From Desulfobacteraceae bacterium (lineage in GTDB: Bacteria > Desulfobacterota > Desulfobacteria > Desulfobacterales > Desulfosalsimonadaceae): a stretch of 64,000 nt of DNA. Position numbers and translations under genes: made by a program. Shown piece after piece: positions 1 through 64,000 of this stretch. Numbering within the stretch: the stretch's first letter is position 1; each line of letters starts with the position of its first letter. The stretch lies in assembly GCA_014237465.1 (NCBI GenBank), contig JABZFM010000033.1, positions 1 through 64,000 of the forward strand. Reading direction: 5' to 3'. The notes under the pieces were generated by a model. It saw only the letters and a program-made list of their open reading frames with translations, was not told the origin of the DNA and searched no databases.

Positions 1-26
1 AATCAGTTTCATTAAGGTTTTAATTC

Positions 27-158
27 TGTGGGAGAGGCTTCCAGCCTCGATGTTTAAGGATCAACATTACACATTAGAAATATATCAACGATATGGATAT
101 TCGTGAAAATCATTCACAATATCTAATTCCGAATTCGCGGCAGGGTGCCGCTCCCACA
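27..158. repeat. Inverted pair of REP-like hairpins
   Basis: Two 24-base units lie in opposite orientation, at 27-50 and (reverse complement) 135-158. Each starts TGTGGGAG and then folds into a short stem: GAGGCT/AGCCTC in the first and GCGGCA/TGCCGC in the second. The stems differ in sequence but each pairs perfectly, so the changes are compensatory. This is the layout of REP doublets mobilised by RAYT transposases. A 73-codon open frame across this stretch (93-314) shows no protein-like features and I do not call it. The rest of 1-326 holds nothing I recognise. Confidence 0.6.
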
Positions 159-326
159 GTGTTCATTCAAACGAATTTCCAAATGCGGTTACCCTGGGCC
201 GAAACCGGGTCTCTGTTTACAAAGTTACGGAAAAATAGTATTAATGGCTTCTTAAAAAGATCATCATTGAAATGGAATAAAAATAATCTTTCTGTCATTT
301 GGACCGGAATTTAAGAGAAAATCAAA

Positions 327-1103
327 ATGAAACACTGTTTTTTCAAATGCGCCATTTTTTTAAGTCTTTTGATATTATCCGCGGCTTTTGCGGATGCGGA
401 TATTATCATTCTGAAAAACGGACAGGTGATCAAAGACGTCACCATCAAAGACGAAGGCGACACCCTGTATTGTGAAAATAATGATCAGTCCTTTTACATC
501 AATAAAAATACGGTTGAAAACATCATCCGCACCGGCCCCAAAACCGGCCTGAAAACATTCCCCGAAAAGGCCAAAGATTTTATCACATCCCTGCCCCGGA
601 AAATCCGGCTGTTTATAAAAGACTATTTCGCGTTTGTTGCAACGGTTACCGGCGTATTGGTTCTCCTGGCGGGTTTAATCGTGTTTAAAATCCTGTGGAT
701 CAACATTTCCCCGATTTTCAAGGAAGGCGCACGGCGGCGAGACGTCATCAAAGCGGTTAGGCAGTTGGATGCGGATGAAAAGTCGGTGTTACGGGAATTT
801 TACATTCAACAGGCAAACACGCTTGAAATGCCGATGGAAGATATTGTTGTTTCCGGACTGATCAAAAAAGGGATTCTCCAGACAACCCGTGAGAAAGGAC
901 AGTATTCAGTCGGCGGTCTTCTGCTGCCGGTGATCATCTCGCCTGTTGCGAAAAAGCGCATCAAACCCCGGAAAATCGGGATGCCGTCAAATCTAAACGA
1001 CCCAAAAGTGCGGGACGCTTTATCAAAATCACGTCCCCAATACATGTATGAAATGGCAGGGTTTTATAAATCCCTGGAAAAATCAAATTCTGATCGTCTA
1101 TAA
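327..1103 (+). CDS. Hypothetical exported, membrane-anchored protein
   Basis: A 258-residue protein of unknown function. It begins with a clear signal peptide (about residues 1-24, ending in AAFADA). A small beta-rich domain follows (about 25-70) with the pattern 'ILKNGQVIKDVTIKDEG', typical of short SH3-like domains in bacterial envelope proteins. A strongly hydrophobic membrane segment spans about 92-116. The C-terminal 140 residues are basic and largely helical, and the stretch around 145-190 (DEKSVLREFY then SGLIKKGIL) looks like a winged-helix-type or SieB-like cytoplasmic module; that comparison is inference. Its 3' end overlaps the convergent PilZ gene by 6 bases. No functional link to neighbours is visible. 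Confidence 0.7.
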   Translation: MKHCFFKCAIFLSLLILSAAFADADIIILKNGQVIKDVTIKDEGDTLYCENNDQSFYINKNTVENIIRTGPKTGLKTFPEKAKDFITSLPRKIRLFIKDYFAFVATVTGVLVLLAGLIVFKILWINISPIFKEGARRRDVIKAVRQLDADEKSVLREFYIQQANTLEMPMEDIVVSGLIKKGILQTTREKGQYSVGGLLLPVIISPVAKKRIKPRKIGMPSNLNDPKVRDALSKSRPQYMYEMAGFYKSLEKSNSDRL

Positions 1104-1481
1104 CTCCGAGATATCCTCAATTGTGGCATAATTTTTTAAAAAAACTTGCAGTTGGGCGGCCTGATCGCCGTCTATTTCCCCGAATTGAACACCGACCCGG
1201 CTTTTAACAAATGTCGAAAAAAGGCTTTTGCCGTTTTCATGAAATTCTGAAATCTTTTTCGACGGGACATCTTTTAAATAAAAAACCCGACCGGTCACAA
1301 AAATATCCGTATCAAATAATTCAGGAATATTATCCGCATTTGCAATGGTTACCAGAGAGATCCCGCCCCTGCTGATGTTCTTGATTTTACATAAAATTTT
1401 AGAGTCATTTTCAATAAAGGCAAATGATTCTTCGCGCACCTTGAATCTTTTATGTAGCCTTCGGTCAATACGTTTTCCCAT
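1098..1481 (-). CDS. PilZ domain protein (c-di-GMP binding)
   Basis: A 127-residue single-domain PilZ protein, expected to bind cyclic di-GMP in the cytoplasm. The N-terminal arginine motif is present as HKRFKVR, and the second motif as NISRGGISL, matching the family pattern (D/N)xSxxG. I chose the ATG at 1481 because a GGAGG lies 8 bases upstream; that GGAGG is inside the alternative ATG at 1496, so the longer form is unlikely. The gene converges on the membrane protein at 327-1103. Window genes at 57.7-62.1 kb (HD-GYP protein, YfiR-like) also belong to c-di-GMP signalling, but no direct partnership can be inferred. Confidence 0.85.
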   Translation of the reverse strand: MGKRIDRRLHKRFKVREESFAFIENDSKILCKIKNISRGGISLVTIANADNIPELFDTDIFVTGRVFYLKDVPSKKISEFHENGKSLFSTFVKSRVGVQFGEIDGDQAAQLQVFLKNYATIEDISEL

Positions 1482-1836
1482 GATAATGACCTCCATTTCA
1501 TAAAAATCATGATTTACACTGACACAAACGGTCAGCTGGCTCGTTTTCCGGACCCGGCCCTGGATTAAAACAAAAGCGTATCTGCATTCATTCGATCAAC
1601 GCAACTTCTTATCTTTAAATATCAGTGGCGGAATTATTTTACATATTAAAATATAACTCATAACCACCAAAATATCAACATCAACCATTCAAACTTATAA
1701 AAAAAAACAAACCCATGGATATTAATCATCCGCGCCGGTCGCAACACTTATACCTGCCCTTTTCATTAACATCACGGCCCATCCGAATGAAGCTCCAATT
1801 GCCCCGTCAAAAACCAGTTATAAAAGTAAAACCTCT
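1482..1836. other. Intergenic, no gene seen
   Basis: About 350 bases, AT-rich towards 1600-1720. No open frame with protein character and no clear repeat. It presumably carries the promoter of the PilZ gene; I see no convincing -35/-10 pair. Confidence 0.5.
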
Positions 1837-2637
1837 TTAAGGGACCACTGTGAATTCTACCTGAGAAAGTAATTCCCCTTTCCTTGTGACCACGTCCACC
1901 CGCCATTGGCCGGCTTCATTCTTATTTCGGAGGGTCACATTGCTCCATGTTCGCATCCGCGGGTAATGAATGGTCAAAGGCACCTCACAGTATCTGCGGC
2001 CATTGAGATAGTATACATGTCGGAGTTTATAAGGCGTTTGCTTTGAGCGCACATCCATCCACACATAAGGTTTTGCACCCTTTTGCAATGAAAATATATT
2101 TTGCCGGGAAACGGCACGTTTGTTTTTAACGCCCTGACAGGTTACAATTTCAAAAATTCGTATATTCGTTTCCCGGGCCGGTTGCATTGGAATTTCAGAA
2201 AGGCCCATTTTCCCTGACGTTTTGACTTGGGGCTTTAAAACAGGCACGGGTTCCGGGGTTATCTTTTTTTCAGGTATGATCAGTTCAGCGGATTGTATAT
2301 CCGAATCCGGCGACTGGGGATTCAAGTCCTGACTTATCGCTGATAATTCTATTATTTCCGCTGCCGGAACCTGAATCTCTTCAGATTCTTGAAGGGATAA
2401 ACTATCATCGACCGCCCTGTTCAAGGCGATTGCATTAGACTTGTTCATCACCGCTTCAGGAACCGGCGGCTGAGACAAGTTTTTGTAAAAAGTAATCAGC
2501 CCTGCACAGGCGATCACCAGAAGCACTCCGAACAGTCTGATTCGGGCCTTTTTTTTCCGCCGTTCCTTGGATGCAACAACCGCCCGGAATTTTTCGACTA
2601 CTTCCTTGTCTCTTTTTTCAATTATATATCTGTTCAT
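1837..2637 (-). CDS. DUF2914 domain membrane protein
   Basis: A 266-residue protein. The N-terminus is charged and cytoplasmic, one membrane helix lies near residues 32-50 (LFGVLLVIACAGLITFY), and a Pro/Glu-rich linker runs to about residue 150. The C-terminal 110 residues match the DUF2914 pattern: a beta-rich domain with conserved Trp and Tyr (YVWMDV, HVYYLNGRRYC, WRVDVVT). DUF2914 proteins are usually anchored with the domain outside the cytoplasm; their function is unknown. It lies 24 bases downstream of the ankyrin lipoprotein gene in the same direction, so the two are probably co-transcribed. Confidence 0.75.
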   Translation of the reverse strand: MNRYIIEKRDKEVVEKFRAVVASKERRKKKARIRLFGVLLVIACAGLITFYKNLSQPPVPEAVMNKSNAIALNRAVDDSLSLQESEEIQVPAAEIIELSAISQDLNPQSPDSDIQSAELIIPEKKITPEPVPVLKPQVKTSGKMGLSEIPMQPARETNIRIFEIVTCQGVKNKRAVSRQNIFSLQKGAKPYVWMDVRSKQTPYKLRHVYYLNGRRYCEVPLTIHYPRMRTWSNVTLRNKNEAGQWRVDVVTRKGELLSQVEFTVVP

Positions 2638-2661
2638 CGGCCTTGAACCATATTTTCCGGA

Positions 2662-3963
2662 TCATTCTTCTTCCTGGGCTTTTTTTAATTTTTCCCGGGC
2701 ATCAAGGATATATTGAGCAACATACGGATGCCCATAGTGCTTTGCTACATCTTTCGCCGTTCCCATTTTGGTTTCCGCATACACATCCGCACCATTATCA
2801 ATCAGGATTCTCACCACCTTAATATGACCATGCTCAGCAGCCAGGAAAAGAGCGTCCATATGCGAATCATCCTCCTTGGAATTCACATCCGCACCATTTT
2901 CAAGGAGGAATTTAACTGTTTTATCAAATCCGCCTTGGGCTGCCAGGCCAAGGGCATTAGATCCTTTGGGAGTGACTGCCTTCCCGATAGTAAGGGTTAA
3001 AGTGGTCCTGGCATTTACATCCGCTCCATTGGCGACCAGTACTTTTACAACTTCCAAATGACCCTTTGCAGCCGCAGCCATCAGGGCGGTAGCCCCTTTT
3101 TCGCTCACGGCATTCACATCCGCGCCTGCTTTGATTAATGCATCCACACTTTCCATATGCCCTGCACCAGAAGCGATCATCAGGGTAGTGACACCTGCAA
3201 ATGCAAGCTGACCTTTTACCGCACTATCTTTTGTTACTCTTGTCTGGTGGTTCGCGCCATGCGACAGCAGGAAGTTCGCCATCCGCAAGTCACCATTTAC
3301 AGCTACAATCATCAGGGAATCCGTTCCATCCTCACATCTGGCATTCACATCTGCTCCATGGGCGACCAGCAAAGCCGCATTGGCATTCTGTTCCATTTTC
3401 AGAGCCGCCATCAATGGTGTGGCACCCTTGATAACCGTTTCCTCTTTGTATTTATATTCTGTCAGGATCACAGCATTGACATCCGCACCTTTGGCGATGA
3501 GTATTTTTACAATACCCTCATCATTTAAGGCCGCGGCAATAAAAAGCGGCGTGACACCATTTACATCGACCGCATTCACATCCGCACCTTGCTGAATCAA
3601 TAATTTAGCAATATCAGTATGTTTATTGCGCAGGGCCGCCATCAGCGATGTGCGTCCTTCGTAAATGGTCTGGTCTTCATATTCAAACGACAATTTAGTG
3701 ACCGCATTAACATCCGCTCCTTTGTCAATCAAGCGCTTGACAATATCTTCATGCCCTTTTGCCGAAGCAATAAACAACGGCGTCACGCCCTCCGGAGTGG
3801 CTGCATTCACATCAACCCCCAGGGCAAGGAGCCGATTAACCTTATTCAGCTGACCCTGGTCCGTGGCCTTGATTATGGGTGACATTTTCAGGGTTTTACA
3901 TGCCGGCAGAATTAAAATCATCAAAATAATAAATATCAAAAAACAACGCTTTTTTACTCCCAT
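2662..3963 (-). CDS. Ankyrin-repeat lipoprotein
   Basis: A 433-residue protein with a lipoprotein signal peptide (FLIFIILMILILPAC, lipobox LPAC) followed by an almost unbroken array of about ten ankyrin repeats, recognisable by the recurring 'GADVNA' and 'G.T.LM.A' motifs. Some repeats carry an insertion of about 12 residues (for example the segments with YEDQTIYEG and YKEETVIKG), so two repeat types alternate. I chose the ATG at 3963, which has AGGAG just upstream and starts directly at the signal peptide. Expected role: protein-protein interaction on the periplasmic side of a membrane. It probably forms an operon with the DUF2914 gene. Confidence 0.85.
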   Translation of the reverse strand: MGVKKRCFLIFIILMILILPACKTLKMSPIIKATDQGQLNKVNRLLALGVDVNAATPEGVTPLFIASAKGHEDIVKRLIDKGADVNAVTKLSFEYEDQTIYEGRTSLMAALRNKHTDIAKLLIQQGADVNAVDVNGVTPLFIAAALNDEGIVKILIAKGADVNAVILTEYKYKEETVIKGATPLMAALKMEQNANAALLVAHGADVNARCEDGTDSLMIVAVNGDLRMANFLLSHGANHQTRVTKDSAVKGQLAFAGVTTLMIASGAGHMESVDALIKAGADVNAVSEKGATALMAAAAKGHLEVVKVLVANGADVNARTTLTLTIGKAVTPKGSNALGLAAQGGFDKTVKFLLENGADVNSKEDDSHMDALFLAAEHGHIKVVRILIDNGADVYAETKMGTAKDVAKHYGHPYVAQYILDAREKLKKAQEEE

Positions 3964-4403
3964 CACACACTCCTGTTGCTGCGGGGTTGACCAGCCGTTT
4001 AAAGGATCATCAAGTTTATAACAGATATTTTTCTTCGTACTCATTTTCTTCAATGAAAAGGCACCTAGATACCGATTTTTAACTGGAAATTAATTATTAT
4101 CATAAAAACAAATCAATAAAAAGAAATAGTCGTTGAATGGTCGGTATTGACTTTTTTCCCGGATTTTACCGATAACGGTTTGAGGCAGATCGCTTTCCGC
4201 TCTTTTCAAGGCAGACCGGCATTCGCTAATGACTGAAGAATCATGCAGTAAAAAATAAATCTCCATCATGATGGGATGCATAAACATGGAAATTGCCGGT
4301 CAGGACATCATCCGCCGGAAATTATCTTGAGATATCAGATAAAATCGAATACGTTAAAAGGCGCGCATTATTAAAAACCATCTCAAAAATACAGGGGGGA
4401 TTT
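3964..4403. other. Divergent intergenic region
   Basis: Separates the divergently transcribed ankyrin lipoprotein and flavin oxidoreductase genes, so promoters for both should lie here. A 65-codon reverse frame (4090-4287) has no recognisable features and is probably chance. No repeat seen. Confidence 0.4.
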
Positions 4404-6038
4404 ATGTTTAACAAACACATCTCACGCCGATCCTTTTTAACCATCTCGGCCATGACGGCCGCCGCTCTTGCCCTGGACTGGAAAAAAGTCAACGCCATGG
4501 CTGCCAAAATGGGCCCGCCAACCGATTACCCGACGGTCATCATAGGGGCCGGACTCGGCGGGTTGTGCTGCGGGGCCTATCTTGCCCGTCAGGGAATACC
4601 CGTCACCGTTATCGAGCAGCATTATGTTCCCGGTGGTTATGCTACGTCTTTTGACCGGGCCGCCGGAAAATTCACGTTTGAAGTGTCGCTTCACGGCACA
4701 ACGGCTAAAAACAATTCTGTTGAGCGGATTCTGAAAAATATCGGTGTATACGACCGGCTGGAATTTGTTGAACTGCCGGATATCTATTGTATGAAAACCC
4801 CTGACTTTGAAATCAATGTTCCCCAACGCAACCCGGATCTGTATATTCAAATGCTTGCGGAAAAATTCCCGGAAGAAGCAGACGGTATCCGATCATTTGT
4901 ATATGAAATGATCGGCATTACCGATGAAGTGGACCGGCTGCACCAAAAAAAAGGAAAATTCTTTAAACCCTTTTTCCCACTTCAATACCGGAAAATGTGG
5001 CATGTCAGAAACCAGACCCTGGCGGATATGTTAAAAGAACATGTTCAAAACCAGGCACTCAAGGACGCTTTGGCCGGGCTGTGGGGATATTACGGCCTGC
5101 CGTCATCACAGCTTTCCGCATTTTATTATTCGGTCGCCACCGGAGGCTACCTGAAAAACGGGTCATATTACATTAAGCAACGCTCCCAGGATTTGAGCAA
5201 TGCCATGGCACAGGAGATCGAAAATTCCGGCGGAAAAATTTTATATAATAAAACCGTGACAAACATCCGGGTCAAAGACAATACAGTCACCGGCATTGAA
5301 ATGTCCGACAAGACGACCCTTGCGGCCAAAGCTGTGGTCAGCAATGCCAGCGCGCTGACAACATTTCAAAAGATGCTGCCAAAAGATACGGTTCCGGAAG
5401 CGTACCTCAAGCAATTAAAGAGTTACCGGCCCAGCATCTCCAGTTTTATTGTCTGGCTCGGCTTAAACCAGGATATCACCGACAGGATATCCTGCTACGG
5501 CACCCATGTATCCGGCAAGCAGGACGTTGAAACCGCCTACCAGTCATGTATTAACGGTGACATTGAAAATGGGCCGTTTGGTGTAGCAGCATACGATAAA
5601 GCGTTTAACGGCTATTCCATGCCCGACACATCAACGCTGATGCTGCTTTTTTTATGCGGTTATGAACCCTGGCGGCAATTTGAATCCGACTATCAAAACA
5701 ATCGAAAAAAATCTTATTATACCCAAAAGAATCAATGGACAGACATTCTGATCCGCCGGGCCGAAGAAACCCTAATTCCCGGCCTGTCATCCATGATTGA
5801 GGTCAAAGAAGCCGGCACCCCGCTGACCAACTGGCAGTATACCGGCAATACCGAAGGCGCCATATACGGATTTGAACAATCCATGAATAATGCATTCATG
5901 AACCGGATCAGCAATGAGAGCCCGATAAACGGACTTTACCTGGCTGGTTCCTGGGGAGACCCCGGCGGCGGCTACGAGGGAGCGCTTCGGTCCGGAGAAA
6001 TTACATTTCAGAAACTCATGGAAAAATGGGGTGGTTGA
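4404..6038 (+). CDS. Tat-exported FAD-dependent oxidoreductase (CrtI / retinol saturase-like)
   Basis: A 544-residue flavoprotein of the phytoene desaturase/retinol saturase superfamily. The N-terminus is a twin-arginine signal (SRRSFL, then an Ala-rich hydrophobic stretch), so the folded enzyme should be exported. The FAD-binding motif VIIGAGLGGL follows, and the family's C-terminal dinucleotide motif appears as 'GLYLAGSWGDPGGGYEGAL' near residue 520. The ATG at 4404 is preferred over an in-frame ATG at 4293 because it has GGGGGG 7 bases upstream and begins directly at the Tat signal. Substrate unknown: the family acts on carotenoids, retinoids and other polyenes. The next genes (nitroreductase, hydrolase) run in the same direction and may form an operon. 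Confidence 0.8.
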   Translation: MFNKHISRRSFLTISAMTAAALALDWKKVNAMAAKMGPPTDYPTVIIGAGLGGLCCGAYLARQGIPVTVIEQHYVPGGYATSFDRAAGKFTFEVSLHGTTAKNNSVERILKNIGVYDRLEFVELPDIYCMKTPDFEINVPQRNPDLYIQMLAEKFPEEADGIRSFVYEMIGITDEVDRLHQKKGKFFKPFFPLQYRKMWHVRNQTLADMLKEHVQNQALKDALAGLWGYYGLPSSQLSAFYYSVATGGYLKNGSYYIKQRSQDLSNAMAQEIENSGGKILYNKTVTNIRVKDNTVTGIEMSDKTTLAAKAVVSNASALTTFQKMLPKDTVPEAYLKQLKSYRPSISSFIVWLGLNQDITDRISCYGTHVSGKQDVETAYQSCINGDIENGPFGVAAYDKAFNGYSMPDTSTLMLLFLCGYEPWRQFESDYQNNRKKSYYTQKNQWTDILIRRAEETLIPGLSSMIEVKEAGTPLTNWQYTGNTEGAIYGFEQSMNNAFMNRISNESPINGLYLAGSWGDPGGGYEGALRSGEITFQKLMEKWGG

Positions 6039-6085
6039 AAGCCAGTCTGAAAACTAAAAATACACTTTAAGAATAAGGATATCAT

Positions 6086-6757
6086 ATGAACATCATCGAA
6101 GCCATAAACACACGAAAAAGTATCAGAGGCTTTAAACCAGATCACGTAGATCAGGCCACTATCACAAAAATCCTTGAAACAGCCATCCGGGCACCGTCGG
6201 CCATGAACACTCAGCCGTGGGAATTTTTTGTAATCACCGGCGAGACTTTAGATAATATGCGAAAACAGATTGTCGAAAAGTTGAACACCGGCGCGCCCAT
6301 GCAGCCGGACCACCTGGTGGTGGGATGGCCGCCGGACAGCATCTATCGGGATCGTCAGGTGGATCTGGCAAAACAACTGTTCAAGCTCATGGATATTCAG
6401 CGGGAAGACAAGGAAAAAAGAGCCCAGTGGCTGGAAAGGGGATTCCGGTTTTTTGACGCGCCCGTGACCATTATTGTCGTAACCGATAAAACTTTAAGCG
6501 AATCCGGACCGCTGTTTGACATTGGTGCGGTGGTGAACAATATCTGCCTGGCCGCGCTGGAATATGATCTGGGAACCTGTATAGAAGACCAGGGAGTGCT
6601 GTATCCAGAGGTGGCACGGGAACTGGCCGGGATTCCGGATACCAAACGGCTGATGATTGCCATTGCAATGGGATACCCGGATGAGGATTTTCCGGCCAAT
6701 CAGGTGAAGAGCGAAAGGGAGCCGGTGGAGGATATCACTACGTGGATCGGCTTTTAA
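6086..6757 (+). CDS. Nitroreductase family protein
   Basis: A 223-residue FMN-dependent nitroreductase-fold enzyme. The N-terminal family signature 'NTRKSIRGF' and the flavin-contact segment 'RAPSAMNTQPWEF' are clear. The C-terminal part (ALEYDLGTCIEDQG, IAIAMGYPD) also matches. Such enzymes use NAD(P)H to reduce nitro groups, quinones or related acceptors; the sequence does not define the substrate. It follows the Tat flavoprotein by 47 bases and is followed by the hydrolase with a single base between stop and start, so it is in an operon at least with the latter. Confidence 0.85.
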   Translation: MNIIEAINTRKSIRGFKPDHVDQATITKILETAIRAPSAMNTQPWEFFVITGETLDNMRKQIVEKLNTGAPMQPDHLVVGWPPDSIYRDRQVDLAKQLFKLMDIQREDKEKRAQWLERGFRFFDAPVTIIVVTDKTLSESGPLFDIGAVVNNICLAALEYDLGTCIEDQGVLYPEVARELAGIPDTKRLMIAIAMGYPDEDFPANQVKSEREPVEDITTWIGF

Positions 6758-6758
6758 A

Positions 6759-8159
6759 ATGAATCAACATATCAAGCGTTTAAAAGGCGCCAAAGACCTG
6801 GTGTTCGATGCGGTTGAAGAAACCACGAACCTGGTTGAACGGATGCATGTGCTGGTCGCGAAAAAATCGGTACGGCCGTTAACCCTGGTCGAGCCGCTCG
6901 CGACATTGACCCAGGCCGTTAAAACGGTCCATGATTCAACAGCCTCAGGCATTTATGAAATGATCCGCATCATAAACCGGGGGATAAAAAAATTGCTCGA
7001 TGCCGGTACCGGCTTAGTGACGAACGGTCTGACTTACCCGGATGACCTGCGGCCGGATGACCTGCGGCCGGGTAACTTGCAGCCGGATAACTTGCAGTCG
7101 GACAACTTGCTTCAGGGGAGCATGGATGCATCCACCAACGCATTAGACAATTCAGGAGAAGCGTTCGGCCGGGCTCAGATGATCGATCTGTCCGAGGCCA
7201 TACTCAATGGGTTATATGGCGATTATCTGTGTAAAAAAGAGAACGCCCTTGACCTTGGCATGCGTTTCAGACACCAGGGAAAAATACTGCCGATGGACAA
7301 AGATTCTCTTAAACAGACCTTTCCCGATGCCACCGCTAAGGTTTGTATTTTTGTTCACGGATTAATGTGTACGGAATGGTTATGGCAAATTGCGGCGGAA
7401 AAATTTTACGGCGACCCGTCCGTCACTTTCGGATCTCAATTAAAGGCCGACCTGAGTTATACGCCCTTATTTGTTCGATACAATACGGGCCGGCATATTT
7501 CGGAAAACGGCCGGCGGTTCTCTGACTTGCTGTCGCAACTCATCGACAGCTACCCTGTCGACATTGAGGAAATCGTTCTCATCGGACACAGCATGGGAGG
7601 ACTGGTCTCCCGCAGTGCGGCATATTACGGCGATGCCGGCAATGTGCCCTGGATCCGGCGACTGCGGCATGTCTTCTGTGTGGGGTCCCCCCACCTCGGG
7701 GCGCCCCTTGAAAAAGCCGCGAATATGCTGGGTTCCCTGCTGCGGGCTTTTAACACCGCCGGGACCCAGGCGCCTGCCCAGATTCTTAATGCGCGCAGCG
7801 CGGGCATCAAGGACCTGCGCTTCGGCTATACGGTTGATGATGAATGGAGCGACAAAGACCCTGACGCATTTTTGAGTGACAACCGGCTCAATTTACCGCT
7901 GGTGGATGGTGTGGGTTATTATTTTATCGCCGCAACCATCACCGCTGATCCGGACCATCCCATGGGTCTTCTTATCGGAGACATTATGGTTCGTGTGCCC
8001 AGTGCGGCAGGCCATACAGCTGATCCGGACCGGAGAATCCCTTTTCGTTCAGGACTCATCTTTAATGGGATGGACCACCTGCACATGGCCAATCATCCGG
8101 ATGTTTACAAAGAGATCCGAAATTTTATCGAGGCACCACAACAATCTCTGACACCCTGA
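6759..8159 (+). CDS. Alpha/beta hydrolase (PGAP1/lipase-like) with pentapeptide tandem repeat
   Basis: A 466-residue serine hydrolase. The C-terminal two thirds have the fold's landmarks: oxyanion segment VCIFVHGLMCTEW, nucleophile elbow GHSMGGL and a late His in MDHLHMANH. It resembles PGAP1-like or triacylglycerol lipase-type esterases. The N-terminal 180 residues are helical and lack a signal peptide. Residues 95-119 are encoded by five tandem 15-base repeats (7041-7115), giving D-D/N-L-x-P-type pentapeptides. The start follows the nitroreductase stop after one base, indicating translational coupling. Substrate unknown. Confidence 0.8.
   Translation: MNQHIKRLKGAKDLVFDAVEETTNLVERMHVLVAKKSVRPLTLVEPLATLTQAVKTVHDSTASGIYEMIRIINRGIKKLLDAGTGLVTNGLTYPDDLRPDDLRPGNLQPDNLQSDNLLQGSMDASTNALDNSGEAFGRAQMIDLSEAILNGLYGDYLCKKENALDLGMRFRHQGKILPMDKDSLKQTFPDATAKVCIFVHGLMCTEWLWQIAAEKFYGDPSVTFGSQLKADLSYTPLFVRYNTGRHISENGRRFSDLLSQLIDSYPVDIEEIVLIGHSMGGLVSRSAAYYGDAGNVPWIRRLRHVFCVGSPHLGAPLEKAANMLGSLLRAFNTAGTQAPAQILNARSAGIKDLRFGYTVDDEWSDKDPDAFLSDNRLNLPLVDGVGYYFIAATITADPDHPMGLLIGDIMVRVPSAAGHTADPDRRIPFRSGLIFNGMDHLHMANHPDVYKEIRNFIEAPQQSLTP
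7041..7115 (+). repeat. Five in-frame 15-base tandem repeats
   Basis: Units begin at 7041, 7056, 7071, 7086 and 7101. The first two are identical (GATGACCTGCGGCCG) and the last three drift. They encode DDLRP, DDLRP, GNLQP, DNLQS and DNLLQ, reminiscent of pentapeptide-repeat coils but too short for a full one. They lie in the linker before the hydrolase domain. Confidence 0.85.
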
Positions 8160-8188
8160 TCATATTTTATCCACACACCCTCTGTTTC

Positions 8189-8340
8189 GTCGGGAAAAAA
8201 TCCCGACCTACATTTTTGTATGGCATATTGGGATTTTTCGTAGGCCGGATTTCCTACCCGGCGAATGACATATTCCATTTGATTACTTGTTATCTATAGA
8301 GCCTTGACTTCGCAGAGATTGAAAATCCCGACCTACATTT
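8189..8340. repeat. Cluster of GTAGG-type REP hairpins
   Basis: A perfect 7-base stem (GTCGGGA/TCCCGAC, 8189-8207) is followed by CTAC. A second hairpin with foot GTAG faces it (8240-8262, stem GCCGG/CCGGC). A third partial copy, TCCCGACCTAC, sits at 8326-8336. The arrangement of opposed units with GTAG feet is typical of REP/REPIN elements. It lies between convergent genes (8159 end, 8403 end) and could also act as a bidirectional terminator. Confidence 0.6.
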
Positions 8341-8402
8341 TTTTTCACTGACGCCTGTGGATTTATTTTGAAGTCTTTTTAGATGACCTTAGAATTTTTG
8401 TA

Positions 8403-9296
8403 TCACCCGATACGCCTGAAGTAACCGTTTTCATTCACAACCCGGCCGTCTCTAATCAGCAGTTCAAGGTTCTTTTGGATCATGTTTTTTTCAAACACAT
8501 CCTGAACAATGGTCCCCTTGAGTTTGTTGCTGTAAAAAGGCGAAATTTCCACCATCTGATCAAGGGCTGCAGGCAGGCCACATAACCCCAGAATCAGCTG
8601 CCGATGCCGGTCAAACATCGCCAGAAACTGTTCAAAGGCGTCTGCTGCCGCCGGGCCTTTGATTGGGAGTTTATGGGAAGAGCAGACCTGTTCATAGGGG
8701 AATGTCATCACTTTTCGAATCCCTTCCATAAACGGCTCAATACTGCATTCCGGGTTCCCGTACCATGGGCCGAAGGTCGAAAAATCAATATCCGTGCTTA
8801 ACAGGGTTTTACTTTCTTGATCAAAAAAACAATAGTGATCATTTAAATGTCCGGGCACGTGGACAGCCTCAAGCCGGACACTTCCAAAGTCCAGTATATC
8901 GCCGTTCCCATAGCGAGCATCCGGATCCCGCAATGGTTTGATGCTCAACACATTTTTAACAAATGCCGCCCACTTGATGCCGTTTTCCGTTGATCCGGTA
9001 AACCGGGTTCCGAGTTTTACCAGATCATTGACTTCATCCCCGGTTTCTTCCGGCAACATGAGATACCGGTCCCGCAAAACCGCGTAACCGGCAATATGAT
9101 CCGGATGGGAATGACTGATAAGCACCCGGTCGATCCGTTTGGTTTTATCTATTTCTTTTAACTTCTCCTCACCGATACCGGTATCAATCAGGACGGTTTC
9201 ATTACCTGTAATTAAAAATGAATTACAAAACGGGAACCGCGCCTTGTTGTCACCTTCAATTAAATAAAGATCTTTTGCCAGTTTGATCATGATCAT
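8403..9296 (-). CDS. Metallo-beta-lactamase fold hydrolase
   Basis: A 297-residue MBL-fold enzyme. The metal-binding motif is present as ISHSHPDHIAG (HxHxDH). Further ligands are expected at VHVPGHLNDH and STDIDFS. A C-terminal helical extension (about residues 215-297) resembles that of the LACTB2-like/hydroxyacylglutathione hydrolase-type members. It probably hydrolyses a thioester or lactone; the substrate cannot be told. It overlaps the upstream flavoprotein gene by 4 bases (ATGA), so the two are translationally coupled and may act in one redox or detoxification step. Confidence 0.8.
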   Translation of the reverse strand: MIMIKLAKDLYLIEGDNKARFPFCNSFLITGNETVLIDTGIGEEKLKEIDKTKRIDRVLISHSHPDHIAGYAVLRDRYLMLPEETGDEVNDLVKLGTRFTGSTENGIKWAAFVKNVLSIKPLRDPDARYGNGDILDFGSVRLEAVHVPGHLNDHYCFFDQESKTLLSTDIDFSTFGPWYGNPECSIEPFMEGIRKVMTFPYEQVCSSHKLPIKGPAAADAFEQFLAMFDRHRQLILGLCGLPAALDQMVEISPFYSNKLKGTIVQDVFEKNMIQKNLELLIRDGRVVNENGYFRRIG

Positions 9297-9892
9297 TTCA
9301 TTCTATCTAATTCATTTGCATCATTTATCTTTTTAATTACCCATCCCATATTCTCTCCCAGCACCTTCATGGTGGCTATGGCTTCTTCGTCTTTTTCCAC
9401 ATCCCCTTTATTTAAGCCGAATCCCATGTTCCAGTAGTTTGAACCGGGAATAATCATCTGGCCGATAAGGAAAAAATGATTCATGGAATCAAACGCATGC
9501 ACACTTCCCCCGCGCCGGGCCACCACCACGGCCGCCCCTACTTTTCGCTTGAACATATCGCCATTGGCCCGGGACACCAGCCCGGCCCGGTCGATCAATG
9601 CCTTCATCTCCGTGCTGATGTCCGCAAAATACGTTGGCGAACCTAAAAGGATACCGTCGGATGCCAGCATTTTTTCAATACATTCATTGGCCACGTCTTT
9701 TTTCACCGCGCACCGCTGATCCTTATTTTCCATACACTTGTAACAGGCAATACACCCATGGATCTGCTTTCCCGCCAGCTGGTATAATTCGGTTTCAATG
9801 CCCTGTTTGTTTAATTCTTCCAGTACAACATTCAGCATAATCGCCGTATTGCTGTCTTTCCTGGCGCTGCCGTTAAATGCGGTTACTTTCAT
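9293..9892 (-). CDS. NADPH-dependent FMN reductase / iron-sulfur flavoprotein family
   Basis: A 199-residue flavodoxin-fold protein. The N-terminal beta-strand and FMN phosphate loop (FNGSARKDSNT) and the second FMN segment (GSPTYFADISTEMKALIDRAG) are characteristic. A compact Cys motif, CIACYKCMENKDQRC (near residue 47), matches the 4Fe-4S ligands of archaeal and anaerobe iron-sulfur flavoproteins. It should therefore carry FMN and a cluster and transfer electrons in the cytoplasm. It is co-translated with the MBL-fold protein downstream. Confidence 0.85.
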   Translation of the reverse strand: MKVTAFNGSARKDSNTAIMLNVVLEELNKQGIETELYQLAGKQIHGCIACYKCMENKDQRCAVKKDVANECIEKMLASDGILLGSPTYFADISTEMKALIDRAGLVSRANGDMFKRKVGAAVVVARRGGSVHAFDSMNHFFLIGQMIIPGSNYWNMGFGLNKGDVEKDEEAIATMKVLGENMGWVIKKINDANELDRMK

Positions 9893-10009
9893 TTTGTATC
9901 CCCCCTGTTTCTGGTTGTTTCCAGTTTAAACGTATTTCTCGGGCTAAACGAAATGCATCGGCCGGACGCAGATCACCTTCCGGGTCCACATTGAAAAAAA
10001 CCATCAATG

Positions 10010-11152
10010 TTAAAATCTCTCAATCAGCTTATCAATGAGAAACGAACTTTCCCGCATGGCCTGTTCACCAAACGGGCCGAACCATTCGGCAATTTTTTTG
10101 AATTCCTGCTCAAACTTGGATTTGTCGCCTTTTTCCAGCATTTCAAGATTTTTATTTAAGCTGTTGATATAATCCTTCAGCAGTGCCCGTCGCTCAGGGG
10201 TTGCAAAAATGATTTCCGCATACAACGACGCATCCTGAGCAAACAGCCGTCCGACCATGCCCAGTTCCAAGCGGTATATGGGGCTTGAAAACTCCAGGGA
10301 TCTTGCCAGCGGGACATTTTTGGACGCCAGAAACTGCCCGAACGCAAACGTGGCAAAATGGCGAAGGGACTGGACAAATTCCATAATCTCATCATGTTCG
10401 TCCGCGTCAGACATGACGATGATGGAACCCCATAAGGAAAACTGGTCGATCACCCATCGGCAGGCATCGTCATCTCTGCCCGGCGTGGCCACCACAATCT
10501 GTTTATCCAGAGTCGATGTGGTGGGCCCGAACAGGGGATGAAGCCCCAGCACCGGTCCGGGATGTGCCTCAAGCATGGCATTTAAAGGAACTTTCTTGAT
10601 GCTGGTGACATCAACGAGCACGGCATCCGGCGGCAGGTAGGGGCCGATCCGTTCGACAATCTCCGGGGTCCTGTCAATGATTACGGAAATGATGCACAGG
10701 TCGATGCCATCACAAAGCGCGGCAACATTTGGCCAATCTTTACTGCCCATGGACCGGACACGGTATCCTGCGCCATTAAACCAGTCCAAAAAATACCGCC
10801 CCATCTCACCCGTTCCGCCGACAATTAGGACGGTTGCCCCAGGCTTCACTGCTTTTCCAGCCATCTGGCCGGTCTGCTCAACCCGTGAACGGCGCATGAT
10901 AACCCGGTAGAGTTCCTCGATGTAATCCGGGCACAACCCGGCCTCCCGGGCCTGCTGCCGCCGGGCGGATATCAGGTCTTCTTCCCTGGCCGGGTGATAC
11001 ACCTGCAGATTATGCGCCTTTTTCAGCGCAACCACATGTTCCACCTGCTTCTGGCGCTTGGACAGCAAATCCACCACCTGCTGGTCAATCGCATCAATCT
11101 CTCGGCGCAGTCCCGTCAGTTCAGTCTGACACTCTTGGGAAATGTCACTCAT
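10010..11152 (-). CDS. tyrA: Chorismate mutase / prephenate dehydrogenase (T-protein)
   Basis: A 380-residue bifunctional enzyme of tyrosine synthesis. Residues about 8-95 form an AroQ-type chorismate mutase (LRREIDAIDQQVVDLLSKR, then HPAREEDLI). From about residue 105 there is a prephenate dehydrogenase: NAD-binding VLIVGGTGEMG, then VDVTSIK and LHPLFGP. It converts chorismate to prephenate and prephenate to 4-hydroxyphenylpyruvate in the cytoplasm. The length fits enterobacterial-type T-proteins. It stands alone, with no aromatic operon nearby, although an ADTH-synthase-like aldolase lies at 54.2-55.0 kb. Confidence 0.9.
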   Translation of the reverse strand: MSDISQECQTELTGLRREIDAIDQQVVDLLSKRQKQVEHVVALKKAHNLQVYHPAREEDLISARRQQAREAGLCPDYIEELYRVIMRRSRVEQTGQMAGKAVKPGATVLIVGGTGEMGRYFLDWFNGAGYRVRSMGSKDWPNVAALCDGIDLCIISVIIDRTPEIVERIGPYLPPDAVLVDVTSIKKVPLNAMLEAHPGPVLGLHPLFGPTTSTLDKQIVVATPGRDDDACRWVIDQFSLWGSIIVMSDADEHDEIMEFVQSLRHFATFAFGQFLASKNVPLARSLEFSSPIYRLELGMVGRLFAQDASLYAEIIFATPERRALLKDYINSLNKNLEMLEKGDKSKFEQEFKKIAEWFGPFGEQAMRESSFLIDKLIERF

Positions 11153-11678
11153 TGTTTGTCCTTTTCAAAATATCAATCACGATAAAATTTCAGCTCTTTC
11201 GCATATTAATCTTTAACAATATCTTTGATAGGGCATTTTATCAATAAGAATCACCGGTGGTGGCGAAATCTATGTGCAGGATTATAGGGTTGGCGCACTA
11301 GGGGGGCAATTGGCAAGTTATGGTGCAGTTTTATCAGAAAGATTAAATCTATCAACTTTTTTATAATTTTAGACCTATGACGATGAATATGCCTCAATCC
11401 CATTTGATAATTATTGAGTGCAATAAAAAAATTTAGCGCATGCAGGACAGGTGCTGACAAAATATGCAAAAAAGTACCTCATGGTTTCAATTCGGGATTT
11501 TCATCATTGTTTTCCGCAAATGCAGTCAAGCCCATTGATGCCCTGTCCAACTTCCCATAATAATACCTACAACATCAAATGGTTATTGCAGGTTTACATG
11601 CAAGTCGATTCATGCCATACATTTTAATACCAAAAACAGATTCCTTTCCTATGTCAGGTCAAATCTAAAATATTATAA
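11153..11678. other. Intergenic, no supported gene
   Basis: About 525 bases. A 72-codon reverse frame at 11251-11469 lacks a ribosome binding site and resembles no family I know. I see no terminal repeats. The region separates tyrA from the chelatase-like operon and may contain decayed sequence. Confidence 0.4.
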
Positions 11679-12773
11679 TTAAGTCATTGTAAGAATCGCA
11701 TCGGCAATTTCATCCGGCCTTATTTCTTCAATAAAATGTCCGGTATCTTCGAATATTCGGACATTGCCTTTTAGTTGCGGCAGCGCATTTGTCCACTGCT
11801 TAATTACACTTTTCTTGGCCAGAGGGTCCCACCGGCCAAGCACGGCGCGGGTATCAATATTCTGCCCTCGCTCCCCCCATAATTTACCAATATTCTCCTG
11901 AATAAAGTGGTAGAATGGAGCTGTATCCCGTTTTCCGAGAACAGGTTCTCTATATTTGTTTCCATGCCCCCAGACGGCAGATTGCCGTACCATCCGTTTT
12001 GAACTCCGGACATTTTTTTTTGAATTAAACTGATCCTTGTAGATTTTGCGTGCAGATTTCTCATCTTCAGGCAGTATTCCCAGCTTTGACAATATCAGAA
12101 ATATAACCAATCGCAGAAGAATTTCCATGGGGGCAGCAGGTGTTCGAAATACTGCGTAAGCGGCAAAACCTCCCCAGAATGAGCAAGGTATTATGAGCGG
12201 AGTTATTGACCAACCAAGCCAGGGAATGGGGTAGTTTTTGTATGTAATGTCATCGTCCGGTATTGGAAAAACCGTACTGTTTAAAATAACAAGACTCTCA
12301 ACCCGTTCAGGCTCTTTTAAAAATGCGCCGATACCAATAGGACCTCCCCAATCGTGAATAACAAGTATTACATTATGAAGATCCAGGTGACGAACCAGTT
12401 GCAAAAGATTTTCCGCATGATCCATGCTGACCATTTCAAATGAAGCCTGGTCTGACAGCCCAAAACCGATGTGGTCCATGGCGACTATTCTCAGCGGTTT
12501 GCTTGAAGAGTTAATTATTTTTTGAATTATCTTTCTATATGTGTAGGAGGTTTCAGGGTTGCCGTGGACAAAGACGACTGTCTTTTCCGGATCATTTGTA
12601 CCATGAATACTGTCACTGAAGAAAAGCTTTTTCCCGGCATCTATTCCATCAGGTAATGTAAACCAGAAACCACTCCCCTTATGATAGTAATCAGAGGGTA
12701 TATCCCTTAATGGCGTATTGCCGGGAATTGCATCAATATTTTTTGAATTTATTTTGTCAGGTTTTGTCGTCAT
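11679..12773 (-). CDS. Alpha/beta hydrolase, haloalkane dehalogenase type
   Basis: A 364-residue hydrolase. The oxyanion segment VFVHGNPETSYTY and the nucleophile elbow IHDWGGPIG are those of haloalkane dehalogenases/epoxide hydrolases, which use Asp instead of Ser. A late catalytic His sits in DTGHFIEE. No signal peptide. It is the last gene of a reverse-strand run behind the Mg-chelatase-like genes (57-base gap). BchO-type hydrolases of photosynthetic chelatase operons have a Ser elbow, so this is not simply BchO. Substrate unknown; it may hydrolyse an ester or halide on whatever the operon handles. Confidence 0.8.
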   Translation of the reverse strand: MTTKPDKINSKNIDAIPGNTPLRDIPSDYYHKGSGFWFTLPDGIDAGKKLFFSDSIHGTNDPEKTVVFVHGNPETSYTYRKIIQKIINSSSKPLRIVAMDHIGFGLSDQASFEMVSMDHAENLLQLVRHLDLHNVILVIHDWGGPIGIGAFLKEPERVESLVILNSTVFPIPDDDITYKNYPIPWLGWSITPLIIPCSFWGGFAAYAVFRTPAAPMEILLRLVIFLILSKLGILPEDEKSARKIYKDQFNSKKNVRSSKRMVRQSAVWGHGNKYREPVLGKRDTAPFYHFIQENIGKLWGERGQNIDTRAVLGRWDPLAKKSVIKQWTNALPQLKGNVRIFEDTGHFIEEIRPDEIADAILTMT

Positions 12774-12830
12774 TGTTCTATTTTCTATCCTGAGTTTTTT
12801 ATCTATCCGTGTTTCGAAATTTTAAACAGG

Positions 12831-14936
12831 TTATCTTCCCAGTTGGGTGCAAACAGCTCCATAAATATTCTGCGATTGTATTTCATTGAGAATCATATAT
12901 TTTGCCCCCATATATTCTGCGATTTCTTTTGCTCTGCCCAGTCTGATGCTGCTCTTTTCTTCTGTATCAAGGACAAGGGATTTCAGGTATGGTTTCTGAT
13001 GAATATGGTCGGCCAAAATAAAAATTTCTCTAAAAATGTGGAAAACATTTGTGCCGGTCTTCAAGCCCAGTGAATCAGTCCCGATATTGGCCCTGCCGTC
13101 AGTAATCAGTATAAGAAGGGGAAGAAGATTTTTACTTGAGTGAAAGCATTTGTCTGCTACAAGGCACCCCTGAAGCAGTCCAGCGGCTATGGGTGTTTTG
13201 CCGCCTGAAGGAAGGTCTTCGAGTTTTTTTTTGGCAAGTTCAATGCTGTCTGTCGGCGGCAGGAGCAATTCAGATCGGTCATCCTTGAAAGCGATCATAC
13301 AGACCCGGTCTCTTTTCTGGTATGCTTCCATCAGAAGGAACATAATTGCTCCCTTGGCCTCGGTCATCAGCCTGGCACCCATTGATCCGGAAGCATCAAC
13401 GATAAAAATTAAAAGAGTGCATATTTTTCTTTCCCGGATTTTATGACGTAAATCCTGCGGCTCGATATTGATTGACATTGGCCCTTTTTGCCGGAGTGTC
13501 TGATAAGGCGCGGCTGCGCGGAGTGTGGCATCAAGCGCAATATCGTTGCTGATCCGGTTCATTGTCGAACGGACATATCTGCCTTTTTTCAGCATTGTTT
13601 TAGAGCGGTTTCTTCTGCCGCCTGAATTTCGCGAAATTATCCTGCGGTCATGGCAAATATCCCTGGTTGCTATGGTTACAGGCTTTCCAATTTCATAAAT
13701 TCTGTTTTCAGCCATTCCGGATGCCCGGGAAACTTCATTTTTTTTATCAGCATTATTATCATGATCATCAGAAGGAGTGTTCTGCCGGTAGAGATTGAGC
13801 TGCGCTTTTCTGTCATCTGTTTTATGCAGGTCGGTTTTTTTATCTAATGGATGGGATTCTTCCTGACTTTCTTCAGTATCCTGCATTATACCCGCAGACT
13901 TGTTCCCAATTTTTGGCATACGGCATTTACCCTCTTGCCGGGGCATGCCGTTTTCCAAAATTTTTCGAAAACGATGCGGAAGAGCCATGGATGCTGCCAG
14001 GCGGATATCCCGGTCATCCACTTCATGCCGTTCCATGTAGGCTGCGATTGCTTTTGAGGCATTATCAATGACAATATCAGCTCTGTGTCCGGCAACTCCG
14101 GCATCCTTGCATATCATGGCGATATTTTTATGCTGATAACCGTTTGTCTGGACGCTATCAACCAGATGAACGGCATTTTTAATACGAATAGCTTCTTTTT
14201 TTTCCTCTGCTTGCCACTTTTCATGAAATAAGAGAGGATCTTTTTCAAACGCCTCCCGCCGCTTGATAATTTCAACTCTTTGAGACAGGTCCTCCACTTC
14301 ATCCACACCGATGCATAGTCCGAACCTGTCAAGAAACTGTGGGCTTAGCTCACCTTCCTCAGGATTCATCGTGCCAGCAAGAAGAAATCTTGAAGGATGA
14401 GAGATGCTGACACCTTCGCGCTCCACAATATTGATACCGCCTCCTGCAGCATCTAAGATCAGATCAACAAGATGGTCATCAAGAAGATTTATTTCATCAA
14501 CATAGAGAATTCCCCTATGCGCTTTTGCGAGCAATCCGGCCAGGAAGTTAGTTTGACCTGATTTTATCGCGTGTTCTAAATCAATACTGCCTGCAAGGTT
14601 GTCTTCAGTTGCGTTTACCGGAAGTGTTACAAACGGGACTTTAATGAAGTCTGTATCAAACGTTGCGCCTTCTAATATTATTTTTCGGCAGTCCCGGCAC
14701 AGTATCTGAAGCGGTGCATCCGGATCACAGCCATAAATGCAGTTACTCACAACTTTTATTTTAGGAAGCAGGTTTGAAAGGGCGCGGACCGCAGTGCTCT
14801 TGGCCGTACCTTTTTGTCCTCGGATCAAAACTCCCATTACGCCAGGATGAATGATACCGATTATCAGGGCAAGCTTGAGAGCCTTTTGATTAACAATGGC
14901 AGTGAATGGAAAAATCGGAGGTGTGAATTCTTTCAT
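12831..14936 (-). CDS. Mg-chelatase-like AAA+/VWA protein (ChlD/BchD-like)
   Basis: A 701-residue protein with the architecture of a chelatase D subunit. The N-terminal AAA+ module has Walker A 'RGQKGTAKST' and Walker B 'ILYVDEINLLDDH'. A Cys cluster (CIYGCDPD, then CRDC) is shared with BchI-type ATPases. An acidic/basic linker spans about residues 350-460, and a C-terminal VWA domain carries the MIDAS motif DASGSMGA. Unlike many BchD proteins its AAA+ motifs look intact, so it may be active as an ATPase. I chose the ATG at 14936, which aligns the start with the ChlI-like neighbour; a TTG at 14951 is the alternative. The large porphyrin-binding H/CobN subunit is absent from the window, so the metal and substrate are unknown. 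Confidence 0.8.
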   Translation of the reverse strand: MKEFTPPIFPFTAIVNQKALKLALIIGIIHPGVMGVLIRGQKGTAKSTAVRALSNLLPKIKVVSNCIYGCDPDAPLQILCRDCRKIILEGATFDTDFIKVPFVTLPVNATEDNLAGSIDLEHAIKSGQTNFLAGLLAKAHRGILYVDEINLLDDHLVDLILDAAGGGINIVEREGVSISHPSRFLLAGTMNPEEGELSPQFLDRFGLCIGVDEVEDLSQRVEIIKRREAFEKDPLLFHEKWQAEEKKEAIRIKNAVHLVDSVQTNGYQHKNIAMICKDAGVAGHRADIVIDNASKAIAAYMERHEVDDRDIRLAASMALPHRFRKILENGMPRQEGKCRMPKIGNKSAGIMQDTEESQEESHPLDKKTDLHKTDDRKAQLNLYRQNTPSDDHDNNADKKNEVSRASGMAENRIYEIGKPVTIATRDICHDRRIISRNSGGRRNRSKTMLKKGRYVRSTMNRISNDIALDATLRAAAPYQTLRQKGPMSINIEPQDLRHKIRERKICTLLIFIVDASGSMGARLMTEAKGAIMFLLMEAYQKRDRVCMIAFKDDRSELLLPPTDSIELAKKKLEDLPSGGKTPIAAGLLQGCLVADKCFHSSKNLLPLLILITDGRANIGTDSLGLKTGTNVFHIFREIFILADHIHQKPYLKSLVLDTEEKSSIRLGRAKEIAEYMGAKYMILNEIQSQNIYGAVCTQLGR

Positions 14937-14961
14937 ATTCGTTTGGTGCAATTTAAGACGA

Positions 14962-15978
14962 TTAAGCCCTCAGTGAGGCTTTGACCAAATCCATATCCAG
15001 CTGAATTTCTTCAAAGGGTTTACGACGGATTCTGTGATAAAGAGAAAGTTCCGCTCCGGCCAACACATCATCATCTGTAACAGAAGTCCGGCCATGGAAT
15101 GCGGCAATGGTTTTGGCCGCTTTTAACATTGTAATATCCGCCCGGTGGCCGTCTACACCAATATTAACAGCTATCTTGGATATCTTGTTCAGTATATGGT
15201 CTGATGCCTCGACCCTGTTGAGCAGTTTTTGAGCCTCTGATATTTTTTCTGAAAGATTTTTCTCCTGCGGCTCCCACTCTTTATAAAAGGTTTCGGGATC
15301 TGCTTCAAAAGCGCTTCTGCGTCTTATAACCTCCACCCGCAAATCCGGGTCTGTTATTCCGGTAATGGGGGTACACAATCCGAAACGATCGATAAGCTGA
15401 GGTCTTAATTCCCCTTCTTCGGGATTCATTGTTCCCACCAGAACAAATTCGGCAGGGTGCGAATAGCTGACGCCTTCGCGTTCAACAACATTGACCCCCA
15501 TGGCAGCACTGTCCAGCAGTATGTCAACGATGTGGTCATCTAAAAGATTAACTTCATCTACATAAAGTATACCGCGGTTGGCTTTAGCAAGCAGACCCGG
15601 CTCAAACCGTTTTTCACCTTTTGTAAGAGCGCGCTCCAGGTCAAGCGTGCCTGACACCCTGTCTTCTGTTGCGTTAATCGGCAGTTCAACAACCTTTCTG
15701 CGACGATTTACGTATGGCAGCTCTCCATCTGCTGAGCGTTTCAGGCATTCAGGACAATAGTTTACAGGAAGATGCGGGTTACAGCTGAATAAACAGCCCT
15801 GGACAACATCTATATCAGAAAGCAAATCGGCTATCGCTCGGACCGCAGTGCTTTTTGCGGTCCCTTTTTCGCCTCTTATCAGGATTCCTCCAATGCTGGG
15901 GTTAATAGCGTTGAGGACCAGCCCCAAATTCATCTGATCCTGACCGACGATTGCTGAGAAGGGAAAAGTCTGTGGCAT
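14962..15978 (-). CDS. Mg-chelatase-like AAA+ ATPase (ChlI/BchI-like)
   Basis: A 338-residue AAA+ ATPase with the size of BchI. Walker A is RGEKGTAKST and Walker B ILYVDEVNLLDDH; the sensor region has 'VGTMNPEEGELRPQLIDRFGL'. The Cys ligands CLFSCNPHLPVNYCPEC match the family's zinc-like insertion. With the ChlD-like protein it should form a hexameric motor that drives metal insertion or remodelling of a partner. Its stop and the ChlD-like start are about 25 bases apart. Homologous starts (FPFSAIVGQ and FPFTAIVNQ) show the two genes arose by duplication. Confidence 0.85.
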   Translation of the reverse strand: MPQTFPFSAIVGQDQMNLGLVLNAINPSIGGILIRGEKGTAKSTAVRAIADLLSDIDVVQGCLFSCNPHLPVNYCPECLKRSADGELPYVNRRRKVVELPINATEDRVSGTLDLERALTKGEKRFEPGLLAKANRGILYVDEVNLLDDHIVDILLDSAAMGVNVVEREGVSYSHPAEFVLVGTMNPEEGELRPQLIDRFGLCTPITGITDPDLRVEVIRRRSAFEADPETFYKEWEPQEKNLSEKISEAQKLLNRVEASDHILNKISKIAVNIGVDGHRADITMLKAAKTIAAFHGRTSVTDDDVLAGAELSLYHRIRRKPFEEIQLDMDLVKASLRA

Positions 15979-16000
15979 TTTTTACAAAAAGATCCTTTTT

Positions 16001-17848
16001 TTAGAATGCTGTAAAATTTTTCTCTTTTATTGTTTCTATAAGAAAATCATCAATAACAGGGTCCCCTTTTCCGGTTTTTGCAAGTTGAATCACTCTTGCG
16101 GCCTGGAGCAAGGCAAAGAACTTGATATCTTCCCAAGTCATTTTTGCCCATGTGTCAAACGATTTTTTTGTCGGCCATTCAGTGGTATACGGCACATCAC
16201 CGTTCGTTGATGTTTTATCTTTTATATATGTATATCGTTTAAACGGCTCTTCTTTGGGATACCTGTTGAAAGGGTCGAATGCATCTTTTGCTTTAAACCG
16301 TTTTGCGAAAAAATCAACAACGCTGGAAATAAATTTCATTAAAGGCGTCGGTTCTCCAATCAATTGTCTGTATTTTTCGTCTATTTTTCGAACCCTTCGC
16401 CGGACAACCCCGTTTGGAGCAAAACGATCCATTGCCGGCACCAGGTTCCAAAGCAAGGCAGCGTGAGTTTTAAAAAGTACGGATTTGTGTTTTCGCATCA
16501 GCGGGTTGGATGAGTTTAGGCAGTACTGATAACCATTCAAGAGTACATCGAGCTTCCTCAGCATAGAGGACCCCCATGTTTTATACATCAGATCATAACC
16601 GTATTCAGTCAGGTTTAGGGTCTCATGTGTTTCAAGGGATACGTTAACCTGGGCGCCACTCCAAAAATGGACATCTTCCCATGGAACATCTTTTACCCTG
16701 CCTTCTTCCATCAACTTGTCGTAGAGAACCGTACCCGGAAATGGAGACAGCCTTGTCAGCTGCTGAAACGTCGGGTAGCATGCGACAAAATAATTCAGGT
16801 CCTCAAGCATGTTTGAATGGTTATGAAAATCCCAGCCGCAGATCCATGCTCCCAGCGTTCGGATACCCATTGAGTGAAGTCGATTGAAAACTTCTCTTGC
16901 ATCATATTCGCTACGTTTGTCATAGCCGTGATCACCTGCAAATTTAGATTCCACACCGACAAATATCGCACCGATGCCGATTTCAGCGAGGGCATCCCAC
17001 CCGTATTCCTTAGCGAACTTGCCAATGTGATCTATTGATCCAAAAGCCAGCCAGTCAAGTGATTCCATTACTTTCGGGTTGCTTTCCCAGTATTCTTTTG
17101 TCTTGAACAAGTACTCGGGATGCCGAAAGTGATCTTCTTCTATTGCAAACACCAGGCGTACGTTTGGGAAATTTTTATGGTAGAGATGGATATGTTCGAC
17201 AAAGGCTTCAGGAGATAATAGTTCTTTGCGTTTGAAATCAAAAAGTGCTGTAGATGAGCAGAAATCACACGCGCCGGGGCACCCTAGTCCTGTAACCAGA
17301 AATCCGACATTGCCGATCGGGAATTTATTAATAAAATGGGGTGCGCCGCCGCACTTGGGCATCAGCTTCTGGTCAATGGGACGATCCGTGCTCTCACCCA
17401 GCAATTCCCTTAAAAAACGAACGCCTTCACCATGAACGAGATGGTCCACATACTTTTTTTGAGTTTCTGAATCATATTTTGCTGCAAACGCCTGACCGCC
17501 GTATGACCCCATGAGGATTTTTGTTTCAGGAGATTTTTTACGGATATATTCACACATTTTCATTACGATATCGAGATGAACCGGGTAGGAACTGATTCCT
17601 ATGTAGGCATAACCCTTATCCACCTCTTTAATAAAATCCTCCCATCGCGGGTATTCCAGAAGCGTTGCAGGTGTATCAATGTTCTGGGCAAGAATGTGAT
17701 TGGCGTAACAATGTGTATGGGAAATAAGTGTGAATAGATCATCACCTTTGGTGAAACGTTGCCCTGTCGCATCTGTAAGTGAGTCGTTGGCCGGCAGAGT
17801 GGGGTATGGATAAGTTGGAGTTGTTAATAAAACGTGATCACTTATCAT
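16001..17848 (-). CDS. B12-binding-type radical SAM protein
   Basis: A 615-residue radical SAM enzyme. The 4Fe-4S motif is CPGACDFC (CxxxCxxC), near residue 195. The preceding 190 residues have the Rossmann-like layout of cobalamin-binding domains found in BchE-type enzymes (YIGISSYPVHLD, then ILMGSYGGQAF), although the canonical DxHxxG is not evident. The Elp3-like core continues with FAIEEDHFRHPEY and GAIFVGVES, and a roughly 200-residue C-terminal extension follows. GGGAG precedes the ATG at 17848. It is the first enzyme gene of the operon behind the TetR regulator. Reaction unknown; BchE-like relatives oxidise or methylate unactivated carbons, including on tetrapyrroles. Confidence 0.8.
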   Translation of the reverse strand: MISDHVLLTTPTYPYPTLPANDSLTDATGQRFTKGDDLFTLISHTHCYANHILAQNIDTPATLLEYPRWEDFIKEVDKGYAYIGISSYPVHLDIVMKMCEYIRKKSPETKILMGSYGGQAFAAKYDSETQKKYVDHLVHGEGVRFLRELLGESTDRPIDQKLMPKCGGAPHFINKFPIGNVGFLVTGLGCPGACDFCSSTALFDFKRKELLSPEAFVEHIHLYHKNFPNVRLVFAIEEDHFRHPEYLFKTKEYWESNPKVMESLDWLAFGSIDHIGKFAKEYGWDALAEIGIGAIFVGVESKFAGDHGYDKRSEYDAREVFNRLHSMGIRTLGAWICGWDFHNHSNMLEDLNYFVACYPTFQQLTRLSPFPGTVLYDKLMEEGRVKDVPWEDVHFWSGAQVNVSLETHETLNLTEYGYDLMYKTWGSSMLRKLDVLLNGYQYCLNSSNPLMRKHKSVLFKTHAALLWNLVPAMDRFAPNGVVRRRVRKIDEKYRQLIGEPTPLMKFISSVVDFFAKRFKAKDAFDPFNRYPKEEPFKRYTYIKDKTSTNGDVPYTTEWPTKKSFDTWAKMTWEDIKFFALLQAARVIQLAKTGKGDPVIDDFLIETIKEKNFTAF

Positions 17849-17927
17849 TTTTCAATCTCCCGTTTTGGTGATTATTAAAATCTATATCTACATCATTTTC
17901 ACTAAGGGTTTACGAAAAAATAACTTT

Positions 17928-18040
17928 ACATTTTCAGGTGTTGAGGCGCCCGCCCGGCAAGGCGCGAGAAGGGCGAATAGCCGGCCTATTTAACCGACGA
18001 GCAACGCAGCCGGGCGGGATGGATCGACGCATCAAAATGT
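17928..18040. repeat. 113-base imperfect palindromic element
   Basis: Outer ends are ACATTTT (17928-17934) and AAAATGT (18034-18040). Inner arms CCCGCCCGGC (17949-17958) and GCCGGGCGGG (18009-18018) are perfect inverted repeats. The element is GC-rich in an AT-rich gap between the TetR gene and the radical SAM gene, which run in the same direction. It could be a small non-autonomous mobile element, an intra-operon attenuator or a processing hairpin. Confidence 0.6.
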
Positions 18041-18061
18041 GAATTTATTTTTGAGTGAGCC

Positions 18062-18688
18062 CTAATGATTAGCCTCAACTAATGAATCAAGCAGCATGTG
18101 TTTTATATCTCCATTTGTTTGACCTGTTTTAGCGATAACAGATTGAAGAAGATTTTTCAGAATATACATATTCTCGGAAAACGGTGTATGGTGTGGCGTT
18201 ACCAGAGAGTGAAATACAAGGCCAACAATATAAATAAAAAGTGACTTTGCAAACTGGTCCGGAAGGTTTAACTGCTCAGCAATTGTATCAGTGTAGTATT
18301 TGGAGAACTCTGAGATTATTCTTTCACTTTCTTCTGAACCATAGATTCTGAAAAGATCTAATACCAGAAGCAGAACATGCTTATAGTAATCTTCAAAATC
18401 AATTACAAAATCAACCAGAAGGTGCAGCCGCTCTTCAAGAGTTTCTGTCTGCGCATTTTTAACCCTCTTTAAATATTTTTCCACATTGGTTTCAACGATG
18501 TATTTGAACATCTGTTTGAGAATATCCTGCTTATTCGCAAAATAGTGATATATGGTTCCGGTTGATACGCCAATTTCAGCTGCTATTTCACGCATGGTAA
18601 CATTCGAATATCCCTTTCTACTGAATATGTAGAAACACTTTTCCAGTAGTTCCTGCCGATATTTATTACGGTTGACTAATTTGGGCAT
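18062..18688 (-). CDS. TetR/AcrR family transcriptional regulator
   Basis: A 208-residue TetR-type repressor. The N-terminal helix-turn-helix is clear (KGYSNVTMREIAAEIGVSTG then TIYHYFANKQDIL, about residues 24-60). The remaining 150 residues are a helical ligand-binding domain with no recognisable subfamily. It lies upstream of and codirectional with the radical SAM/chelatase-like operon, so it probably controls that operon as well as itself. A palindrome that fits a TetR operator lies about 75 bases upstream of its start. Confidence 0.88.
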   Translation of the reverse strand: MPKLVNRNKYRQELLEKCFYIFSRKGYSNVTMREIAAEIGVSTGTIYHYFANKQDILKQMFKYIVETNVEKYLKRVKNAQTETLEERLHLLVDFVIDFEDYYKHVLLLVLDLFRIYGSEESERIISEFSKYYTDTIAEQLNLPDQFAKSLFIYIVGLVFHSLVTPHHTPFSENMYILKNLLQSVIAKTGQTNGDIKHMLLDSLVEANH

Positions 18689-18761
18689 AGCCTGTTCCTT
18701 GGATGCAGATATAATGTTTGATTTTTACCGCAACATGTTTTTGCCGGTCAGATATTATTTT

Positions 18762-18779
18762 TAATCAACTAGTTGGTAA
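18762..18779. promoter_or_regulatory. Candidate TetR operator
   Basis: The perfect 10-base palindrome CAACTAGTTG (18766-18775) is extended by near-symmetric TTA flanks. It lies upstream of the TetR gene. Operators of TetR proteins often have this ACCAACTAGTTGGT-like form. Function is inferred from position and symmetry only. Confidence 0.5.
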
Positions 18780-19554
18780 ATAAAGTATTTTGTATGAATA
18801 GATGTCAGTAGAGATTTGATTATTTTATATTGAACATTCGTTATAAATAAAGCAGCGATAGGACAATTTGTCAAGAAATTTCAATAATAGAAAAAAAGTC
18901 AGAGAAACAGAGTCATCATATGAGAGGAGAATGTCTATGTCTCGACCCTATTGCGGGGTATTTCGGCAGTGAAGCTTATCTTTAATTTCATGATAATTCT
19001 CTTATCACAGGTTTCAGGGAGCCTGTGATTACTTGTTGAAATCACGGCTTCTGGGCATTAATTCCAGCCCAAAATATTGTATTCATCATGAAAACTCAGG
19101 CAGTGCCGACCCTACTCCCCCTTCACACTTCTTACTGATAAAAGCATCGGCATAAACAGTCGGATTAATAATGTCTTGACGGCCTATGGATAGCCTGGTC
19201 ACACGTCCGAGTTCAAGTCTTCTCACTTATATGCCTGTGAAACCAAAAAAATTACTGGGAGTACGACCGCTTAGGTATCGAATTTGTATTCTTGGATAGA
19301 GAGTTTGCGAAAATCATTATTCGAGCCTGAGAGGGTTAGAAATAATTCAATGAATTGTGTCAAATGCTCAAACACTTTAAACTGTGAGAAAAAAAAGAAT
19401 GAAAACGACATCAAGTTGGAGCGGAGTCAGAAAATTGCCTTCTGCATTTACTGAGCAAGCAAGGCGTGCCGTGTTACTTTTACACCTTTTTAAAATCGGC
19501 AGCTGAGAGACGATTTTAGAGATTCTTTTTATCAAAGACATATAAAACTATACT
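18780..19554. other. Long intergenic stretch, possibly with IS decay
   Basis: About 775 bases without a credible gene. One 23-codon frame (19259-19330) reads GIEFVFLDREFAK, which recalls the 'DREF' catalytic segment of IS4-type transposases, but it is too short to call. No terminal inverted repeats were found. This is the left border of the AT-rich accessory region. Confidence 0.35.
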
Positions 19555-19590
19555 TTAATTTGTAATATACCTTGATATATTACAAATTAA
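19555..19590. promoter_or_regulatory. Palindromic operator of vapBC
   Basis: A perfect 15-base inverted repeat, TTAATTTGTAATATA at 19555-19569 and its complement at 19576-19590, has a 6-base spacer. It ends 46 bases before the vapB start. VapB/VapBC complexes autoregulate by binding such palindromes, so this is the expected operator. Confidence 0.7.
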
Positions 19591-19636
19591 GGATTATATT
19601 GTTTATGTAAAAACTGATTTTTGAAAGGGGATATCT

Positions 19637-19882
19637 ATGATGCGTCATAAAGCCAAACTATTTATGAATGGTCGCAGCCAGGCAGTAAGATTACCGGCAA
19701 TTTTCCGATTCGATAGTGAAGAAGTTTACATTCGAAAAGATCCGGTCTCCGGCGATGTAATTCTATCACGTAAACCAGGAACGTGGGATGATTTTTTTAA
19801 GCTGATGGAAGCCATCGAAGTACCAAAAGATTTCATGGATGATCGTGACAACGAAATTCCACCTGAACGTGATTTATTTTGA
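19637..19882 (+). CDS. vapB: VapB-type antitoxin
   Basis: An 81-residue AbrB/SpoVT-fold antitoxin. The N-terminus 'AKLFMNGRSQAVRLP' is the family DNA-binding signature. The C-terminal tail (WDDFFKLMEAIEVPKDF) is the part that wraps the toxin. It neutralises the PIN ribonuclease encoded by the next gene and represses the operon. GGGG lies 6-9 bases upstream of two adjacent ATGs (19637 and 19640), either of which could be used. The stop overlaps the vapC region as TGATG, so the pair is translationally coupled. Confidence 0.9.
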   Translation: MMRHKAKLFMNGRSQAVRLPAIFRFDSEEVYIRKDPVSGDVILSRKPGTWDDFFKLMEAIEVPKDFMDDRDNEIPPERDLF

Positions 19883-19893
19883 TGGAGGATTGG

Positions 19894-20313
19894 ATGCGGC
19901 TTTATATGCTGGATACAAACATGGCCAGTTATATCATAAAAGGTGATCCGCTTGCTGTTAGAGAAAACTTACGAAAAGTGCCGATGGCCAACGTTTGTGT
20001 TTCCTCTATAACACAAGCAGAGTTGCTTCAAGGAGTTGCAAAGAGGCCAAATGCCAAACACTTGCCGATAGCAGTAAAAGAGTTTCTGTTGCGGGTTGAA
20101 ATTTTACCCTGGGACTCAGACGCAGCAGAAACATACGCACATTTGCGTAAGGCTTGTGAAAGTGAAGGGCTGCCACTTGGGACTATGGATATGTTAATAG
20201 CCGCGCATTCAGTCGCTGTCGGTGCAGTTTTAATCACAAACGACCAGGCCTTTTATCGGGTTAAGCACCATCTGACTTTAGAGGACTGGACAATATTTCA
20301 ATATGACCATTGA
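19894..20313 (+). CDS. vapC: VapC-type PIN-domain ribonuclease toxin
   Basis: A 139-residue PIN-domain endoribonuclease. Acidic active-site residues are visible in YMLDTNMAS (first Asp), SITQAELLQG (Glu), GTMDMLIAAH (Asp) and LITNDQAF (Asp). Members cut tRNA or rRNA when released from the antitoxin. I chose the ATG at 19894, which has GGAGG 5 bases upstream and gives the usual start just before the DTN motif; ATG 19882 (TGATG with the vapB stop) is possible. It closes the vapBC operon. Confidence 0.9.
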   Translation: MRLYMLDTNMASYIIKGDPLAVRENLRKVPMANVCVSSITQAELLQGVAKRPNAKHLPIAVKEFLLRVEILPWDSDAAETYAHLRKACESEGLPLGTMDMLIAAHSVAVGAVLITNDQAFYRVKHHLTLEDWTIFQYDH

Positions 20314-20435
20314 TAAAAAAGATCGTTGGATTTTTCCATATATCTAAACAAACCCCAAAAACTATGGTTTTGCCATAGCAAAAAATTGCATACCCGCACC
20401 ATAATTTCTTAATATCTTATCTGCTTACTGAAAAT

Positions 20436-20606
20436 TTATCCAACACTGGACACTATTAATTCCTTTAAAGCTGTTTGCCGCTGGCTTCTATCTTGATTTT
20501 TCACGGCCATTGCCAATGCTTTTCGTGGGCCAACAAAAAAAGCGAACTTTTTGGCTCTAGTTAATCCTGTGTATAGGCACTCAAGGAACAAATAAAAATA
20601 AGCAGT
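20436..20606 (-). pseudogene. C-terminal remnant of a RecD2/UvrD-type helicase
   Basis: An open reverse frame of 56 codons without a start reads CLYTGLTRAKKFAFFVG and then RKALAMAVKNQDRSQRQTAL before the stop. This matches the UvrD_C_2 end of RecD2/exodeoxyribonuclease V alpha helicases (typically LLYTAITRAKKLVVLVG followed by KALAIAVKN). A stop codon ends the frame upstream, and I find no more helicase sequence. It is therefore a decayed fragment, evidence of an earlier gene in this accessory region. Confidence 0.75.
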
Positions 20607-20869
20607 TCAACCTCAACTCCAAAAATTGGTGCAGGGATCAATCAAACATGGTTCATTATTTCAGAACCACAGCAATTAGCAATTACAGCTTTTTCCCGTA
20701 AACCAAATGACTTTTTAAATCCTAAATGTTGTACCAATCACGAAAACAGAAAAATTTTGCATTAATGACGTACAAAAATAGTGTCAACCATGGCCAATCA
20801 TTTGCCCCATAAAAATAAGGGTGTTTAAGCAATTTTGTTTTCCTCATTTTATTGTATGTACATACTCTT
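20607..20869. other. Intergenic between helicase remnant and higBA
   Basis: About 260 bases; together with 20314-20435 it makes the non-coding part between vapC and higB. No gene or repeat seen. Confidence 0.4.
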
Positions 20870-20901
20870 TTGACAGTGTGTAACATTCTTGTTGACACTG
20901 T
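20870..20901. promoter_or_regulatory. Candidate higBA promoter/operator
   Basis: Two TTGACA boxes (20870-20875, 20892-20897) lie in a stretch whose ends form an inverted repeat, ACAGTGT (20873-20879) and ACACTGT (20895-20901). TACATT at 20914 sits 16 bases after the second box. HigA proteins bind palindromes overlapping their own promoter, so the overlap is expected. With the start at 20927 the transcript would be almost leaderless. Confidence 0.4.
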
Positions 20902-20926
20902 AACAAAATTTGATACATTTCAATAT

Positions 20927-21202
20927 ATGATAAAAAGTTTCAGACATAAGGGACTTGCGGAATTATTTGAACGTGGTCGATCTCGAAGGGTAAGCCATGA
21001 TTTACAATCGCGCTCCCTAAGACGTTTAGATGCTTTGGATCAAGCGGAATCATTGACAGATTTAAACATTCCAGGCTTTAATTTTCATGGCCTTCAGGGA
21101 AAGCCAAAACGTTATAGTATTCATGTCAATGGTCCATGGTGCATTACCTTTGAATGGGAAGCCGGTGATGCATTTAAGATTGACCTTGAACAATATTATT
21201 GA
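20927..21202 (+). CDS. higB: HigB/RelE-type mRNA interferase toxin
   Basis: A 91-residue RelE-superfamily toxin of the HigB type. Diagnostic segments are MIKSFRHKGL at the start, RRLDALDQA in the middle and 'WCITFEWEAGDAFKIDLEQYY' near the end. It cleaves mRNA on the ribosome. The open frame extends upstream to 20852, but the ATG at 20927 gives the usual HigB length. Toxin-before-antitoxin order is characteristic of higBA. Confidence 0.9.
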   Translation: MIKSFRHKGLAELFERGRSRRVSHDLQSRSLRRLDALDQAESLTDLNIPGFNFHGLQGKPKRYSIHVNGPWCITFEWEAGDAFKIDLEQYY

Positions 21203-21213
21203 GGTAAAAAACC

Positions 21214-21543
21214 ATGGGAGAATATTTAGTTAAACGCCCGGTGAAAAGACCACCAATACATCCCGGTGAAATTTTACGTGAAGATGTGCTGCAAACTCTT
21301 GGCCTGTCTGTTAGCGAGGCAGCAAGACGTCTGGGTGTTTCTCGTCAGCAACTTCACCGTATATTAGCCTGTACCCACCCCATTACTACTGAAATGGCGC
21401 TTAGAATTGGTAAATTTGCAGGCAATGGGCCTGGGCTTTGGTTACGCATGCAACAGGCTTATGATTTATGGAATGCTGAGAACCGAATGGCAGGCGAACT
21501 TTCAAAAATTGAGACCGCTGCATTAAATAATCTTAGTTCCTAA
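21214..21543 (+). CDS. higA: HigA-type antitoxin (XRE helix-turn-helix)
   Basis: A 109-residue antitoxin. The family start 'PPIHPGEILREDVL' is present, followed by an XRE-type helix-turn-helix (LSVSEAARRLGVSRQQLHRIL). The C-terminal helix WLRMQQAYDLWNAE is also conserved. It binds HigB and represses the operon. It starts 11 bases after higB with AGGT upstream. Confidence 0.9.
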   Translation: MGEYLVKRPVKRPPIHPGEILREDVLQTLGLSVSEAARRLGVSRQQLHRILACTHPITTEMALRIGKFAGNGPGLWLRMQQAYDLWNAENRMAGELSKIETAALNNLSS

Positions 21544-21631
21544 AATGAGCTTTCACAAAGGATCGACAGCACCTCACGGCCTGTAAGCCGCGGCGTTAAC
21601 TGCCAAACCGGCAAATAGGGATTTATCGGAA

Positions 21632-22087
21632 ATGTCTTGGAATTATCGCATTATCCGAAAACATCACGAAGAAACTGACAGCAATACTTTCCATATACAT
21701 GCGGTATACTATGACGAAAACCATCAAATAGATGGTTGAACTGAATCAGCGGTTGAACCGATGAGAGAGACTCTTTCAGAACTACGAGAAGATATAAGGT
21801 TTTTTATCAAAGCGTTTCAAAAACCGGTCCTTATTGAAAAGTTGAAAAATGGGAAGGAAACGCTGGTGCCTGATCAGGAAAATCCTGTTATTAATGAAGG
21901 TCATTATGCCGAGCTTATTGATCGTACATGGGTTTGTACTGATTATATTTATCAGTTTATTGGATCTCATCCATTGGTAAGAAAAGAAAAGCTGCTTCAA
22001 AATTTATACTTTAAAGCTGAGGAAACGCTTTCAGAACTGTATCAGATGATCGCAAAGATTGAGAGCGATTACAAAAACAGCAGGTAG
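21632..22087 (+). pseudogene. Small hypothetical gene interrupted by an in-frame TGA
   Basis: Reading from ATG 21632 gives MSWNYRIIRKHHEE... up to YYDENHQIDG, then a TGA at 21737-21739, then in the same frame TESAVEPMRETLSEL and on to 22087. Proteins starting 'WNYR(I/V)' commonly have GWTE(N/D)PV at this place, so the TGA stands where Trp (TGG) is expected: a one-base nonsense change. The rest of the frame is intact, with a C-terminal helical segment (LIDRTWVCTDYIYQFIGSHP) like those found after such domains. Without readthrough only a 35-residue peptide and possibly an internal restart at ATG 21761 would be made. Function of the family unknown. Confidence 0.65.
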
Positions 22088-22188
22088 CAATTAAAACGGG
22101 CTAAACGGAGCCGGACCCTGATTTTGTGTACAATTATATATTGTTCAACGGGCGGGATGCTGGATAAAATTTATAAGTTAGTATCAGA

Positions 22189-22986
22189 ATGAAAACGATA
22201 TGGCTAACAGACATACATCTTGAATTCCTGAACGATCCCGCATTCGACCACTTTATGCGGGAGTTATGCGACAAAAACGCCGATGCTATACTCATTTCCG
22301 GTGACATTGCGCAAGCCCCCACCCTTGAGAGATACCTCTTAAAGATGGCGCAATCGCTTGCGATCCCCATCTATTTCGTCCTCGGAAATCATGATTACTA
22401 TCACGGTTCTATTTCCGGTGTACGATCGGCTGTGACAAGATTGTTAGAGAAATCTACTCATTTGCATTGGCTCAATGTTTCTGGAGCTGTCTATCTGAGC
22501 CCAACGACTTGCCTCGTCGGGCATGATGGGTGGTGTGATGCACGATTTGGAGACTATTATCATTCCTCCGTCATGCTGAATGATTTCCTGTTAATTTTCG
22601 AACTTTCCGCTCTCTCCCGTGGTGAGCTTCTTCAACAACTCAACCGACTCGGGGACGAAGCTGCAGAGCACTTCAAAATAGTCTTGCCTGAGGCCCTTAA
22701 ATCGGCAGAGCACGTTGTGGTCCTTACGCATGTTCCCCCATTTCTGGAGGCAGCCTGGTACAACGGGAAGTATTGCGAATCTGACTGGCTTCCGTTCTTC
22801 TCATGTAAGGCCGTCGGAGATATCCTTACTGAAATAATGAAGAAGTATCAGGACAAACGAATGACCGTACTCTGCGGGCATACTCATGGAGGGGGGATGT
22901 CTCAGATTTTACCAAATCTCGTGGCATTGACTGGGCAAGCCCGCTACGGGCACCCCGGCATCCAAGAGACCTTCGAATGGTTTTGA
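22189..22986 (+). CDS. Calcineurin-like metallophosphoesterase
   Basis: A 265-residue metallophosphoesterase with all metal-binding motifs: LTDIHLE, LISGDIAQ, VLGNHDYY, VVLTHVPP and CGHTHGGG. It has no signal peptide and should hydrolyse phosphoesters in the cytoplasm (nucleotides, DNA ends or cyclic nucleotides are typical substrates). It sits alone in the accessory region, convergent with the truncated ParA-like gene. A defence role is conceivable but nothing in the sequence proves it. Confidence 0.85.
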   Translation: MKTIWLTDIHLEFLNDPAFDHFMRELCDKNADAILISGDIAQAPTLERYLLKMAQSLAIPIYFVLGNHDYYHGSISGVRSAVTRLLEKSTHLHWLNVSGAVYLSPTTCLVGHDGWCDARFGDYYHSSVMLNDFLLIFELSALSRGELLQQLNRLGDEAAEHFKIVLPEALKSAEHVVVLTHVPPFLEAAWYNGKYCESDWLPFFSCKAVGDILTEIMKKYQDKRMTVLCGHTHGGGMSQILPNLVALTGQARYGHPGIQETFEWF

Positions 22987-23076
22987 ATACAAGCAAGAAG
23001 GCAAAAGCCTCCTTAATATCTAATTGAAACGATGAATCTTCCTCAAAAAACTGTAACCTGGGTTAAGCTACTTTTT

Positions 23077-23619
23077 TCAGGTCATACAATGCTTTTGCTC
23101 ACAGTGAGCAGGCGCTTTCCAGCCATTGGCTGAATACTTGAAATCAGCAAATGTGGCTACAGATAAGATATCTTCCAATCTACTTTTGAAGAAGCCAAGA
23201 TGGTCTTCCTGGGATAATAAGGGTACAATATTTCTAATATTTTTTGAATGAGGGTTTGCCGGCATGTAATAAAGTTTGTTTTCTCCTTCTGGTACCTCCC
23301 AGCAAAATCGTTTTATAAATCTCTCTTTTTGTTGTTTACTCTTACTTAAAAAAAGTGAAGTATACTTTTTAAAATCAGGGGGAGTTGCCAATATTAAATC
23401 ATTAAAAAATGATTTTTTATTTGAACTGATAGTTTCAAAATTATCTATATCTATCAGACTTGTCCCCGTCATATCCGCATCAATAATAAGTGTTTTTTTA
23501 TTTTCCTTGAATGCTGATAAACAAGCAATCGCTAAAGCGATAGATGTTTTACCTACACCACCTTTTTGGGAATGCAAAGTATAAATCTTGATGCTATTGG
23601 TTTTTTCTTCAATCGACAT
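23077..23619 (-). CDS. ParA/MinD-type ATPase, C-terminally truncated
   Basis: A 180-residue product. The deviant Walker A motif HSQKGGVGKTS and the Walker A' segment LIIDADMTGTSL identify a ParA/MinD/SIMIBI ATPase. Complete relatives are usually over 230 residues and carry a later Asp in a 'DxPPG' segment. Here the sequence changes character after about residue 152 (FADFKYSANGWKAP) and stops, so that part is missing. The tail's Y-x-A-x-x-W pattern weakly recalls IS1380-type transposases, suggesting an insertion/deletion scar (low confidence). The ATG overlaps the end of the upstream 2295-residue gene by 11 bases with GGGGG just upstream, so the two were co-translated. Confidence 0.6.
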   Translation of the reverse strand: MSIEEKTNSIKIYTLHSQKGGVGKTSIALAIACLSAFKENKKTLIIDADMTGTSLIDIDNFETISSNKKSFFNDLILATPPDFKKYTSLFLSKSKQQKERFIKRFCWEVPEGENKLYYMPANPHSKNIRNIVPLLSQEDHLGFFKSRLEDILSVATFADFKYSANGWKAPAHCEQKHCMT

Positions 23620-26600
23620 TCTGGCCCCCACCACTTAAATCATCTGTAATTTCAGGGATATCATCCAAATCGTTTAAGATTTTCCTTGCAATTTCCCGGC
23701 ATTCGCCAGGCAGGTAAGGAAAGAAAAAGGATAGAGATCGCTTAGCATCAGACAAAGCCTTTCGGTATTTTTTTTTGGTTTTTCCTAAAGTAACAACCGG
23801 ATTCAATAAACGATAATCAGCACCCTGAATTATTATTAACACCAGCCCATTTATAATTTCAGTCGCATACTCGATCAGAGATAAATAATCTATTTCAAGC
23901 AATATTTTTTCAATAGCCTGGGCGAAGTTAAATTCCCCCCAGGTTCGTGATTGGCGAACAATTTCCATAATTAATATTAGGCAGATATGTTTGTTTAAAG
24001 GATCAATTTGATCCATTTTGCTTGAAATAGAGTTGTCATTAATAAAAATATTTGCTTCATCTGGTAATTTACCATGTGTGCAGAAATAGATATATAATCC
24101 ACCTAATATAAGCAGAATGCTTGTTGCTTTTTTTTCGGCCAACTCTTTAGGGAGATTCGGGAGGATATTTTTAAGAAAATCTTTTTGGGAAGATATCTCG
24201 GCAATTTCTAAGTAATTAGTTTTTTCTTTTCCAATATACTTAATAGCCTCTCCGTAATATTCACGTAAAAACAATAAGCCTGATATACATGCAGGTGTGT
24301 TCCACAATAGAGATATGCTTGAATCGGATACCTTCTGTATCTGTCCATACCCAAATAGCGCTTGAAATATAACATGCTCTAAAATGCTATCCCTGATTTC
24401 AGCGGATAAAGCTATTTCGGGATTTTTCATTCCTTCAAAACAATTATTTGTTTGTGATTCTTTTGTTGGTGGCATGATTAATGTTGTCGTTGCAGAAGCA
24501 AGGAGATTTTTACCATGCAACGTGAAAAAAATATTAATAGGAACTGGTCGTTTGGTGGCTTCCATTGTATATTTGATCAAATTTGGTAGCCGTAAAAAAT
24601 TTTTCAAATCACTTAAAATATCTTCAAACCATTTGATCATATCATTTTTATTTGCAATATATTGCGCAGCTGTTTTGGAAAGAGTATTTGTCACTTCTCG
24701 TGCCAGCCACCAAGCCAAAAGAACCTTTTTATCATTATTTATTTGTTTTAATTTATCCGAATTTAATTCCATATAACGTACATAATGTTCAGCCAGAGTG
24801 TGTCGAATATCCCAGAGCTTATAAAAATAAGATGATTCGAAATCGGTTTCTGCATCACCTATTTCAGGCCCTTCTATAAATAATTTTCTTAAATTAGAAT
24901 TCAAGAATTTGTAGAAATCCGGTGATGTGAAATATTGAAAGTCGTTTTTATCGGGAGTGGTGCTTTTTCTAATATTTAGAATAACATCCAAAGCAACAAT
25001 AATGGCAATCGGGTCATATTTCGCTGGAGCTTTTTGAAGCCATTTCTCGATTTTTTGTTCTAAATCCTTGGCTTTAAAAAATATAGGGTATTTGTTTATT
25101 ACATTCCATGCGTTAAACGGGGGGGAAAAAGGGACATATCCCAGTTGCAGCAAATACCAGTCGAGCACATTTTCAATATGAATTTTTTCTTCAAAGGTGG
25201 ATACATCCAACTTCCCTAAATCTTTTTCTAACTTTTCGAATAAATGCTTCTCTGTCCATTTTTTAAGAATAAATTCAGGCGCTTCATCTATAACAGAGTT
25301 GAGGTCGGGATTGATTAAGCCTTGCCATGCTTTTTGAGTCCATTCTTGATTCAAGGGAACTGTCGACATGGCATCGGGGAATAATGATAGAGCATATTTA
25401 AAATCTTTTAGAATTAAGTCCGTAGCTTCTTCTGCCGCCACCCGCCATATTACCGGATTGCCTGAGCCCAATTTCTTAGATAATTTTAACAAACGATCAG
25501 TTGTTGGTTGTGTCGTTTTTTCCTCTTTAAGGATATCATTTAGGGCAGTTATCCTAATTTTTGAATCAACTGCCTGGATAATTTCGTGTGGCGCAAGTAC
25601 AAATTTTTGATCTGGTTTTTCTATTCTAATAAGCGGGCCGTCGGCAGGTAAATTTTTCCTTTTTTTAATTAATTCTAGGACATCAATTTTTTGCGTACCT
25701 GGCGGTTCACTATTTTTATCATCGATTTGGATTATACCATATTTCTCATAATATTTATGGAGCATTGGGGGAGGTATATAAGATTCTTGTTCTCCGTGAA
25801 TTGCCAATGTGATTCGACTTATTATTCGTGCTACTATTTTGTTTTCTATATTATCAAGACCTTCTATAAATTGAAAAAATTCGTCGAGCGTTTTAATAAT
25901 TTTTTTTTCATCATATTGATATAAAGCAAACACAATATTAAACAGGCCATTTAATTTTAAGACCTTTTTGGCGCTAAATGAGGCTTTAGACAAGAGCTCC
26001 CAAATTATTTTTTTTTCTTCTACAAAAGGAATATTTTTTTTTATCTCATCTTTTAAGTTTGAAGGCGGCTCCGGCATGGCCTGGCGTAATATTTTTTTTG
26101 TAATTGAATTTAGGGCATTAATATAGAATTCATCATCCTGCCAAATTTCGGTTAAAAAATTTATCCAACATTCAATCCAATTCATGTAAAACTTGACACC
26201 CATTGGGATAGGCGGGCTTACCTTTTCAGGCCCTAAGAACAAACCCCTATCATTCATGCAGTGCCGACAATATGCGATAAGGTCCATAAGAGGTTTACCT
26301 AATGGGTGCTTTTGATATTCTTTCGCAAAATACACAAGCACATCAACATCAGGCGTTAAAAAACGGTATCTCCATCGGCATAATTTAAGAAAACAGTTGG
26401 CATATTGATCTATACTTATAATATTTTTTTCATATAAATTTTTTAATAAAGCATCAGTACCAAATTGTTTGCCTTGCCATTTTTTACCTTGAACCATCTG
26501 CATCATACGATCGTCTGTTAATAAATGCAGATTATTTTGTTCAGAATAATTAATAGTGGATAAAATAACCTCACCATGTTGACTTGAAACATCGGTTTTC

Positions 26601-29600
26601 ACTTCCTCGGGTAACTCTGCTTGGAAAGGCACAAAGGCTTTTGAAGATTTTACATACTTTGCCAATTCCCTATGCCACTCTCCAACTTCGATCCCAAAAT
26701 CAATATTCATTACAGCTGAGGTTATTTCTTTTGATGATTCTTTTTCTAAATATATCTTTACTCCCATCTCAAGAAGGATGGGGGTTAACTCATATTTTTC
26801 CAATTGCTTTAGGGATGATTTAGAAATAATCAGCCTGCTTGCATCATCGAGTTGCTGATGGACATTTTCTTTGATACTTTCGGCTTCACCTGTTAATGGA
26901 CCTTGTAGTTCTCGATATCTGTTTTCTCTGATTTTACCTCTGGCATATAACCAGTCTGCTATTTGAGTAAGTCTAAAAATTTTGACTTCAGGATATTCAT
27001 CAAGCTCTTCTTTTTTTATATAGGCATCAACAAGATGTATTTTTTCTAAATTTGCAATACGCAGGTCGCGTTTTGAAAGGGAATCTTTTTTCCCTTTTTC
27101 CAGAGCAGGCGCTGTTACTTCCCTTATCTGGCCAGAAACAACCCTATTGCTTAAACTCTTGTAAGCTTTTTCTTCTGATGCTTGGTGGTGCAAAAACCGA
27201 TTCTGCTCATTGGTCCATATAAACTCCAGTGTTTTGGGATAGTAAATTTTATTATAATATACAGATAATTTATCAAGCAGACCCAATCGGTGAAGCGTAA
27301 TTAACGCATGATAATCAATTACTATTTCTTTATCATGGGTGGCATCAATTCTGACAATTCTGTTGTTTTTTACTCTAAATCCGTTTGTTGAATAGGTTGT
27401 AAATTCGATTCTGTGCTCTTCATTAATTGATTCAATATCAAGCGGTTGACTTCTGATTGCCCAGTCAAGATAAAGAGGGTAACTCTTTATTCTATCGCAT
27501 AATAATGACCGAGGAATTTGTCCAATATAATATTGATCGTTCAATTTTTTAGATACTTCATGCTCCTGCTTAAAAAAGTCCTTTACCTGGTCGAGATCCA
27601 TCCTAATAAAAGTTTCATCAGGTATTTTGCCTTCTTTTCTAAGGGCTTCGAGTCTTATCATTGATTCATGGGCTTTTTTCTCTTTATCGACCCGATAACC
27701 AAGTTCCATATGCTGCATTAACAGTTGATAATTGTTTTGTATTTTGGGCCAGCACTTATCAATCAAAAGAAATGCATTTTTATATTCCTGATCCCTCTGG
27801 TAAATGGTTGCTGCCAAACTAAGGCAGGCTGGTTCCATTTTTTCATCACATTGAATGTACTCTGCAAGAATATTAATTATTTTTCCAGACGGCTCATCCA
27901 ACATGAACATGACTTCAGCAAGTCCATATGCATAATGGGCTTTATTTCCATAATCCTTGATTAATTTCTTCCAGCAAGTTTCAGAAATCTTATATTGTCC
28001 GAAATTTCTGGCGGCCTGCGCTTTAATATGAAGCCCCTGTTTATCAAGCGCATCAAGCATTTCTAATTGTCTGGCAATTTCAAGTGCATCGGCATCATTC
28101 TGGAGCCTTGCATTTACAACTAGAAGTTTTTTTAATGCGAAAGCATTGGGAATTCTTTTATGGCTGCTTTCAAGTAATTGTTTCGCCTCGCCCCATCTTT
28201 CTTCCTTCATTTCAATGTCTGCAAGAACTATCTCAACCTCCGATTTAACAGAAGGCGCCAATTCCACATTTAGAAGATCATTTAATTTTTGTTTGGCCTC
28301 ATCAAATTTCTCGGAATCGAATAAATATAAAGCATGACAAAACTCACGGACAGGATTATCGATTTTAAGAAGATTGTCTATCAGCCCTAATGTTTCATCA
28401 GCACGTTTAATATTTAATCCGATTTCAATAACATGAAGGGCCACTTCTTCTTTTTCTTGATCTGATGACGCCAAGTCAGTCGCTTTTACCAGAAAATCCC
28501 ATGTGTCGTCGTATTTCTTAAAGTGGTAGGCTGATAAAAATGCTTTTTTTAACCAGGCCCATGATGCGTTTGGATAGTCGCGGGAAAGAACATCTATTAC
28601 TTTTTTGAGATATTTATCATCAAAATTTTGAAAACGCGATAGGATGCACCTTATAACTTCTCTTTTGATAGGAGTAACTGTAATCAGTGCTTTTGCGGAT
28701 TTATCAGCGCGGCCATAATCGCCTGATAAATATGAAGCGTGCATTTCTATGTAGGTTGCTGAAGCTGCAATATAGTTATCTTTGATATTTTTCCTTGAAG
28801 CTCTTTCAAAGAGTCGATCAATATGGGATAATGTTTTTTTGCACAACCCTAAGCCTTTTTCAGTCAGTTGTCCCGGAAAAATAGTAGTGGAATCAGTTTT
28901 GTCATTGTGTTGAATTGCTTTTTCATATATTGCGTGCGCCATTAAAAAGTTTAATTTCTCTAAAAAATAATCGTCTTTGAAATCAGATTGCGGCAAATCT
29001 CCTTTTTTCTCGCAGTCTAAGAATTCGTTTAAAATCACAGAATATTTTTTTTCAGCTTCCTGGATTTTGTCTTTTTCAATAAGAACAGCTATAGCTTCGC
29101 AAGCCCAAGCAGCATGAAATTTTTTTTGTTCTTTTATAAACCGATATGCCTGGTTTAATTTTTTACCATCAATCTGAATGGCAAGCCTAAAAGCAATAGT
29201 TTTAGGGTCATTAGAATTGTTTAATATCTCAATGGCATTATCAATTTCTTTATCAACAAATAAAAGCTTTGCATGAACTCTTAAGAACCGTTCCTTCCAT
29301 TTTTCTTTATGCTGACTTTCCTGATAAGCATTTTCTGCTTTTTTAAAATATTCATGTGCTTTTTGGATATCTTTTTCTATTCCTGAATTTAAATAAGTAT
29401 CTGCAAGTGTTAAAAAACCCTCAAGTTTTGCTTCAGGGCTGATAGAGTCTTTTGCTTGTTCAAGATGAGTAATTAAACCTATACTCTTTTCTGCCATAAC
29501 TGCAAAAGTAGCCCTGCGGCCTTTTCCATTAACTTCTTCAGACAATTTTAGCGTTTTTTCGTCCAGTAAATCCCGACGTTCTTTTTCAAGGATCTCCAAT

Positions 29601-30496
29601 CTTTCGCTTTGATACATTTGATGGGAATCTGATGAGAAGTGTCCTTGCTGACGTCTCAATTCTGAAACCTTTAATTTTGTTTCCTGTAAAACACTTATTA
29701 TCTCATCATATTCATCTATCGGTATGACCAAAAAATTTCTATCTCGAAAGTCCTGAATTCTGTATTTAAAATCACTTAAAACAATTTCAAACTCTTCATC
29801 ACTGGACTGTGGTTCTTTTTCAGGTTTTTTCAAAAAAATCAGGGGGGATTGTCTGAATTCTCCAAAAATATTTATAATATGATCATCAGCTTCAATGAGC
29901 CGTGGATCATCAAAACTCGTTCCGATAAACAGAACTGTGTTAATAGCGGATTGGAGGTTAAGCCAATCAACAAATCCTTTGTGCTTAGTTTTGTAACGTG
30001 AATAATCTGCTGATGTTATAACTATACTTGACGGAGAATCCAAGTCGCCATGTAATTTGACTATGGTTGTTTTGGTTGGATCTATGCTTGGAATATCTTC
30101 ATCTCGCGTGATAACAACTGGTGGAATATCATGCTTTCGAAAATTATCTTCTATTAGATGATCATAGTTAGTTGTAACAATGAGGTTGCTTCCTAATGAG
30201 ATAATCTCTTCATGCAATGCTGTGCCTGTTGCAGGGCCAAGTCTTAGTTTTTCTGTAATTGCTTCACAGAGTTTTTGTTTTCCGATCTCTTGTTCCAGAA
30301 TGGTAGCTAATTTAATAGAATCAGTAATGTTTGTTTTTATTTGATACTTGTCCAATAAATCCTTTATTAACCCATTCCATGACGGCAACCCAGCATCCAT
30401 TGAGCAACCAGCACCAATGAATAGGATAAGTCTATTCTTAATTATTTCGTCTGCTAAAATGGCGACAGCTTTTTGTTTTGCATTAATATCATTCAT
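23609..30496 (-). CDS. Giant SIR2-TPR-PIN-like protein (candidate antiphage effector)
   Basis: A 2295-residue cytoplasmic protein. Residues about 1-260 form a SIR2-family domain: FIGAGCSMDAG (28-36, NAD-binding), TTNYDHL (108-114), KLHGD with the catalytic-type His149, and FIGTSFDDPR (190-199). SIR2 domains in defence proteins degrade NAD+. Residues about 340-1000 are helical TPR-like repeats (EYFKKAENAY, AKQLLESSHKR). A PIN-like region follows (about 1050-1400): KEIVIDYHALITLHRLG, later HLLTDDRMMQM and GTDALLKNLYE. The last 900 residues are helical with no family I know. GAGG precedes the ATG at 30496. The sequence is markedly AT-rich compared with flanking genes. It overlaps the ParA-like gene, so the pair forms one unit. 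No enzymatic activity is proven. Confidence 0.75.
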   Translation of the reverse strand: MNDINAKQKAVAILADEIIKNRLILFIGAGCSMDAGLPSWNGLIKDLLDKYQIKTNITDSIKLATILEQEIGKQKLCEAITEKLRLGPATGTALHEEIISLGSNLIVTTNYDHLIEDNFRKHDIPPVVITRDEDIPSIDPTKTTIVKLHGDLDSPSSIVITSADYSRYKTKHKGFVDWLNLQSAINTVLFIGTSFDDPRLIEADDHIINIFGEFRQSPLIFLKKPEKEPQSSDEEFEIVLSDFKYRIQDFRDRNFLVIPIDEYDEIISVLQETKLKVSELRRQQGHFSSDSHQMYQSERLEILEKERRDLLDEKTLKLSEEVNGKGRRATFAVMAEKSIGLITHLEQAKDSISPEAKLEGFLTLADTYLNSGIEKDIQKAHEYFKKAENAYQESQHKEKWKERFLRVHAKLLFVDKEIDNAIEILNNSNDPKTIAFRLAIQIDGKKLNQAYRFIKEQKKFHAAWACEAIAVLIEKDKIQEAEKKYSVILNEFLDCEKKGDLPQSDFKDDYFLEKLNFLMAHAIYEKAIQHNDKTDSTTIFPGQLTEKGLGLCKKTLSHIDRLFERASRKNIKDNYIAASATYIEMHASYLSGDYGRADKSAKALITVTPIKREVIRCILSRFQNFDDKYLKKVIDVLSRDYPNASWAWLKKAFLSAYHFKKYDDTWDFLVKATDLASSDQEKEEVALHVIEIGLNIKRADETLGLIDNLLKIDNPVREFCHALYLFDSEKFDEAKQKLNDLLNVELAPSVKSEVEIVLADIEMKEERWGEAKQLLESSHKRIPNAFALKKLLVVNARLQNDADALEIARQLEMLDALDKQGLHIKAQAARNFGQYKISETCWKKLIKDYGNKAHYAYGLAEVMFMLDEPSGKIINILAEYIQCDEKMEPACLSLAATIYQRDQEYKNAFLLIDKCWPKIQNNYQLLMQHMELGYRVDKEKKAHESMIRLEALRKEGKIPDETFIRMDLDQVKDFFKQEHEVSKKLNDQYYIGQIPRSLLCDRIKSYPLYLDWAIRSQPLDIESINEEHRIEFTTYSTNGFRVKNNRIVRIDATHDKEIVIDYHALITLHRLGLLDKLSVYYNKIYYPKTLEFIWTNEQNRFLHHQASEEKAYKSLSNRVVSGQIREVTAPALEKGKKDSLSKRDLRIANLEKIHLVDAYIKKEELDEYPEVKIFRLTQIADWLYARGKIRENRYRELQGPLTGEAESIKENVHQQLDDASRLIISKSSLKQLEKYELTPILLEMGVKIYLEKESSKEITSAVMNIDFGIEVGEWHRELAKYVKSSKAFVPFQAELPEEVKTDVSSQHGEVILSTINYSEQNNLHLLTDDRMMQMVQGKKWQGKQFGTDALLKNLYEKNIISIDQYANCFLKLCRWRYRFLTPDVDVLVYFAKEYQKHPLGKPLMDLIAYCRHCMNDRGLFLGPEKVSPPIPMGVKFYMNWIECWINFLTEIWQDDEFYINALNSITKKILRQAMPEPPSNLKDEIKKNIPFVEEKKIIWELLSKASFSAKKVLKLNGLFNIVFALYQYDEKKIIKTLDEFFQFIEGLDNIENKIVARIISRITLAIHGEQESYIPPPMLHKYYEKYGIIQIDDKNSEPPGTQKIDVLELIKKRKNLPADGPLIRIEKPDQKFVLAPHEIIQAVDSKIRITALNDILKEEKTTQPTTDRLLKLSKKLGSGNPVIWRVAAEEATDLILKDFKYALSLFPDAMSTVPLNQEWTQKAWQGLINPDLNSVIDEAPEFILKKWTEKHLFEKLEKDLGKLDVSTFEEKIHIENVLDWYLLQLGYVPFSPPFNAWNVINKYPIFFKAKDLEQKIEKWLQKAPAKYDPIAIIVALDVILNIRKSTTPDKNDFQYFTSPDFYKFLNSNLRKLFIEGPEIGDAETDFESSYFYKLWDIRHTLAEHYVRYMELNSDKLKQINNDKKVLLAWWLAREVTNTLSKTAAQYIANKNDMIKWFEDILSDLKNFLRLPNLIKYTMEATKRPVPINIFFTLHGKNLLASATTTLIMPPTKESQTNNCFEGMKNPEIALSAEIRDSILEHVIFQALFGYGQIQKVSDSSISLLWNTPACISGLLFLREYYGEAIKYIGKEKTNYLEIAEISSQKDFLKNILPNLPKELAEKKATSILLILGGLYIYFCTHGKLPDEANIFINDNSISSKMDQIDPLNKHICLILIMEIVRQSRTWGEFNFAQAIEKILLEIDYLSLIEYATEIINGLVLIIIQGADYRLLNPVVTLGKTKKKYRKALSDAKRSLSFFFPYLPGECREIARKILNDLDDIPEITDDLSGGGQNVD

Positions 30497-31174
30497 CTTG
30501 ATGCCTCAATTGACGATGGAAATGATTTTTTTGGTATTTATCGATCGGATTCAGCATGCACGGATACTCACTCTAAATTCAAAATGTTGACCAATCTTTT
30601 TTGATTTTTTTATAATATTGAATAATATAAATAGAATTTTCACAGATAAACCTTTTGAACAATATCTATTAACAGAAAAATTAGATACTTTAAAGTATTA
30701 ATCCACGAGCGAGAATTCGGTCAGATTTCGTTTTGTTAAGGTTATATAAAATCCCTTCATTCTTTTTCAAAGACTCCTAAAAATGAAAAACTCAACATTT
30801 ATCAAAGAAGATCTGGCAGGGGAAGCTGTGAGAATTGATAATCTTAATAAATCTGAATTTTATCACGTTGCCCTCTCCGCCGACAGCTACTCGCTTTGTC
30901 CTTAGGGAGGTGTAACGACCAGCTCACTGTATGCATAAACGCAAAGAATCAGGGTAAAATGCAGAGCATTTCACCCTGCCAATAATTCTGAGATATCAAT
31001 TCAATTGGAGCAATTATCAAGACTGACTTAGAACCTGCGATACGTCTGTAATATAATTGAATCTCGGATGTCCTGAAAAAATCAAGAATACCTTTTCTAT
31101 GCTTCACACAATGCTTTGGAGCCTTTGTATCTAACTTTAAATATTGATTAGCTCATGGAAGAAGGCCCTTTTGA
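30497..31174. other. Intergenic upstream of the giant SIR2 gene
   Basis: About 680 bases, AT-rich near 30600-30700, where the promoter of the reverse-strand giant gene should lie. A 40-codon forward frame (30783-30905, starting MKNSTFIKEDLAG) has no known relatives and no good ribosome binding site. The remainder shows no recognisable element. Confidence 0.4.
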
Positions 31175-32185
31175 CTAACTTAAAAAATCATGTAAATCTT
31201 TTGCAGATTTTATGGGAATTTCTTCTGCCGGCAAATGGCCGACCCCTTTGTAAATGATTAATTTTGCGTGAGGCATGTCTTTTACCCATTTCTTTACAAA
31301 GTTAGTAGGCACCCAAACATCTTTTCCTCCCCACATGATTAATGTCGGGGTTTTTATGGATGCAATTTGTAAAGGATACTCATTTTTCCTGCTGTCCAGA
31401 TATTCCATTATTTCCCTTGCAGATGTCCGATTGCCGTCCCTGAGTAGTAGTTCATAATAACGATCAACAACCTTTTCTGTCAGTTTTTCTTTATCGCCAT
31501 AGAGAGAATCAATACTTAATTCAAATATCCATCTGGGTGTTATTTGAGTGGCGAACCAGTCTATTACCGGTACGGTATACCATTTTAATGCCCCTGGAAG
31601 ATCCTGGGGATAACCAGCTGGAGCCACCAGGACCAGGTTGTCGATATGTTGCGGCGCATACACGGCAAACTTCCATGCCATGTATCCGCCCAGAGAACTC
31701 CCGGCCACAGAAAAATGGTCGATTCTCATTGCTGAAATAAAATCATAAAAAAATTTACCTAAGTTTTTTTCATTAAACTCAAAATTTGCCGGACCGGTTA
31801 AACCAAAACCAGGGATATCAAGCCTGATTATTCTGTAATGATCTTTTAGTGCATTTACCCATGCATCCCATGTGTGTAGAGAAGACAGTGTTCCATGAAG
31901 CAGAAGTATTACAGGACCTTCTCCTTCATCCTTGTAATGGACCTTTAATCCATTGATATCTATCCATTTTGAATTTTCATCTCCGTATTTTTTATTTATT
32001 TCCTCGGCATCAATATCAAAAAAGCCAGGATTCAGGGATTTTAAATTATATCCTCTATACGAATAGGTAAAACCAAAAGTATTTTCCCCTAATTTATTCT
32101 GCGAAAAAATAACCGATGGAAAATAAAACATAAAAGTTGCTAATAGGATGAGCAATGGGCGCCATTTACTAATTATTCTTTCCAT
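31175..32185 (-). CDS. Exported or membrane-anchored alpha/beta hydrolase
   Basis: A 336-residue serine hydrolase with an N-terminal signal/anchor (WRPLLILLATFMFYFPSVIF). Oxyanion segment LLLHGTLSSLHTW, nucleophile elbow VAGSSLGGY and C-terminal catalytic His (KGVGHLPAEE) are all present. It resembles the MhpC/haloperoxidase-like group and should act outside the cytoplasm. The ATG at 32185 is preferred because it lies 7 bases after GGGGG; the ATG at 32191 is too close to it. No operon partner is evident. Confidence 0.82.
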   Translation of the reverse strand: MERIISKWRPLLILLATFMFYFPSVIFSQNKLGENTFGFTYSYRGYNLKSLNPGFFDIDAEEINKKYGDENSKWIDINGLKVHYKDEGEGPVILLLHGTLSSLHTWDAWVNALKDHYRIIRLDIPGFGLTGPANFEFNEKNLGKFFYDFISAMRIDHFSVAGSSLGGYMAWKFAVYAPQHIDNLVLVAPAGYPQDLPGALKWYTVPVIDWFATQITPRWIFELSIDSLYGDKEKLTEKVVDRYYELLLRDGNRTSAREIMEYLDSRKNEYPLQIASIKTPTLIMWGGKDVWVPTNFVKKWVKDMPHAKLIIYKGVGHLPAEEIPIKSAKDLHDFLS

Positions 32186-32444
32186 TATCATTCCCCCTTT
32201 TTTAAGTTTTTAATGGTACCTAAGCAATTTTACTTCTTATGCCTTAATAATTTGCCTTGCTGACTTCAGCTTTACTATGGGATTTCAATATGGTAAATGG
32301 GGTGTATACTGTATATTTGCAGGTTGGAGACTGTATTGTTCAGATAAAAAGGGAGTAGCTGAAGGCCGGCCTTATGAAATGCTATCCAACCCGCAGCCAA
32401 ATTTATCCTTTGGGAAATCTTAACCCGATTCAAAGGATCTCGCC

Positions 32445-33101
32445 ATGAATAAGCAATATCGAATTGTGATTGCTGAAGACCACACCATACTCCGAGAAGG
32501 ATTGCGAGCACTACTATGTACTGATCCGGAGTTTGACGTTGTGGGCGAGGCAGCAGACGGCCTTGAGGCGATACGCTGTGTTGATAACCTCACACCTGAC
32601 CTGGTCTTGATGGACCTCTCTATGCCCAGAATGAACGGTTTAGAGGCGATCAGAGAGATCAAAAAACAAAATCCGGAAACAAAAATCATCGCCTTAACGG
32701 TTCACAAAACAGAGGAATACGTTCTTACGACTCTTCAGGCCGGCGCTGACGGATATGTTTTAAAGGATGCCACCCATTCCGAACTCGTGATGGCCATAAA
32801 GAATGTCTTGACCGGAAAGCGTTATCTCAGTCCGGCTATTTCTGATAAGGTAATAGTGGGATACTTGGAGGGGAAAAAGACCGTAAAGGAGAAATCCGCA
32901 TGGGATACGCTCACACAGCGCGAACGAGAAATCTTAAAACTCATTGCAGAAGGGTATAAGAACAAGGAGATTGCTGATTACCTTTGCATCAGCCTAAAAA
33001 CTGTGGAAAAACACAGGGCCAACCTCATGGGCAAACTGGACCTCCACAATGCTGCGGCCCTGACGGCTTTTGCCGTGGGAAAAGGGTTGGTTACCAGATA
33101 A
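32445..33101 (+). CDS. NarL/FixJ-type response regulator
   Basis: A 218-residue response regulator. The receiver domain (about 5-120) shows the acidic pocket (IAEDHT), the phospho-accepting Asp in LVLMDLSMP, and Lys in VLKDATH. A LuxR-type helix-turn-helix follows (LTQREREILKLIAEG then NKEIADYLCISLKTVEKHR). It regulates transcription when phosphorylated. Its likely partner, a HisKA_3 histidine kinase, lies immediately downstream on the opposite strand with the two 3' ends 25 bases apart. Confidence 0.9.
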   Translation: MNKQYRIVIAEDHTILREGLRALLCTDPEFDVVGEAADGLEAIRCVDNLTPDLVLMDLSMPRMNGLEAIREIKKQNPETKIIALTVHKTEEYVLTTLQAGADGYVLKDATHSELVMAIKNVLTGKRYLSPAISDKVIVGYLEGKKTVKEKSAWDTLTQREREILKLIAEGYKNKEIADYLCISLKTVEKHRANLMGKLDLHNAAALTAFAVGKGLVTR

Positions 33102-33126
33102 AGTCCTGTTGTTTCTCAAGCTGAAG

Positions 33127-34617
33127 TTAATGGATAGGCCATGATGCGCAGACAGTGGTTCCGGCTCCTTTTTGGGACACGAGAGAAAAAGACCCTCCTG
33201 GAAGTTCAGCCCGCTCTTTCATGCTTGCAAGGCCAAGCCCTCTCTCAGAAAGCTCACCGGAAAGCACATGATCCATATCAAATCCCGCGCCGTTATCATC
33301 TATAGTCAATTCAATATTGCTGTCTGTTTCTTTTAAGGAAAGGCGCACAAGGGTTGCCTGGCTGTGCTTGGCAATATTATTCAGGGATTCCTGCAAAATA
33401 CGGAAAATGACAATCTTTAAAGAATCAGGCACATCATTTTCCTGTATCTCGATTTGTTTTTCGATGCCAATACCAGGATACATTCTTTCAAACTCCTGGC
33501 ACAACCACGAAATCGTTGCTAAAATCCCCAAATCATCTAAAGTTGACGGCCTCAAATTCCTCGCGATTCTTCGGACTTCTTCAACAGCTCCTTGAGCAAG
33601 GGGAACAACAGTCTCTAATGATTTGGCAACCCCGGCAGGGTTTTCCTGACGCACATTTAGAAGAGCCGCCTCCACCCAAACCTTGATAGCGACCATGCTT
33701 TGGGCAAGCCCATCATGAAGTTCCTGGCCGATCCGTCTGCTTTCTTCTTCATGGGCTTGGAGGAGCCGGGAAGAGAGTTGCCGAAGCTCTGCTTCTGATT
33801 TTTTAAGTGCTTCTTCAGCCCGCTTGCGCTCAGTAATATCCACAAAAGAATCCACAATGCAGATCGGTTCGTCTTTGTCGTTATAAACTATGCTGGACGA
33901 AAAACGAATGATAATAAGTGAACCGTCCTTTTTTTTTCCAGCGATTTCGCCTTCCCAACTACCGTTTTCAAGTATCTCATGCAACACTTTGACCGCTTCT
34001 TCATGAGATTGTGCGAGTTCGAGTGCTGATCGGCCCAAAATTTCAGAAGGGTCATCCGTGCCCCACATGCGTGCGGCAGCGTCATTAATGTAAATTATAT
34101 TTCCTTCCAGATCGGTAATGGCGAAGCCCTGAAGTGAAGATGCGATTGCTCTGTCCTTGATCAACAGCTCTTCTTCCATTTTTTTCCGCTCGGTGATATC
34201 TATAAAAGAATCCATCAGGCATATTGGCTCGCCCTGCTCATTGCGAACCAGACTCGCTGAAAAATGAATCTTAATCGTTGATCCGTCTTTTCGAAAACCT
34301 GCCATTTCTCCTGACCAGCCTCCTTTCTCAAGAACCACACGGTGAATCTCTTCCGCTTCTTCCCTTGACTGCGCAAGGTCCAGTGCAGACATGCCCAAAA
34401 CTTCAGAAGGATCATCACCCCCCCACATCTTAAGCGCTGCATCATTCACATACGTTATATTCCCCTCCAGATCAGCAAGGGCGATACCATCAATCGCCGA
34501 TGCAATGGCGCTATCCTTGATCCGTAACTCCTCTTCAATACGCTTTCGGTCAACGGCCTCTTTTTCTAATTCCCTGACCCGTTTTTCCAATTCTTCATAA
34601 CTGGGTTTTTTTGTCAT
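33127..34617 (-). CDS. Soluble PAS-PAS histidine kinase (HisKA_3/NarX type)
   Basis: A 496-residue cytoplasmic kinase. A short coiled coil leads to two near-identical PAS domains (about 35-160 and 160-285), both ending in the PAC motif with DITERK. A HisKA_3 dimerisation domain carries the phospho-accepting His (RRIGQELHDGLAQS), followed by a HATPase (DNGAGFD, ERGLGLASMKERA). No membrane segment, so it senses an intracellular signal through the PAS domains. The ATG at 34617 is 8 bases after GGAGG; the upstream TTG (34632) overlaps that site. It should phosphorylate the NarL-type regulator encoded convergently next door. Confidence 0.88.
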   Translation of the reverse strand: MTKKPSYEELEKRVRELEKEAVDRKRIEEELRIKDSAIASAIDGIALADLEGNITYVNDAALKMWGGDDPSEVLGMSALDLAQSREEAEEIHRVVLEKGGWSGEMAGFRKDGSTIKIHFSASLVRNEQGEPICLMDSFIDITERKKMEEELLIKDRAIASSLQGFAITDLEGNIIYINDAAARMWGTDDPSEILGRSALELAQSHEEAVKVLHEILENGSWEGEIAGKKKDGSLIIIRFSSSIVYNDKDEPICIVDSFVDITERKRAEEALKKSEAELRQLSSRLLQAHEEESRRIGQELHDGLAQSMVAIKVWVEAALLNVRQENPAGVAKSLETVVPLAQGAVEEVRRIARNLRPSTLDDLGILATISWLCQEFERMYPGIGIEKQIEIQENDVPDSLKIVIFRILQESLNNIAKHSQATLVRLSLKETDSNIELTIDDNGAGFDMDHVLSGELSERGLGLASMKERAELPGGSFSLVSQKGAGTTVCASWPIH

Positions 34618-35383
34618 TAGAAAATCCTCCAATTTCTATCCAATGGCCAGACCACCGGAGAATGATACGGAACTGCTGAAACAGGCATCGGCTGAACCGT
34701 TACTGGCCAAAACCTTTTGTCCTTTCCAAGCATGTTTTATCTGTGATTAGTGCCATGCTTAGAATAATGGATAGAAAATATTATTCTTCTAATATCTTCC
34801 TCATTTTCTTGTGGAGTATTATCATAGATTGATGTCATAATAATTACATCAAAGAACTTCATAATCAATATGAATAGTCCGATCGAATTATGGCAACTTT
34901 TTTGGCTACTGATTGAATAAAATGAATGGAATTGAATTTATTGAATAAATGTGCAGATTTTAAAGGGTGCTGCAATACTGTCGAAGATGGCAAGGAGAAT
35001 AGCAATGGCAAGATAGCAAACATTAATGGTTTGGGGGGATTTTATCATCTTTAGTGCGGAGTTCATTGTCTCAATAACAGCTACTTTATAACATGATTTT
35101 ACAGTTTTTTCTATACTCACTTTTCCCCAAAAAACAAAGCATGATCAAAAACAATTGAATAATGAAACCTGGTTATCCATTTCGCTTAAGTAGGGTGCGT
35201 TTCACGCACCACTTGAAAGCTGACCGGCTCTGAAATGGTGCATGGAATGCACCCTACGTTGTCGCAAGATGCAATTTCTATGATTCACTTGAGCGAACCG
35301 GATATGCATAATTTTTAATTGTGCTACAATGTAGTAGTTTTTCAGAAATAAATTTAATTTAAGATTTTTTTAAGGTTTTTTTA
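34618..35383. other. Intergenic with REP doublet
   Basis: About 765 bases before the promoter of the peptide cluster. The only structure I see is the REP pair at 35190-35257. A 60-codon reverse frame with a hydrophobic core (34938-35120) lacks other gene signs. Confidence 0.45.
35190..35257. repeat. REP doublet (GTAGGGTGC type)
   Basis: Two 22-base units in inverted orientation, 35190-35211 and 35236-35257, both read GTAGGGTGCnTT..nGCACCA on their own strand. The stems differ (GGTGCG/CGCACC versus GGTGCA/TGCACC) in a compensatory way. This pair is a typical REPIN. Confidence 0.7.
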
Positions 35384-35411
35384 TTGACAATACAAAACAT
35401 TATAATATAAT
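35384..35411 (+). promoter_or_regulatory. Consensus sigma-70-type promoter
   Basis: TTGACA (35384-35389) is followed after 16 bases by TATAAT (35406-35411); both boxes match the consensus exactly. It faces the peptide/peptidase cluster, with about 310 bases of leader before the first reading frame at 35730. A GAGGGGG at 35444-35450 precedes only a 9-codon frame. Confidence 0.6.
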
Positions 35412-35729
35412 TAGTAATATAAATCTAAACTTTAATTGATTTAGAGGGGGCGCTCATAAATTTTATGGATTCCAGGGAATCTTCAAGCATATAGGCGTCT
35501 GAAGATTTTGAGATACTAACCTAAAATTCAAATTGGCATTCTCTATAAACCATCTTTCCAGACAGAATAATCTCTGTCTGATTCCTCCATCCGACATGTT
35601 TATAACACCATTAGCCTTTAATTCCGCATCCCTTATCTCCCAAGTTCAAAATAACGAACAAATTGTATATATTCTAATTTAATTCCAACTGCTGTTGTTT
35701 CTCCGGAAATCCAAAAGGAGGACAAGAAA

Positions 35730-36017
35730 ATGAAATCACCTGGAATTAAAATGTTGCCCGGAATCCCCGGAGGCATATTAAAGGTTTCGAGTGTGTTTAT
35801 CATCCTCATAGCCGCTGTGATTTTTGCCGTGCAGACGGGCGTGATAGAGACCTCCCGGGCGCAAGGCCAATCTTCTGATATCGCCATCGGCGATATCATC
35901 GCCGGCGAGCTGGATGATACCGATAAGAAACTCAATTCCGGTCAATTTTGCGATAAATACGATTTTATGGGCAATGTGGGGGAGAAGGTCCTTATTAATC
36001 TTTCCGCCTTTGCCTGA
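35730..36017 (+). pseudogene. Truncated secreted protein with PPC-like domain start
   Basis: A 95-codon frame with a good ribosome binding site (AGGAGG 9 bases upstream) and a long signal/anchor segment (VSSVFIILIAAVIFAVQTG). It continues with GDIIAGELDDTDKKL and CDKYDFMGNVGEKVLINLSAF, which fits the beginning of a bacterial pre-peptidase C-terminal (PPC) domain, normally about 70-100 residues long. It stops abruptly at TGA (36015-36017) in mid-domain. I regard it as the 5' part of a broken gene, although a short functional protein cannot be excluded. It is the first frame behind the consensus promoter and lies 130 bases upstream of the peptide gene. Confidence 0.55.
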
Positions 36018-36147
36018 GGCAAAACTTTTATTTTTTACCGAATTTACGCAATATTCAGCTCCCCTTTTTGTGCATCATATCGAAAAACCGAATGGGCGCT
36101 GGTTTTAATAACTCATTCTAACATCAATTAAAGCAGGAGCAGAAATC

Positions 36148-36321
36148 ATGGAAAAAAAGGAAACTAATGTAAACAACGAGATGGAAGAATCAAAGAAAAG
36201 GCCGGTTCCCATATACGAACCACCAAAGATCATAACCTATACCAGCGAGGAGATCTTAGAGGAGATTGGCCCGGCCCATGCCTGCTCTCCGTTTGATCCC
36301 GGATGCGGAGTCCTGGGGTAA
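36148..36321 (+). CDS. RiPP precursor-like peptide (57 residues)
   Basis: A small gene with GGAG 8 bases upstream of its ATG. The product is a 57-residue peptide. A charged, Glu/Lys-rich leader carries a Pro-Tyr stretch (PVPIYEPPKI) and a helix-like TSEEILEEIGPA. The last residues, after GPAHA, are CSPFDPGCGVLG, with two Cys (46 and 53). Such leader-plus-short-Cys-tail peptides directly before a PqqD-radical SAM-SPASM gene are typical substrates of peptide-modifying radical SAM enzymes. I infer that the C-terminal about 12-15 residues are the modified core; the cross-link (thioether or other) and the cleavage site are unknown. Confidence 0.7.
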   Translation: MEKKETNVNNEMEESKKRPVPIYEPPKIITYTSEEILEEIGPAHACSPFDPGCGVLG

Positions 36322-36404
36322 ACAAACGGCCGCGGCTTTGCAATGAGGCAAATATAGGTTCGATCCTTGACAGGGCAGCGTATCCGCACGGAGAGAAGAA
36401 TATC

Positions 36405-37787
36405 ATGCCTATGCCATGTTCATTCTTTACATATTCCCCTCGTCTTTCTGAGGAAGTGAAGCAAAAGCGCCATGTCCTTTTTCATGCTAATAAATCCGAA
36501 TGGCTGGTGGTCAATGATACGGGACTGGAGATTGCCAAACACCTGGATAGAGGGCCGCCGAATGCTGATGTTGCCGGACGCCTGGTTTCAAAATACAGAA
36601 TATCAGCTGAGGAAGCAGAACATGATGTCTTATCTGTATCGAAACAACTGGACCGGCAGCATTTTTTAAATGGAAAAAAAACCAAACGCAGCGCAAGATA
36701 TCCCACCCTTAATTCAGCCTATCTTCATCTGACCAGCCGTTGCAATCTATCCTGTCCCCACTGTTACGTCTCCTCCTCTAATGATAATACCAAGAAGGAC
36801 CTTCCAGCCACGATTGTTCTCAAACTGATTGATGAGCTGGCAAATAATGGCGGTCAAACTGTAACCCTCAGCGGAGGCGAACCCCTACTTCACCCGGCAA
36901 TCAAAAAGATTCTCAAATATGCTGCGCCAAAGGTTGGGATTAGACTTTTAAGCAATGGGACCCTGATTGACAAAGAGTGGGCAGCCTTTTTGGCTGACAT
37001 GGATATCTTCATCCAGATCAGCGTGGATGGCTCCCAGAAGGAAATTCATGACCTTATCAGAGGTGAAGGCAGTTTCGAGAACACCCTCAGGGGAGTGGAA
37101 TGTCTTCAAGAAGCAGGCCTGGGGGAGAGAATCAATTTTTCGACCACCGTCATGAACCAGAACATTCATGACTTAAAAGAGATTATTTCTTTAGCAAAAG
37201 GCTTTAAAGTCCCTTTGGTTCGTTTTCTCCCGCTTCACAGGATGGGAAGGGCTAAAAAGGAATGGGATTCCATAGGTTCGGGAATAACCATAAGCGATTA
37301 CGAACAATTTTATCAATATACCTCCGAGTTACGGGCAGAATGGAGATCCTCCATTGAGATCAGTTGCGGATTAAGCGGTTTTCTCCTCAAGATACCCGAG
37401 GCGTTTTCAGAGGATGATATATGGTGCCCGCTGGGTAAACAGTTAGTAGTGGGGGCCAACGGAGATACGTTCCCTTGTGATTTGATGATGAGTGATGAAT
37501 TTAAGGTGGGGAATATATTTCATGACAGCCTCACAAAGATGATTCAATCGGACAAAATGAAAATGCTTTGTCAGGCACTCTCAGACCGCCGGGTCAAGAT
37601 CAAAAAATGTGCAGCATGTAACTGGCGAAACCTGTGCCAGGCCGGGTGTATGGGTCAGGCCTTAGAACATAAAAGAACCCTATGGGATACAGACGATTTT
37701 TGTGATTATCGAAAAAGGGTTTATGAGGAAGCGTTTGATAAGATTCTGGGATTGGAATTTGGGCATTATGACGAAAAAAGTGGATAA
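36405..37787 (+). CDS. Peptide-modifying radical SAM/SPASM enzyme with N-terminal PqqD-like domain
   Basis: A 460-residue maturase. Residues about 1-100 look like a PqqD-type peptide-binding (RRE) domain (SEWLVVNDTGLEIAKHL). The radical SAM cluster motif is CNLSCPHC (Cys113, 117, 120), followed by SGGEPLLHP. The C-terminal SPASM region (from about residue 340) has WCPLG, FPCDL, CAACNWRNLCQAGC and a final DFC, enough Cys for two auxiliary 4Fe-4S clusters. It should modify the 57-residue peptide encoded 84 bases upstream. I chose ATG 36405 (GGAGAG upstream); the frame is open to 36303, overlapping the peptide gene. Confidence 0.88.
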   Translation: MPMPCSFFTYSPRLSEEVKQKRHVLFHANKSEWLVVNDTGLEIAKHLDRGPPNADVAGRLVSKYRISAEEAEHDVLSVSKQLDRQHFLNGKKTKRSARYPTLNSAYLHLTSRCNLSCPHCYVSSSNDNTKKDLPATIVLKLIDELANNGGQTVTLSGGEPLLHPAIKKILKYAAPKVGIRLLSNGTLIDKEWAAFLADMDIFIQISVDGSQKEIHDLIRGEGSFENTLRGVECLQEAGLGERINFSTTVMNQNIHDLKEIISLAKGFKVPLVRFLPLHRMGRAKKEWDSIGSGITISDYEQFYQYTSELRAEWRSSIEISCGLSGFLLKIPEAFSEDDIWCPLGKQLVVGANGDTFPCDLMMSDEFKVGNIFHDSLTKMIQSDKMKMLCQALSDRRVKIKKCAACNWRNLCQAGCMGQALEHKRTLWDTDDFCDYRKRVYEEAFDKILGLEFGHYDEKSG

Positions 37788-37812
37788 AGCGTAAGATTTT
37801 TGGAGGAAAAAC

Positions 37813-38949
37813 TTGACAATCATCAATCGCGCATCGCCAACAGAAAATTGTAAATTATTTTACCAAATCCTGGGTGTGGGCGTTTTTCTGGAATCCGATT
37901 CAACCGAGTTCCTCAACATGTTTGACAGGGATTATTCCCGGTTTCGGGCACCATCCATCAATGGGAAGAAAGAATTATCCGTTTCAGTCCAATTAAAGCG
38001 AAAAGATGGGTTTGCGCGCATAAACAATGAGATTGTTTCGTTAGAAGATCACCCCGCGCCGGGCGCTTGCGCCCATCAGATTGTCCTAAGGCGATTGTTT
38101 GAAAAGATAAGCGATTTCATACTGCTTCATGCGGGCGTGGTTGTAAGTGATGGCCAGGCCGTGATTCTGGCCGGTCCTCCGGGGGTGGGCAAGACCACAC
38201 TGGTGCTGAAACTCCTTGAAAGCGGGTTTGGTTTTTTTTCGGATGACTTCTGCCCAATCCACAAGGAAACAAGACTTGTATATCCCTTTCCCCGGAGTCT
38301 GTGGATATCAACTCCACAACGACCTGTAACCTGCAACCCGAGCGGTGCTGCTGCCCGAGGGAAAAAGGCGCTGATCAGCCCCGACAAACTCCATTTGCCT
38401 GTTGCTGCAACGCCATGCAAGGCCAGGTGCCTGATATGTCTTGATCCGGGGGGTGATGTTGATCCGTTTATCGAGCTGCAGATTGGTCTGAGGCGGGGGA
38501 TTGAGGAGGCATTTCTAAACGATTTGCGGCAACTACAATCGTCAATCGCAAGACCTCAACCGGTTATCGTGGAAAGGCTTAATATTAAATTTTCCGAATG
38601 GCGGATCAGATATCCAGCGGGCCAAGGGATTACACAGAACATTAAGGAACTTCTGAACAAGTACCGACAGCACATCTGGAACGTTTACCGGGTGGATACT
38701 GTTTGTCCGGATTTTACAGGAGAGCCGACTTTGTCTCGCATCCCCAATCATGAAGCCGGTTTTCGTCTTCTTGGGGATTTAAAACAAGCACTCCCATTTA
38801 AAACGGAAATGGGATCTTCTCACGATTCACCGGGAAGTCTCTTTATGGAATTAAATGCGCTTTTAGAAGGGGTTCCGTGTTATCGCCTGTCAGTGGGCAG
38901 GCTTGGGGTCATGATTGATTTGGTGCTGGAGGTTGCGAACCAGGTATAA
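37813..38949 (+). CDS. HPr kinase-like P-loop protein of a RiPP cassette
   Basis: A 378-residue protein with the HprK-type P-loop 'AGPPGVGKTTL' (near residue 120) and the following 'GFGFFSDDFCPI' that contacts the phosphate acceptor region. It starts with TTG at 37813 after a perfect GGAGG 6 bases upstream. HprK-like proteins occur in lasso-peptide and radical SAM peptide cassettes (for example the SynChlorMet type), where some phosphorylate the precursor peptide. Here it follows the maturase by 25 bases, so the 57-residue peptide is the likely partner. Residues after about 260 show no family I recognise. Confidence 0.75.
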   Translation: MTIINRASPTENCKLFYQILGVGVFLESDSTEFLNMFDRDYSRFRAPSINGKKELSVSVQLKRKDGFARINNEIVSLEDHPAPGACAHQIVLRRLFEKISDFILLHAGVVVSDGQAVILAGPPGVGKTTLVLKLLESGFGFFSDDFCPIHKETRLVYPFPRSLWISTPQRPVTCNPSGAAARGKKALISPDKLHLPVAATPCKARCLICLDPGGDVDPFIELQIGLRRGIEEAFLNDLRQLQSSIARPQPVIVERLNIKFSEWRIRYPAGQGITQNIKELLNKYRQHIWNVYRVDTVCPDFTGEPTLSRIPNHEAGFRLLGDLKQALPFKTEMGSSHDSPGSLFMELNALLEGVPCYRLSVGRLGVMIDLVLEVANQV

Positions 38950-38963
38950 AGGAAGGACAGGTT

Positions 38964-39689
38964 ATGAATAAACGACTCGGCATTTTTGTAATGGTCTTGG
39001 CAGTTCTTTCTTTGCCAGCGCATCTTGTGGCAGGGCCTGTTGATGATTACCTGAAGGTGGTGAGCGCTGATAGTGACGGGCTTATCCTGGAAATTCAGGT
39101 TCCGGCACCTGATATTGAGGCGGTATGGGAAGGTGGCGTCCTTTATCACAGGATGACTGTTCCCGGGCTTGGAACTACCGCTGATGTGGGAAGACCTCAG
39201 TTGCCGCTGAAGGGTGCCCTTATCGGGGTGCCTGGTACAGATAAGCCCGACATAGAGGTCTTGGCGTCTGACTCTTTGACCCTCCCGGACTATAACATCT
39301 ATCCGGTACCAAGACCTGTTTTAGTTGATGAAGATGATCGGGAAAAGCGGCTGACATATGAGTTTGTTAAGGATACAGAGGCATATCATATTGATGCCTT
39401 TGTCCCTTCAAGGATTGCCGAGATTGGTTTTACAGGTTTTATGAGGGACCAGCGGGTGGCGCGAATGAAGCTCTTCCCCTTCCAGTTTAATCCAATAACC
39501 GGCGAACTCCGATACCATTACAGGATTACGGTGAGGGTGAATTTCAATGGCCAACCCCAAACCGCTGCAACGTATCTCATGTCTGTCACAGGGAAAAAAG
39601 CAGAAAGACCTTCTGCAAAAGGAAGAAACGGTGCCTATGAGGGACTGCTCAAGGGGCTGCTCTTAAATTACGACCAGATAAGGCAATAG
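38964..39689 (+). CDS. Gingipain-type (C25) propeptide protein
   Basis: A 241-residue exported protein: signal peptide (RLGIFVMVLAVLSLPAHLVAG), then a beta-rich region with 'GRPQLPLKGALIGVPG' and, towards the end, FPFQFNPITGELRYHYRITVRV. This is the pattern of the C25 propeptide that precedes and inhibits gingipain-like peptidases. Normally it is fused to the protease, but here it ends (NYDQIRQ) before the separate peptidase gene 125 bases downstream. It may work in trans as chaperone/inhibitor, or the fusion was split. Only 14 bases separate it from the HprK-like gene. Confidence 0.75.
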   Translation: MNKRLGIFVMVLAVLSLPAHLVAGPVDDYLKVVSADSDGLILEIQVPAPDIEAVWEGGVLYHRMTVPGLGTTADVGRPQLPLKGALIGVPGTDKPDIEVLASDSLTLPDYNIYPVPRPVLVDEDDREKRLTYEFVKDTEAYHIDAFVPSRIAEIGFTGFMRDQRVARMKLFPFQFNPITGELRYHYRITVRVNFNGQPQTAATYLMSVTGKKAERPSAKGRNGAYEGLLKGLLLNYDQIRQ

Positions 39690-39700
39690 GGCATCAAAAA

Positions 39701-39737
39701 TGCCTAAAATGCCTAAAGTGATCTAAGGTGCCTAAAG
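39701..39737 (+). repeat. Short degenerate tandem repeat TGCCTAAAG
   Basis: Copies at 39701, 39710 and 39729, with a diverged one (TGATCTAAGG) between. It lies in the gap between the propeptide and peptidase genes. This type of heptamer-to-nonamer slippage repeat is common between genes and has no known function. Confidence 0.6.
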
Positions 39738-39814
39738 TTAAAATCAATCAGTCCATAATTTCAGTTCACTTTAATCACTTTAAACGTCAGCTCACTTATA
39801 TTGGAAAATTACTT

Positions 39815-42800
39815 ATGAAGAAGCATATCTCCATTATATTCTTCTTAGCCATTCTGTGCATGCTCCCGGTGAAGGCCGCAGCGTCTGCTGCTTTGAAGAT
39901 CTCTGTAGACACGGATGGAATCTACCATATCTCATTCAGTGATCTCCAACATGCAGGATACAACCCTGATACTATCGACCCTCAAACCATAATGATTACC
40001 AATAAGGGTAAAGAGATCCCTGTTTATGTCTATGGTGAAGAAGACGGCAGCTTTGATCCCATTGACTACATAGAGTTCTACGGTACCGCCATCTCCAGGG
40101 GGTCATCCCGATTTGAGTTTACCGCATCCAATGTATATTGGCTAACAAGCGGAGGCCTTCAAGGCCTCAGAATGATGGCAAAGGACGGGACCCCTTCCGG
40201 TGCGTTTACTGTCCCGACCTCCTTTGGTGCCGGCACTCACGTAGAAGCGGATAACTATTATTGGCAGACCATACCAAATGGGGAGGGCAAGGACCACTGG
40301 TTCTGGGGGGACAGGATCAATGCACTCTCATCCAACAGCTATACAATTGTCTTGAATAACATCTATTCCTCTGCCTTTGATGCCGATGTCAGGGTGAACC
40401 TTCAGGGAAGAACAGGCACAGGCACCTCCCCGGACCACCATACAAGGATATATCTAAACGGTTCCCTGATCGATGACCAGCACTGGGATGGGCAGGTACA
40501 GTTTCTCCATGAGGTAACGGTACCCCATTCCTATCTGGTCAATGGGACAAATACCATTACCCTGAACTCGGTGGGGGATACCGGGTCATCGGTAGACACT
40601 ATCCACATGGACTGGATTGAGATAGATTATTATGACACTTTTGTGGCGGAAAATAATTCTCTTGATTTCACGGCAACAGGCACTGGAACCTTTGAATTTA
40701 AGATATCAGGCTTTACCTCTGGCACAGTGGCGGTCTTTGACATCACAGCTTCCAATAACGTGAGGCGGGTTATTAATAACACCACCCAGCAGATTGGTCC
40801 CACCTATACCACCCGCTTTGAGGACAGCCTGACAGGTTCCGCCCGCTATCTTGCTCTCAGCGCTTCACAGAAAAAGACACCTGCTGACATCAAAATGGAT
40901 ACACCATCGAGTCTTAAAAAAACCTCAAACGGGGCTGATTATATCATAATCACATACGATGGATTCTATAACAATATCCTGCCCCTGGCCGGATTTTACC
41001 AGAATAAGGGGCTTCGGGTCATAACCGCAAAGGCGACCGACATCTACGATGAATTCAGCTACGGCATATTTGATCCCCGGGCCATAAAGGACTTTTTAAG
41101 CTATGCCTATCATAGCTGGGTTTCGCCTGCCCCCCTCTACGTCCTCCTCGTGGGGGATGCAAGCATGGACCAGAAGGACAACTTCGGAATGGGTAATATG
41201 AACTATGTGCCCACCCACTGGTTTGACACATATTCTTTGGGCCAGACCCCGGGTGACAACTGGTTTGTCTGTGTAAGTGGTGCGGACATCCTGCCTGATA
41301 TGTTTATCGGGCGGCTGTCGGTCCGGGCAGGGTCAGAGGTGGATAATGTAGTCGCTAAGATTATCGGGTATCAGTCCACCCAGGCATCAGGCTGGAATAC
41401 CAATGCCCTGTTTGTGGCGGATAATGATATGATTGAGTTTGAACAGATATCTGATACCCTTGCTGCTAATTACCTGCCGGCCGGTTATACCTCAAAGAAA
41501 GTATATATGAGTCAATATTCTTCAGCAAGTGCTGCCAAGAGCGCGATCAAGACAAACATCAATAACGGCGCCCTTATCACCAACTATACAGGCCATGGCG
41601 CTGTGGACAACTGGGCCGGCGAGAATATGTTTGTAACGTCTGATGTCTCCACCCTGAGTAATTCAGGCAAGCTTACCTTTGTGACCATCCTTAACTGCCT
41701 TAATGGATTCTTTCCCATGCCGCTTACTCCCTGGAAGCCTTCAATCGACCGGACATGCCTGGCAGAGGGATTCTTATTGGAGCCCAATAATGGTTCTATT
41801 GCTGTTTTTGCGCCCACAGGCCTGGGATACCCCTGGGAACACAGCATGCTCGCCCAGGAGCTGTTTAGCGCAATCTTTAATGAGGGGAAATCAATCCTTG
41901 GAGAGGCAACCACCCAGGCGAAAATAGGCGCTTTCTCCAATGGTGTGTCCGGCGATATTGTCGAAACCTTTGTGCTACTTGGCGATCCTGCAACAGGTTT
42001 AAATACGGGTTTAAATATTTCTGATCCACCCAACGGAACCATAGATACACCAACAGGAGATGTGACCCTGGGCAAAGGCCAGTCAGTATACTTTACCGGA
42101 ACAGGAACAGACCCGGATGGGACTGTAGCTTCGTATTTATGGAATTTTGATGGGGGTGCGCTGAATTCTACAGAGGAAGATCCAGGGGATGTCACCTTTA
42201 ACGCCCCTGATATATATACGATCACTTTCACTGTAACCGATAACGATGGTTTAAGTGACCCGACGCCTGCCACCAGAACCATTACTGTTTTAAATATTTC
42301 TGATCCACCCAATGGAACCATAGATACACCAATAGGGGATGTGACCCTGGGCAAAGGCCAGTCAGTACACTTTACCGGAACAGGAACAGACACAAATGGG
42401 ACGGTAGCTTCGTACATATGGAATTTTGATGGCGGTGCGCTGAATTCTACTAAGGAAGATCCGGGGGATGTCACCTTTAACGCCCCTGGTATATATACCA
42501 TCACTTTCACTGTAACCGATAATGATGGTTTAACTGACCCGACGCCTGATACCAGAACCATTACTGTAAATGCACTTCCCTCTAATCCGCCAACCGCGGA
42601 TGCCGGCGGTCCGTATTCAGGTATTGAAGGCCAGTCAATAACTTTTGACGGATCAGGCTCAACAGATAGTGACGGGAACATTGTCTTTTATGATTGGGAT
42701 TTTGGGGATGCCGGCTTTGCTGCAGCTGGTATCAGTCTCACCCGCATTTACTTTCAGCAGGGAGCATATACGGTGACTTTAACAGTTACCGATCAAGATG

Positions 42801-43684
42801 GTGCCACTGATACGGCATCCACCATAGCCACCGTCTCAGACACTATCCCTATTGCGGGTTTCAGTGGTTCTCCAACCATCGGCGTTGCCCCCCTGACAGT
42901 TGTTTTTACAGACAGTTCTACAGCCTATGATGGTATATCTTCCTGGACATGGGGTTTCGGGGATGGGGGAACAAGTGACCTCCAGGCCCCTGACCATACC
43001 TACAACACAGAAGGGGTTTACACAGTATACCTTACTGTTACCGACAGTGACGGAAGTTCAGATACGCTTACCAGGAGTAAATATATCACGGTGCTTGGTG
43101 ATACGGATTCTGATGGAGACGGTATTTCCGATAATGAAGAAGGTGCAGGCGATCTGGATAATGACGGAACACCGGATTGCCTGGATGCAGATACTGCCAG
43201 GATTTCTGCTGCGGCCGGCGGGGGTGAGATCAGCCTGGACATCGACGAAGGTGCTAACAAAGGCGCCAGGTTCAGCAGCGTAGAGGTCATGGGGGATGAT
43301 GACCCGAGCCTATCGCAGGATGGAAAACCTGATGTAAATTTCAAACACGGTCTGGTTAAATTCACCATTCATGGCCTGGCATCAGGTGATTCTCTGAAGC
43401 TGACCATTACTTATTCTGCGGGTATTCCCTTTAATGCCGAATACTGGAAATACGATCCCGGCAATGGCTGGTATCAAATAGCCTTTGGAAGTAATGACGG
43501 AGATAATGTAATAACCATCACCCTGATTGATGGCGGAACAGGGGATGGCGATGAAACTGCCAACGGGACCATATCGGATCCTGGCGGGATCGGTATTCCA
43601 AGAAGCGGCGACGGTGATAGTGACGGAAGTTCTGGCGGCGGCGGTGGTGGTTGCTTTATTACCACAGCCGCACATGGATTTTAG
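39815..43684 (+). CDS. Large C25 (gingipain-like) peptidase with PKD repeats, anchor lost
   Basis: A 1289-residue secreted cysteine protease. Signal peptide KKHISIIFFLAILCMLPVKAAA; the peptidase core has catalytic His594 (TGHGAVDNW) and Cys628 (TILNCLNGF). Four PKD-type beta-sandwich repeats follow (residues about 735-1090; motifs such as YLWNFDGG and YTITFTVTDNDG), then Asp-rich calcium repeats (DTDSDGDGISDNEEG), a choice-of-anchor U-like domain and a Gly-rich GGGGGGCFITTAAHGF end. The frame stops there, in the middle of a CFI-box C-terminal signal. I chose ATG 39815, right at the signal peptide, over 39728. The PKD part includes a recent 279-base duplication. The likely role is processing of secreted proteins or peptides, possibly products of this cluster. 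Confidence 0.85.
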   Translation: MKKHISIIFFLAILCMLPVKAAASAALKISVDTDGIYHISFSDLQHAGYNPDTIDPQTIMITNKGKEIPVYVYGEEDGSFDPIDYIEFYGTAISRGSSRFEFTASNVYWLTSGGLQGLRMMAKDGTPSGAFTVPTSFGAGTHVEADNYYWQTIPNGEGKDHWFWGDRINALSSNSYTIVLNNIYSSAFDADVRVNLQGRTGTGTSPDHHTRIYLNGSLIDDQHWDGQVQFLHEVTVPHSYLVNGTNTITLNSVGDTGSSVDTIHMDWIEIDYYDTFVAENNSLDFTATGTGTFEFKISGFTSGTVAVFDITASNNVRRVINNTTQQIGPTYTTRFEDSLTGSARYLALSASQKKTPADIKMDTPSSLKKTSNGADYIIITYDGFYNNILPLAGFYQNKGLRVITAKATDIYDEFSYGIFDPRAIKDFLSYAYHSWVSPAPLYVLLVGDASMDQKDNFGMGNMNYVPTHWFDTYSLGQTPGDNWFVCVSGADILPDMFIGRLSVRAGSEVDNVVAKIIGYQSTQASGWNTNALFVADNDMIEFEQISDTLAANYLPAGYTSKKVYMSQYSSASAAKSAIKTNINNGALITNYTGHGAVDNWAGENMFVTSDVSTLSNSGKLTFVTILNCLNGFFPMPLTPWKPSIDRTCLAEGFLLEPNNGSIAVFAPTGLGYPWEHSMLAQELFSAIFNEGKSILGEATTQAKIGAFSNGVSGDIVETFVLLGDPATGLNTGLNISDPPNGTIDTPTGDVTLGKGQSVYFTGTGTDPDGTVASYLWNFDGGALNSTEEDPGDVTFNAPDIYTITFTVTDNDGLSDPTPATRTITVLNISDPPNGTIDTPIGDVTLGKGQSVHFTGTGTDTNGTVASYIWNFDGGALNSTKEDPGDVTFNAPGIYTITFTVTDNDGLTDPTPDTRTITVNALPSNPPTADAGGPYSGIEGQSITFDGSGSTDSDGNIVFYDWDFGDAGFAAAGISLTRIYFQQGAYTVTLTVTDQDGATDTASTIATVSDTIPIAGFSGSPTIGVAPLTVVFTDSSTAYDGISSWTWGFGDGGTSDLQAPDHTYNTEGVYTVYLTVTDSDGSSDTLTRSKYITVLGDTDSDGDGISDNEEGAGDLDNDGTPDCLDADTARISAAAGGGEISLDIDEGANKGARFSSVEVMGDDDPSLSQDGKPDVNFKHGLVKFTIHGLASGDSLKLTITYSAGIPFNAEYWKYDPGNGWYQIAFGSNDGDNVITITLIDGGTGDGDETANGTISDPGGIGIPRSGDGDSDGSSGGGGGGCFITTAAHGF
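42011..42568 (+). repeat. 279-base direct duplication of a PKD domain
   Basis: Units 42011-42289 and 42290-42568 are in frame (93 codons each) and nearly identical apart from scattered point changes. The duplication added one PKD-like domain to the C25 peptidase. Confidence 0.9.
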
Positions 43685-43768
43685 GTTGCCCCTTGTGTGA
43701 AAACCTTGCTGGTATTCCTGAGCTAACTTACAGGAATTTAGGGAACGATAAGTAAGAGGAAAGATTAG
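43682..43768 (+). pseudogene. Decayed C-terminal membrane anchor of the C25 peptidase
   Basis: Reading on in the peptidase frame past TAG (43682) gives VAPCVKTLLVFLS, TAA (43724), LTGI, TAG (43739), GTISKRKD, then TAG (43766). This aligns with the intact anchor of the C39-like protein two genes on, whose end reads NLHVNILMVFLPLLTGIW followed by a basic tail. There are no frameshifts, only stops: the transmembrane sorting tail was lost by nonsense changes. Confidence 0.75.
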
Positions 43769-43776
43769 AAGCCATT

Positions 43777-44001
43777 TCAAAACCTGTTTAATGAAAGCAT
43801 AATAATACCAACATGAAAGAACGCTCGATACATTTGAATGTGACGTTCATGCCTGACAATCAGGCGTCTAAAATTCCCAAGCCATGCAAACGTGCGTTCA
43901 ACAATCCATCTTTTATGATAGCGCCTGAGTTTTCTGCCATCCTGCGTTTTAGGCTTCTTTCTGTTTTTGCGATGTGGAACAATCAAGTCGATCTTAAACT
44001 C
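43777..44001 (-). pseudogene. IS5-family transposase C-terminal remnant
   Basis: A reverse frame of 75 codons without a proper start reads PHRKNRKKPKTQDGR and then RRYHKRWIVERTFAWLGNF followed by RRLIVRHER. This is the C-terminal part of IS5/IS427-type DDE transposases, including the catalytic Glu in VERTFAWL. The DD part is missing upstream, where a stop codon intervenes, so it is inactive. It sits between the anchor-less peptidase and the C39-like gene, and its arrival may relate to the decay there. Confidence 0.8.
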
Positions 44002-44087
44002 TTAATGTAAGAAAGGATAAAATGGGCAAGAAAAATAGGTGATTGCCACTATTTGTTCAATTCGAAAGGGCGAAAGGAAAAGAAAAG

Positions 44088-45575
44088 ATGAAAAAGCAAA
44101 AAAAAGAATTGAAGAGATATTTACAGCTTGCAGTGATAATTCTCACAGTTACTTTATCAAGTTTTGGGGCTGACCAAAAAGCTCAAGCTGCCGATATCGA
44201 CATCACCGTCACGAAGTTATACCAAAACGATTACCCACAAAAATTAGATAATTCCAATGAAACAATCGCTGAGTCTGGTTGTACGCTGACTGCCCATACA
44301 ATGGGGATTAATCATGCTCTAGAAGCGCAAGGGCTTCATAAAAAGAACCCTGATGGGTCTCAGGGGCCTATCCTTTCCTACACACCAGACGAGTTGAACA
44401 CTTTACTAAACAACTATCGCTACCAACAAAAAATCTATAAAAAAGATGCGCAGGGCAACTACGTTAAAGATGAAAGTGGTCATTATGTCGTAGAGAGGGT
44501 GAAAACTAAAAATGGCTGGTCAGTGACGATTGGCGATGATGGCAAACCCATCGGTTCAGACACAACCTTAAATATGGGTGCGCTGTTAAAAGCAGTTAAG
44601 GCGGACACAAAAAACAGATCTTTCGAGGGTGTGGAGCTTCAGGGCAAAAAATACCACGCGCCAGGATGGTGTGGAATTCCTGACAATATAGGTAGTGGAG
44701 GCGTTATCCTTGATGAAAACTACAAGTATATCCTTGATGAATTGGAGGCGGGTAGGCCGGTGGTCGTACGCACTTTTGATGATAAACATAGCGTACTTGT
44801 GAAGAGCTTTAAGCAGGCAGAAGGCCAGCCCGAAGGAAAAGGTAGATATGACATCGCTGACCCTTGGAAGAAAGCAGACGGCACTTCAAGAGAGTGGTTG
44901 GATGACAAAGACTACAAAAATAAGATATGGAACTGGGGTTTAATCGTCTTCCAAAAAGGAGGTCTCCATGACCCATACGAGGTACCAAGTGATTACTGGA
45001 TCGATACAGAATACCTTTACGATCCAAATATGAATCCAGATCAATATGGCCCTCAGATATTTGTACTAAGTTTCTCATACTCACTAACTGTAATCACCCT
45101 CATCTCCTTCACAGCCACAGAACAAGATGGAAAAGTACTCCTGGAGTGGGAAACCGCTTCCGAGATCGACAACACAGGTTTTCACATCTGGCGGAGTGAG
45201 ACAGAGGATGGGGAGTACATCAAGATCACTGATCATCTAATCCCGGCTGAAGGCGGAGCGACATTTGGTGTATCATATTCCTATGAAGATTCTGAAGTGC
45301 TCTCCGGCCAGACCTATTATTACAAGTTAGAGGATATTGATAATAATGGTGTGAGCACCTTTCATAAACCCACCAATGGTATACAGGCTGTCTTTGTTGG
45401 GCCAGATGGCGGAACGAATGGTGGAAGTGACGGTGCCTGCTTTATTGACATTGCCGCACATGGATATTCCTTTAACCTCCATGTGAATATCTTGATGGTA
45501 TTTCTTCCCTTACTTACAGGAATTTGGGTTGCCATCAGGAGGAGGGCAAAAATCAGAAAACGGATTCTCAAATGA
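44088..45575 (+). CDS. Secreted C39-like cysteine peptidase-fold protein with CFI-box anchor
   Basis: A 495-residue exported protein. The signal peptide ends near QKAQA. The domain from about residue 35 fits the C39-like/papain-like group: LYQNDYP, then ESGCTLTAHTM with the nucleophile-type Cys, and HSVLVKSF for the His. A fibronectin-like domain follows (FTATEQDGKVLLEWETAS, then GFHIWRSE). The C-terminus has a Gly/Ser spacer, the box ACFIDIAAHGY, a membrane segment and an Arg/Lys-rich tail, which is an intact sorting/anchoring signal. The start at 44088 is chosen directly before the signal peptide. It overlaps the following S26 peptidase gene by 4 bases. Confidence 0.75.
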   Translation: MKKQKKELKRYLQLAVIILTVTLSSFGADQKAQAADIDITVTKLYQNDYPQKLDNSNETIAESGCTLTAHTMGINHALEAQGLHKKNPDGSQGPILSYTPDELNTLLNNYRYQQKIYKKDAQGNYVKDESGHYVVERVKTKNGWSVTIGDDGKPIGSDTTLNMGALLKAVKADTKNRSFEGVELQGKKYHAPGWCGIPDNIGSGGVILDENYKYILDELEAGRPVVVRTFDDKHSVLVKSFKQAEGQPEGKGRYDIADPWKKADGTSREWLDDKDYKNKIWNWGLIVFQKGGLHDPYEVPSDYWIDTEYLYDPNMNPDQYGPQIFVLSFSYSLTVITLISFTATEQDGKVLLEWETASEIDNTGFHIWRSETEDGEYIKITDHLIPAEGGATFGVSYSYEDSEVLSGQTYYYKLEDIDNNGVSTFHKPTNGIQAVFVGPDGGTNGGSDGACFIDIAAHGYSFNLHVNILMVFLPLLTGIWVAIRRRAKIRKRILK

Positions 45576-46114
45576 AACCTGTCACATCCCACATTACCCC
45601 TGCCCTTGAGACCTGGAAGGCAACTGAACGAGAGATATCCCTGAAGGTGTGGGGGGGCAGCATGGCCCCTTTGATCAGGGCTGGAGACTACATCTCTTTG
45701 CGATTGACCCAGTCAGACAACCTCAGGCCGGGAGATGTTGTGGCCTTCTTGCAGAATGAAGACATTACGGTTCACCGGCTTATCAAAAAAAAGAAGGTGA
45801 ATGGTCAAAGATGGTTTTGCCAGAAAGGGGATAATCTTTTAGGCTGGGCCTGGATACCGGAAGATAAAGTGTTGGGAAGGGTGGAATCAATCCAGAACGC
45901 GGATGGGATACAGGACATGACCGGTCGGCCCTGGGTTTGGTTAAACCCGATCATGGGATTTGCCGCATCGTTCTGGATAACCTTTGTGGAAAAGGCGCAA
46001 GCATTGAAGAAGCATATTTTAGGAGATCGTCGGATGCCAATCTTACTCGGTTTAAACAAAGGGATTTTTAAGATTATCAACAGAATCTATTATTATTTGG
46101 GGGGTAAATTATGA
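45572..46114 (+). CDS. S26 family (SipW-type) signal peptidase
   Basis: A 180-residue S26 peptidase. Ser30 in GGSMAPLI is the nucleophile; the partner is probably His67 in ITVHRLI (the Ser-His dyad of SipW/ER-type enzymes). The conserved QKGDN motif follows, and a hydrophobic C-terminal segment (NPIMGFAASFWITFV) may anchor it. It starts within the stop of the C39-like gene (ATGA) and is itself coupled to the PqqD gene, so it is a dedicated peptidase of this cluster, possibly for the CFI-box proteins or the modified peptide. Small S26 proteins are frequent in PqqD/NTP_transf_5 cassettes. Confidence 0.85.
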   Translation: MKPVTSHITPALETWKATEREISLKVWGGSMAPLIRAGDYISLRLTQSDNLRPGDVVAFLQNEDITVHRLIKKKKVNGQRWFCQKGDNLLGWAWIPEDKVLGRVESIQNADGIQDMTGRPWVWLNPIMGFAASFWITFVEKAQALKKHILGDRRMPILLGLNKGIFKIINRIYYYLGGKL

Positions 46115-46365
46115 CCGTAAAGATTTTAGCCAAAGAATTGGAATCCGAGCTGATGCTTCATGATACTGAAAAGGACGAGGTTCACGTCCTCAACGCCACT
46201 GCCCGGCTTATCTACAAACTATGCCGGGAAGGCAAAGATTTGACCGAAATAACGCAGGAAGTCAGAAGACGTTTTCAGTTGGGAGGGGACCAGGCTATGC
46301 AGAGGGACGTTCAAGGGTGTATTGAGGAACTCAGAAAAAAAGGGCTGTTGCCGATTGACGATTGA
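46111..46365 (+). CDS. Stand-alone PqqD family peptide chaperone
   Basis: An 84-residue PqqD-type protein: LMLHDTEKDEVHVLNATARLI then YKLCREGKDLTEI and a C-terminal helix with LRKKGLL. PqqD proteins bind the leader of a precursor peptide and present it to a radical SAM enzyme. Its ATG overlaps the S26 stop (ATGA). The maturase upstream already has its own PqqD-like domain, so this one probably served a second maturase, of which only the SPASM part remains in the next gene. Confidence 0.88.
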   Translation: MTVKILAKELESELMLHDTEKDEVHVLNATARLIYKLCREGKDLTEITQEVRRRFQLGGDQAMQRDVQGCIEELRKKGLLPIDD

Positions 46366-46417
46366 AGATCACCAATAAAAACCCAAAACCCTTAATTAAC
46401 CATAAGACACATAAGAA

Positions 46418-46843
46418 ATGATGATGGTTAAAAAGATGTCACCGTTTGAGGACATTGTCACAGGTCTTTTTGACTATCCGCCCAGGCTTTGCTGGATGAG
46501 AGGCACTTGCGCAATGTTTATATGCATCGAACCCGATGGTGATGTGTGGCCATGTTGTGACCGCACACTTCCTTCTGAAACCTATCGCTGGGGCAATGTC
46601 CTGGATAAGGATTTATCTACTGCTATTAAGAGTCGCAACGCGCATGTTTTCCGTGAAGCGGATAAAAAGCGACAATCTTTCTGCATGCGCTGTGAATGGG
46701 CTTTTTTGTGTCGGGGCGGTTGTGTCTATCATCGAATCATTCAATCAGATGCTGCGGATGCGCCGGATCCTTTTTGCCCGGCATATCAAAAGATATTTGC
46801 CCATATCGCGGGTCGAGTAGATGAGATTCTCTCTTGGGTGTAA
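46418..46843 (+). CDS. SPASM-domain-only protein (lost radical SAM core)
   Basis: A 141-residue protein with SPASM Cys ligands: CWMRGTCAMFICIEPDGDVWPCC, CMRCEWAFLCRGGC and a terminal FCPAY. The radical SAM TIM-barrel with CxxxCxxC is absent, and the gap to the PqqD gene is only 52 bases. The open frame starts at three consecutive ATGs. Either it is the 3' remnant of a deleted PqqD-partner maturase or a free-standing auxiliary-cluster protein. The intact Cys set argues that it was functional recently. Confidence 0.7.
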   Translation: MMMVKKMSPFEDIVTGLFDYPPRLCWMRGTCAMFICIEPDGDVWPCCDRTLPSETYRWGNVLDKDLSTAIKSRNAHVFREADKKRQSFCMRCEWAFLCRGGCVYHRIIQSDAADAPDPFCPAYQKIFAHIAGRVDEILSWV

Positions 46844-46846
46844 GCT

Positions 46847-48025
46847 ATGAATAAAAAATTGGAAGGCGAGTTGTTGCTTTATTGCCTTGGTATTGGGACA
46901 GACAAAATAAAACCCGCCAGGCTTGAACAGTTGTCCACCTCTGAATGGGAAGAAATTATTCAGCAATCGGACCGCAATGGCGTTGCGCCTTTGCTATATC
47001 TGCGTTTAAAGGCACTCGATCAATGCATAACTATTCCGGGCACAACTATTCCGAATAGCGTTTTGCAGCGATTGAGAAAAAAATATGTTTGTAATGCGTG
47101 GAAGAATAAACGATTATACCATGAACTTTCAAAAGTACTAAGTTTGTTTCAGAACGACGGCATTCCAGTCATTGTTCTGAAGGGAGCAGCCTTGGCAGAA
47201 TTAGTTTTTCAAAACATCGCTTTAAGACCAATGGGTGATGTTGATCTGATAGTCAAAAGCAAGGACTGGAGTAAGATTGACACAATATTATTGCAATTGG
47301 GATTCTCAAATGTAACACCACCTTTAAGATCGAAACGCCATATACAGTGGATTCAGCATATAAAACACATGAGCAAGGTCACTCTCTATGAGATCCATCC
47401 TGAAATATACGAGCTTCAAAATCATAATCCTTGGTTAACTGCCTCCCCTGCAACAATAGCCGCGACCGATACGCTCATATTAGGATCAGAAGACTTTTTA
47501 TTACATCTTTGTCTTCATATTGATCGTCATCTTCGCGAGGGCATCACCAAGCTGATTTGGTGGTTTGACATTGCAATGGGAATAAAACATTATCGAAAAG
47601 AACTCAATTGGGATTATGTGATACAAATTGCCAAGAAACATAAGGTCGAAGGATCTGTCCATCGCATTTTGTATGTGATTAATGAATGGTTTGACGGACA
47701 GGTCCCGGCAAATGTTCTCAACCGGCTTAAAGACGATAGCATTCCCCTTTCTTTTTTAGATGTGCTACAACAGGTGCCACTTCAAAACCGAGAATTTGAT
47801 TTATTTTTAACAGATATTTCAAGAATTCCTTCAATTCATGATAAAATTTACTACGGTTTTAAGACCTTCTTTCCATGTAGAGAGTTTATAATACAGACTT
47901 ACTCAGTAACACGACCCAACTTAGTCTATTTCTATTATTTCATCCATATAAGTATCATTGCCATAAAAGCCTTCTATCAGTTGCCGAGGTATCTTTTTAA
48001 CAAATATGTTTCTCTAAGGGCCTGA
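46847..48025 (+). CDS. NTP_transf_5 nucleotidyltransferase family protein
   Basis: A 392-residue protein of the family found in lasso-peptide and PqqD cassettes. The nucleotidyltransferase signature is VIVLKGAALAELVF then RPMGDVDLIV (GDVD metal-binding Asp pair). The remaining part is helical (HLCLHIDRHLREG, RILYVINEWFDG). It probably transfers a nucleotide or sugar-nucleotide moiety to the peptide product or to a carrier. It starts 3 bases after the SPASM gene, so it belongs to the same operon. Confidence 0.8.
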   Translation: MNKKLEGELLLYCLGIGTDKIKPARLEQLSTSEWEEIIQQSDRNGVAPLLYLRLKALDQCITIPGTTIPNSVLQRLRKKYVCNAWKNKRLYHELSKVLSLFQNDGIPVIVLKGAALAELVFQNIALRPMGDVDLIVKSKDWSKIDTILLQLGFSNVTPPLRSKRHIQWIQHIKHMSKVTLYEIHPEIYELQNHNPWLTASPATIAATDTLILGSEDFLLHLCLHIDRHLREGITKLIWWFDIAMGIKHYRKELNWDYVIQIAKKHKVEGSVHRILYVINEWFDGQVPANVLNRLKDDSIPLSFLDVLQQVPLQNREFDLFLTDISRIPSIHDKIYYGFKTFFPCREFIIQTYSVTRPNLVYFYYFIHISIIAIKAFYQLPRYLFNKYVSLRA

Positions 48026-48212
48026 GAATCTGAGCCTAACGCCTCGGATTAGAATATAGAACCATCATAATTAAGTTATCGTAATATTTATTTTAAATGA
48101 CCGGGAACTCAAAAGCTTCGGAGGGTTGGCCTATTTCGGACTCCGTCAAGCAGTATGTTCATGTTTTGATCTTTTATATTCGAGCTGACTATTGATTAAC
48201 ACAAAAATAGAA

Positions 48213-49157
48213 ATGTTTTCGCAAAAGCGTCCACTAGTGACTGTAATAATTTCGACTCGTAACCGCCCGACTGACATTGGGAATTCAGTTGAACGGTTGT
48301 TATCCAATAAATACAACCGATTTGAATTGATTGTAGTTGATCAATCTGATAAGAATGACACAAGGGATGCTCTGACAAAGTTCAAGAGGAATTCACGTTT
48401 TCGCTATATTAAGTCAAATAATAAAGGGGTGGCGATTGGTAGAAATCAAGCAATCGGGGAAGCCCATGGCGAGATCATCGCGATAACAGATGATGATTGC
48501 ATTGTTGCCAATGATTGGCTCGAGAATATAGTACTGGCCTTTTCTAAGCACTCCCGCATTGGCGTTATTTTTGGCAATGTCATCCCTGCCAGCTTTGACC
48601 CTACGAAAGGTTTCATTCCAGGATACGTTAGGGATACCGCATATTTGGCAACAACGATTAATGACAAGCATCGCGTGGAAGGTTTGTCTGCCTGCATGGG
48701 GATCCGAAAAGATCTATGGCAAAAACTTTCCGGATTTGATGAAGCATTAGGTGCAGGATGCCCAATGAAATCTGGAGAAGAAACGGATTTTACCATAAGA
48801 GCGTTATTGGCTGGATTTTTTGTGTACGAAACACCTCACATTCGAGTGGTCCATCATGGATTCCGGTGTTGGGAGGAAGGGCGAGTCCTAATAAGTAGAT
48901 ATTGGTTTGGTACGGGAGCGACATTTTCCAAGCTAATAAGGCTAAGACCTTTGCCTGTTGCCCGACATTCCCTCATTTTGGCCTTTAGATGGGCATTTGG
49001 TCTATCAGGGGTTGCAAAGACAATGGGTTCTGCATCGCAAAGGTGGGTTAGGTTAGTCTGGTTTCTGAAGGGGTTTGCAAAGGGCTTTCACTATTCTGTT
49101 GATCACGAAACCGGACACTTTCGTGATTTTCAGCGGCCTGTTTGTAAGAGCTTTTGA
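48213..49157 (+). CDS. Glycosyltransferase family 2
   Basis: A 314-residue GT-A fold glycosyltransferase. N-terminal VTVIISTRNRP, nucleotide-sugar contact FELIVVDQSD and the DxD-type motif ITDDDC are visible; later GAGCPMKSGEETDF matches the acceptor/catalytic region. The ATG at 48213 is used; a TTG at 48192 would add 7 residues, and neither has a clear ribosome binding site. About 185 bases separate it from the nucleotidyltransferase gene. It probably builds a surface glycan or glycosylates a cluster product. Confidence 0.85.
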   Translation: MFSQKRPLVTVIISTRNRPTDIGNSVERLLSNKYNRFELIVVDQSDKNDTRDALTKFKRNSRFRYIKSNNKGVAIGRNQAIGEAHGEIIAITDDDCIVANDWLENIVLAFSKHSRIGVIFGNVIPASFDPTKGFIPGYVRDTAYLATTINDKHRVEGLSACMGIRKDLWQKLSGFDEALGAGCPMKSGEETDFTIRALLAGFFVYETPHIRVVHHGFRCWEEGRVLISRYWFGTGATFSKLIRLRPLPVARHSLILAFRWAFGLSGVAKTMGSASQRWVRLVWFLKGFAKGFHYSVDHETGHFRDFQRPVCKSF

Positions 49158-49185
49158 GAGTCGTTGTTTTAATTGATTCAATAAT

Positions 49186-50232
49186 ATGAAGTTCAATTTT
49201 TATGATGATATGTCGAATTATTATGTCTCCATCATAATCCCAGCTTTTAAGTGTAATAATACTTTAAAAAGCTGTCTAACTAGTATATTTTTATCCCGTT
49301 ATCCTCATTTTGAATGTATTTTAGTAAATGATAACTCACCCGATGATTTGCTTTCCATAACTCAATCTTTTCCTGTAAGGATTATTAACTTGGAGAAACA
49401 ATATGGTCCAGCTTATGCTCGGAATCGGGGTGTGGAAGTTGCTAAAGGGAACATTCTATTTTTTCTTGACTCAGACGTTAAAATATATCCAGATACTATA
49501 GATAAGATAGTGAATATATTTAATGAAGATCCCAATACATCAGCTCTTTTTGGGTCATACGATGACCAGCCAGAAGCTTTAAACTTTATTTCTCAATACA
49601 AAAATCTTTTTCACCATTACATTCATCAAACATCTAAAGAAGAAGCCGTCACATTCTGGACTGGCTGTGGGGCCATCCGTAAAGAGGTATTTGCTCAAAT
49701 GGGCGGTTTTAATGAGACATACACCCGTCCAAGCATTGAGGATATCGAGTTGGGCAACAGGTTGTATCATGCTGGTCACCGCATACGTTTGGTCAATTCT
49801 ATTCAGGTTACCCACCTTAAGAAGTGGACATTTGGCACCCTTCTCCTATCAGACATTTTCGATCGAGCGCTGCCCTGGACATACCTTATCGTAAGCCATC
49901 GAACTTTACCAAAAGACTTGAATCTAAGGACATCCGCCCGATTGAGCACAATAGTGATATTTTTATCAGTGTTGATGATATTAGCCAGCCTAATTTGGCC
50001 ACATACTCTATGGACTATGGCTTTATTCGTTCCTTTTCTGCTGCTGCTAAACGCTGATCTATACTATTTTTTTATTCGTAAAAGAGATTGGGGATTTGCC
50101 ATACGAACAATACCTTTACACTGGCTGTACTTCCTTTACAGCGGATTAGCTTTCGGCCTGAGTTTGTGCTGGTATTTTACCCTAAATATATTAAAAAAAA
50201 ACAAAATCATCCACAGAAAAAATTATGATTAG
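49186..50232 (+). CDS. Membrane glycosyltransferase family 2
   Basis: A 348-residue transferase. VSIIIPAFKCNNTL opens the GT-A domain; ECILVNDNSPDD and LFFLDSDVKI (DxD) follow, then FWTGCGAIRKE and SIEDIELGNRL. The C-terminus has two or three membrane helices (around 255-290 and 315-335), so it works at the inner membrane. It follows the other GT2 gene by 28 bases and is probably in its operon. Confidence 0.87.
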   Translation: MKFNFYDDMSNYYVSIIIPAFKCNNTLKSCLTSIFLSRYPHFECILVNDNSPDDLLSITQSFPVRIINLEKQYGPAYARNRGVEVAKGNILFFLDSDVKIYPDTIDKIVNIFNEDPNTSALFGSYDDQPEALNFISQYKNLFHHYIHQTSKEEAVTFWTGCGAIRKEVFAQMGGFNETYTRPSIEDIELGNRLYHAGHRIRLVNSIQVTHLKKWTFGTLLLSDIFDRALPWTYLIVSHRTLPKDLNLRTSARLSTIVIFLSVLMILASLIWPHTLWTMALFVPFLLLLNADLYYFFIRKRDWGFAIRTIPLHWLYFLYSGLAFGLSLCWYFTLNILKKNKIIHRKNYD

Positions 50233-50325
50233 TGTGTGGTTAAGAAAAATCTTTGAGCGTGGGATAATCTGACTTTTTCAGGAAGCCCTAATTATGAAAC
50301 AAAATCCTTTCTAGTTATCAGTGCA

Positions 50326-51699
50326 ATGAAAAATTTTTCAAATGTATTAATAATGGGTGCCGGTCCTGCCGGTTTATCGGCGGGCTATGTCCTAACGCAG
50401 CAAAGTGTCAATTCTGTTGTCTGTGAGCAAGCTAATGCTGTTGGCGGTCTTGCACGAACAATTAGAAAAGGAAATTTTCGTTTTGATATTGGCGGACACA
50501 GATTTTTTACCAAGAATGATGACATACATAAATTCATTATGGACTTGATGGGTGATGAAGTTATAAAGGTTAAAAGAAAAAGTCGCATTCTTTTTTGTGG
50601 AAAATTCATTGATTACCCATTACCCATTGTTGATTCTCTGCTTTGTGCAGGTATCCCAGATTGTTTTATCATTCCTTTTGATTATATGTATCAAAAAATT
50701 GATGGTCGGTTAAAAGGTAAAAAAATTATCTCTTTTGAAGATTGGGTGGTCAATCAATTTGGTCGAAAGATATATGGACTTTTTTTTAAATCATATTCTG
50801 AAAAAATTTGGGGCATGCCTTGCGATCAGGTTTCTGCCGACTGGGCAAGGCAACGCATTGCAGGCATGTCGCTAAAAACAACTTTTACAAAAGCGCTATT
50901 CAAGTGGAAGAAAAACAGCCCTTCAAGTCTGATAGATGAATTTAATTATTTCAAGCAGGGATTTGGTCGAATTTCTGAGAAATTAGCAGAACATATTCAA
51001 AAGGCAAATCGAATATATATAAAAACGAGGGTAGTTCAAGTCCAGCATGAGGAAAAAAAAATCAAGGGGGTTGTTATAAGTCAAAAAGGTTGTCTATACA
51101 ATATTGGAGCAGACTATTATATCTCCAGTATTCCGATTACAACACTGGTTCAAATTATGAATCCTCCTGCACCTGAAGAAGTTATTGAGGCTAGCAAAAA
51201 CCTTCGATATCGTAATTTGATTACAGTTCATCTTATGCTAAATCAGCATAAAGTGACTTCTGACCATTGGATTTATATTCACGACCGGGACATCGGTTTT
51301 GCTAGAATTCATGAACCGAAGAACTGGAGCATTGAAATGGCTCCTCCTGGAAAGACCTCTCTGGTTATTGAATATTTCTGCAGTCGGAGTGACAAAATCT
51401 GGAATATGAGTGATGAAAATTTGATCGATTTGACACTTCATGATTTAGTTAAGAAACTTTGCCTCATCGAAAAGGAAAAAATCCTTGACGGATTTGTTTT
51501 TAGACATCCAAAAGCTTATCCTGTGTACGATATTGGTTATGAAACACATCTATACAAGGTCTATCAATTCCTTAGTGATTTTAAAAATCTGTATGTTATA
51601 GGACGGTGTGGTATGTTCAGGTATAACAATGTTGATCATGCGATAGAAACGGGTGTCAAAGCAGCGCACAATATCCTTGGGGCGAATTATGATCTTTAA
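50326..51699 (+). CDS. FAD-dependent oxidoreductase (UDP-galactopyranose mutase / HemY-like)
   Basis: A 457-residue flavoprotein. The FAD motif NVLIMGAGPAGLSAGYVL is at the N-terminus, followed by 'GGLARTIRKGNFRFDIGGH', a pattern seen in both protoporphyrinogen oxidase-like and UDP-galactopyranose mutase-like proteins. The C-terminal FAD segment is VIGRCGMFRYNNVDHAIETG. In its setting among glycosyltransferases, a sugar-nucleotide role is more likely than tetrapyrrole oxidation. Such genes are common in surface polysaccharide loci. Confidence 0.75.
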   Translation: MKNFSNVLIMGAGPAGLSAGYVLTQQSVNSVVCEQANAVGGLARTIRKGNFRFDIGGHRFFTKNDDIHKFIMDLMGDEVIKVKRKSRILFCGKFIDYPLPIVDSLLCAGIPDCFIIPFDYMYQKIDGRLKGKKIISFEDWVVNQFGRKIYGLFFKSYSEKIWGMPCDQVSADWARQRIAGMSLKTTFTKALFKWKKNSPSSLIDEFNYFKQGFGRISEKLAEHIQKANRIYIKTRVVQVQHEEKKIKGVVISQKGCLYNIGADYYISSIPITTLVQIMNPPAPEEVIEASKNLRYRNLITVHLMLNQHKVTSDHWIYIHDRDIGFARIHEPKNWSIEMAPPGKTSLVIEYFCSRSDKIWNMSDENLIDLTLHDLVKKLCLIEKEKILDGFVFRHPKAYPVYDIGYETHLYKVYQFLSDFKNLYVIGRCGMFRYNNVDHAIETGVKAAHNILGANYDL

Positions 51700-51860
51700 A
51701 AACTTTTTTTGATTTGTTGAACTTATCAAATGATAAAAAAAACTTAATACAACTTAACACATATGAGCCGTCCGCCTGTCAATAGGCAATAAAAAATTAA
51801 TGGGACAAAGTCAAAGCTTCTCCCCTTTATTGATTTTTCTTTTATGGGTATATTTTCCTG

Positions 51861-53381
51861 TCATCTAATTCGCCTACAGATAAATACCTTTTGTTCTTTC
51901 ATTTCCGTTTTATAACGGTGGAACTGTGGCGATTCTCTGTTTTCGAAAGGAATATCAGGATAATCAATTATTATTCCCTGGTAATTCTTCCAAGGTATAT
52001 TTTCAATCAAGTACTTTCGGACAGCCCTGTCTTTATGGCATATTAAGTATCGTCGTACTATTATCCAATCCGCTTCCTTGGCAGGAGAAAGGTCCTCTCC
52101 TGTCAACCCTCCAATAACTCTCATGTTAGTATAAAACTTTACCGGAAGGTCACCATAGGTAATTGCAACCAGATCGTCTTTATTACCATTTTGCTTCAAA
52201 AATTTAACGATTCCTTCAATGGGTCCGTCGTAATCATGTGTAATTTCATATATAAATTTGTGAAGAGTCCCCATATAGATCAGAATCACAATTATGCCTA
52301 TTCCGAAAACGACATGAACATTCACCATCGAGACGACAATAACAGCAATTATAATATAAACGACCGGGATTACGGGGGCCAAATATCGAAAAAATGGTAA
52401 AGGCGCCACAATTGATAATATCTGCAAATTAATAAAAATGAAAAGCACCAACAACAATAGACTTTTCCAGGCAAATATGTCTTTCGAAAAAATCGGTTCG
52501 GATTTTTTCCAGCGATATCCCACAATAAAAATTGGACATAACAGAAGGAAGGGATGGAAAAGATATTTCATCACATGGGAAATGTACACCCGGTTCAACT
52601 TCAGGAATTTGGCAAAATTGAAAACACTGGTATTATCTATTTCATTGGTATTAAATTGTGAGCCGGCAAACCATATTATCCAGGGAAAATTGACAAGAAT
52701 AATAATGGCCAGCAACAGCAAAACTGCTCGGAGGTTATTCCTATGTAAAAGAAGGGTATAGAAAAAAAAGGTCGAGATTAAGGCTGCATAACTGACATAG
52801 TTGCAATGAAAGAGCAGAGTAGAAGATATCACAAACACAACAGATGCCTTTTTTTTCCCCTCTAATACATTAATAAAACTGTATAATCCTAGGACTGAGA
52901 AGAACATTGTCGGACTATAATATCTGCATTGCCTTGAAAGTATTAAAAAGGGAACAGATACTGTGAGAAGAAAAGCTGCGACCCCTGCGACTCTTTTATC
53001 TTTAAACAGGGTTTTTGTAAAATAATAAGTCAAAATTATAGTGGCGATCCCGAACAAGGCAAACGGGAGCCTGGCAAAAAAGGTATTTATCCCGAAAATA
53101 TAAAAAAATGCAGACAGCAGATAAAATGGAAACCATGGGTGATATCTCCAAATATAATTTTTGCCACGATCTTTTTCAGGATACTGGGAGAAGTAATTTT
53201 TTCCATCATATCCCAGGGGAACACCGTGTTCTAGAATAGTTCTGCTTAAAAGGGCTGTTTCAGCCTCATCCTGCCAGAGATACTGGTTCCCAAGATTTGC
53301 ATGAAGAAAAAATGACGAGCAGCATAATAACAAAATTAAAAATGCGTATTCCTTGTTTTTTTCGGTTAAACTGATTTTCAT
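51861..53381 (-). CDS. Integral membrane GT39-like (ArnT/PMT) glycosyltransferase
   Basis: A 506-residue polytopic protein with about ten membrane segments. The first loop contains WQDEAETALLSR, the acidic pair expected of ArnT/PMT-type transferases, followed by 'YHPWFPFYLLSAFFYIFG' and ARLPFALFGIATI. A soluble C-terminal domain starts near residue 400. It should transfer a sugar from a polyprenyl-phosphate donor on the periplasmic side. It is transcribed opposite to, and convergent with, the preceding flavoprotein gene. Confidence 0.82.
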   Translation of the reverse strand: MKISLTEKNKEYAFLILLLCCSSFFLHANLGNQYLWQDEAETALLSRTILEHGVPLGYDGKNYFSQYPEKDRGKNYIWRYHPWFPFYLLSAFFYIFGINTFFARLPFALFGIATIILTYYFTKTLFKDKRVAGVAAFLLTVSVPFLILSRQCRYYSPTMFFSVLGLYSFINVLEGKKKASVVFVISSTLLFHCNYVSYAALISTFFFYTLLLHRNNLRAVLLLLAIIILVNFPWIIWFAGSQFNTNEIDNTSVFNFAKFLKLNRVYISHVMKYLFHPFLLLCPIFIVGYRWKKSEPIFSKDIFAWKSLLLLVLFIFINLQILSIVAPLPFFRYLAPVIPVVYIIIAVIVVSMVNVHVVFGIGIIVILIYMGTLHKFIYEITHDYDGPIEGIVKFLKQNGNKDDLVAITYGDLPVKFYTNMRVIGGLTGEDLSPAKEADWIIVRRYLICHKDRAVRKYLIENIPWKNYQGIIIDYPDIPFENRESPQFHRYKTEMKEQKVFICRRIR

Positions 53382-53430
53382 TGATTATCTTTCCCAGCTA
53401 TTCCGAAATTTTAGTATTTTGCTTATTCGC

Positions 53431-54222
53431 TTATTTCTTTGAAAACGGCATAATTAATAATTCGATGAATGATTTTGGTTTTTTGGCGTATTCCAGTCCG
53501 ATGATCATCCGGTCATGTCCGGCTGCGGGTTGTGCCTGGTAAGTGCCGCAAATCCGGTCCCACACGGACAGGTTGAACCCGAAGTTGGTATTGGATTCAT
53601 CCATGATCATTGAATGATGCACCCGATGCATGTCCGGGGTGACAATCAGCAGACGGATGAATTTGTCAAGAAGCGTCGGGATATAGATGTTGGCGTGGTT
53701 GAACATGGCTGTGGCATTGAGCAGGACTTCAAAGAGCAGAACCGCTTCAGGCGGAAATCCGAACGCCGCTATCGCCGCCAGTTTAATAAATAATGATATA
53801 ATAATTTCAATGGGATGAAACCGGATGGCCGTGGTCACGTCAATGTCTAAGTCCGAGTGGTGGACCTGGTGAAGCCGCCACAAAATCGGCACAAAATGAA
53901 ACAGGACATGCTGCAGGTAGATGATAAAGTCGAAAATAATGACAGTGGCGATCCAGTCGGCCCAAACCGGCAGGGACAGCTGGTTGAATATGCCCATGCC
54001 CCGGGATTGGGCAAAAGCGGCAAAGGTCACCGGCAGCATGACAAAACCCAGCTGCAGAATCAGGTTGTCCACCGCCACCAGGCCGAGGTTGTTCAGCCAT
54101 CTTTTGGGCTTGGCGTCCACGAGTTTTTTTCGCTGAAACAGGATTTCCCAGCCACCCATGATAAGGAGTATGCCGACAAACGAGATTAAACGGATTGATT
54201 TTTCAGTGAAAAAATCTTCCAT
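53431..54222 (-). CDS. Sterol desaturase / fatty acid hydroxylase family protein
   Basis: A 263-residue membrane di-iron enzyme. Histidine motifs are LQHVLFH, LHQVHHSD and MHRVHHSM, with several hydrophobic segments before and between them. Such enzymes hydroxylate or desaturate lipids with O2, which is notable if the host is an anaerobe; a role in O2 defence or microaerobic growth is possible. It lies 8 bases downstream of the aldolase gene on the same strand, so co-transcription is likely. Confidence 0.85.
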   Translation of the reverse strand: MEDFFTEKSIRLISFVGILLIMGGWEILFQRKKLVDAKPKRWLNNLGLVAVDNLILQLGFVMLPVTFAAFAQSRGMGIFNQLSLPVWADWIATVIIFDFIIYLQHVLFHFVPILWRLHQVHHSDLDIDVTTAIRFHPIEIIISLFIKLAAIAAFGFPPEAVLLFEVLLNATAMFNHANIYIPTLLDKFIRLLIVTPDMHRVHHSMIMDESNTNFGFNLSVWDRICGTYQAQPAAGHDRMIIGLEYAKKPKSFIELLIMPFSKK

Positions 54223-54230
54223 AGATGACC

Positions 54231-55034
54231 TTATGATTCTATTCCCAGAATCTCCATCGCTTCCTCTGCCGTCTTATTTTCATGCACAATCGCACACGCG
54301 GCTTTGACAAATAATACCGGATCTTTGTGCTGAAATGCATTTCGTCCGATGGAAAGCCCTTTTGCTCCTGCCTGCATGGCCCCTTCAATGGATTTGAACA
54401 TTTCCGCGTCACTGAGCTTGCTGCCGCCGGCAATTAAAATCGGCGCCGGGCATCCTTCCACAACTTCGGCAAAAGATTCCGGATCACCCGTATACACGGT
54501 TTTAACATAATCCGCGCCCAGTTCCGCCCCCATGCGGGCAGCCAGCTTAACCGCCTCAAGATCCTTTTCATCTTTAATTAACGGGCCCCGGGGGTACATC
54601 ATGGCGATCAGCGGCATGCCCCAGTAATTGCAGTCCACCACTACTTTTCCGAAGTCAGCAAGCATTTCCGCTTCATGCTCATCCCCCACATTGATGTGGA
54701 TGGAAACACCGTCCGCACCCACCCGGAGGGCATTTTCAACCGTATTGACAAGGACTTTCTTGTTGGGTTTCGGAGACAGCATGCTGGCGGCCGACAGATG
54801 AAGAATCAGTCCGATGTCCCGGCCATAAGTCCTGTGCCCGTGCTTGGGCAGCCCCAAATGGCCGATCACCGCGTTGGCCCCGCCTTCGGCCACTTGGTCC
54901 ACGGCTTTTGACATATCCACAAGACCCTTGATGGGCCCCACGGTCACCCCGTGGTCCATGGGCACAATGACTGCTTTTCCGGTTTTTCTGTCCACGATCC
55001 GTTCCATCCGGACCGCTTTTCCGCTGGTGAACAT
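54231..55034 (-). CDS. Archaeal-type class I aldolase (ADTH synthase / FBP aldolase family)
   Basis: A 267-residue DeoC/LacD-family Schiff-base aldolase. The start GKAVRMERIVDRKTGKAVIVP then MDHGVT is characteristic of AroA'-type ADTH synthases and archaeal FBP aldolases. The catalytic Lys lies in GADYVKTVYTGD, and phosphate binding in IAGGSKL and GLSIGRNAF. It makes either ADTH, the precursor of an alternative dehydroquinate pathway known from methanogens and Desulfobacterota, or cleaves fructose bisphosphate. The partner DHQ synthase II is not in the window. GAGGAG precedes the ATG. Confidence 0.82.
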   Translation of the reverse strand: MFTSGKAVRMERIVDRKTGKAVIVPMDHGVTVGPIKGLVDMSKAVDQVAEGGANAVIGHLGLPKHGHRTYGRDIGLILHLSAASMLSPKPNKKVLVNTVENALRVGADGVSIHINVGDEHEAEMLADFGKVVVDCNYWGMPLIAMMYPRGPLIKDEKDLEAVKLAARMGAELGADYVKTVYTGDPESFAEVVEGCPAPILIAGGSKLSDAEMFKSIEGAMQAGAKGLSIGRNAFQHKDPVLFVKAACAIVHENKTAEEAMEILGIES

Positions 55035-55483
55035 TTTCTTATCTCCTCATAATAAATTGAAAATTCATAAATTTTGGTTCTATAGATAAGAATAAAATTA
55101 AGCGGGTTTGTATGGGGAAGTCAAGAAATAAGAACCTGTATTGGGGTGCGGTGATTTTGTTAAGTTGCGGTGTCGAAATCAATTTGCTGGTTAAAAATAA
55201 AGGGGTAAACAGCTTTTTTTTGAGATATATTGAAAAATGTGTAACAAATTGAAAAGATGAGAAGTATTTTAAAAAATATAAATATTTGAATTTGTTGTTA
55301 GGTTGATTTGTGGGGGTAATGATGAAGCAAAAATGAAAAATTCATGAAAAAAGAAGAACCGGTAAAAAATATAACGGATGAAGCCTGCTTGACGATTTAG
55401 GGATAAAAAGATATAACACTGCATTAATAATGATGATCCTGTAAAACAATGCTATAAATTTGAAACCATAGAAGGAAGATCCG
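55035..55483. other. Divergent intergenic region
   Basis: About 450 AT-rich bases between the aldolase gene (reverse) and the TPR membrane protein (forward). Promoters for both are expected. No gene, repeat or clear box pair seen. Confidence 0.4.
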
Positions 55484-55513
55484 ATTCAAAAGCCAAATCA
55501 TACAAAAATCCCG

Positions 55514-57619
55514 TTGTGGATGACCGGTGTTTTTATTCTGTTTCTCATGGTGGCCGGGACGCTGGTGTATTCAAATACTTTTCAGACTTCATTTGTTTTT
55601 GATGATATCAATTTTATCACCAAAAATGATCCCAATGTTCACATGACGGAATTTTCCTGGGGCGCTTTAAAAAAAGCGGCTGTTGAAGGGGAGCCGCGGC
55701 ACCGGTATCTGCCGAACATCAGTTTTGCCGTCAATTATTATTTTGGCGCGGAAAATACGTTTGGATATCACCTGGTTAACATAGGTATACATTTGATGAC
55801 CGGCATTTTCCTGTTTTTTTTATTCCAGGCAACACTTCGCTTGTGTAGCCGGCAGGATGGAGTTTGTTTCTCCGGAAACAGGTCGCTGCCATCAGTTTCT
55901 CCGGAAACCCTGTCATTTTTTGCGGTGCTGATCTGGCTGGTACATCCGGTTCAAACCAATGCGGTAACGTATATCTGCCAACGAATGGCCAGCATGGTGG
56001 CCATGTTTTATATTCTTTCTCTGCTGTGTTATGTAATAGGGCGGATAAATTTTCGCAAAGGAAGGACCCAAACAGCTGTTTTTCTTTTTTTCGGGTGTAT
56101 CATTTCCGGGTGCTGTGCCATAGCAAGCAAACAAAATGCCGGCATCCTGCCGGTTTTCATACTGTTTTATGAATGGTTTTTCTTCCAGGATTTAAAAACA
56201 TTTCGGTCATACCGGACGTTGCTGTGGATTATTATCGGGCTTATTGTATTTGTGGTTGTTGCCATTCATTTTCTGGGAGTCGACCCGCTGCATCGAATTC
56301 TTTCTGCATACACCCGGCGGGAATTTACCCTGCCCCAGCGGGTGATGACTGAATTTCGGGTAGTTGTCTATTATTTGAGTCTGCTTTTTTGTCCGCAGTC
56401 GTCGCGGCTGATACTGGACCATAATTATCCCCTGTCATATGCGGTCTCGGATCCGTTTTCAACACTCACTTGTTTTGTTTCGATCATTGCAATTGGCGGG
56501 CTGGCGGCCTATCTGGCAAAAAAGGATCGACTGATTTCCTTTGCTCTTTTCTGGTTTCTGGGCAACCTGCTCATCGAATCCTCGGTGATCGGGATAGAGA
56601 TTATCTACGAGCACCGGATGTATTTGCCGACAATGTTTCTTTACCTGATGATTACGGTAATGGTTTTCAGAATGTTTAAGGCCAGGTGGGCGGCTGCGGG
56701 TGTTCTGATCCTGTGCATGATGATTCTGTCCGTGTGGGCCCACCAGCGGAATCGGATATGGGAAAGTGACGTCACTTTCTGGACGGACAGCGTCAAGAAA
56801 TCACCGCAAAAAGAACGCCCCTATCAGAATCTGGCGTATTCCCTGCAGATAAGGGAAGAATTTGAAGACGCGCTTTTTTACTACCGTAAATCACTTGCCA
56901 TCAAACCCCACCCGGTGGTTTATTTTAATATGGGACTGTGCCTGGAAAGGATCGGATATCACAGCGATGCGGTGGATGCCTATGTCAATGCCTTGCAAAT
57001 GAAATATAATACACCCCAGGTCCAGGGCAACCTTGCGAAAGCGCTGGCAAATATCGGAGAATTCAATGCGGCTGTTTCGTATTTTGAAAATGCCTCAAAG
57101 ATGAATCCTTCGGATCCCTCATTTAAGAAAAATGCATTGGTATTGAAGGATTTTTTGAATCATTGCCGAACGCCTGAGAGATGTCTACGGATGAGTATTG
57201 CTCAGAAACCGGATAATCCGGCCCTGCGGTTTAAACTGGGAATGATCTACGAAAAACAGGGAAAACCGGAGCAGGCGTATAACGTTTATGAAAAGATTCT
57301 AAACGAAATTGGTGCGTCTGACCGGAAGCTGTATCTGCTGGTGTTAAACCGCATGGTGATCCTGCATACCGTCAAAGGGGAGATGGACCAATCCCTTCAT
57401 CTGCTGCAGAAAGGTATTGAAGTCGCACCGGATAACCCTCATTTTTATTATGAAATTGCCGTGTTTTACGGGGCTGTGGGTGAAGTGAAGCATTCTGTGG
57501 CCTGGCTGGATATGGCGATTAAAAAAGGATATCAAAACTTAGAGCAGATCAAGTCGGACCGGCGGCTGGAAAGTATCAGAAACACGCAGTATTTTCAAAA
57601 TCTGATTAAACGAAAGTGA
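55514..57619 (+). CDS. TMTC-like membrane protein with C-terminal TPRs
   Basis: A roughly 700-residue protein. About nine membrane segments (residues 1-420) with the N-terminal loop FDDINFITKNDPNV and HLVNIGIHLMTG match the DUF1736/TMTC-like or O-mannosyltransferase-like group. The C-terminal 270 residues are TPR repeats (DALFYYRKSLAIKP, PVVYFNMGLCLERIG). It probably glycosylates exported proteins. The start is uncertain: TTG 55514 and ATG 55520 lack a ribosome binding site, whereas an in-frame ATT at 55484 has GGAAG 6 bases upstream and would add a 10-residue cytoplasmic lead. Confidence 0.82.
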   Translation: MWMTGVFILFLMVAGTLVYSNTFQTSFVFDDINFITKNDPNVHMTEFSWGALKKAAVEGEPRHRYLPNISFAVNYYFGAENTFGYHLVNIGIHLMTGIFLFFLFQATLRLCSRQDGVCFSGNRSLPSVSPETLSFFAVLIWLVHPVQTNAVTYICQRMASMVAMFYILSLLCYVIGRINFRKGRTQTAVFLFFGCIISGCCAIASKQNAGILPVFILFYEWFFFQDLKTFRSYRTLLWIIIGLIVFVVVAIHFLGVDPLHRILSAYTRREFTLPQRVMTEFRVVVYYLSLLFCPQSSRLILDHNYPLSYAVSDPFSTLTCFVSIIAIGGLAAYLAKKDRLISFALFWFLGNLLIESSVIGIEIIYEHRMYLPTMFLYLMITVMVFRMFKARWAAAGVLILCMMILSVWAHQRNRIWESDVTFWTDSVKKSPQKERPYQNLAYSLQIREEFEDALFYYRKSLAIKPHPVVYFNMGLCLERIGYHSDAVDAYVNALQMKYNTPQVQGNLAKALANIGEFNAAVSYFENASKMNPSDPSFKKNALVLKDFLNHCRTPERCLRMSIAQKPDNPALRFKLGMIYEKQGKPEQAYNVYEKILNEIGASDRKLYLLVLNRMVILHTVKGEMDQSLHLLQKGIEVAPDNPHFYYEIAVFYGAVGEVKHSVAWLDMAIKKGYQNLEQIKSDRRLESIRNTQYFQNLIKRK

Positions 57620-57631
57620 CGGAACTGCATT

Positions 57632-57659
57632 GCCTTTGAAAAACCATTAAGGCTTTTTT
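57632..57659 (+). terminator. Rho-independent terminator
   Basis: GCCTT (57632-57636) pairs with AAGGC (57649-57653) and is followed by six T. It lies 12 bases after the TPR membrane protein stop and before the convergent HD-GYP gene. Confidence 0.6.
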
Positions 57660-57693
57660 ACGAAGCCATCTATGTTAATTTTTCAAATGCCGG

Positions 57694-58812
57694 TTAATTC
57701 TCAAAATTTCGTTGACGGTTTGAGTTTGTCGCTGAATACATTTCAGGTTCGGCTTCCTCAGTTTGCTCATTTTTTATGGGCCCAGCGGCGGGGGGCGTCT
57801 CCCAATGATTGTTTTTTGACGCACTTAAGGAAGAATCAACCACGGTTTCATCAAATAATTTTCCCTTGTGACTTTTTACTTCATTAAATGCAGATTCAAT
57901 AGACAGTGCCGGGCGATAGGGGCGGTGAGAACTGATGGCTTCGATGACATCGGCCACAGCCAGAATTTTGGCTTCAAGCAGGGTTTCATCTCCTTTAAGT
58001 CCTCTGGGATACCCGCTGCCGTCTATCCGCTCATGATGCTGGTAGACGATTTCCGCAATCGGCCAGGGGAATGGAATTTGTTTTAAAATTTTGAATCCCA
58101 CGGCAGGATGCGTTTTGATCAGTTCCCACTCAGCCTTGAGGAGTTTGCCCGGCCGGTTCAGAAGTGAAACAGGGGTGCGAATTTTGCCGATATCGTGCAG
58201 CAGCCCCGAAATTCTGATGGCTTCAATCTGATCATCCGGCAATCCCATATTTTTTGCAATATCAGAAGCATATTCGGCAACACGGTGCTGATGGCCGGCT
58301 GTGTAGGGGTCCCGGCTTTCCGCCATGAGGGCCATGCCGCCGACCGTGGCATTAAACATTTCCTGAAGCTGGGCGGTTTTGTTTTTTACCTGATCTTCAA
58401 GAATGATATTCTGTTTGTTTAACGCTTCTTTCATTTTTTTCAGGGACATATGGGTCTGCACCCGCGCTTTGACTTCCGCTGCTTTAAAGGGTTTTGTGAT
58501 ATAATCCACCGCGCCGGTTTCAAACCCCTGGGCAATATATTTGGCATCACTTAAAGCGGTAATAAAGATCACTTCAACGTCCTGATAGCACTGGTCTGCT
58601 TTTAGTTTTGCGCACACTTCAAACCCGTCAATTTCAGGCATCATCACATCCAGCAGAATCAGATCGGGCTTATTGTTTTCAAGATACGCCAACGCCTTTG
58701 CCCCGTTTTTGGCGACACCAAAGCGATATTCGTCTTTTAAAATATTGAGTAACAAATCGATATTAATGGGATTGTCATCAACGATTAAAATCAGGGGTTG
58801 GGTGTCGGTCAT
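57694..58812 (-). CDS. Response regulator with HD-GYP c-di-GMP phosphodiesterase domain
   Basis: A 372-residue REC-HD-GYP protein. The receiver (about 8-125) has the phospho-accepting Asp in LILLDVMMPE. After a coiled coil the HD-GYP domain (about 165-325) shows GLLHDIGKI and HHERIDGSGYPRGL, the residues that define active c-di-GMP phosphodiesterases. It is the last gene of the reverse-strand sensory operon; the hybrid kinase upstream is its probable phosphodonor. The last 40 residues are low-complexity. Confidence 0.92.
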   Translation of the reverse strand: MTDTQPLILIVDDNPINIDLLLNILKDEYRFGVAKNGAKALAYLENNKPDLILLDVMMPEIDGFEVCAKLKADQCYQDVEVIFITALSDAKYIAQGFETGAVDYITKPFKAAEVKARVQTHMSLKKMKEALNKQNIILEDQVKNKTAQLQEMFNATVGGMALMAESRDPYTAGHQHRVAEYASDIAKNMGLPDDQIEAIRISGLLHDIGKIRTPVSLLNRPGKLLKAEWELIKTHPAVGFKILKQIPFPWPIAEIVYQHHERIDGSGYPRGLKGDETLLEAKILAVADVIEAISSHRPYRPALSIESAFNEVKSHKGKLFDETVVDSSLSASKNNHWETPPAAGPIKNEQTEEAEPEMYSATNSNRQRNFEN

Positions 58813-58867
58813 ATTATTTTATCTCCCGGACGGTGTTAGGATTGCGGAAACATTTTTTCTGCATCCC

Positions 58868-61800
58868 TTATGTCCATTGGCTGGTATGTTGGATTAAGGC
58901 TTCTATGGCATCATCGTATTCATATTCATTGATTTTGTATTCAATAGATTGTAAAGAAAAACCGGTCTTGTGCTGTTTGACCCGGTCCAGACATTCATTA
59001 ATGGCAATAGGATCTGCTGCTTTGAGCGCATCAATCAGTTTGGTCAATACCGGTCTGGCCTGGGAAAGGTCTTTTTCAGAAGGTGATTCATCCTCATGGA
59101 TTTTATTTTGAACATTGATGACGGTTTTGATCGATGAGAGCAGTTGGGCAAAGTGTTTTTCAAAATCGTTCAGCAGAAGATTTATTTTTGTTTTATCTAT
59201 CGGCTCTGATTCTAATTCGCTGCAAAACTGCTCTATCTTTCCTGTGACTTCTTTTACCCGGTCTGCGCCGATATTTCCACTGCTGCCTTTCAGGCTGTGG
59301 GCAAGTGATTGGAGGTGCTTCCACTGATGTTGACTGGCAGCTGTTCTTAATCGATCCAGGGTATGAATATTATTGTTGAAAAATCGTGACAGGATTTTTT
59401 TGTATACTTCAATTTCCAGGTTTAAATTTCTGGCTGCCTGGCGAATATTTAATTCCGGCAGGGTGTTATCTTTGAAGTTACTGCCGGAAGCCACCGGTTT
59501 TTCAATAATAAACAAAGCGTTTTCCTTAGAATCCATTTCAGATAATTTTAATTCAAGCTCCGGGTGAACATGCTTGAGCAGTGTTCTGAACAGTTTTTCC
59601 GGGCGGACCGGCTTGGGGACAAATCCATTCATTCCGGCTTCAATACATCGCTTTTCGTCTTGTATCACCGTGGAAGCGGTCATTGCGATAATTGGAAGGG
59701 CCTGGAGATCCTTTTTCTTTCGGATTTTTCGGGTGGCTTCATAGCCGTCCATATTCGGCATCTGGATGTCCATAAGTACTGCATCAAAGGTCTCTTTTGA
59801 AACCGCCCTGACGGCTTCCGCGCCGTCGGATGCAATTTGGGCGGTTATACCGACGGATTTTAAAATTTCAACAGCAATTTCCTGATTGACCCGGTTGTCT
59901 TCAGCGACAAGTATTTTTAAACCACTCAGAAGTTTCTTGTACTCTCTATGCCGCGCGACAGCATCGGATTCAGGCATGGATTTCCGGATGGATTTTCCGC
60001 CAAAAACATCCATGATTGAGTTGAGCAGAGAAGATGCGGTAACCGGCTTGGCAATAAACCCATCAATAACCGAATTGTCGGCGCCGGGTAATGTAAAGTC
60101 CGTCAAAGCGCTGGTCATTAAAATAATCGGAAATTTCAGGTATAAATCGCCACGGATTTCCATGGCTGTTTCCAGTCCGTCCATACCGGGCATTTTCATA
60201 TCTATTATTGCCAGATCAATGATTGTGTCCTGCTGCTGATATTCTTTTAAAAGATTGATTGCCGACATCCCGGACGCAACGAAGTCCGCGTAAAAACCGA
60301 ACGTTTCAATAAGTGAAGACAGGATTTTCCGATTTTCCGCGCAATCATCCACAATCAGAATATTCAGGCCTTTTAAGTTCTCAGGTAATAATAACGGACT
60401 TGGTGTCTGATTCGGCGGCAGTTCCATTACCGTGGTAAAAGTAAATTTTGACCCTTTACCGAATTCACTTTCCATAAAAATCTGGCCATGCATCAATTCT
60501 GCTATCTGCTGGCTGATGCATAACCCTAAACCGGTTCCCCCGAATTTACGGGTGGTGGAGGTATCTCCCTGGGTAAAAGCCTGAAAAAGGAGGTCTCGCT
60601 GGTCTTTGCGCATACCAATGCCGGTATCTTGAACAGAACATGTCAGCCGGATCGCATCAGGACGAATATTTTCGCTGCTTATCTCAATAAGGATCATTCC
60701 GTCTTTGCCCGTAAATTTCACGGCATTGCTCAGCAAGTTCGTTAAAATCTGTTGATATTTCAGTGGGTCGCCAATTATGTCCATTGGCGTATTAGCACTG
60801 ATGTCAAGAAGCAGTTCGATGTCTTTTTCCGCGGTGACACTTGAAAAAATAGTGATCGCATTCTGGAGTATTGTATCGAGTCTGAAATTCTGGTTATCCA
60901 GAACCAGGTCGCCTGAATCGATTTTTGAAAAATCAAGAATATCATTAATGACACCGAGCAGGGCGTTTCCGGACGAGTATATAATTTTCAGGTAATGTTC
61001 GACTTTCAGGGGGATTTCCTCGGAAAGCGCCAGTTCTGCGGCGTTGATCACGCCGTTCATGGGCGTCCGGATTTCATGGCTCATGTTGGCCAGAAATTCG
61101 CTTTTTGCATTAGCGGCTTCATCAGCCGCCTGGATTGCCTTGCGAAGCTCAGTATTTGTTTCTCTTAGTTCTGACGTGCGTTCTTCAACTCTTTTTTCAA
61201 GCTGTTTGTAGGCTTCTTTCAGTTTTTTTTCGCTGTTGCGCAGGGCATTGTATATCCGTTTTCGTTCGGCAATTTCCTTTTGAAGTTTTAAATTGATCTG
61301 TTCGGTTTCTTTTGCCAGGTCACGGGCTTTTCCGGCTGACGACTCGGCCCTGTTTCTGGATTCAATCAGTTCCATGTCCCTTTGTTTAATTTGGTCCATC
61401 ATGGCATTAAACGCATCAACCAGCAGGCCGATCTCATCATTTCCTTTTTTTGTCACACGCGTTGAATAATCCATGTTGATTGCCGTCAAGCCCGCCGCAT
61501 TTGCTAAATCCAGAATGGGCCTTGAGATAAATTGCTGAAGTTTTGTCAGCATGAAAAAAGCAGTCAGAATAGCGAAAAAAAGGACCAGGGCAACGTATCC
61601 GATGTACTTCCAGATCAGGGCATACATTTCATCCAAATCGGATTTGATGAAAACCGTGCCGATTTTTTCTTTTTCCAGCAAGACAGGAGAAATAACATGC
61701 AGCGATGTTGCATTAAACCAGGTTCCCTCTGACTCCAGATCCACCGGCAAAGAATCCGGATCAGATCCCTGGCGATAATAGCTGGCAAATATTTCTCCGG

Positions 61801-62077
61801 AATCATTGAAAATATATGCTGAAAGAATGGAGCCTTCCACTTTTAAGGCATCTAAAGTTTCATGCGCAATTTTTGGATCGTCAAATGCCAGCGAGGCAGT
61901 GCTCCGGTCCGCAATAATTTTTGAAAGAATAGACAGCTCATGGATTTTAGTCTGCCTGAAATTGATCACTTCAAGGGCCCCAAGTATGCCGCAGGCCATC
62001 AACAGTGTGATGCTGCTGACAATCATAACAATAATTCTTATTTTATTGGTGATGGAAAAATCTCTAAACGCTTTCAT
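58868..62077 (-). CDS. Hybrid sensor histidine kinase (CHASE8-like, HAMP, HisKA, two REC, HPt)
   Basis: A 1069-residue inner-membrane kinase. Two N-terminal membrane segments flank a periplasmic CHASE8-like sensor (ADRSTASLAFDDP, SAYIFNDSGEIFASY). HAMP follows (about 195-240), then a coiled coil, HisKA with NMSHEIRTPMNG (His near residue 337), HATPase (QDTGIGMR, FGGTGLGLCIS), a first REC (about 570-690, LAIIDMKMPGMDG), a second REC (about 720-840, AVLMDIQMPNMDG) and a HPt domain with HSLKGSSGN (about 926). A multistep phosphorelay ending at the HD-GYP regulator is likely. The upstream YfiR-like protein ends 15 bases before its start. Confidence 0.92.
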   Translation of the reverse strand: MKAFRDFSITNKIRIIVMIVSSITLLMACGILGALEVINFRQTKIHELSILSKIIADRSTASLAFDDPKIAHETLDALKVEGSILSAYIFNDSGEIFASYYRQGSDPDSLPVDLESEGTWFNATSLHVISPVLLEKEKIGTVFIKSDLDEMYALIWKYIGYVALVLFFAILTAFFMLTKLQQFISRPILDLANAAGLTAINMDYSTRVTKKGNDEIGLLVDAFNAMMDQIKQRDMELIESRNRAESSAGKARDLAKETEQINLKLQKEIAERKRIYNALRNSEKKLKEAYKQLEKRVEERTSELRETNTELRKAIQAADEAANAKSEFLANMSHEIRTPMNGVINAAELALSEEIPLKVEHYLKIIYSSGNALLGVINDILDFSKIDSGDLVLDNQNFRLDTILQNAITIFSSVTAEKDIELLLDISANTPMDIIGDPLKYQQILTNLLSNAVKFTGKDGMILIEISSENIRPDAIRLTCSVQDTGIGMRKDQRDLLFQAFTQGDTSTTRKFGGTGLGLCISQQIAELMHGQIFMESEFGKGSKFTFTTVMELPPNQTPSPLLLPENLKGLNILIVDDCAENRKILSSLIETFGFYADFVASGMSAINLLKEYQQQDTIIDLAIIDMKMPGMDGLETAMEIRGDLYLKFPIILMTSALTDFTLPGADNSVIDGFIAKPVTASSLLNSIMDVFGGKSIRKSMPESDAVARHREYKKLLSGLKILVAEDNRVNQEIAVEILKSVGITAQIASDGAEAVRAVSKETFDAVLMDIQMPNMDGYEATRKIRKKKDLQALPIIAMTASTVIQDEKRCIEAGMNGFVPKPVRPEKLFRTLLKHVHPELELKLSEMDSKENALFIIEKPVASGSNFKDNTLPELNIRQAARNLNLEIEVYKKILSRFFNNNIHTLDRLRTAASQHQWKHLQSLAHSLKGSSGNIGADRVKEVTGKIEQFCSELESEPIDKTKINLLLNDFEKHFAQLLSSIKTVINVQNKIHEDESPSEKDLSQARPVLTKLIDALKAADPIAINECLDRVKQHKTGFSLQSIEYKINEYEYDDAIEALIQHTSQWT

Positions 62078-62092
62078 GAATATTCTCGCTGG

Positions 62093-62635
62093 TTACTGGA
62101 TTGCTGCGGCAACTTCCAGCAGTTTGGCACTGAGTTTCAAGTCGGACTTCAGTGCTGCAGTTTGATTAATTTCAAACCGGATATGATTTTTTTCATTGTA
62201 AAATCTGATAATTCCCCCCATCCGGATAAAATCTTCATCTTCTCCAATGGTCAATACGGGCGTTCCGGACACCTCCCGGAGGATCTGATAGCAGCGATGT
62301 GACTCGGAGGTGCCGACAAATAAAACCTGGCAATCAGAGAGCTGGCTTAAAGAGTTGATGTGCCTGATGGCGAGTTGTTTTCCCCCGATGGATCTCCCTT
62401 CAATGTGATCCAGTGTATTGCCGAAATTGTCCTTGCCGATAATTCCAATCGTGATCGTAGCACCGGTTTTGTCGATTAATTGATCCGGCCATTTAACAAA
62501 CTTGATAAAATTCATCATCATGGCCCCTTTAATCTGGTATTCCATTCCTTCCAGGCAATACCCGGTTCCACTGAAAACCATAAAGGCGATAATAATGAAA
62601 ATTAAAGAGCATTTAAGTCGTATCATTTTTTTCAT
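62093..62635 (-). CDS. YfiR-like periplasmic protein (DUF4154)
   Basis: A 180-residue exported protein with a signal peptide (LIFIIIAFMVFSGTGYC). The pattern IKGAMMMNFIKFVKWP followed by ITIGIIGKDNFG, QVLFVGTSE and GGIIRFYNEKNHIRFEIN is that of the YfiR/HmsC-like family. YfiR controls the activity of a partner membrane signalling protein in response to periplasmic redox or envelope stress. Here the partner is probably the CHASE8-like kinase encoded 15 bases downstream. The gene lies between the TonB-dependent receptor and the kinase, a common arrangement for such cassettes. Confidence 0.88.
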   Translation of the reverse strand: MKKMIRLKCSLIFIIIAFMVFSGTGYCLEGMEYQIKGAMMMNFIKFVKWPDQLIDKTGATITIGIIGKDNFGNTLDHIEGRSIGGKQLAIRHINSLSQLSDCQVLFVGTSESHRCYQILREVSGTPVLTIGEDEDFIRMGGIIRFYNEKNHIRFEINQTAALKSDLKLSAKLLEVAAAIQ

Positions 62636-62750
62636 TATAAACTTTGATGTCTCCGTAAAAAGTCGGATTTTAGGATCGTCGCTCTTTTAACATATTGAAT
62701 TTATTAATGCCAAAATTCAATAAACAGCCATTTAATGCCTGAATTTCACA

Positions 62751-62855
62751 CGCGTCGGAGGCTTCTATATGCAAGGCATTTAATGGTGAAGCCATAGTGA
62801 ACTATTGCAATCCATTAATAACGCAGCAGATGGGAGCCTCCGACGCGTGGGTCGG
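62751..62855. repeat. 105-base inverted-repeat structure
   Basis: CACGCGTCGGAGGC (62751-62764) and its exact complement GCCTCCGACGCGTG (62842-62855) enclose 77 bases. It lies just after the stop of the TonB-dependent receptor gene and before the YfiR gene. It may be an intra-operon processing or attenuation hairpin, or a small palindromic mobile element. Confidence 0.6.
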
Positions 62856-62856
62856 G

Positions 62857-64000
62857 TTAGAATTCGTAACCGACCGTAAGCCAGATATTTCTTCCTTCAA
62901 TGGGCTGCTGGGTCGGGTAATAGCCTCCGGTAGCGGTACGGATGCCGGCATCGAATGCATCATCAGTGTCAAAGATATTCCTGATCAAGAGCGTCAAAAA
63001 CAGACCGTCAACAACAGCATTTTCCCAGCGAATGTTTGAATGGAAAATAACCTTATCGTCTATTTCTTTGACGGGATTTGACTGAATCGTTTGTATTTTA
63101 TATAAATAATTTGCTCTTAAGTGAAATGAAAGATTGTAAAGAATGCCATAGGTAAACCCGATGTTTGCCTTATGCTTTGGAATATTTGGAATGGATTCCC
63201 CGTCATGAGCTGTGGAAAAGGTAGTAATCATTTCCGGAAGGTTTTTATATTCCCCGCGTGAAAAGGTGTAGTTCATATAAAGTGAAAGCTTGTCGGTCAG
63301 GGTGAAGTCTGAATCGAACTCTATGCCATAAATATTTGCCTTGCCGATATTCTGGTTCTGGTTCCAGAACTCTGATTCCGGATTCGGGTTGGGAACGTTT
63401 GTTTCAACTTCAAGGATAAGGTCGTTGATCACGTTATAATAACCCTGAAGACTGAGATGCCCTTTAAAGGGCAACGCGTATCCCAGGCCGAGTTCAAAAG
63501 AGCGCATATGCTCAGGATCAAGGTGAAGGTTCGCCATTCTCTGCCGGGTTTCATTGACAAGCTCCCAGGCCGTTGGTCCGCGAAATCCGGTGCTAAACAT
63601 TGCTTTAATCGTGCAGTCTCCCGGATTGGCAATAGCACTGACCCTAAAAGTGTTTGAATCACCATATGCCGTGCTGTGATCAAAGCGGTATCCGCCAACA
63701 AAAGAAAAAATTTCATTCATCCGGTAAATGCTTTGCAAATAGCCGGCATAATTCTCATATTTATATCTTTCATAGGAACCGTAACCTTTTGGCACATCAT
63801 AAAAAATCAATTCCAGGCCCACCGTGTTGTCAAACTGATCAGAAGGTTGCCATTGCAGTCGCTCTTCAATTTTAAAGAGGTCATCCGGCCTAGCATAGCC
63901 TGATACGGTCGTCACATCTTCCGGGAAATTATATGCGTCAGGCCCGGGGGTGTTCGGGTAGGATTCATGGCTGGAACTCAGTAACCGGGAATTTTGAATT
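62857..64000 (-). CDS. TonB-dependent outer-membrane receptor (5' part outside the window)
   Basis: The C-terminal about 380 residues of a TonB-dependent receptor barrel. The frame is open to the window edge, so the gene starts beyond 64000. Alternating amphipathic strands with aromatic girdles (YENYAGYLQSIYRMNEIFSF, FRGPTAWELVNE, HRANIGF-like KHKANIGFTYG) and the terminal strand NIWLTVGYEF with final Phe are typical. Ligand unknown; the adjacent YfiR/kinase/HD-GYP genes suggest that uptake or sensing of the ligand is tied to c-di-GMP control. Confidence 0.88.
   Translation of the reverse strand, partial: IQNSRLLSSSHESYPNTPGPDAYNFPEDVTTVSGYARPDDLFKIEERLQWQPSDQFDNTVGLELIFYDVPKGYGSYERYKYENYAGYLQSIYRMNEIFSFVGGYRFDHSTAYGDSNTFRVSAIANPGDCTIKAMFSTGFRGPTAWELVNETRQRMANLHLDPEHMRSFELGLGYALPFKGHLSLQGYYNVINDLILEVETNVPNPNPESEFWNQNQNIGKANIYGIEFDSDFTLTDKLSLYMNYTFSRGEYKNLPEMITTFSTAHDGESIPNIPKHKANIGFTYGILYNLSFHLRANYLYKIQTIQSNPVKEIDDKVIFHSNIRWENAVVDGLFLTLLIRNIFDTDDAFDAGIRTATGGYYPTQQPIEGRNIWLTVGYEF

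Follow-up and report, generated by a model that had tools for sequence, protein, structure and literature searches.

The window analysed here, a 64,000-nucleotide stretch of contig JABZFM010000033.1 from a Desulfobacteraceae bacterium, contains a gene cassette that we tentatively interpret as dedicated machinery for maturing a peptide, coupled with two kinds of secreted protein: a PorU-like C25 protease and proteins that carry an FnIII-like C-terminal domain (CTD). The unit is very probably real and concerned with C25 and CTD cargo. Its parts, their conserved linkage, the pairing of precursor genes with CTD genes, and the C25/PorU and HprK relationships can all be read from sequence and suggest a so far undescribed route by which surface proteins are processed or tagged. 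The six-step account of its working given below is plausible as a whole, at somewhat under an even chance.

Every gene that the first-pass annotation had listed is an open frame on the + strand (Table 1). That annotation had opened the unit at 35730, which by eye is another short, secreted-looking open frame; the precursor itself begins at 36148. It had also called the product of 44043–45575 C39-like, a label that received no Pfam or NCBIfam support at E ≤ 1e-1. No exporter was found among the ten proteins of the window that were scanned (Pfam, NCBIfam).

Table 1. Genes of the cassette in the window, with positions counted from its first nucleotide.
Feature	Position	Strand	Remarks
57-residue precursor peptide	36148–36321	+	YEPPKI leader motif, then TSEEILEEIGPA, then Cys-containing tail HACSPFDPGCGVLG
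PqqD-radical SAM-SPASM maturase	36405–37787	+	open frame from 36303, ATG at 36405
HprK/PEPCK-fold kinase-like protein	37813–38949	+	TTG start
Secreted C25 propeptide	38964–39689	+	Propeptide_C25, 81 bits (Pfam)
Secreted C25 peptidase, PorU-like, with PKD repeats	39728–43684	+	likely ATG at 39815; ends GGGGGGCFITTAAHGF
Secreted protein, candidate cargo	44043–45575	+	FnIII-like CTD at 45084–45407, then CFI motif, TM helix and basic tail
S26 (Ser/His type) peptidase, candidate leader peptidase	45524–46114	+	S24/S26, TIGR02228; GGSMAP and VHR motifs
Stand-alone PqqD (RiPP recognition element)	46111–46365	+	PqqD, 43 bits (Pfam)
SPASM-only protein	46418–46843	+	SPASM, 34.9 bits
NTP_transf_5 protein, optional tailoring enzyme	46847–48025	+	NTP_transf_5, 166 bits (Pfam)

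No Pfam or NCBIfam model matches the precursor at E ≤ 0.1, and a profile built from it and three relatives finds matches in 11 genomes, that of the window among them, out of 395 sampled from the phylum. Across the four aligned precursors of this type (type A) the elements Y, PP, I, YTS, IL, GPA, ACSP and C are invariant, and the tail may be exemplified by QTCSPSPCPTYQ. The leader motif YxxPx[IVL] is present in the window precursor and in nearly all aligned precursors, and PqqD scores over its Pfam cut-off, the combination by which we recognized RiPP recognition. The assignment to a RiPP-type cassette thus stands, with a short conserved precursor adjoining a modification enzyme and with conserved precursors recurring near homologous maturases across relatives; the peptide may, we infer, be cross-linked, phosphorylated and glycosylated. 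The last residue of type A cassette precursors is G, N, P, D, V or Q, which rules out C-terminal Ser phosphorylation as a rule for this type; the terminal residue is G in the window precursor and N in that of G004, so such phosphorylation can apply to neither. The Cys of a GPAxxC motif is found in all nine cassettes with a type A radical SAM enzyme and in none of the three without one (p = 0.005, or 0.03 if genomes G130 and G241 are counted against the association).

The maturase exceeds the Pfam cut-offs for PqqD (34.3 bits against 23.4), Radical_SAM (101 bits) and SPASM, and has close relatives at 51–65% identity. The kinase matches HprK models weakly (TIGR04352, 54.8 against a cut-off of 200; Hpr_kinase_C, 21.4 against 33.3) and carries the motif residues H106, G121, G126-K127-T128 and D144-D145, the last of these being E in G004. 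Its AF2 model matches the PEPCK (E = 1.9e-6) and HprK (E = 5.6e-4) folds in Foldseek, with TM scores by query length of 0.2–0.4. The S26 peptidase lies just above the TIGR02228 cut-off (52.3 bits against 51.85). A stand-alone PqqD also occurs in seven other stretches, and NTP_transf_5 matches occur in three of 14 type A stretches (the window, L094 and, weakly, L051).

The window C25 peptidase (Peptidase_C25, PF01364, 293 bits) has PorU of the T9SS as its best PDB chain (6za2, E = 1.6e-13), gingipains scoring lower, and reaches 282 bits against the NCBIfam PorU model, below the cut-off of 420. GHG and Cys, whose His and Cys we take to be the catalytic residues, are kept in the window chain, as in 20 of the 21 C25 chains checked (L107 showed no GHG). 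The catalytic and Propeptide_C25 domains are common to gingipain R and Lys-gingipain, from which the window protein differs in its place within a peptide cassette and in its propeptide being a separate gene. In the other type A loci showing both, ten in number, propeptide and peptidase form one open frame.

The CTD, which terminates secreted proteins, has no Pfam or NCBIfam model; it reaches no NCBIfam cut-off, and its one weak match is to the PorU N-terminal model (12.5 of 40 bits). The candidate cargo in the window genome is the protein encoded at 44043–45575, which matches the CTD profile at E = 2.3e-48, the only match in that genome at E ≤ 1e-25 among the 12 of 19 candidates scored, and whose CTD is FnIII-like in its AF2 model. 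Of the 12 C25 chains of a second, distant cassette type (type B), 10 themselves include a CTD-like FnIII region, and the other two are cut by contig ends. The T9SS likewise has a set of secreted proteins that share a C-terminal beta-sandwich domain (PMC8545088). The resemblance concerns C25 and CTD, and the window differs in that its C25 falls below the PorU cut-off, its CTD is FnIII-like and a peptide-maturation cassette adjoins.

The type A HprK was found in 13 genomes, the window's included, and C25 or its propeptide lies in the same stretch in 12 of them, the thirteenth (L116) ending 160 bp after HprK; C25 therefore belongs to the cassette, as first annotated. The precursor is present in 12 of these genomes (it was not seen in L052), and the radical SAM gene is missing in three. 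The L112 and L113 cassettes are without a type A radical SAM enzyme yet keep precursor, PqqD, HprK, C25 and S26, so that enzyme is dispensable for the peptide. Gene order varies among type A loci, whose wider occurrence was taken from a non-exhaustive contig scan with two short patterns. In type B, C25, PqqD and radical SAM genes lie together at 12 loci (11 genomes), with precursor and HprK at 11 (the twelfth contig ends in the radical SAM gene) and S26 at nine; all 11 precursors end in Ser. Only three of the seven genomes with a type B precursor among the 395 have C25 (p = 0.02), and two relatives, G133 (L110) and G339 (L108), combine such a precursor with PqqD and radical SAM without C25. 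The cassettes span several families, type A also occurring in a Myxococcota MAG.

C25 genes also occur without a cassette, in 12 of 25 stretches examined in relatives. These stretches cover 26 of 47 C25 matches, and the 13 of 25 that are cassette-linked give a biased rate because C25 outside the ~840-residue class was favoured; the 21 matches left out comprise ten chains of 739–904 residues and eleven weak or partial ones. Cassette labels cluster on a quick C25 tree more than in shuffles. A single origin of the linkage was rejected on this tree, in which several branches are weak, types A and B are largely separate and C25s without the linkage occur on both sides.

Type A precursors are also present as orphan copies away from the cassette, and these copies and their pairing with CTD genes are new relative to the first-pass annotation. 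In three genomes (G328, G130 and G368), 18 of 22 precursors have a same-strand CTD gene some 4–325 bp away, distances that are approximate because gene ends were estimated from open-frame lengths, and two more lie in C25 cassettes. Binomial probabilities for the pairing are 1e-20 in G328 (8/9), 4e-24 in G130 (9/9) and only 0.014 in G368 (1/4). The count covers 22 of 30 precursor matches; four of the other eight lie in C25 cassettes on single stretches, and the remaining ones comprise a cassette split over two contigs (G264), a contig that ends after HprK (G191), a precursor that adjoins a CTD gene (G241) and one beside a masked stretch (G162:C95). Most CTD genes have no adjoining precursor (18 precursors against 84 CTD matches in the three genomes). 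Genomes with a type A precursor have CTD genes in 10 of 11 cases against 15 of 395 overall (p = 1.4e-15, with no more than 12 candidates for the CTD scored in each genome) and C25 in 9 of 11 against 38 of 395 (p = 1.3e-8), p-values that treat related genomes as independent, many being MAGs and several of one family. The type A precursor is thus tied to CTD proteins and a PorU-like protease, which tells against the earlier view that C25 is an unusual RiPP component for the production of a free peptide.

The precursor copies are maintained as proteins. Differences at codon positions 1, 2 and 3 amount to 0.05, 0.07 and 0.47 among the nine copies in G328 (flanks 27–30% identical) and to 0.17, 0.11 and 0.50 among eight of the nine in G130 (flanks 27–32% identical). 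This pattern, protein kept while third positions and flanks diverged, is the sequence signature of purifying selection, and it excludes recent copying as the cause of the near-identical orphan precursors. G130 (nine precursor matches, 93% complete) and G241 (one match, 89% complete) both have CTD-linked Cys precursors, and in neither did searches find C25 (E ≤ 1e-10), a type A radical SAM enzyme (E ≤ 1e-40) or a complete type A kinase.

Several known systems share parts with the cassette. Phosphorylated lasso clusters (paeninodin PadeK, pseudomycoidin PsmK/PsmN, BsfK) possess an HprK-like kinase with a His, Gly-rich GK[ST] and Asp motif, a PqqD recognition element, a YxxPxL leader motif and a nucleotidyltransferase, all as here (PMC10368454, PMC9266682). 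The window set differs in its radical SAM, C25 and CTD cargo, and type A cassette precursors are not Ser-ended. The proposed likeness to lasso cassettes accordingly extends to kinase, PqqD, YxxPxI leader motif and NTP_transf_5, and stops at the lasso cyclase and B2 protease, neither of which appeared among the ten window proteins scanned (Pfam, NCBIfam). SynChlorMet, GeoRSP and HPr-rel-A cassettes (NCBIfam) share PqqD, radical SAM/SPASM and, in part, HprK-like components. A SynChlorMet-like identity was not borne out by the ScmD/E/F models, and membership of any of these groups, lasso included, was rejected on scores (ScmE 125/400, GeoRSP 108/400, HprK_rel_A 55/200) and missing parts. A search of open-licence papers, some represented by title and the start of the abstract, found no description of C25 with a radical SAM/RiPP cassette, in agreement with the first-pass annotation.

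We propose that PqqD would bind the YxxPx[IVL] leader, that the radical SAM enzyme, where present, would modify the conserved Cys, and that the HprK-like kinase would phosphorylate the peptide, in type B probably at the invariant terminal Ser, with NTP_transf_5 sometimes acting next. S26 would then remove the leader, possibly by a cut following GPA in type A and AxG in type B, motifs that each have small residues at -1 and -3, and the peptide would exit the cytoplasm. PorU passes its cargo to A-LPS; by analogy, C25 would cut cargo at the CTD and transfer the acyl group to the new amino terminus of the peptide, a final step that we consider rather doubtful as written. On our reading the matured peptide would serve the PorU-like protease and its cargo, perhaps by becoming a group attached to the cargo. 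The further idea that a C25 transpeptidase ligates a modified mini-peptide to the C-termini of many secreted proteins, replacing the FnIII-like sorting domain, with phosphate or sugar as surface anchor, is speculative and unlikely in this full form. The known roles of RiPP machinery lie in natural products and cofactors, and sortases of the PorU type are known from a single Bacteroidota secretion system. If one unit joins the two, with precursors encoded next to a variety of surface proteins, RiPPs would gain a part in the sorting or anchoring of proteins, and PorU-like processing would be shown to occur outside the T9SS. It also yields the CTD, a domain without a family model, and two precursor families, all directly searchable and testable.

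The mature peptide might instead remain unjoined to cargo, as an inhibitor, chaperone or cofactor of C25 or of FnIII-domain proteins made in step with them. Gene pairing and co-occurrence fit any such stoichiometric partner, as do the L112 and L113 cassettes without the radical SAM enzyme; on the other hand, the type A C25 already has its own propeptide, and a plain inhibitor would hardly seem to call for a full set of post-translational enzymes; we rate this reading as rather improbable, if serious. An ordinary secreted RiPP akin to the phosphorylated lasso type, with C25 as external processing protease and orphan precursors as extra substrates, would account for the resemblance to the bsf/psm clusters and for the type B-like sets without C25 (L110, L108). 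Orphan precursors far from a single maturase also occur in other RiPPs. This explanation, however, leaves unexplained why 18 of 22 precursors adjoin genes that share a single C-terminal domain and lacks an exporter or lasso cyclase among the window proteins scanned; we think it distinctly unlikely.

A merely accidental proximity of C25 and the cassette, or one due to shared mobility within regions of surface-protein genes, is very improbable. Varied type A gene order, the IS-like remnant in the window and the C25 stretches without a cassette would agree with it, whereas C25 is present at 12 loci in each of two distant cassette types, across several families and, for type A, a Myxococcota MAG, and the C25 tree groups labels more than shuffles do. 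The C25 counts at type A and type B loci rule out a chance neighbourhood in substance. Our preferred reading remains that of a peptide-maturation unit serving C25 and CTD cargo.

The IS-like remnant, recognized by eye, occupies 43777–43986. The SPASM-only protein, which aligns with sulfatase maturases over their C-terminal part only, did not appear in the locus maps of relatives and is probably a remnant or accessory outside the core. We also rejected the idea that a precursor's tail mimics that of its cargo: in G191 the two tails share their last five residues, but by way of a 29-bp direct repeat (90%) that lies at the ends of an inserted gene and runs past both stop codons.

The first-pass annotation had described a RiPP-type cluster combining a radical SAM maturase, an HprK-like kinase and a gingipain-family (C25) protease, and all of its named genes lie on one strand, with family scans giving identities mostly as it had them. 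Its first coordinate, 35730, starts another short open reading frame upstream of the precursor. Signal peptide-like N-termini were seen by eye in the propeptide, C25 and candidate cargo products. Propeptide and C25 are two genes in the window and one chain in 10/10 other window-type (type A) loci showing both. The window C25 reading frame ends in GGGGGGCFITTAAHGF, and its 3' DNA matches the 3' end of the candidate cargo gene (72% identity over 127 bp, E 2e-15). The cargo gene runs on to encode a TM helix followed by a basic tail. Because this DNA resembles the CFI-TM tail region of the cargo gene, the C25 tail (43684) looks shortened by a stop.

Features of the window, with the basis for each reading where it was made by eye
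Span	Feature	Remark
23609-30496	2295-aa protein with SIR2-like domain	ParA-like ATPase gene adjoins on the same strand (by eye); together they may be a defence or STAND-like system
35730-36017	Short secreted-looking ORF, 95 aa	By eye, resembles the beginning of a pre-peptidase C-terminal-type domain, with an early end
36148-36321	Type A precursor	
43777-43986	IS5-like transposase remnant	Just 3' of C25 (by eye)
44043-45575	Candidate cargo	
46418-46843	SPASM domain without radical SAM domain	Resembles only the C-terminal portion of sulfatase maturases; none seen in maps of relatives' cassettes

The C25 linkage recurs across genomes. A genome of the window's genus (G004) carries the precursor, a fused propeptide-C25, PqqD, HprK, S26 and PqqD-radical SAM genes in a different order. 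A maturase pattern scan of a species-level genome collection, with five loci confirmed, gave four relatives at 51-65% identity and one weak match (29%) in a Bacteroidetes MAG. The relatives include a Myxococcota MAG and MAGs labelled "Proteobacteria bacterium" and "bacterium"; all four carry the type A kinase together with C25 (propeptide alone where the contig ends), and one, L053, has the same genes as the G004 locus. A precursor was looked for in locus L052 and not found. A phylum search added type A genomes G135, G368, G328, G093, G264, G348, G162 and G191. Counting G264 once although it is split over stretches L114 and L115, the type A kinase is found in 13 genomes, and C25 or propeptide lies close by in 12, all those with contigs that permit; the class of G328 has it in 7/17 genomes, all seven within the 13. 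These gene neighbourhoods argue that C25 belongs to the type A unit as a genuine part. The G368 cassette also holds a second radical SAM protein of 301 aa between kinase and PqqD-radical SAM (L094:6998-7903), and in another stretch (L116:752-2117) precursor and kinase are separated by a gene whose ends carry a 29-bp direct repeat and whose product looks secreted.

The best solved relatives of the C25 domain are PorU (6za2, E 1.6e-13), gingipain R (2.4e-10) and Lys-gingipain (6e-9), in that order. GHG and a downstream Cys are kept in 20/21 C25 chains checked; the chain at L107 showed no GHG.

Precursors also occur apart from cassettes. Searching 395 genomes of the phylum matched type A precursors in 11, with up to nine per genome, and many copies have no maturase nearby; their neighbours are genes for proteins ending in a common C-terminal domain (CTD) of about 105 aa, LxSFTA...EIDNAGFNIYR...YYYKLEDIDLNG.STxHGPVSATPR. 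The proteins are otherwise varied: one has FG-GAP and MopE-like repeats over cut-off, another a weak CXXCH match, and several have no family. No Pfam match fell in the CTD region of six proteins scanned at E<=1, and NCBIfam models all stayed well below their cut-offs. The best of these had E 0.0044 with 16 of 350 bits, and a PorU N-terminal model was matched once, with 12.5 of 40 bits. The predicted structure of the window CTD (pLDDT 72.9) resembles FnIII domains.

Pairing was analysed in G328, G130 and G368, which together have 84 CTD (E<=1e-10) and 22 precursor matches. For eighteen precursors a CTD gene is about 4-325 bp away and always shares their strand; 14 sit at the gene's 3' side and four at the 5' side, with one gene flanked by two precursors. 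Chance adjacency would be about 0.25-0.35% per precursor. The other four comprise two in C25 cassettes, one at 1.4 kb from a CTD gene and one by a PqqD gene only. By genome, pairing is 8/9 (G328), 9/9 (G130) and 1/4 (G368). CTD occurs in 10/11 precursor genomes versus 15/395 overall, and C25 in 9/11 versus 38/395; with the window's genome left out these are 9/10 (p 3e-14) and 8/10 (p 1e-7), counts that ignore shared ancestry, 6/11 precursor genomes being from one family (f64). G130 also has PqqD, a shorter HprK-like protein and NTP_transf_5 together (L136:4537-6972), in a stretch where neither radical SAM nor C25 was matched, and this group may serve its orphan precursors. One G130 copy (L122, near 4210) is probably decayed, since TAG stands where the residue after GPA would be encoded.

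Among the nine G328 precursors, divergence at codon positions 1/2/3 is 0.048/0.068/0.471, and their 60-bp flanks are 27-30% identical, i.e. unrelated. With the stop-containing copy of the nine in G130 set aside, the other eight show 0.169/0.106/0.502, and their flanks are 27-32% identical. Because third positions have diverged and flanks are unrelated, these are old copies kept near one protein sequence beside differing proteins, a pattern that a stoichiometric partner would look like.

What the peptide does can be framed by PorU, the type IX sortase, whose transpeptidation (PMC8545088) is a known reaction linking a C25 enzyme to a large set of secreted proteins that share a C-terminal domain. 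Once its leader is removed, the short peptide would expose a new amino terminus and be a fit nucleophile for a PorU-like C25 enzyme, and one precursor copy per cargo gene would keep peptide supply in step with cargo. A mature peptide acting as a non-covalent partner explains the genomic data nearly as well. A plain secreted antibiotic-like RiPP would leave the CTD pairing unexplained, and we do not defend it. The individual parts are of known kinds. Family models gave no match to the precursors (the window's against NCBIfam, June 2026, and Pfam; two of the distant type B against NCBIfam only), and no description of such a peptide-C25-CTD unit was found in open-licence papers. Proposed from genomics alone, the unit in which peptide maturation is joined to a PorU-like protease and to a set of cargo proteins with the CTD matches no known system that we can place.

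The third residue after GPA is Cys in 9/9 type A cassettes with the type A radical SAM, and M, Y or V in those without it (G348, G162, G191). In this small, related group Fisher p is 0.0045, or 0.027 if G130 and G241 are counted against, both having Cys precursors yet no type A radical SAM at E<=1e-40. A second G162 precursor, adjoining a masked stretch, has Cys, and a different, B12-binding radical SAM gene adjoins PqqD there (L113:10870-12378).

PEPCK and HprK/P are two arms of one superfamily. The predicted kinase structure (pLDDT 76.3) has PEPCK as its top match (E 1.9e-6), followed by HprK/P (5.6e-4); TM-scores are low, at 0.2-0.4 by query length. PMC10368454 gives the BsfK motif as H-G-G-G-K-S-D-D, matched in the window kinase by H106, G121, G126, K127, T128, D144 and D145, and reports that the PqqD-like BsfB1 accelerates BsfK and that the leader carries YxxPxL.

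Type B is a second cassette type, with maturases and kinases only distantly like those of type A. Contig C62 of the window's own genome has such a set, with a C25 of 1931 aa, a different precursor, PqqD, radical SAM, HprK and S26. Among 25 C25 neighbourhoods (window, L025, L026, L027, L028 and 20 more; 60 relatives), 13 have a cassette, two type A and 11 type B, and the phylum search gave one further type B locus, L107. Type B precursors share K-Y-x-[KR]-P, an LAADEVLAxGCK-like stretch and two further Cys, and they end in Ser, as seen in 10/10 aligned (nine Gly-Ser), in L107, and in relatives L110, L108 and L061 from genomes without a C25 match. According to PMC9266682, PsmK phosphorylates a C-terminal Ser, and PsmN, an annotated nucleotidyltransferase, is required for hexose on it; given this precedent, C-terminal Ser phosphorylation is the natural guess for type B. 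C25 is not a fixed member of the wider type B family, as only 3/7 genomes with a type B precursor match (395-genome sample) have it. L110:6603-14988 and L108 carry type B-like precursors ending Gly-Ser with PqqD and radical SAM and without C25; L110 additionally has HprK, S26 and NTP_transf_5, along with a second radical SAM whose B12-binding match is weak.

A C25 class of about 840 aa occurs without a peptide cassette at L028, L044 (incomplete), L048 and L049. Each gene comes after one for a protein with a related FnIII region, then CFI and a short tail, an arrangement that reads as a C25-cargo pair without the peptide.
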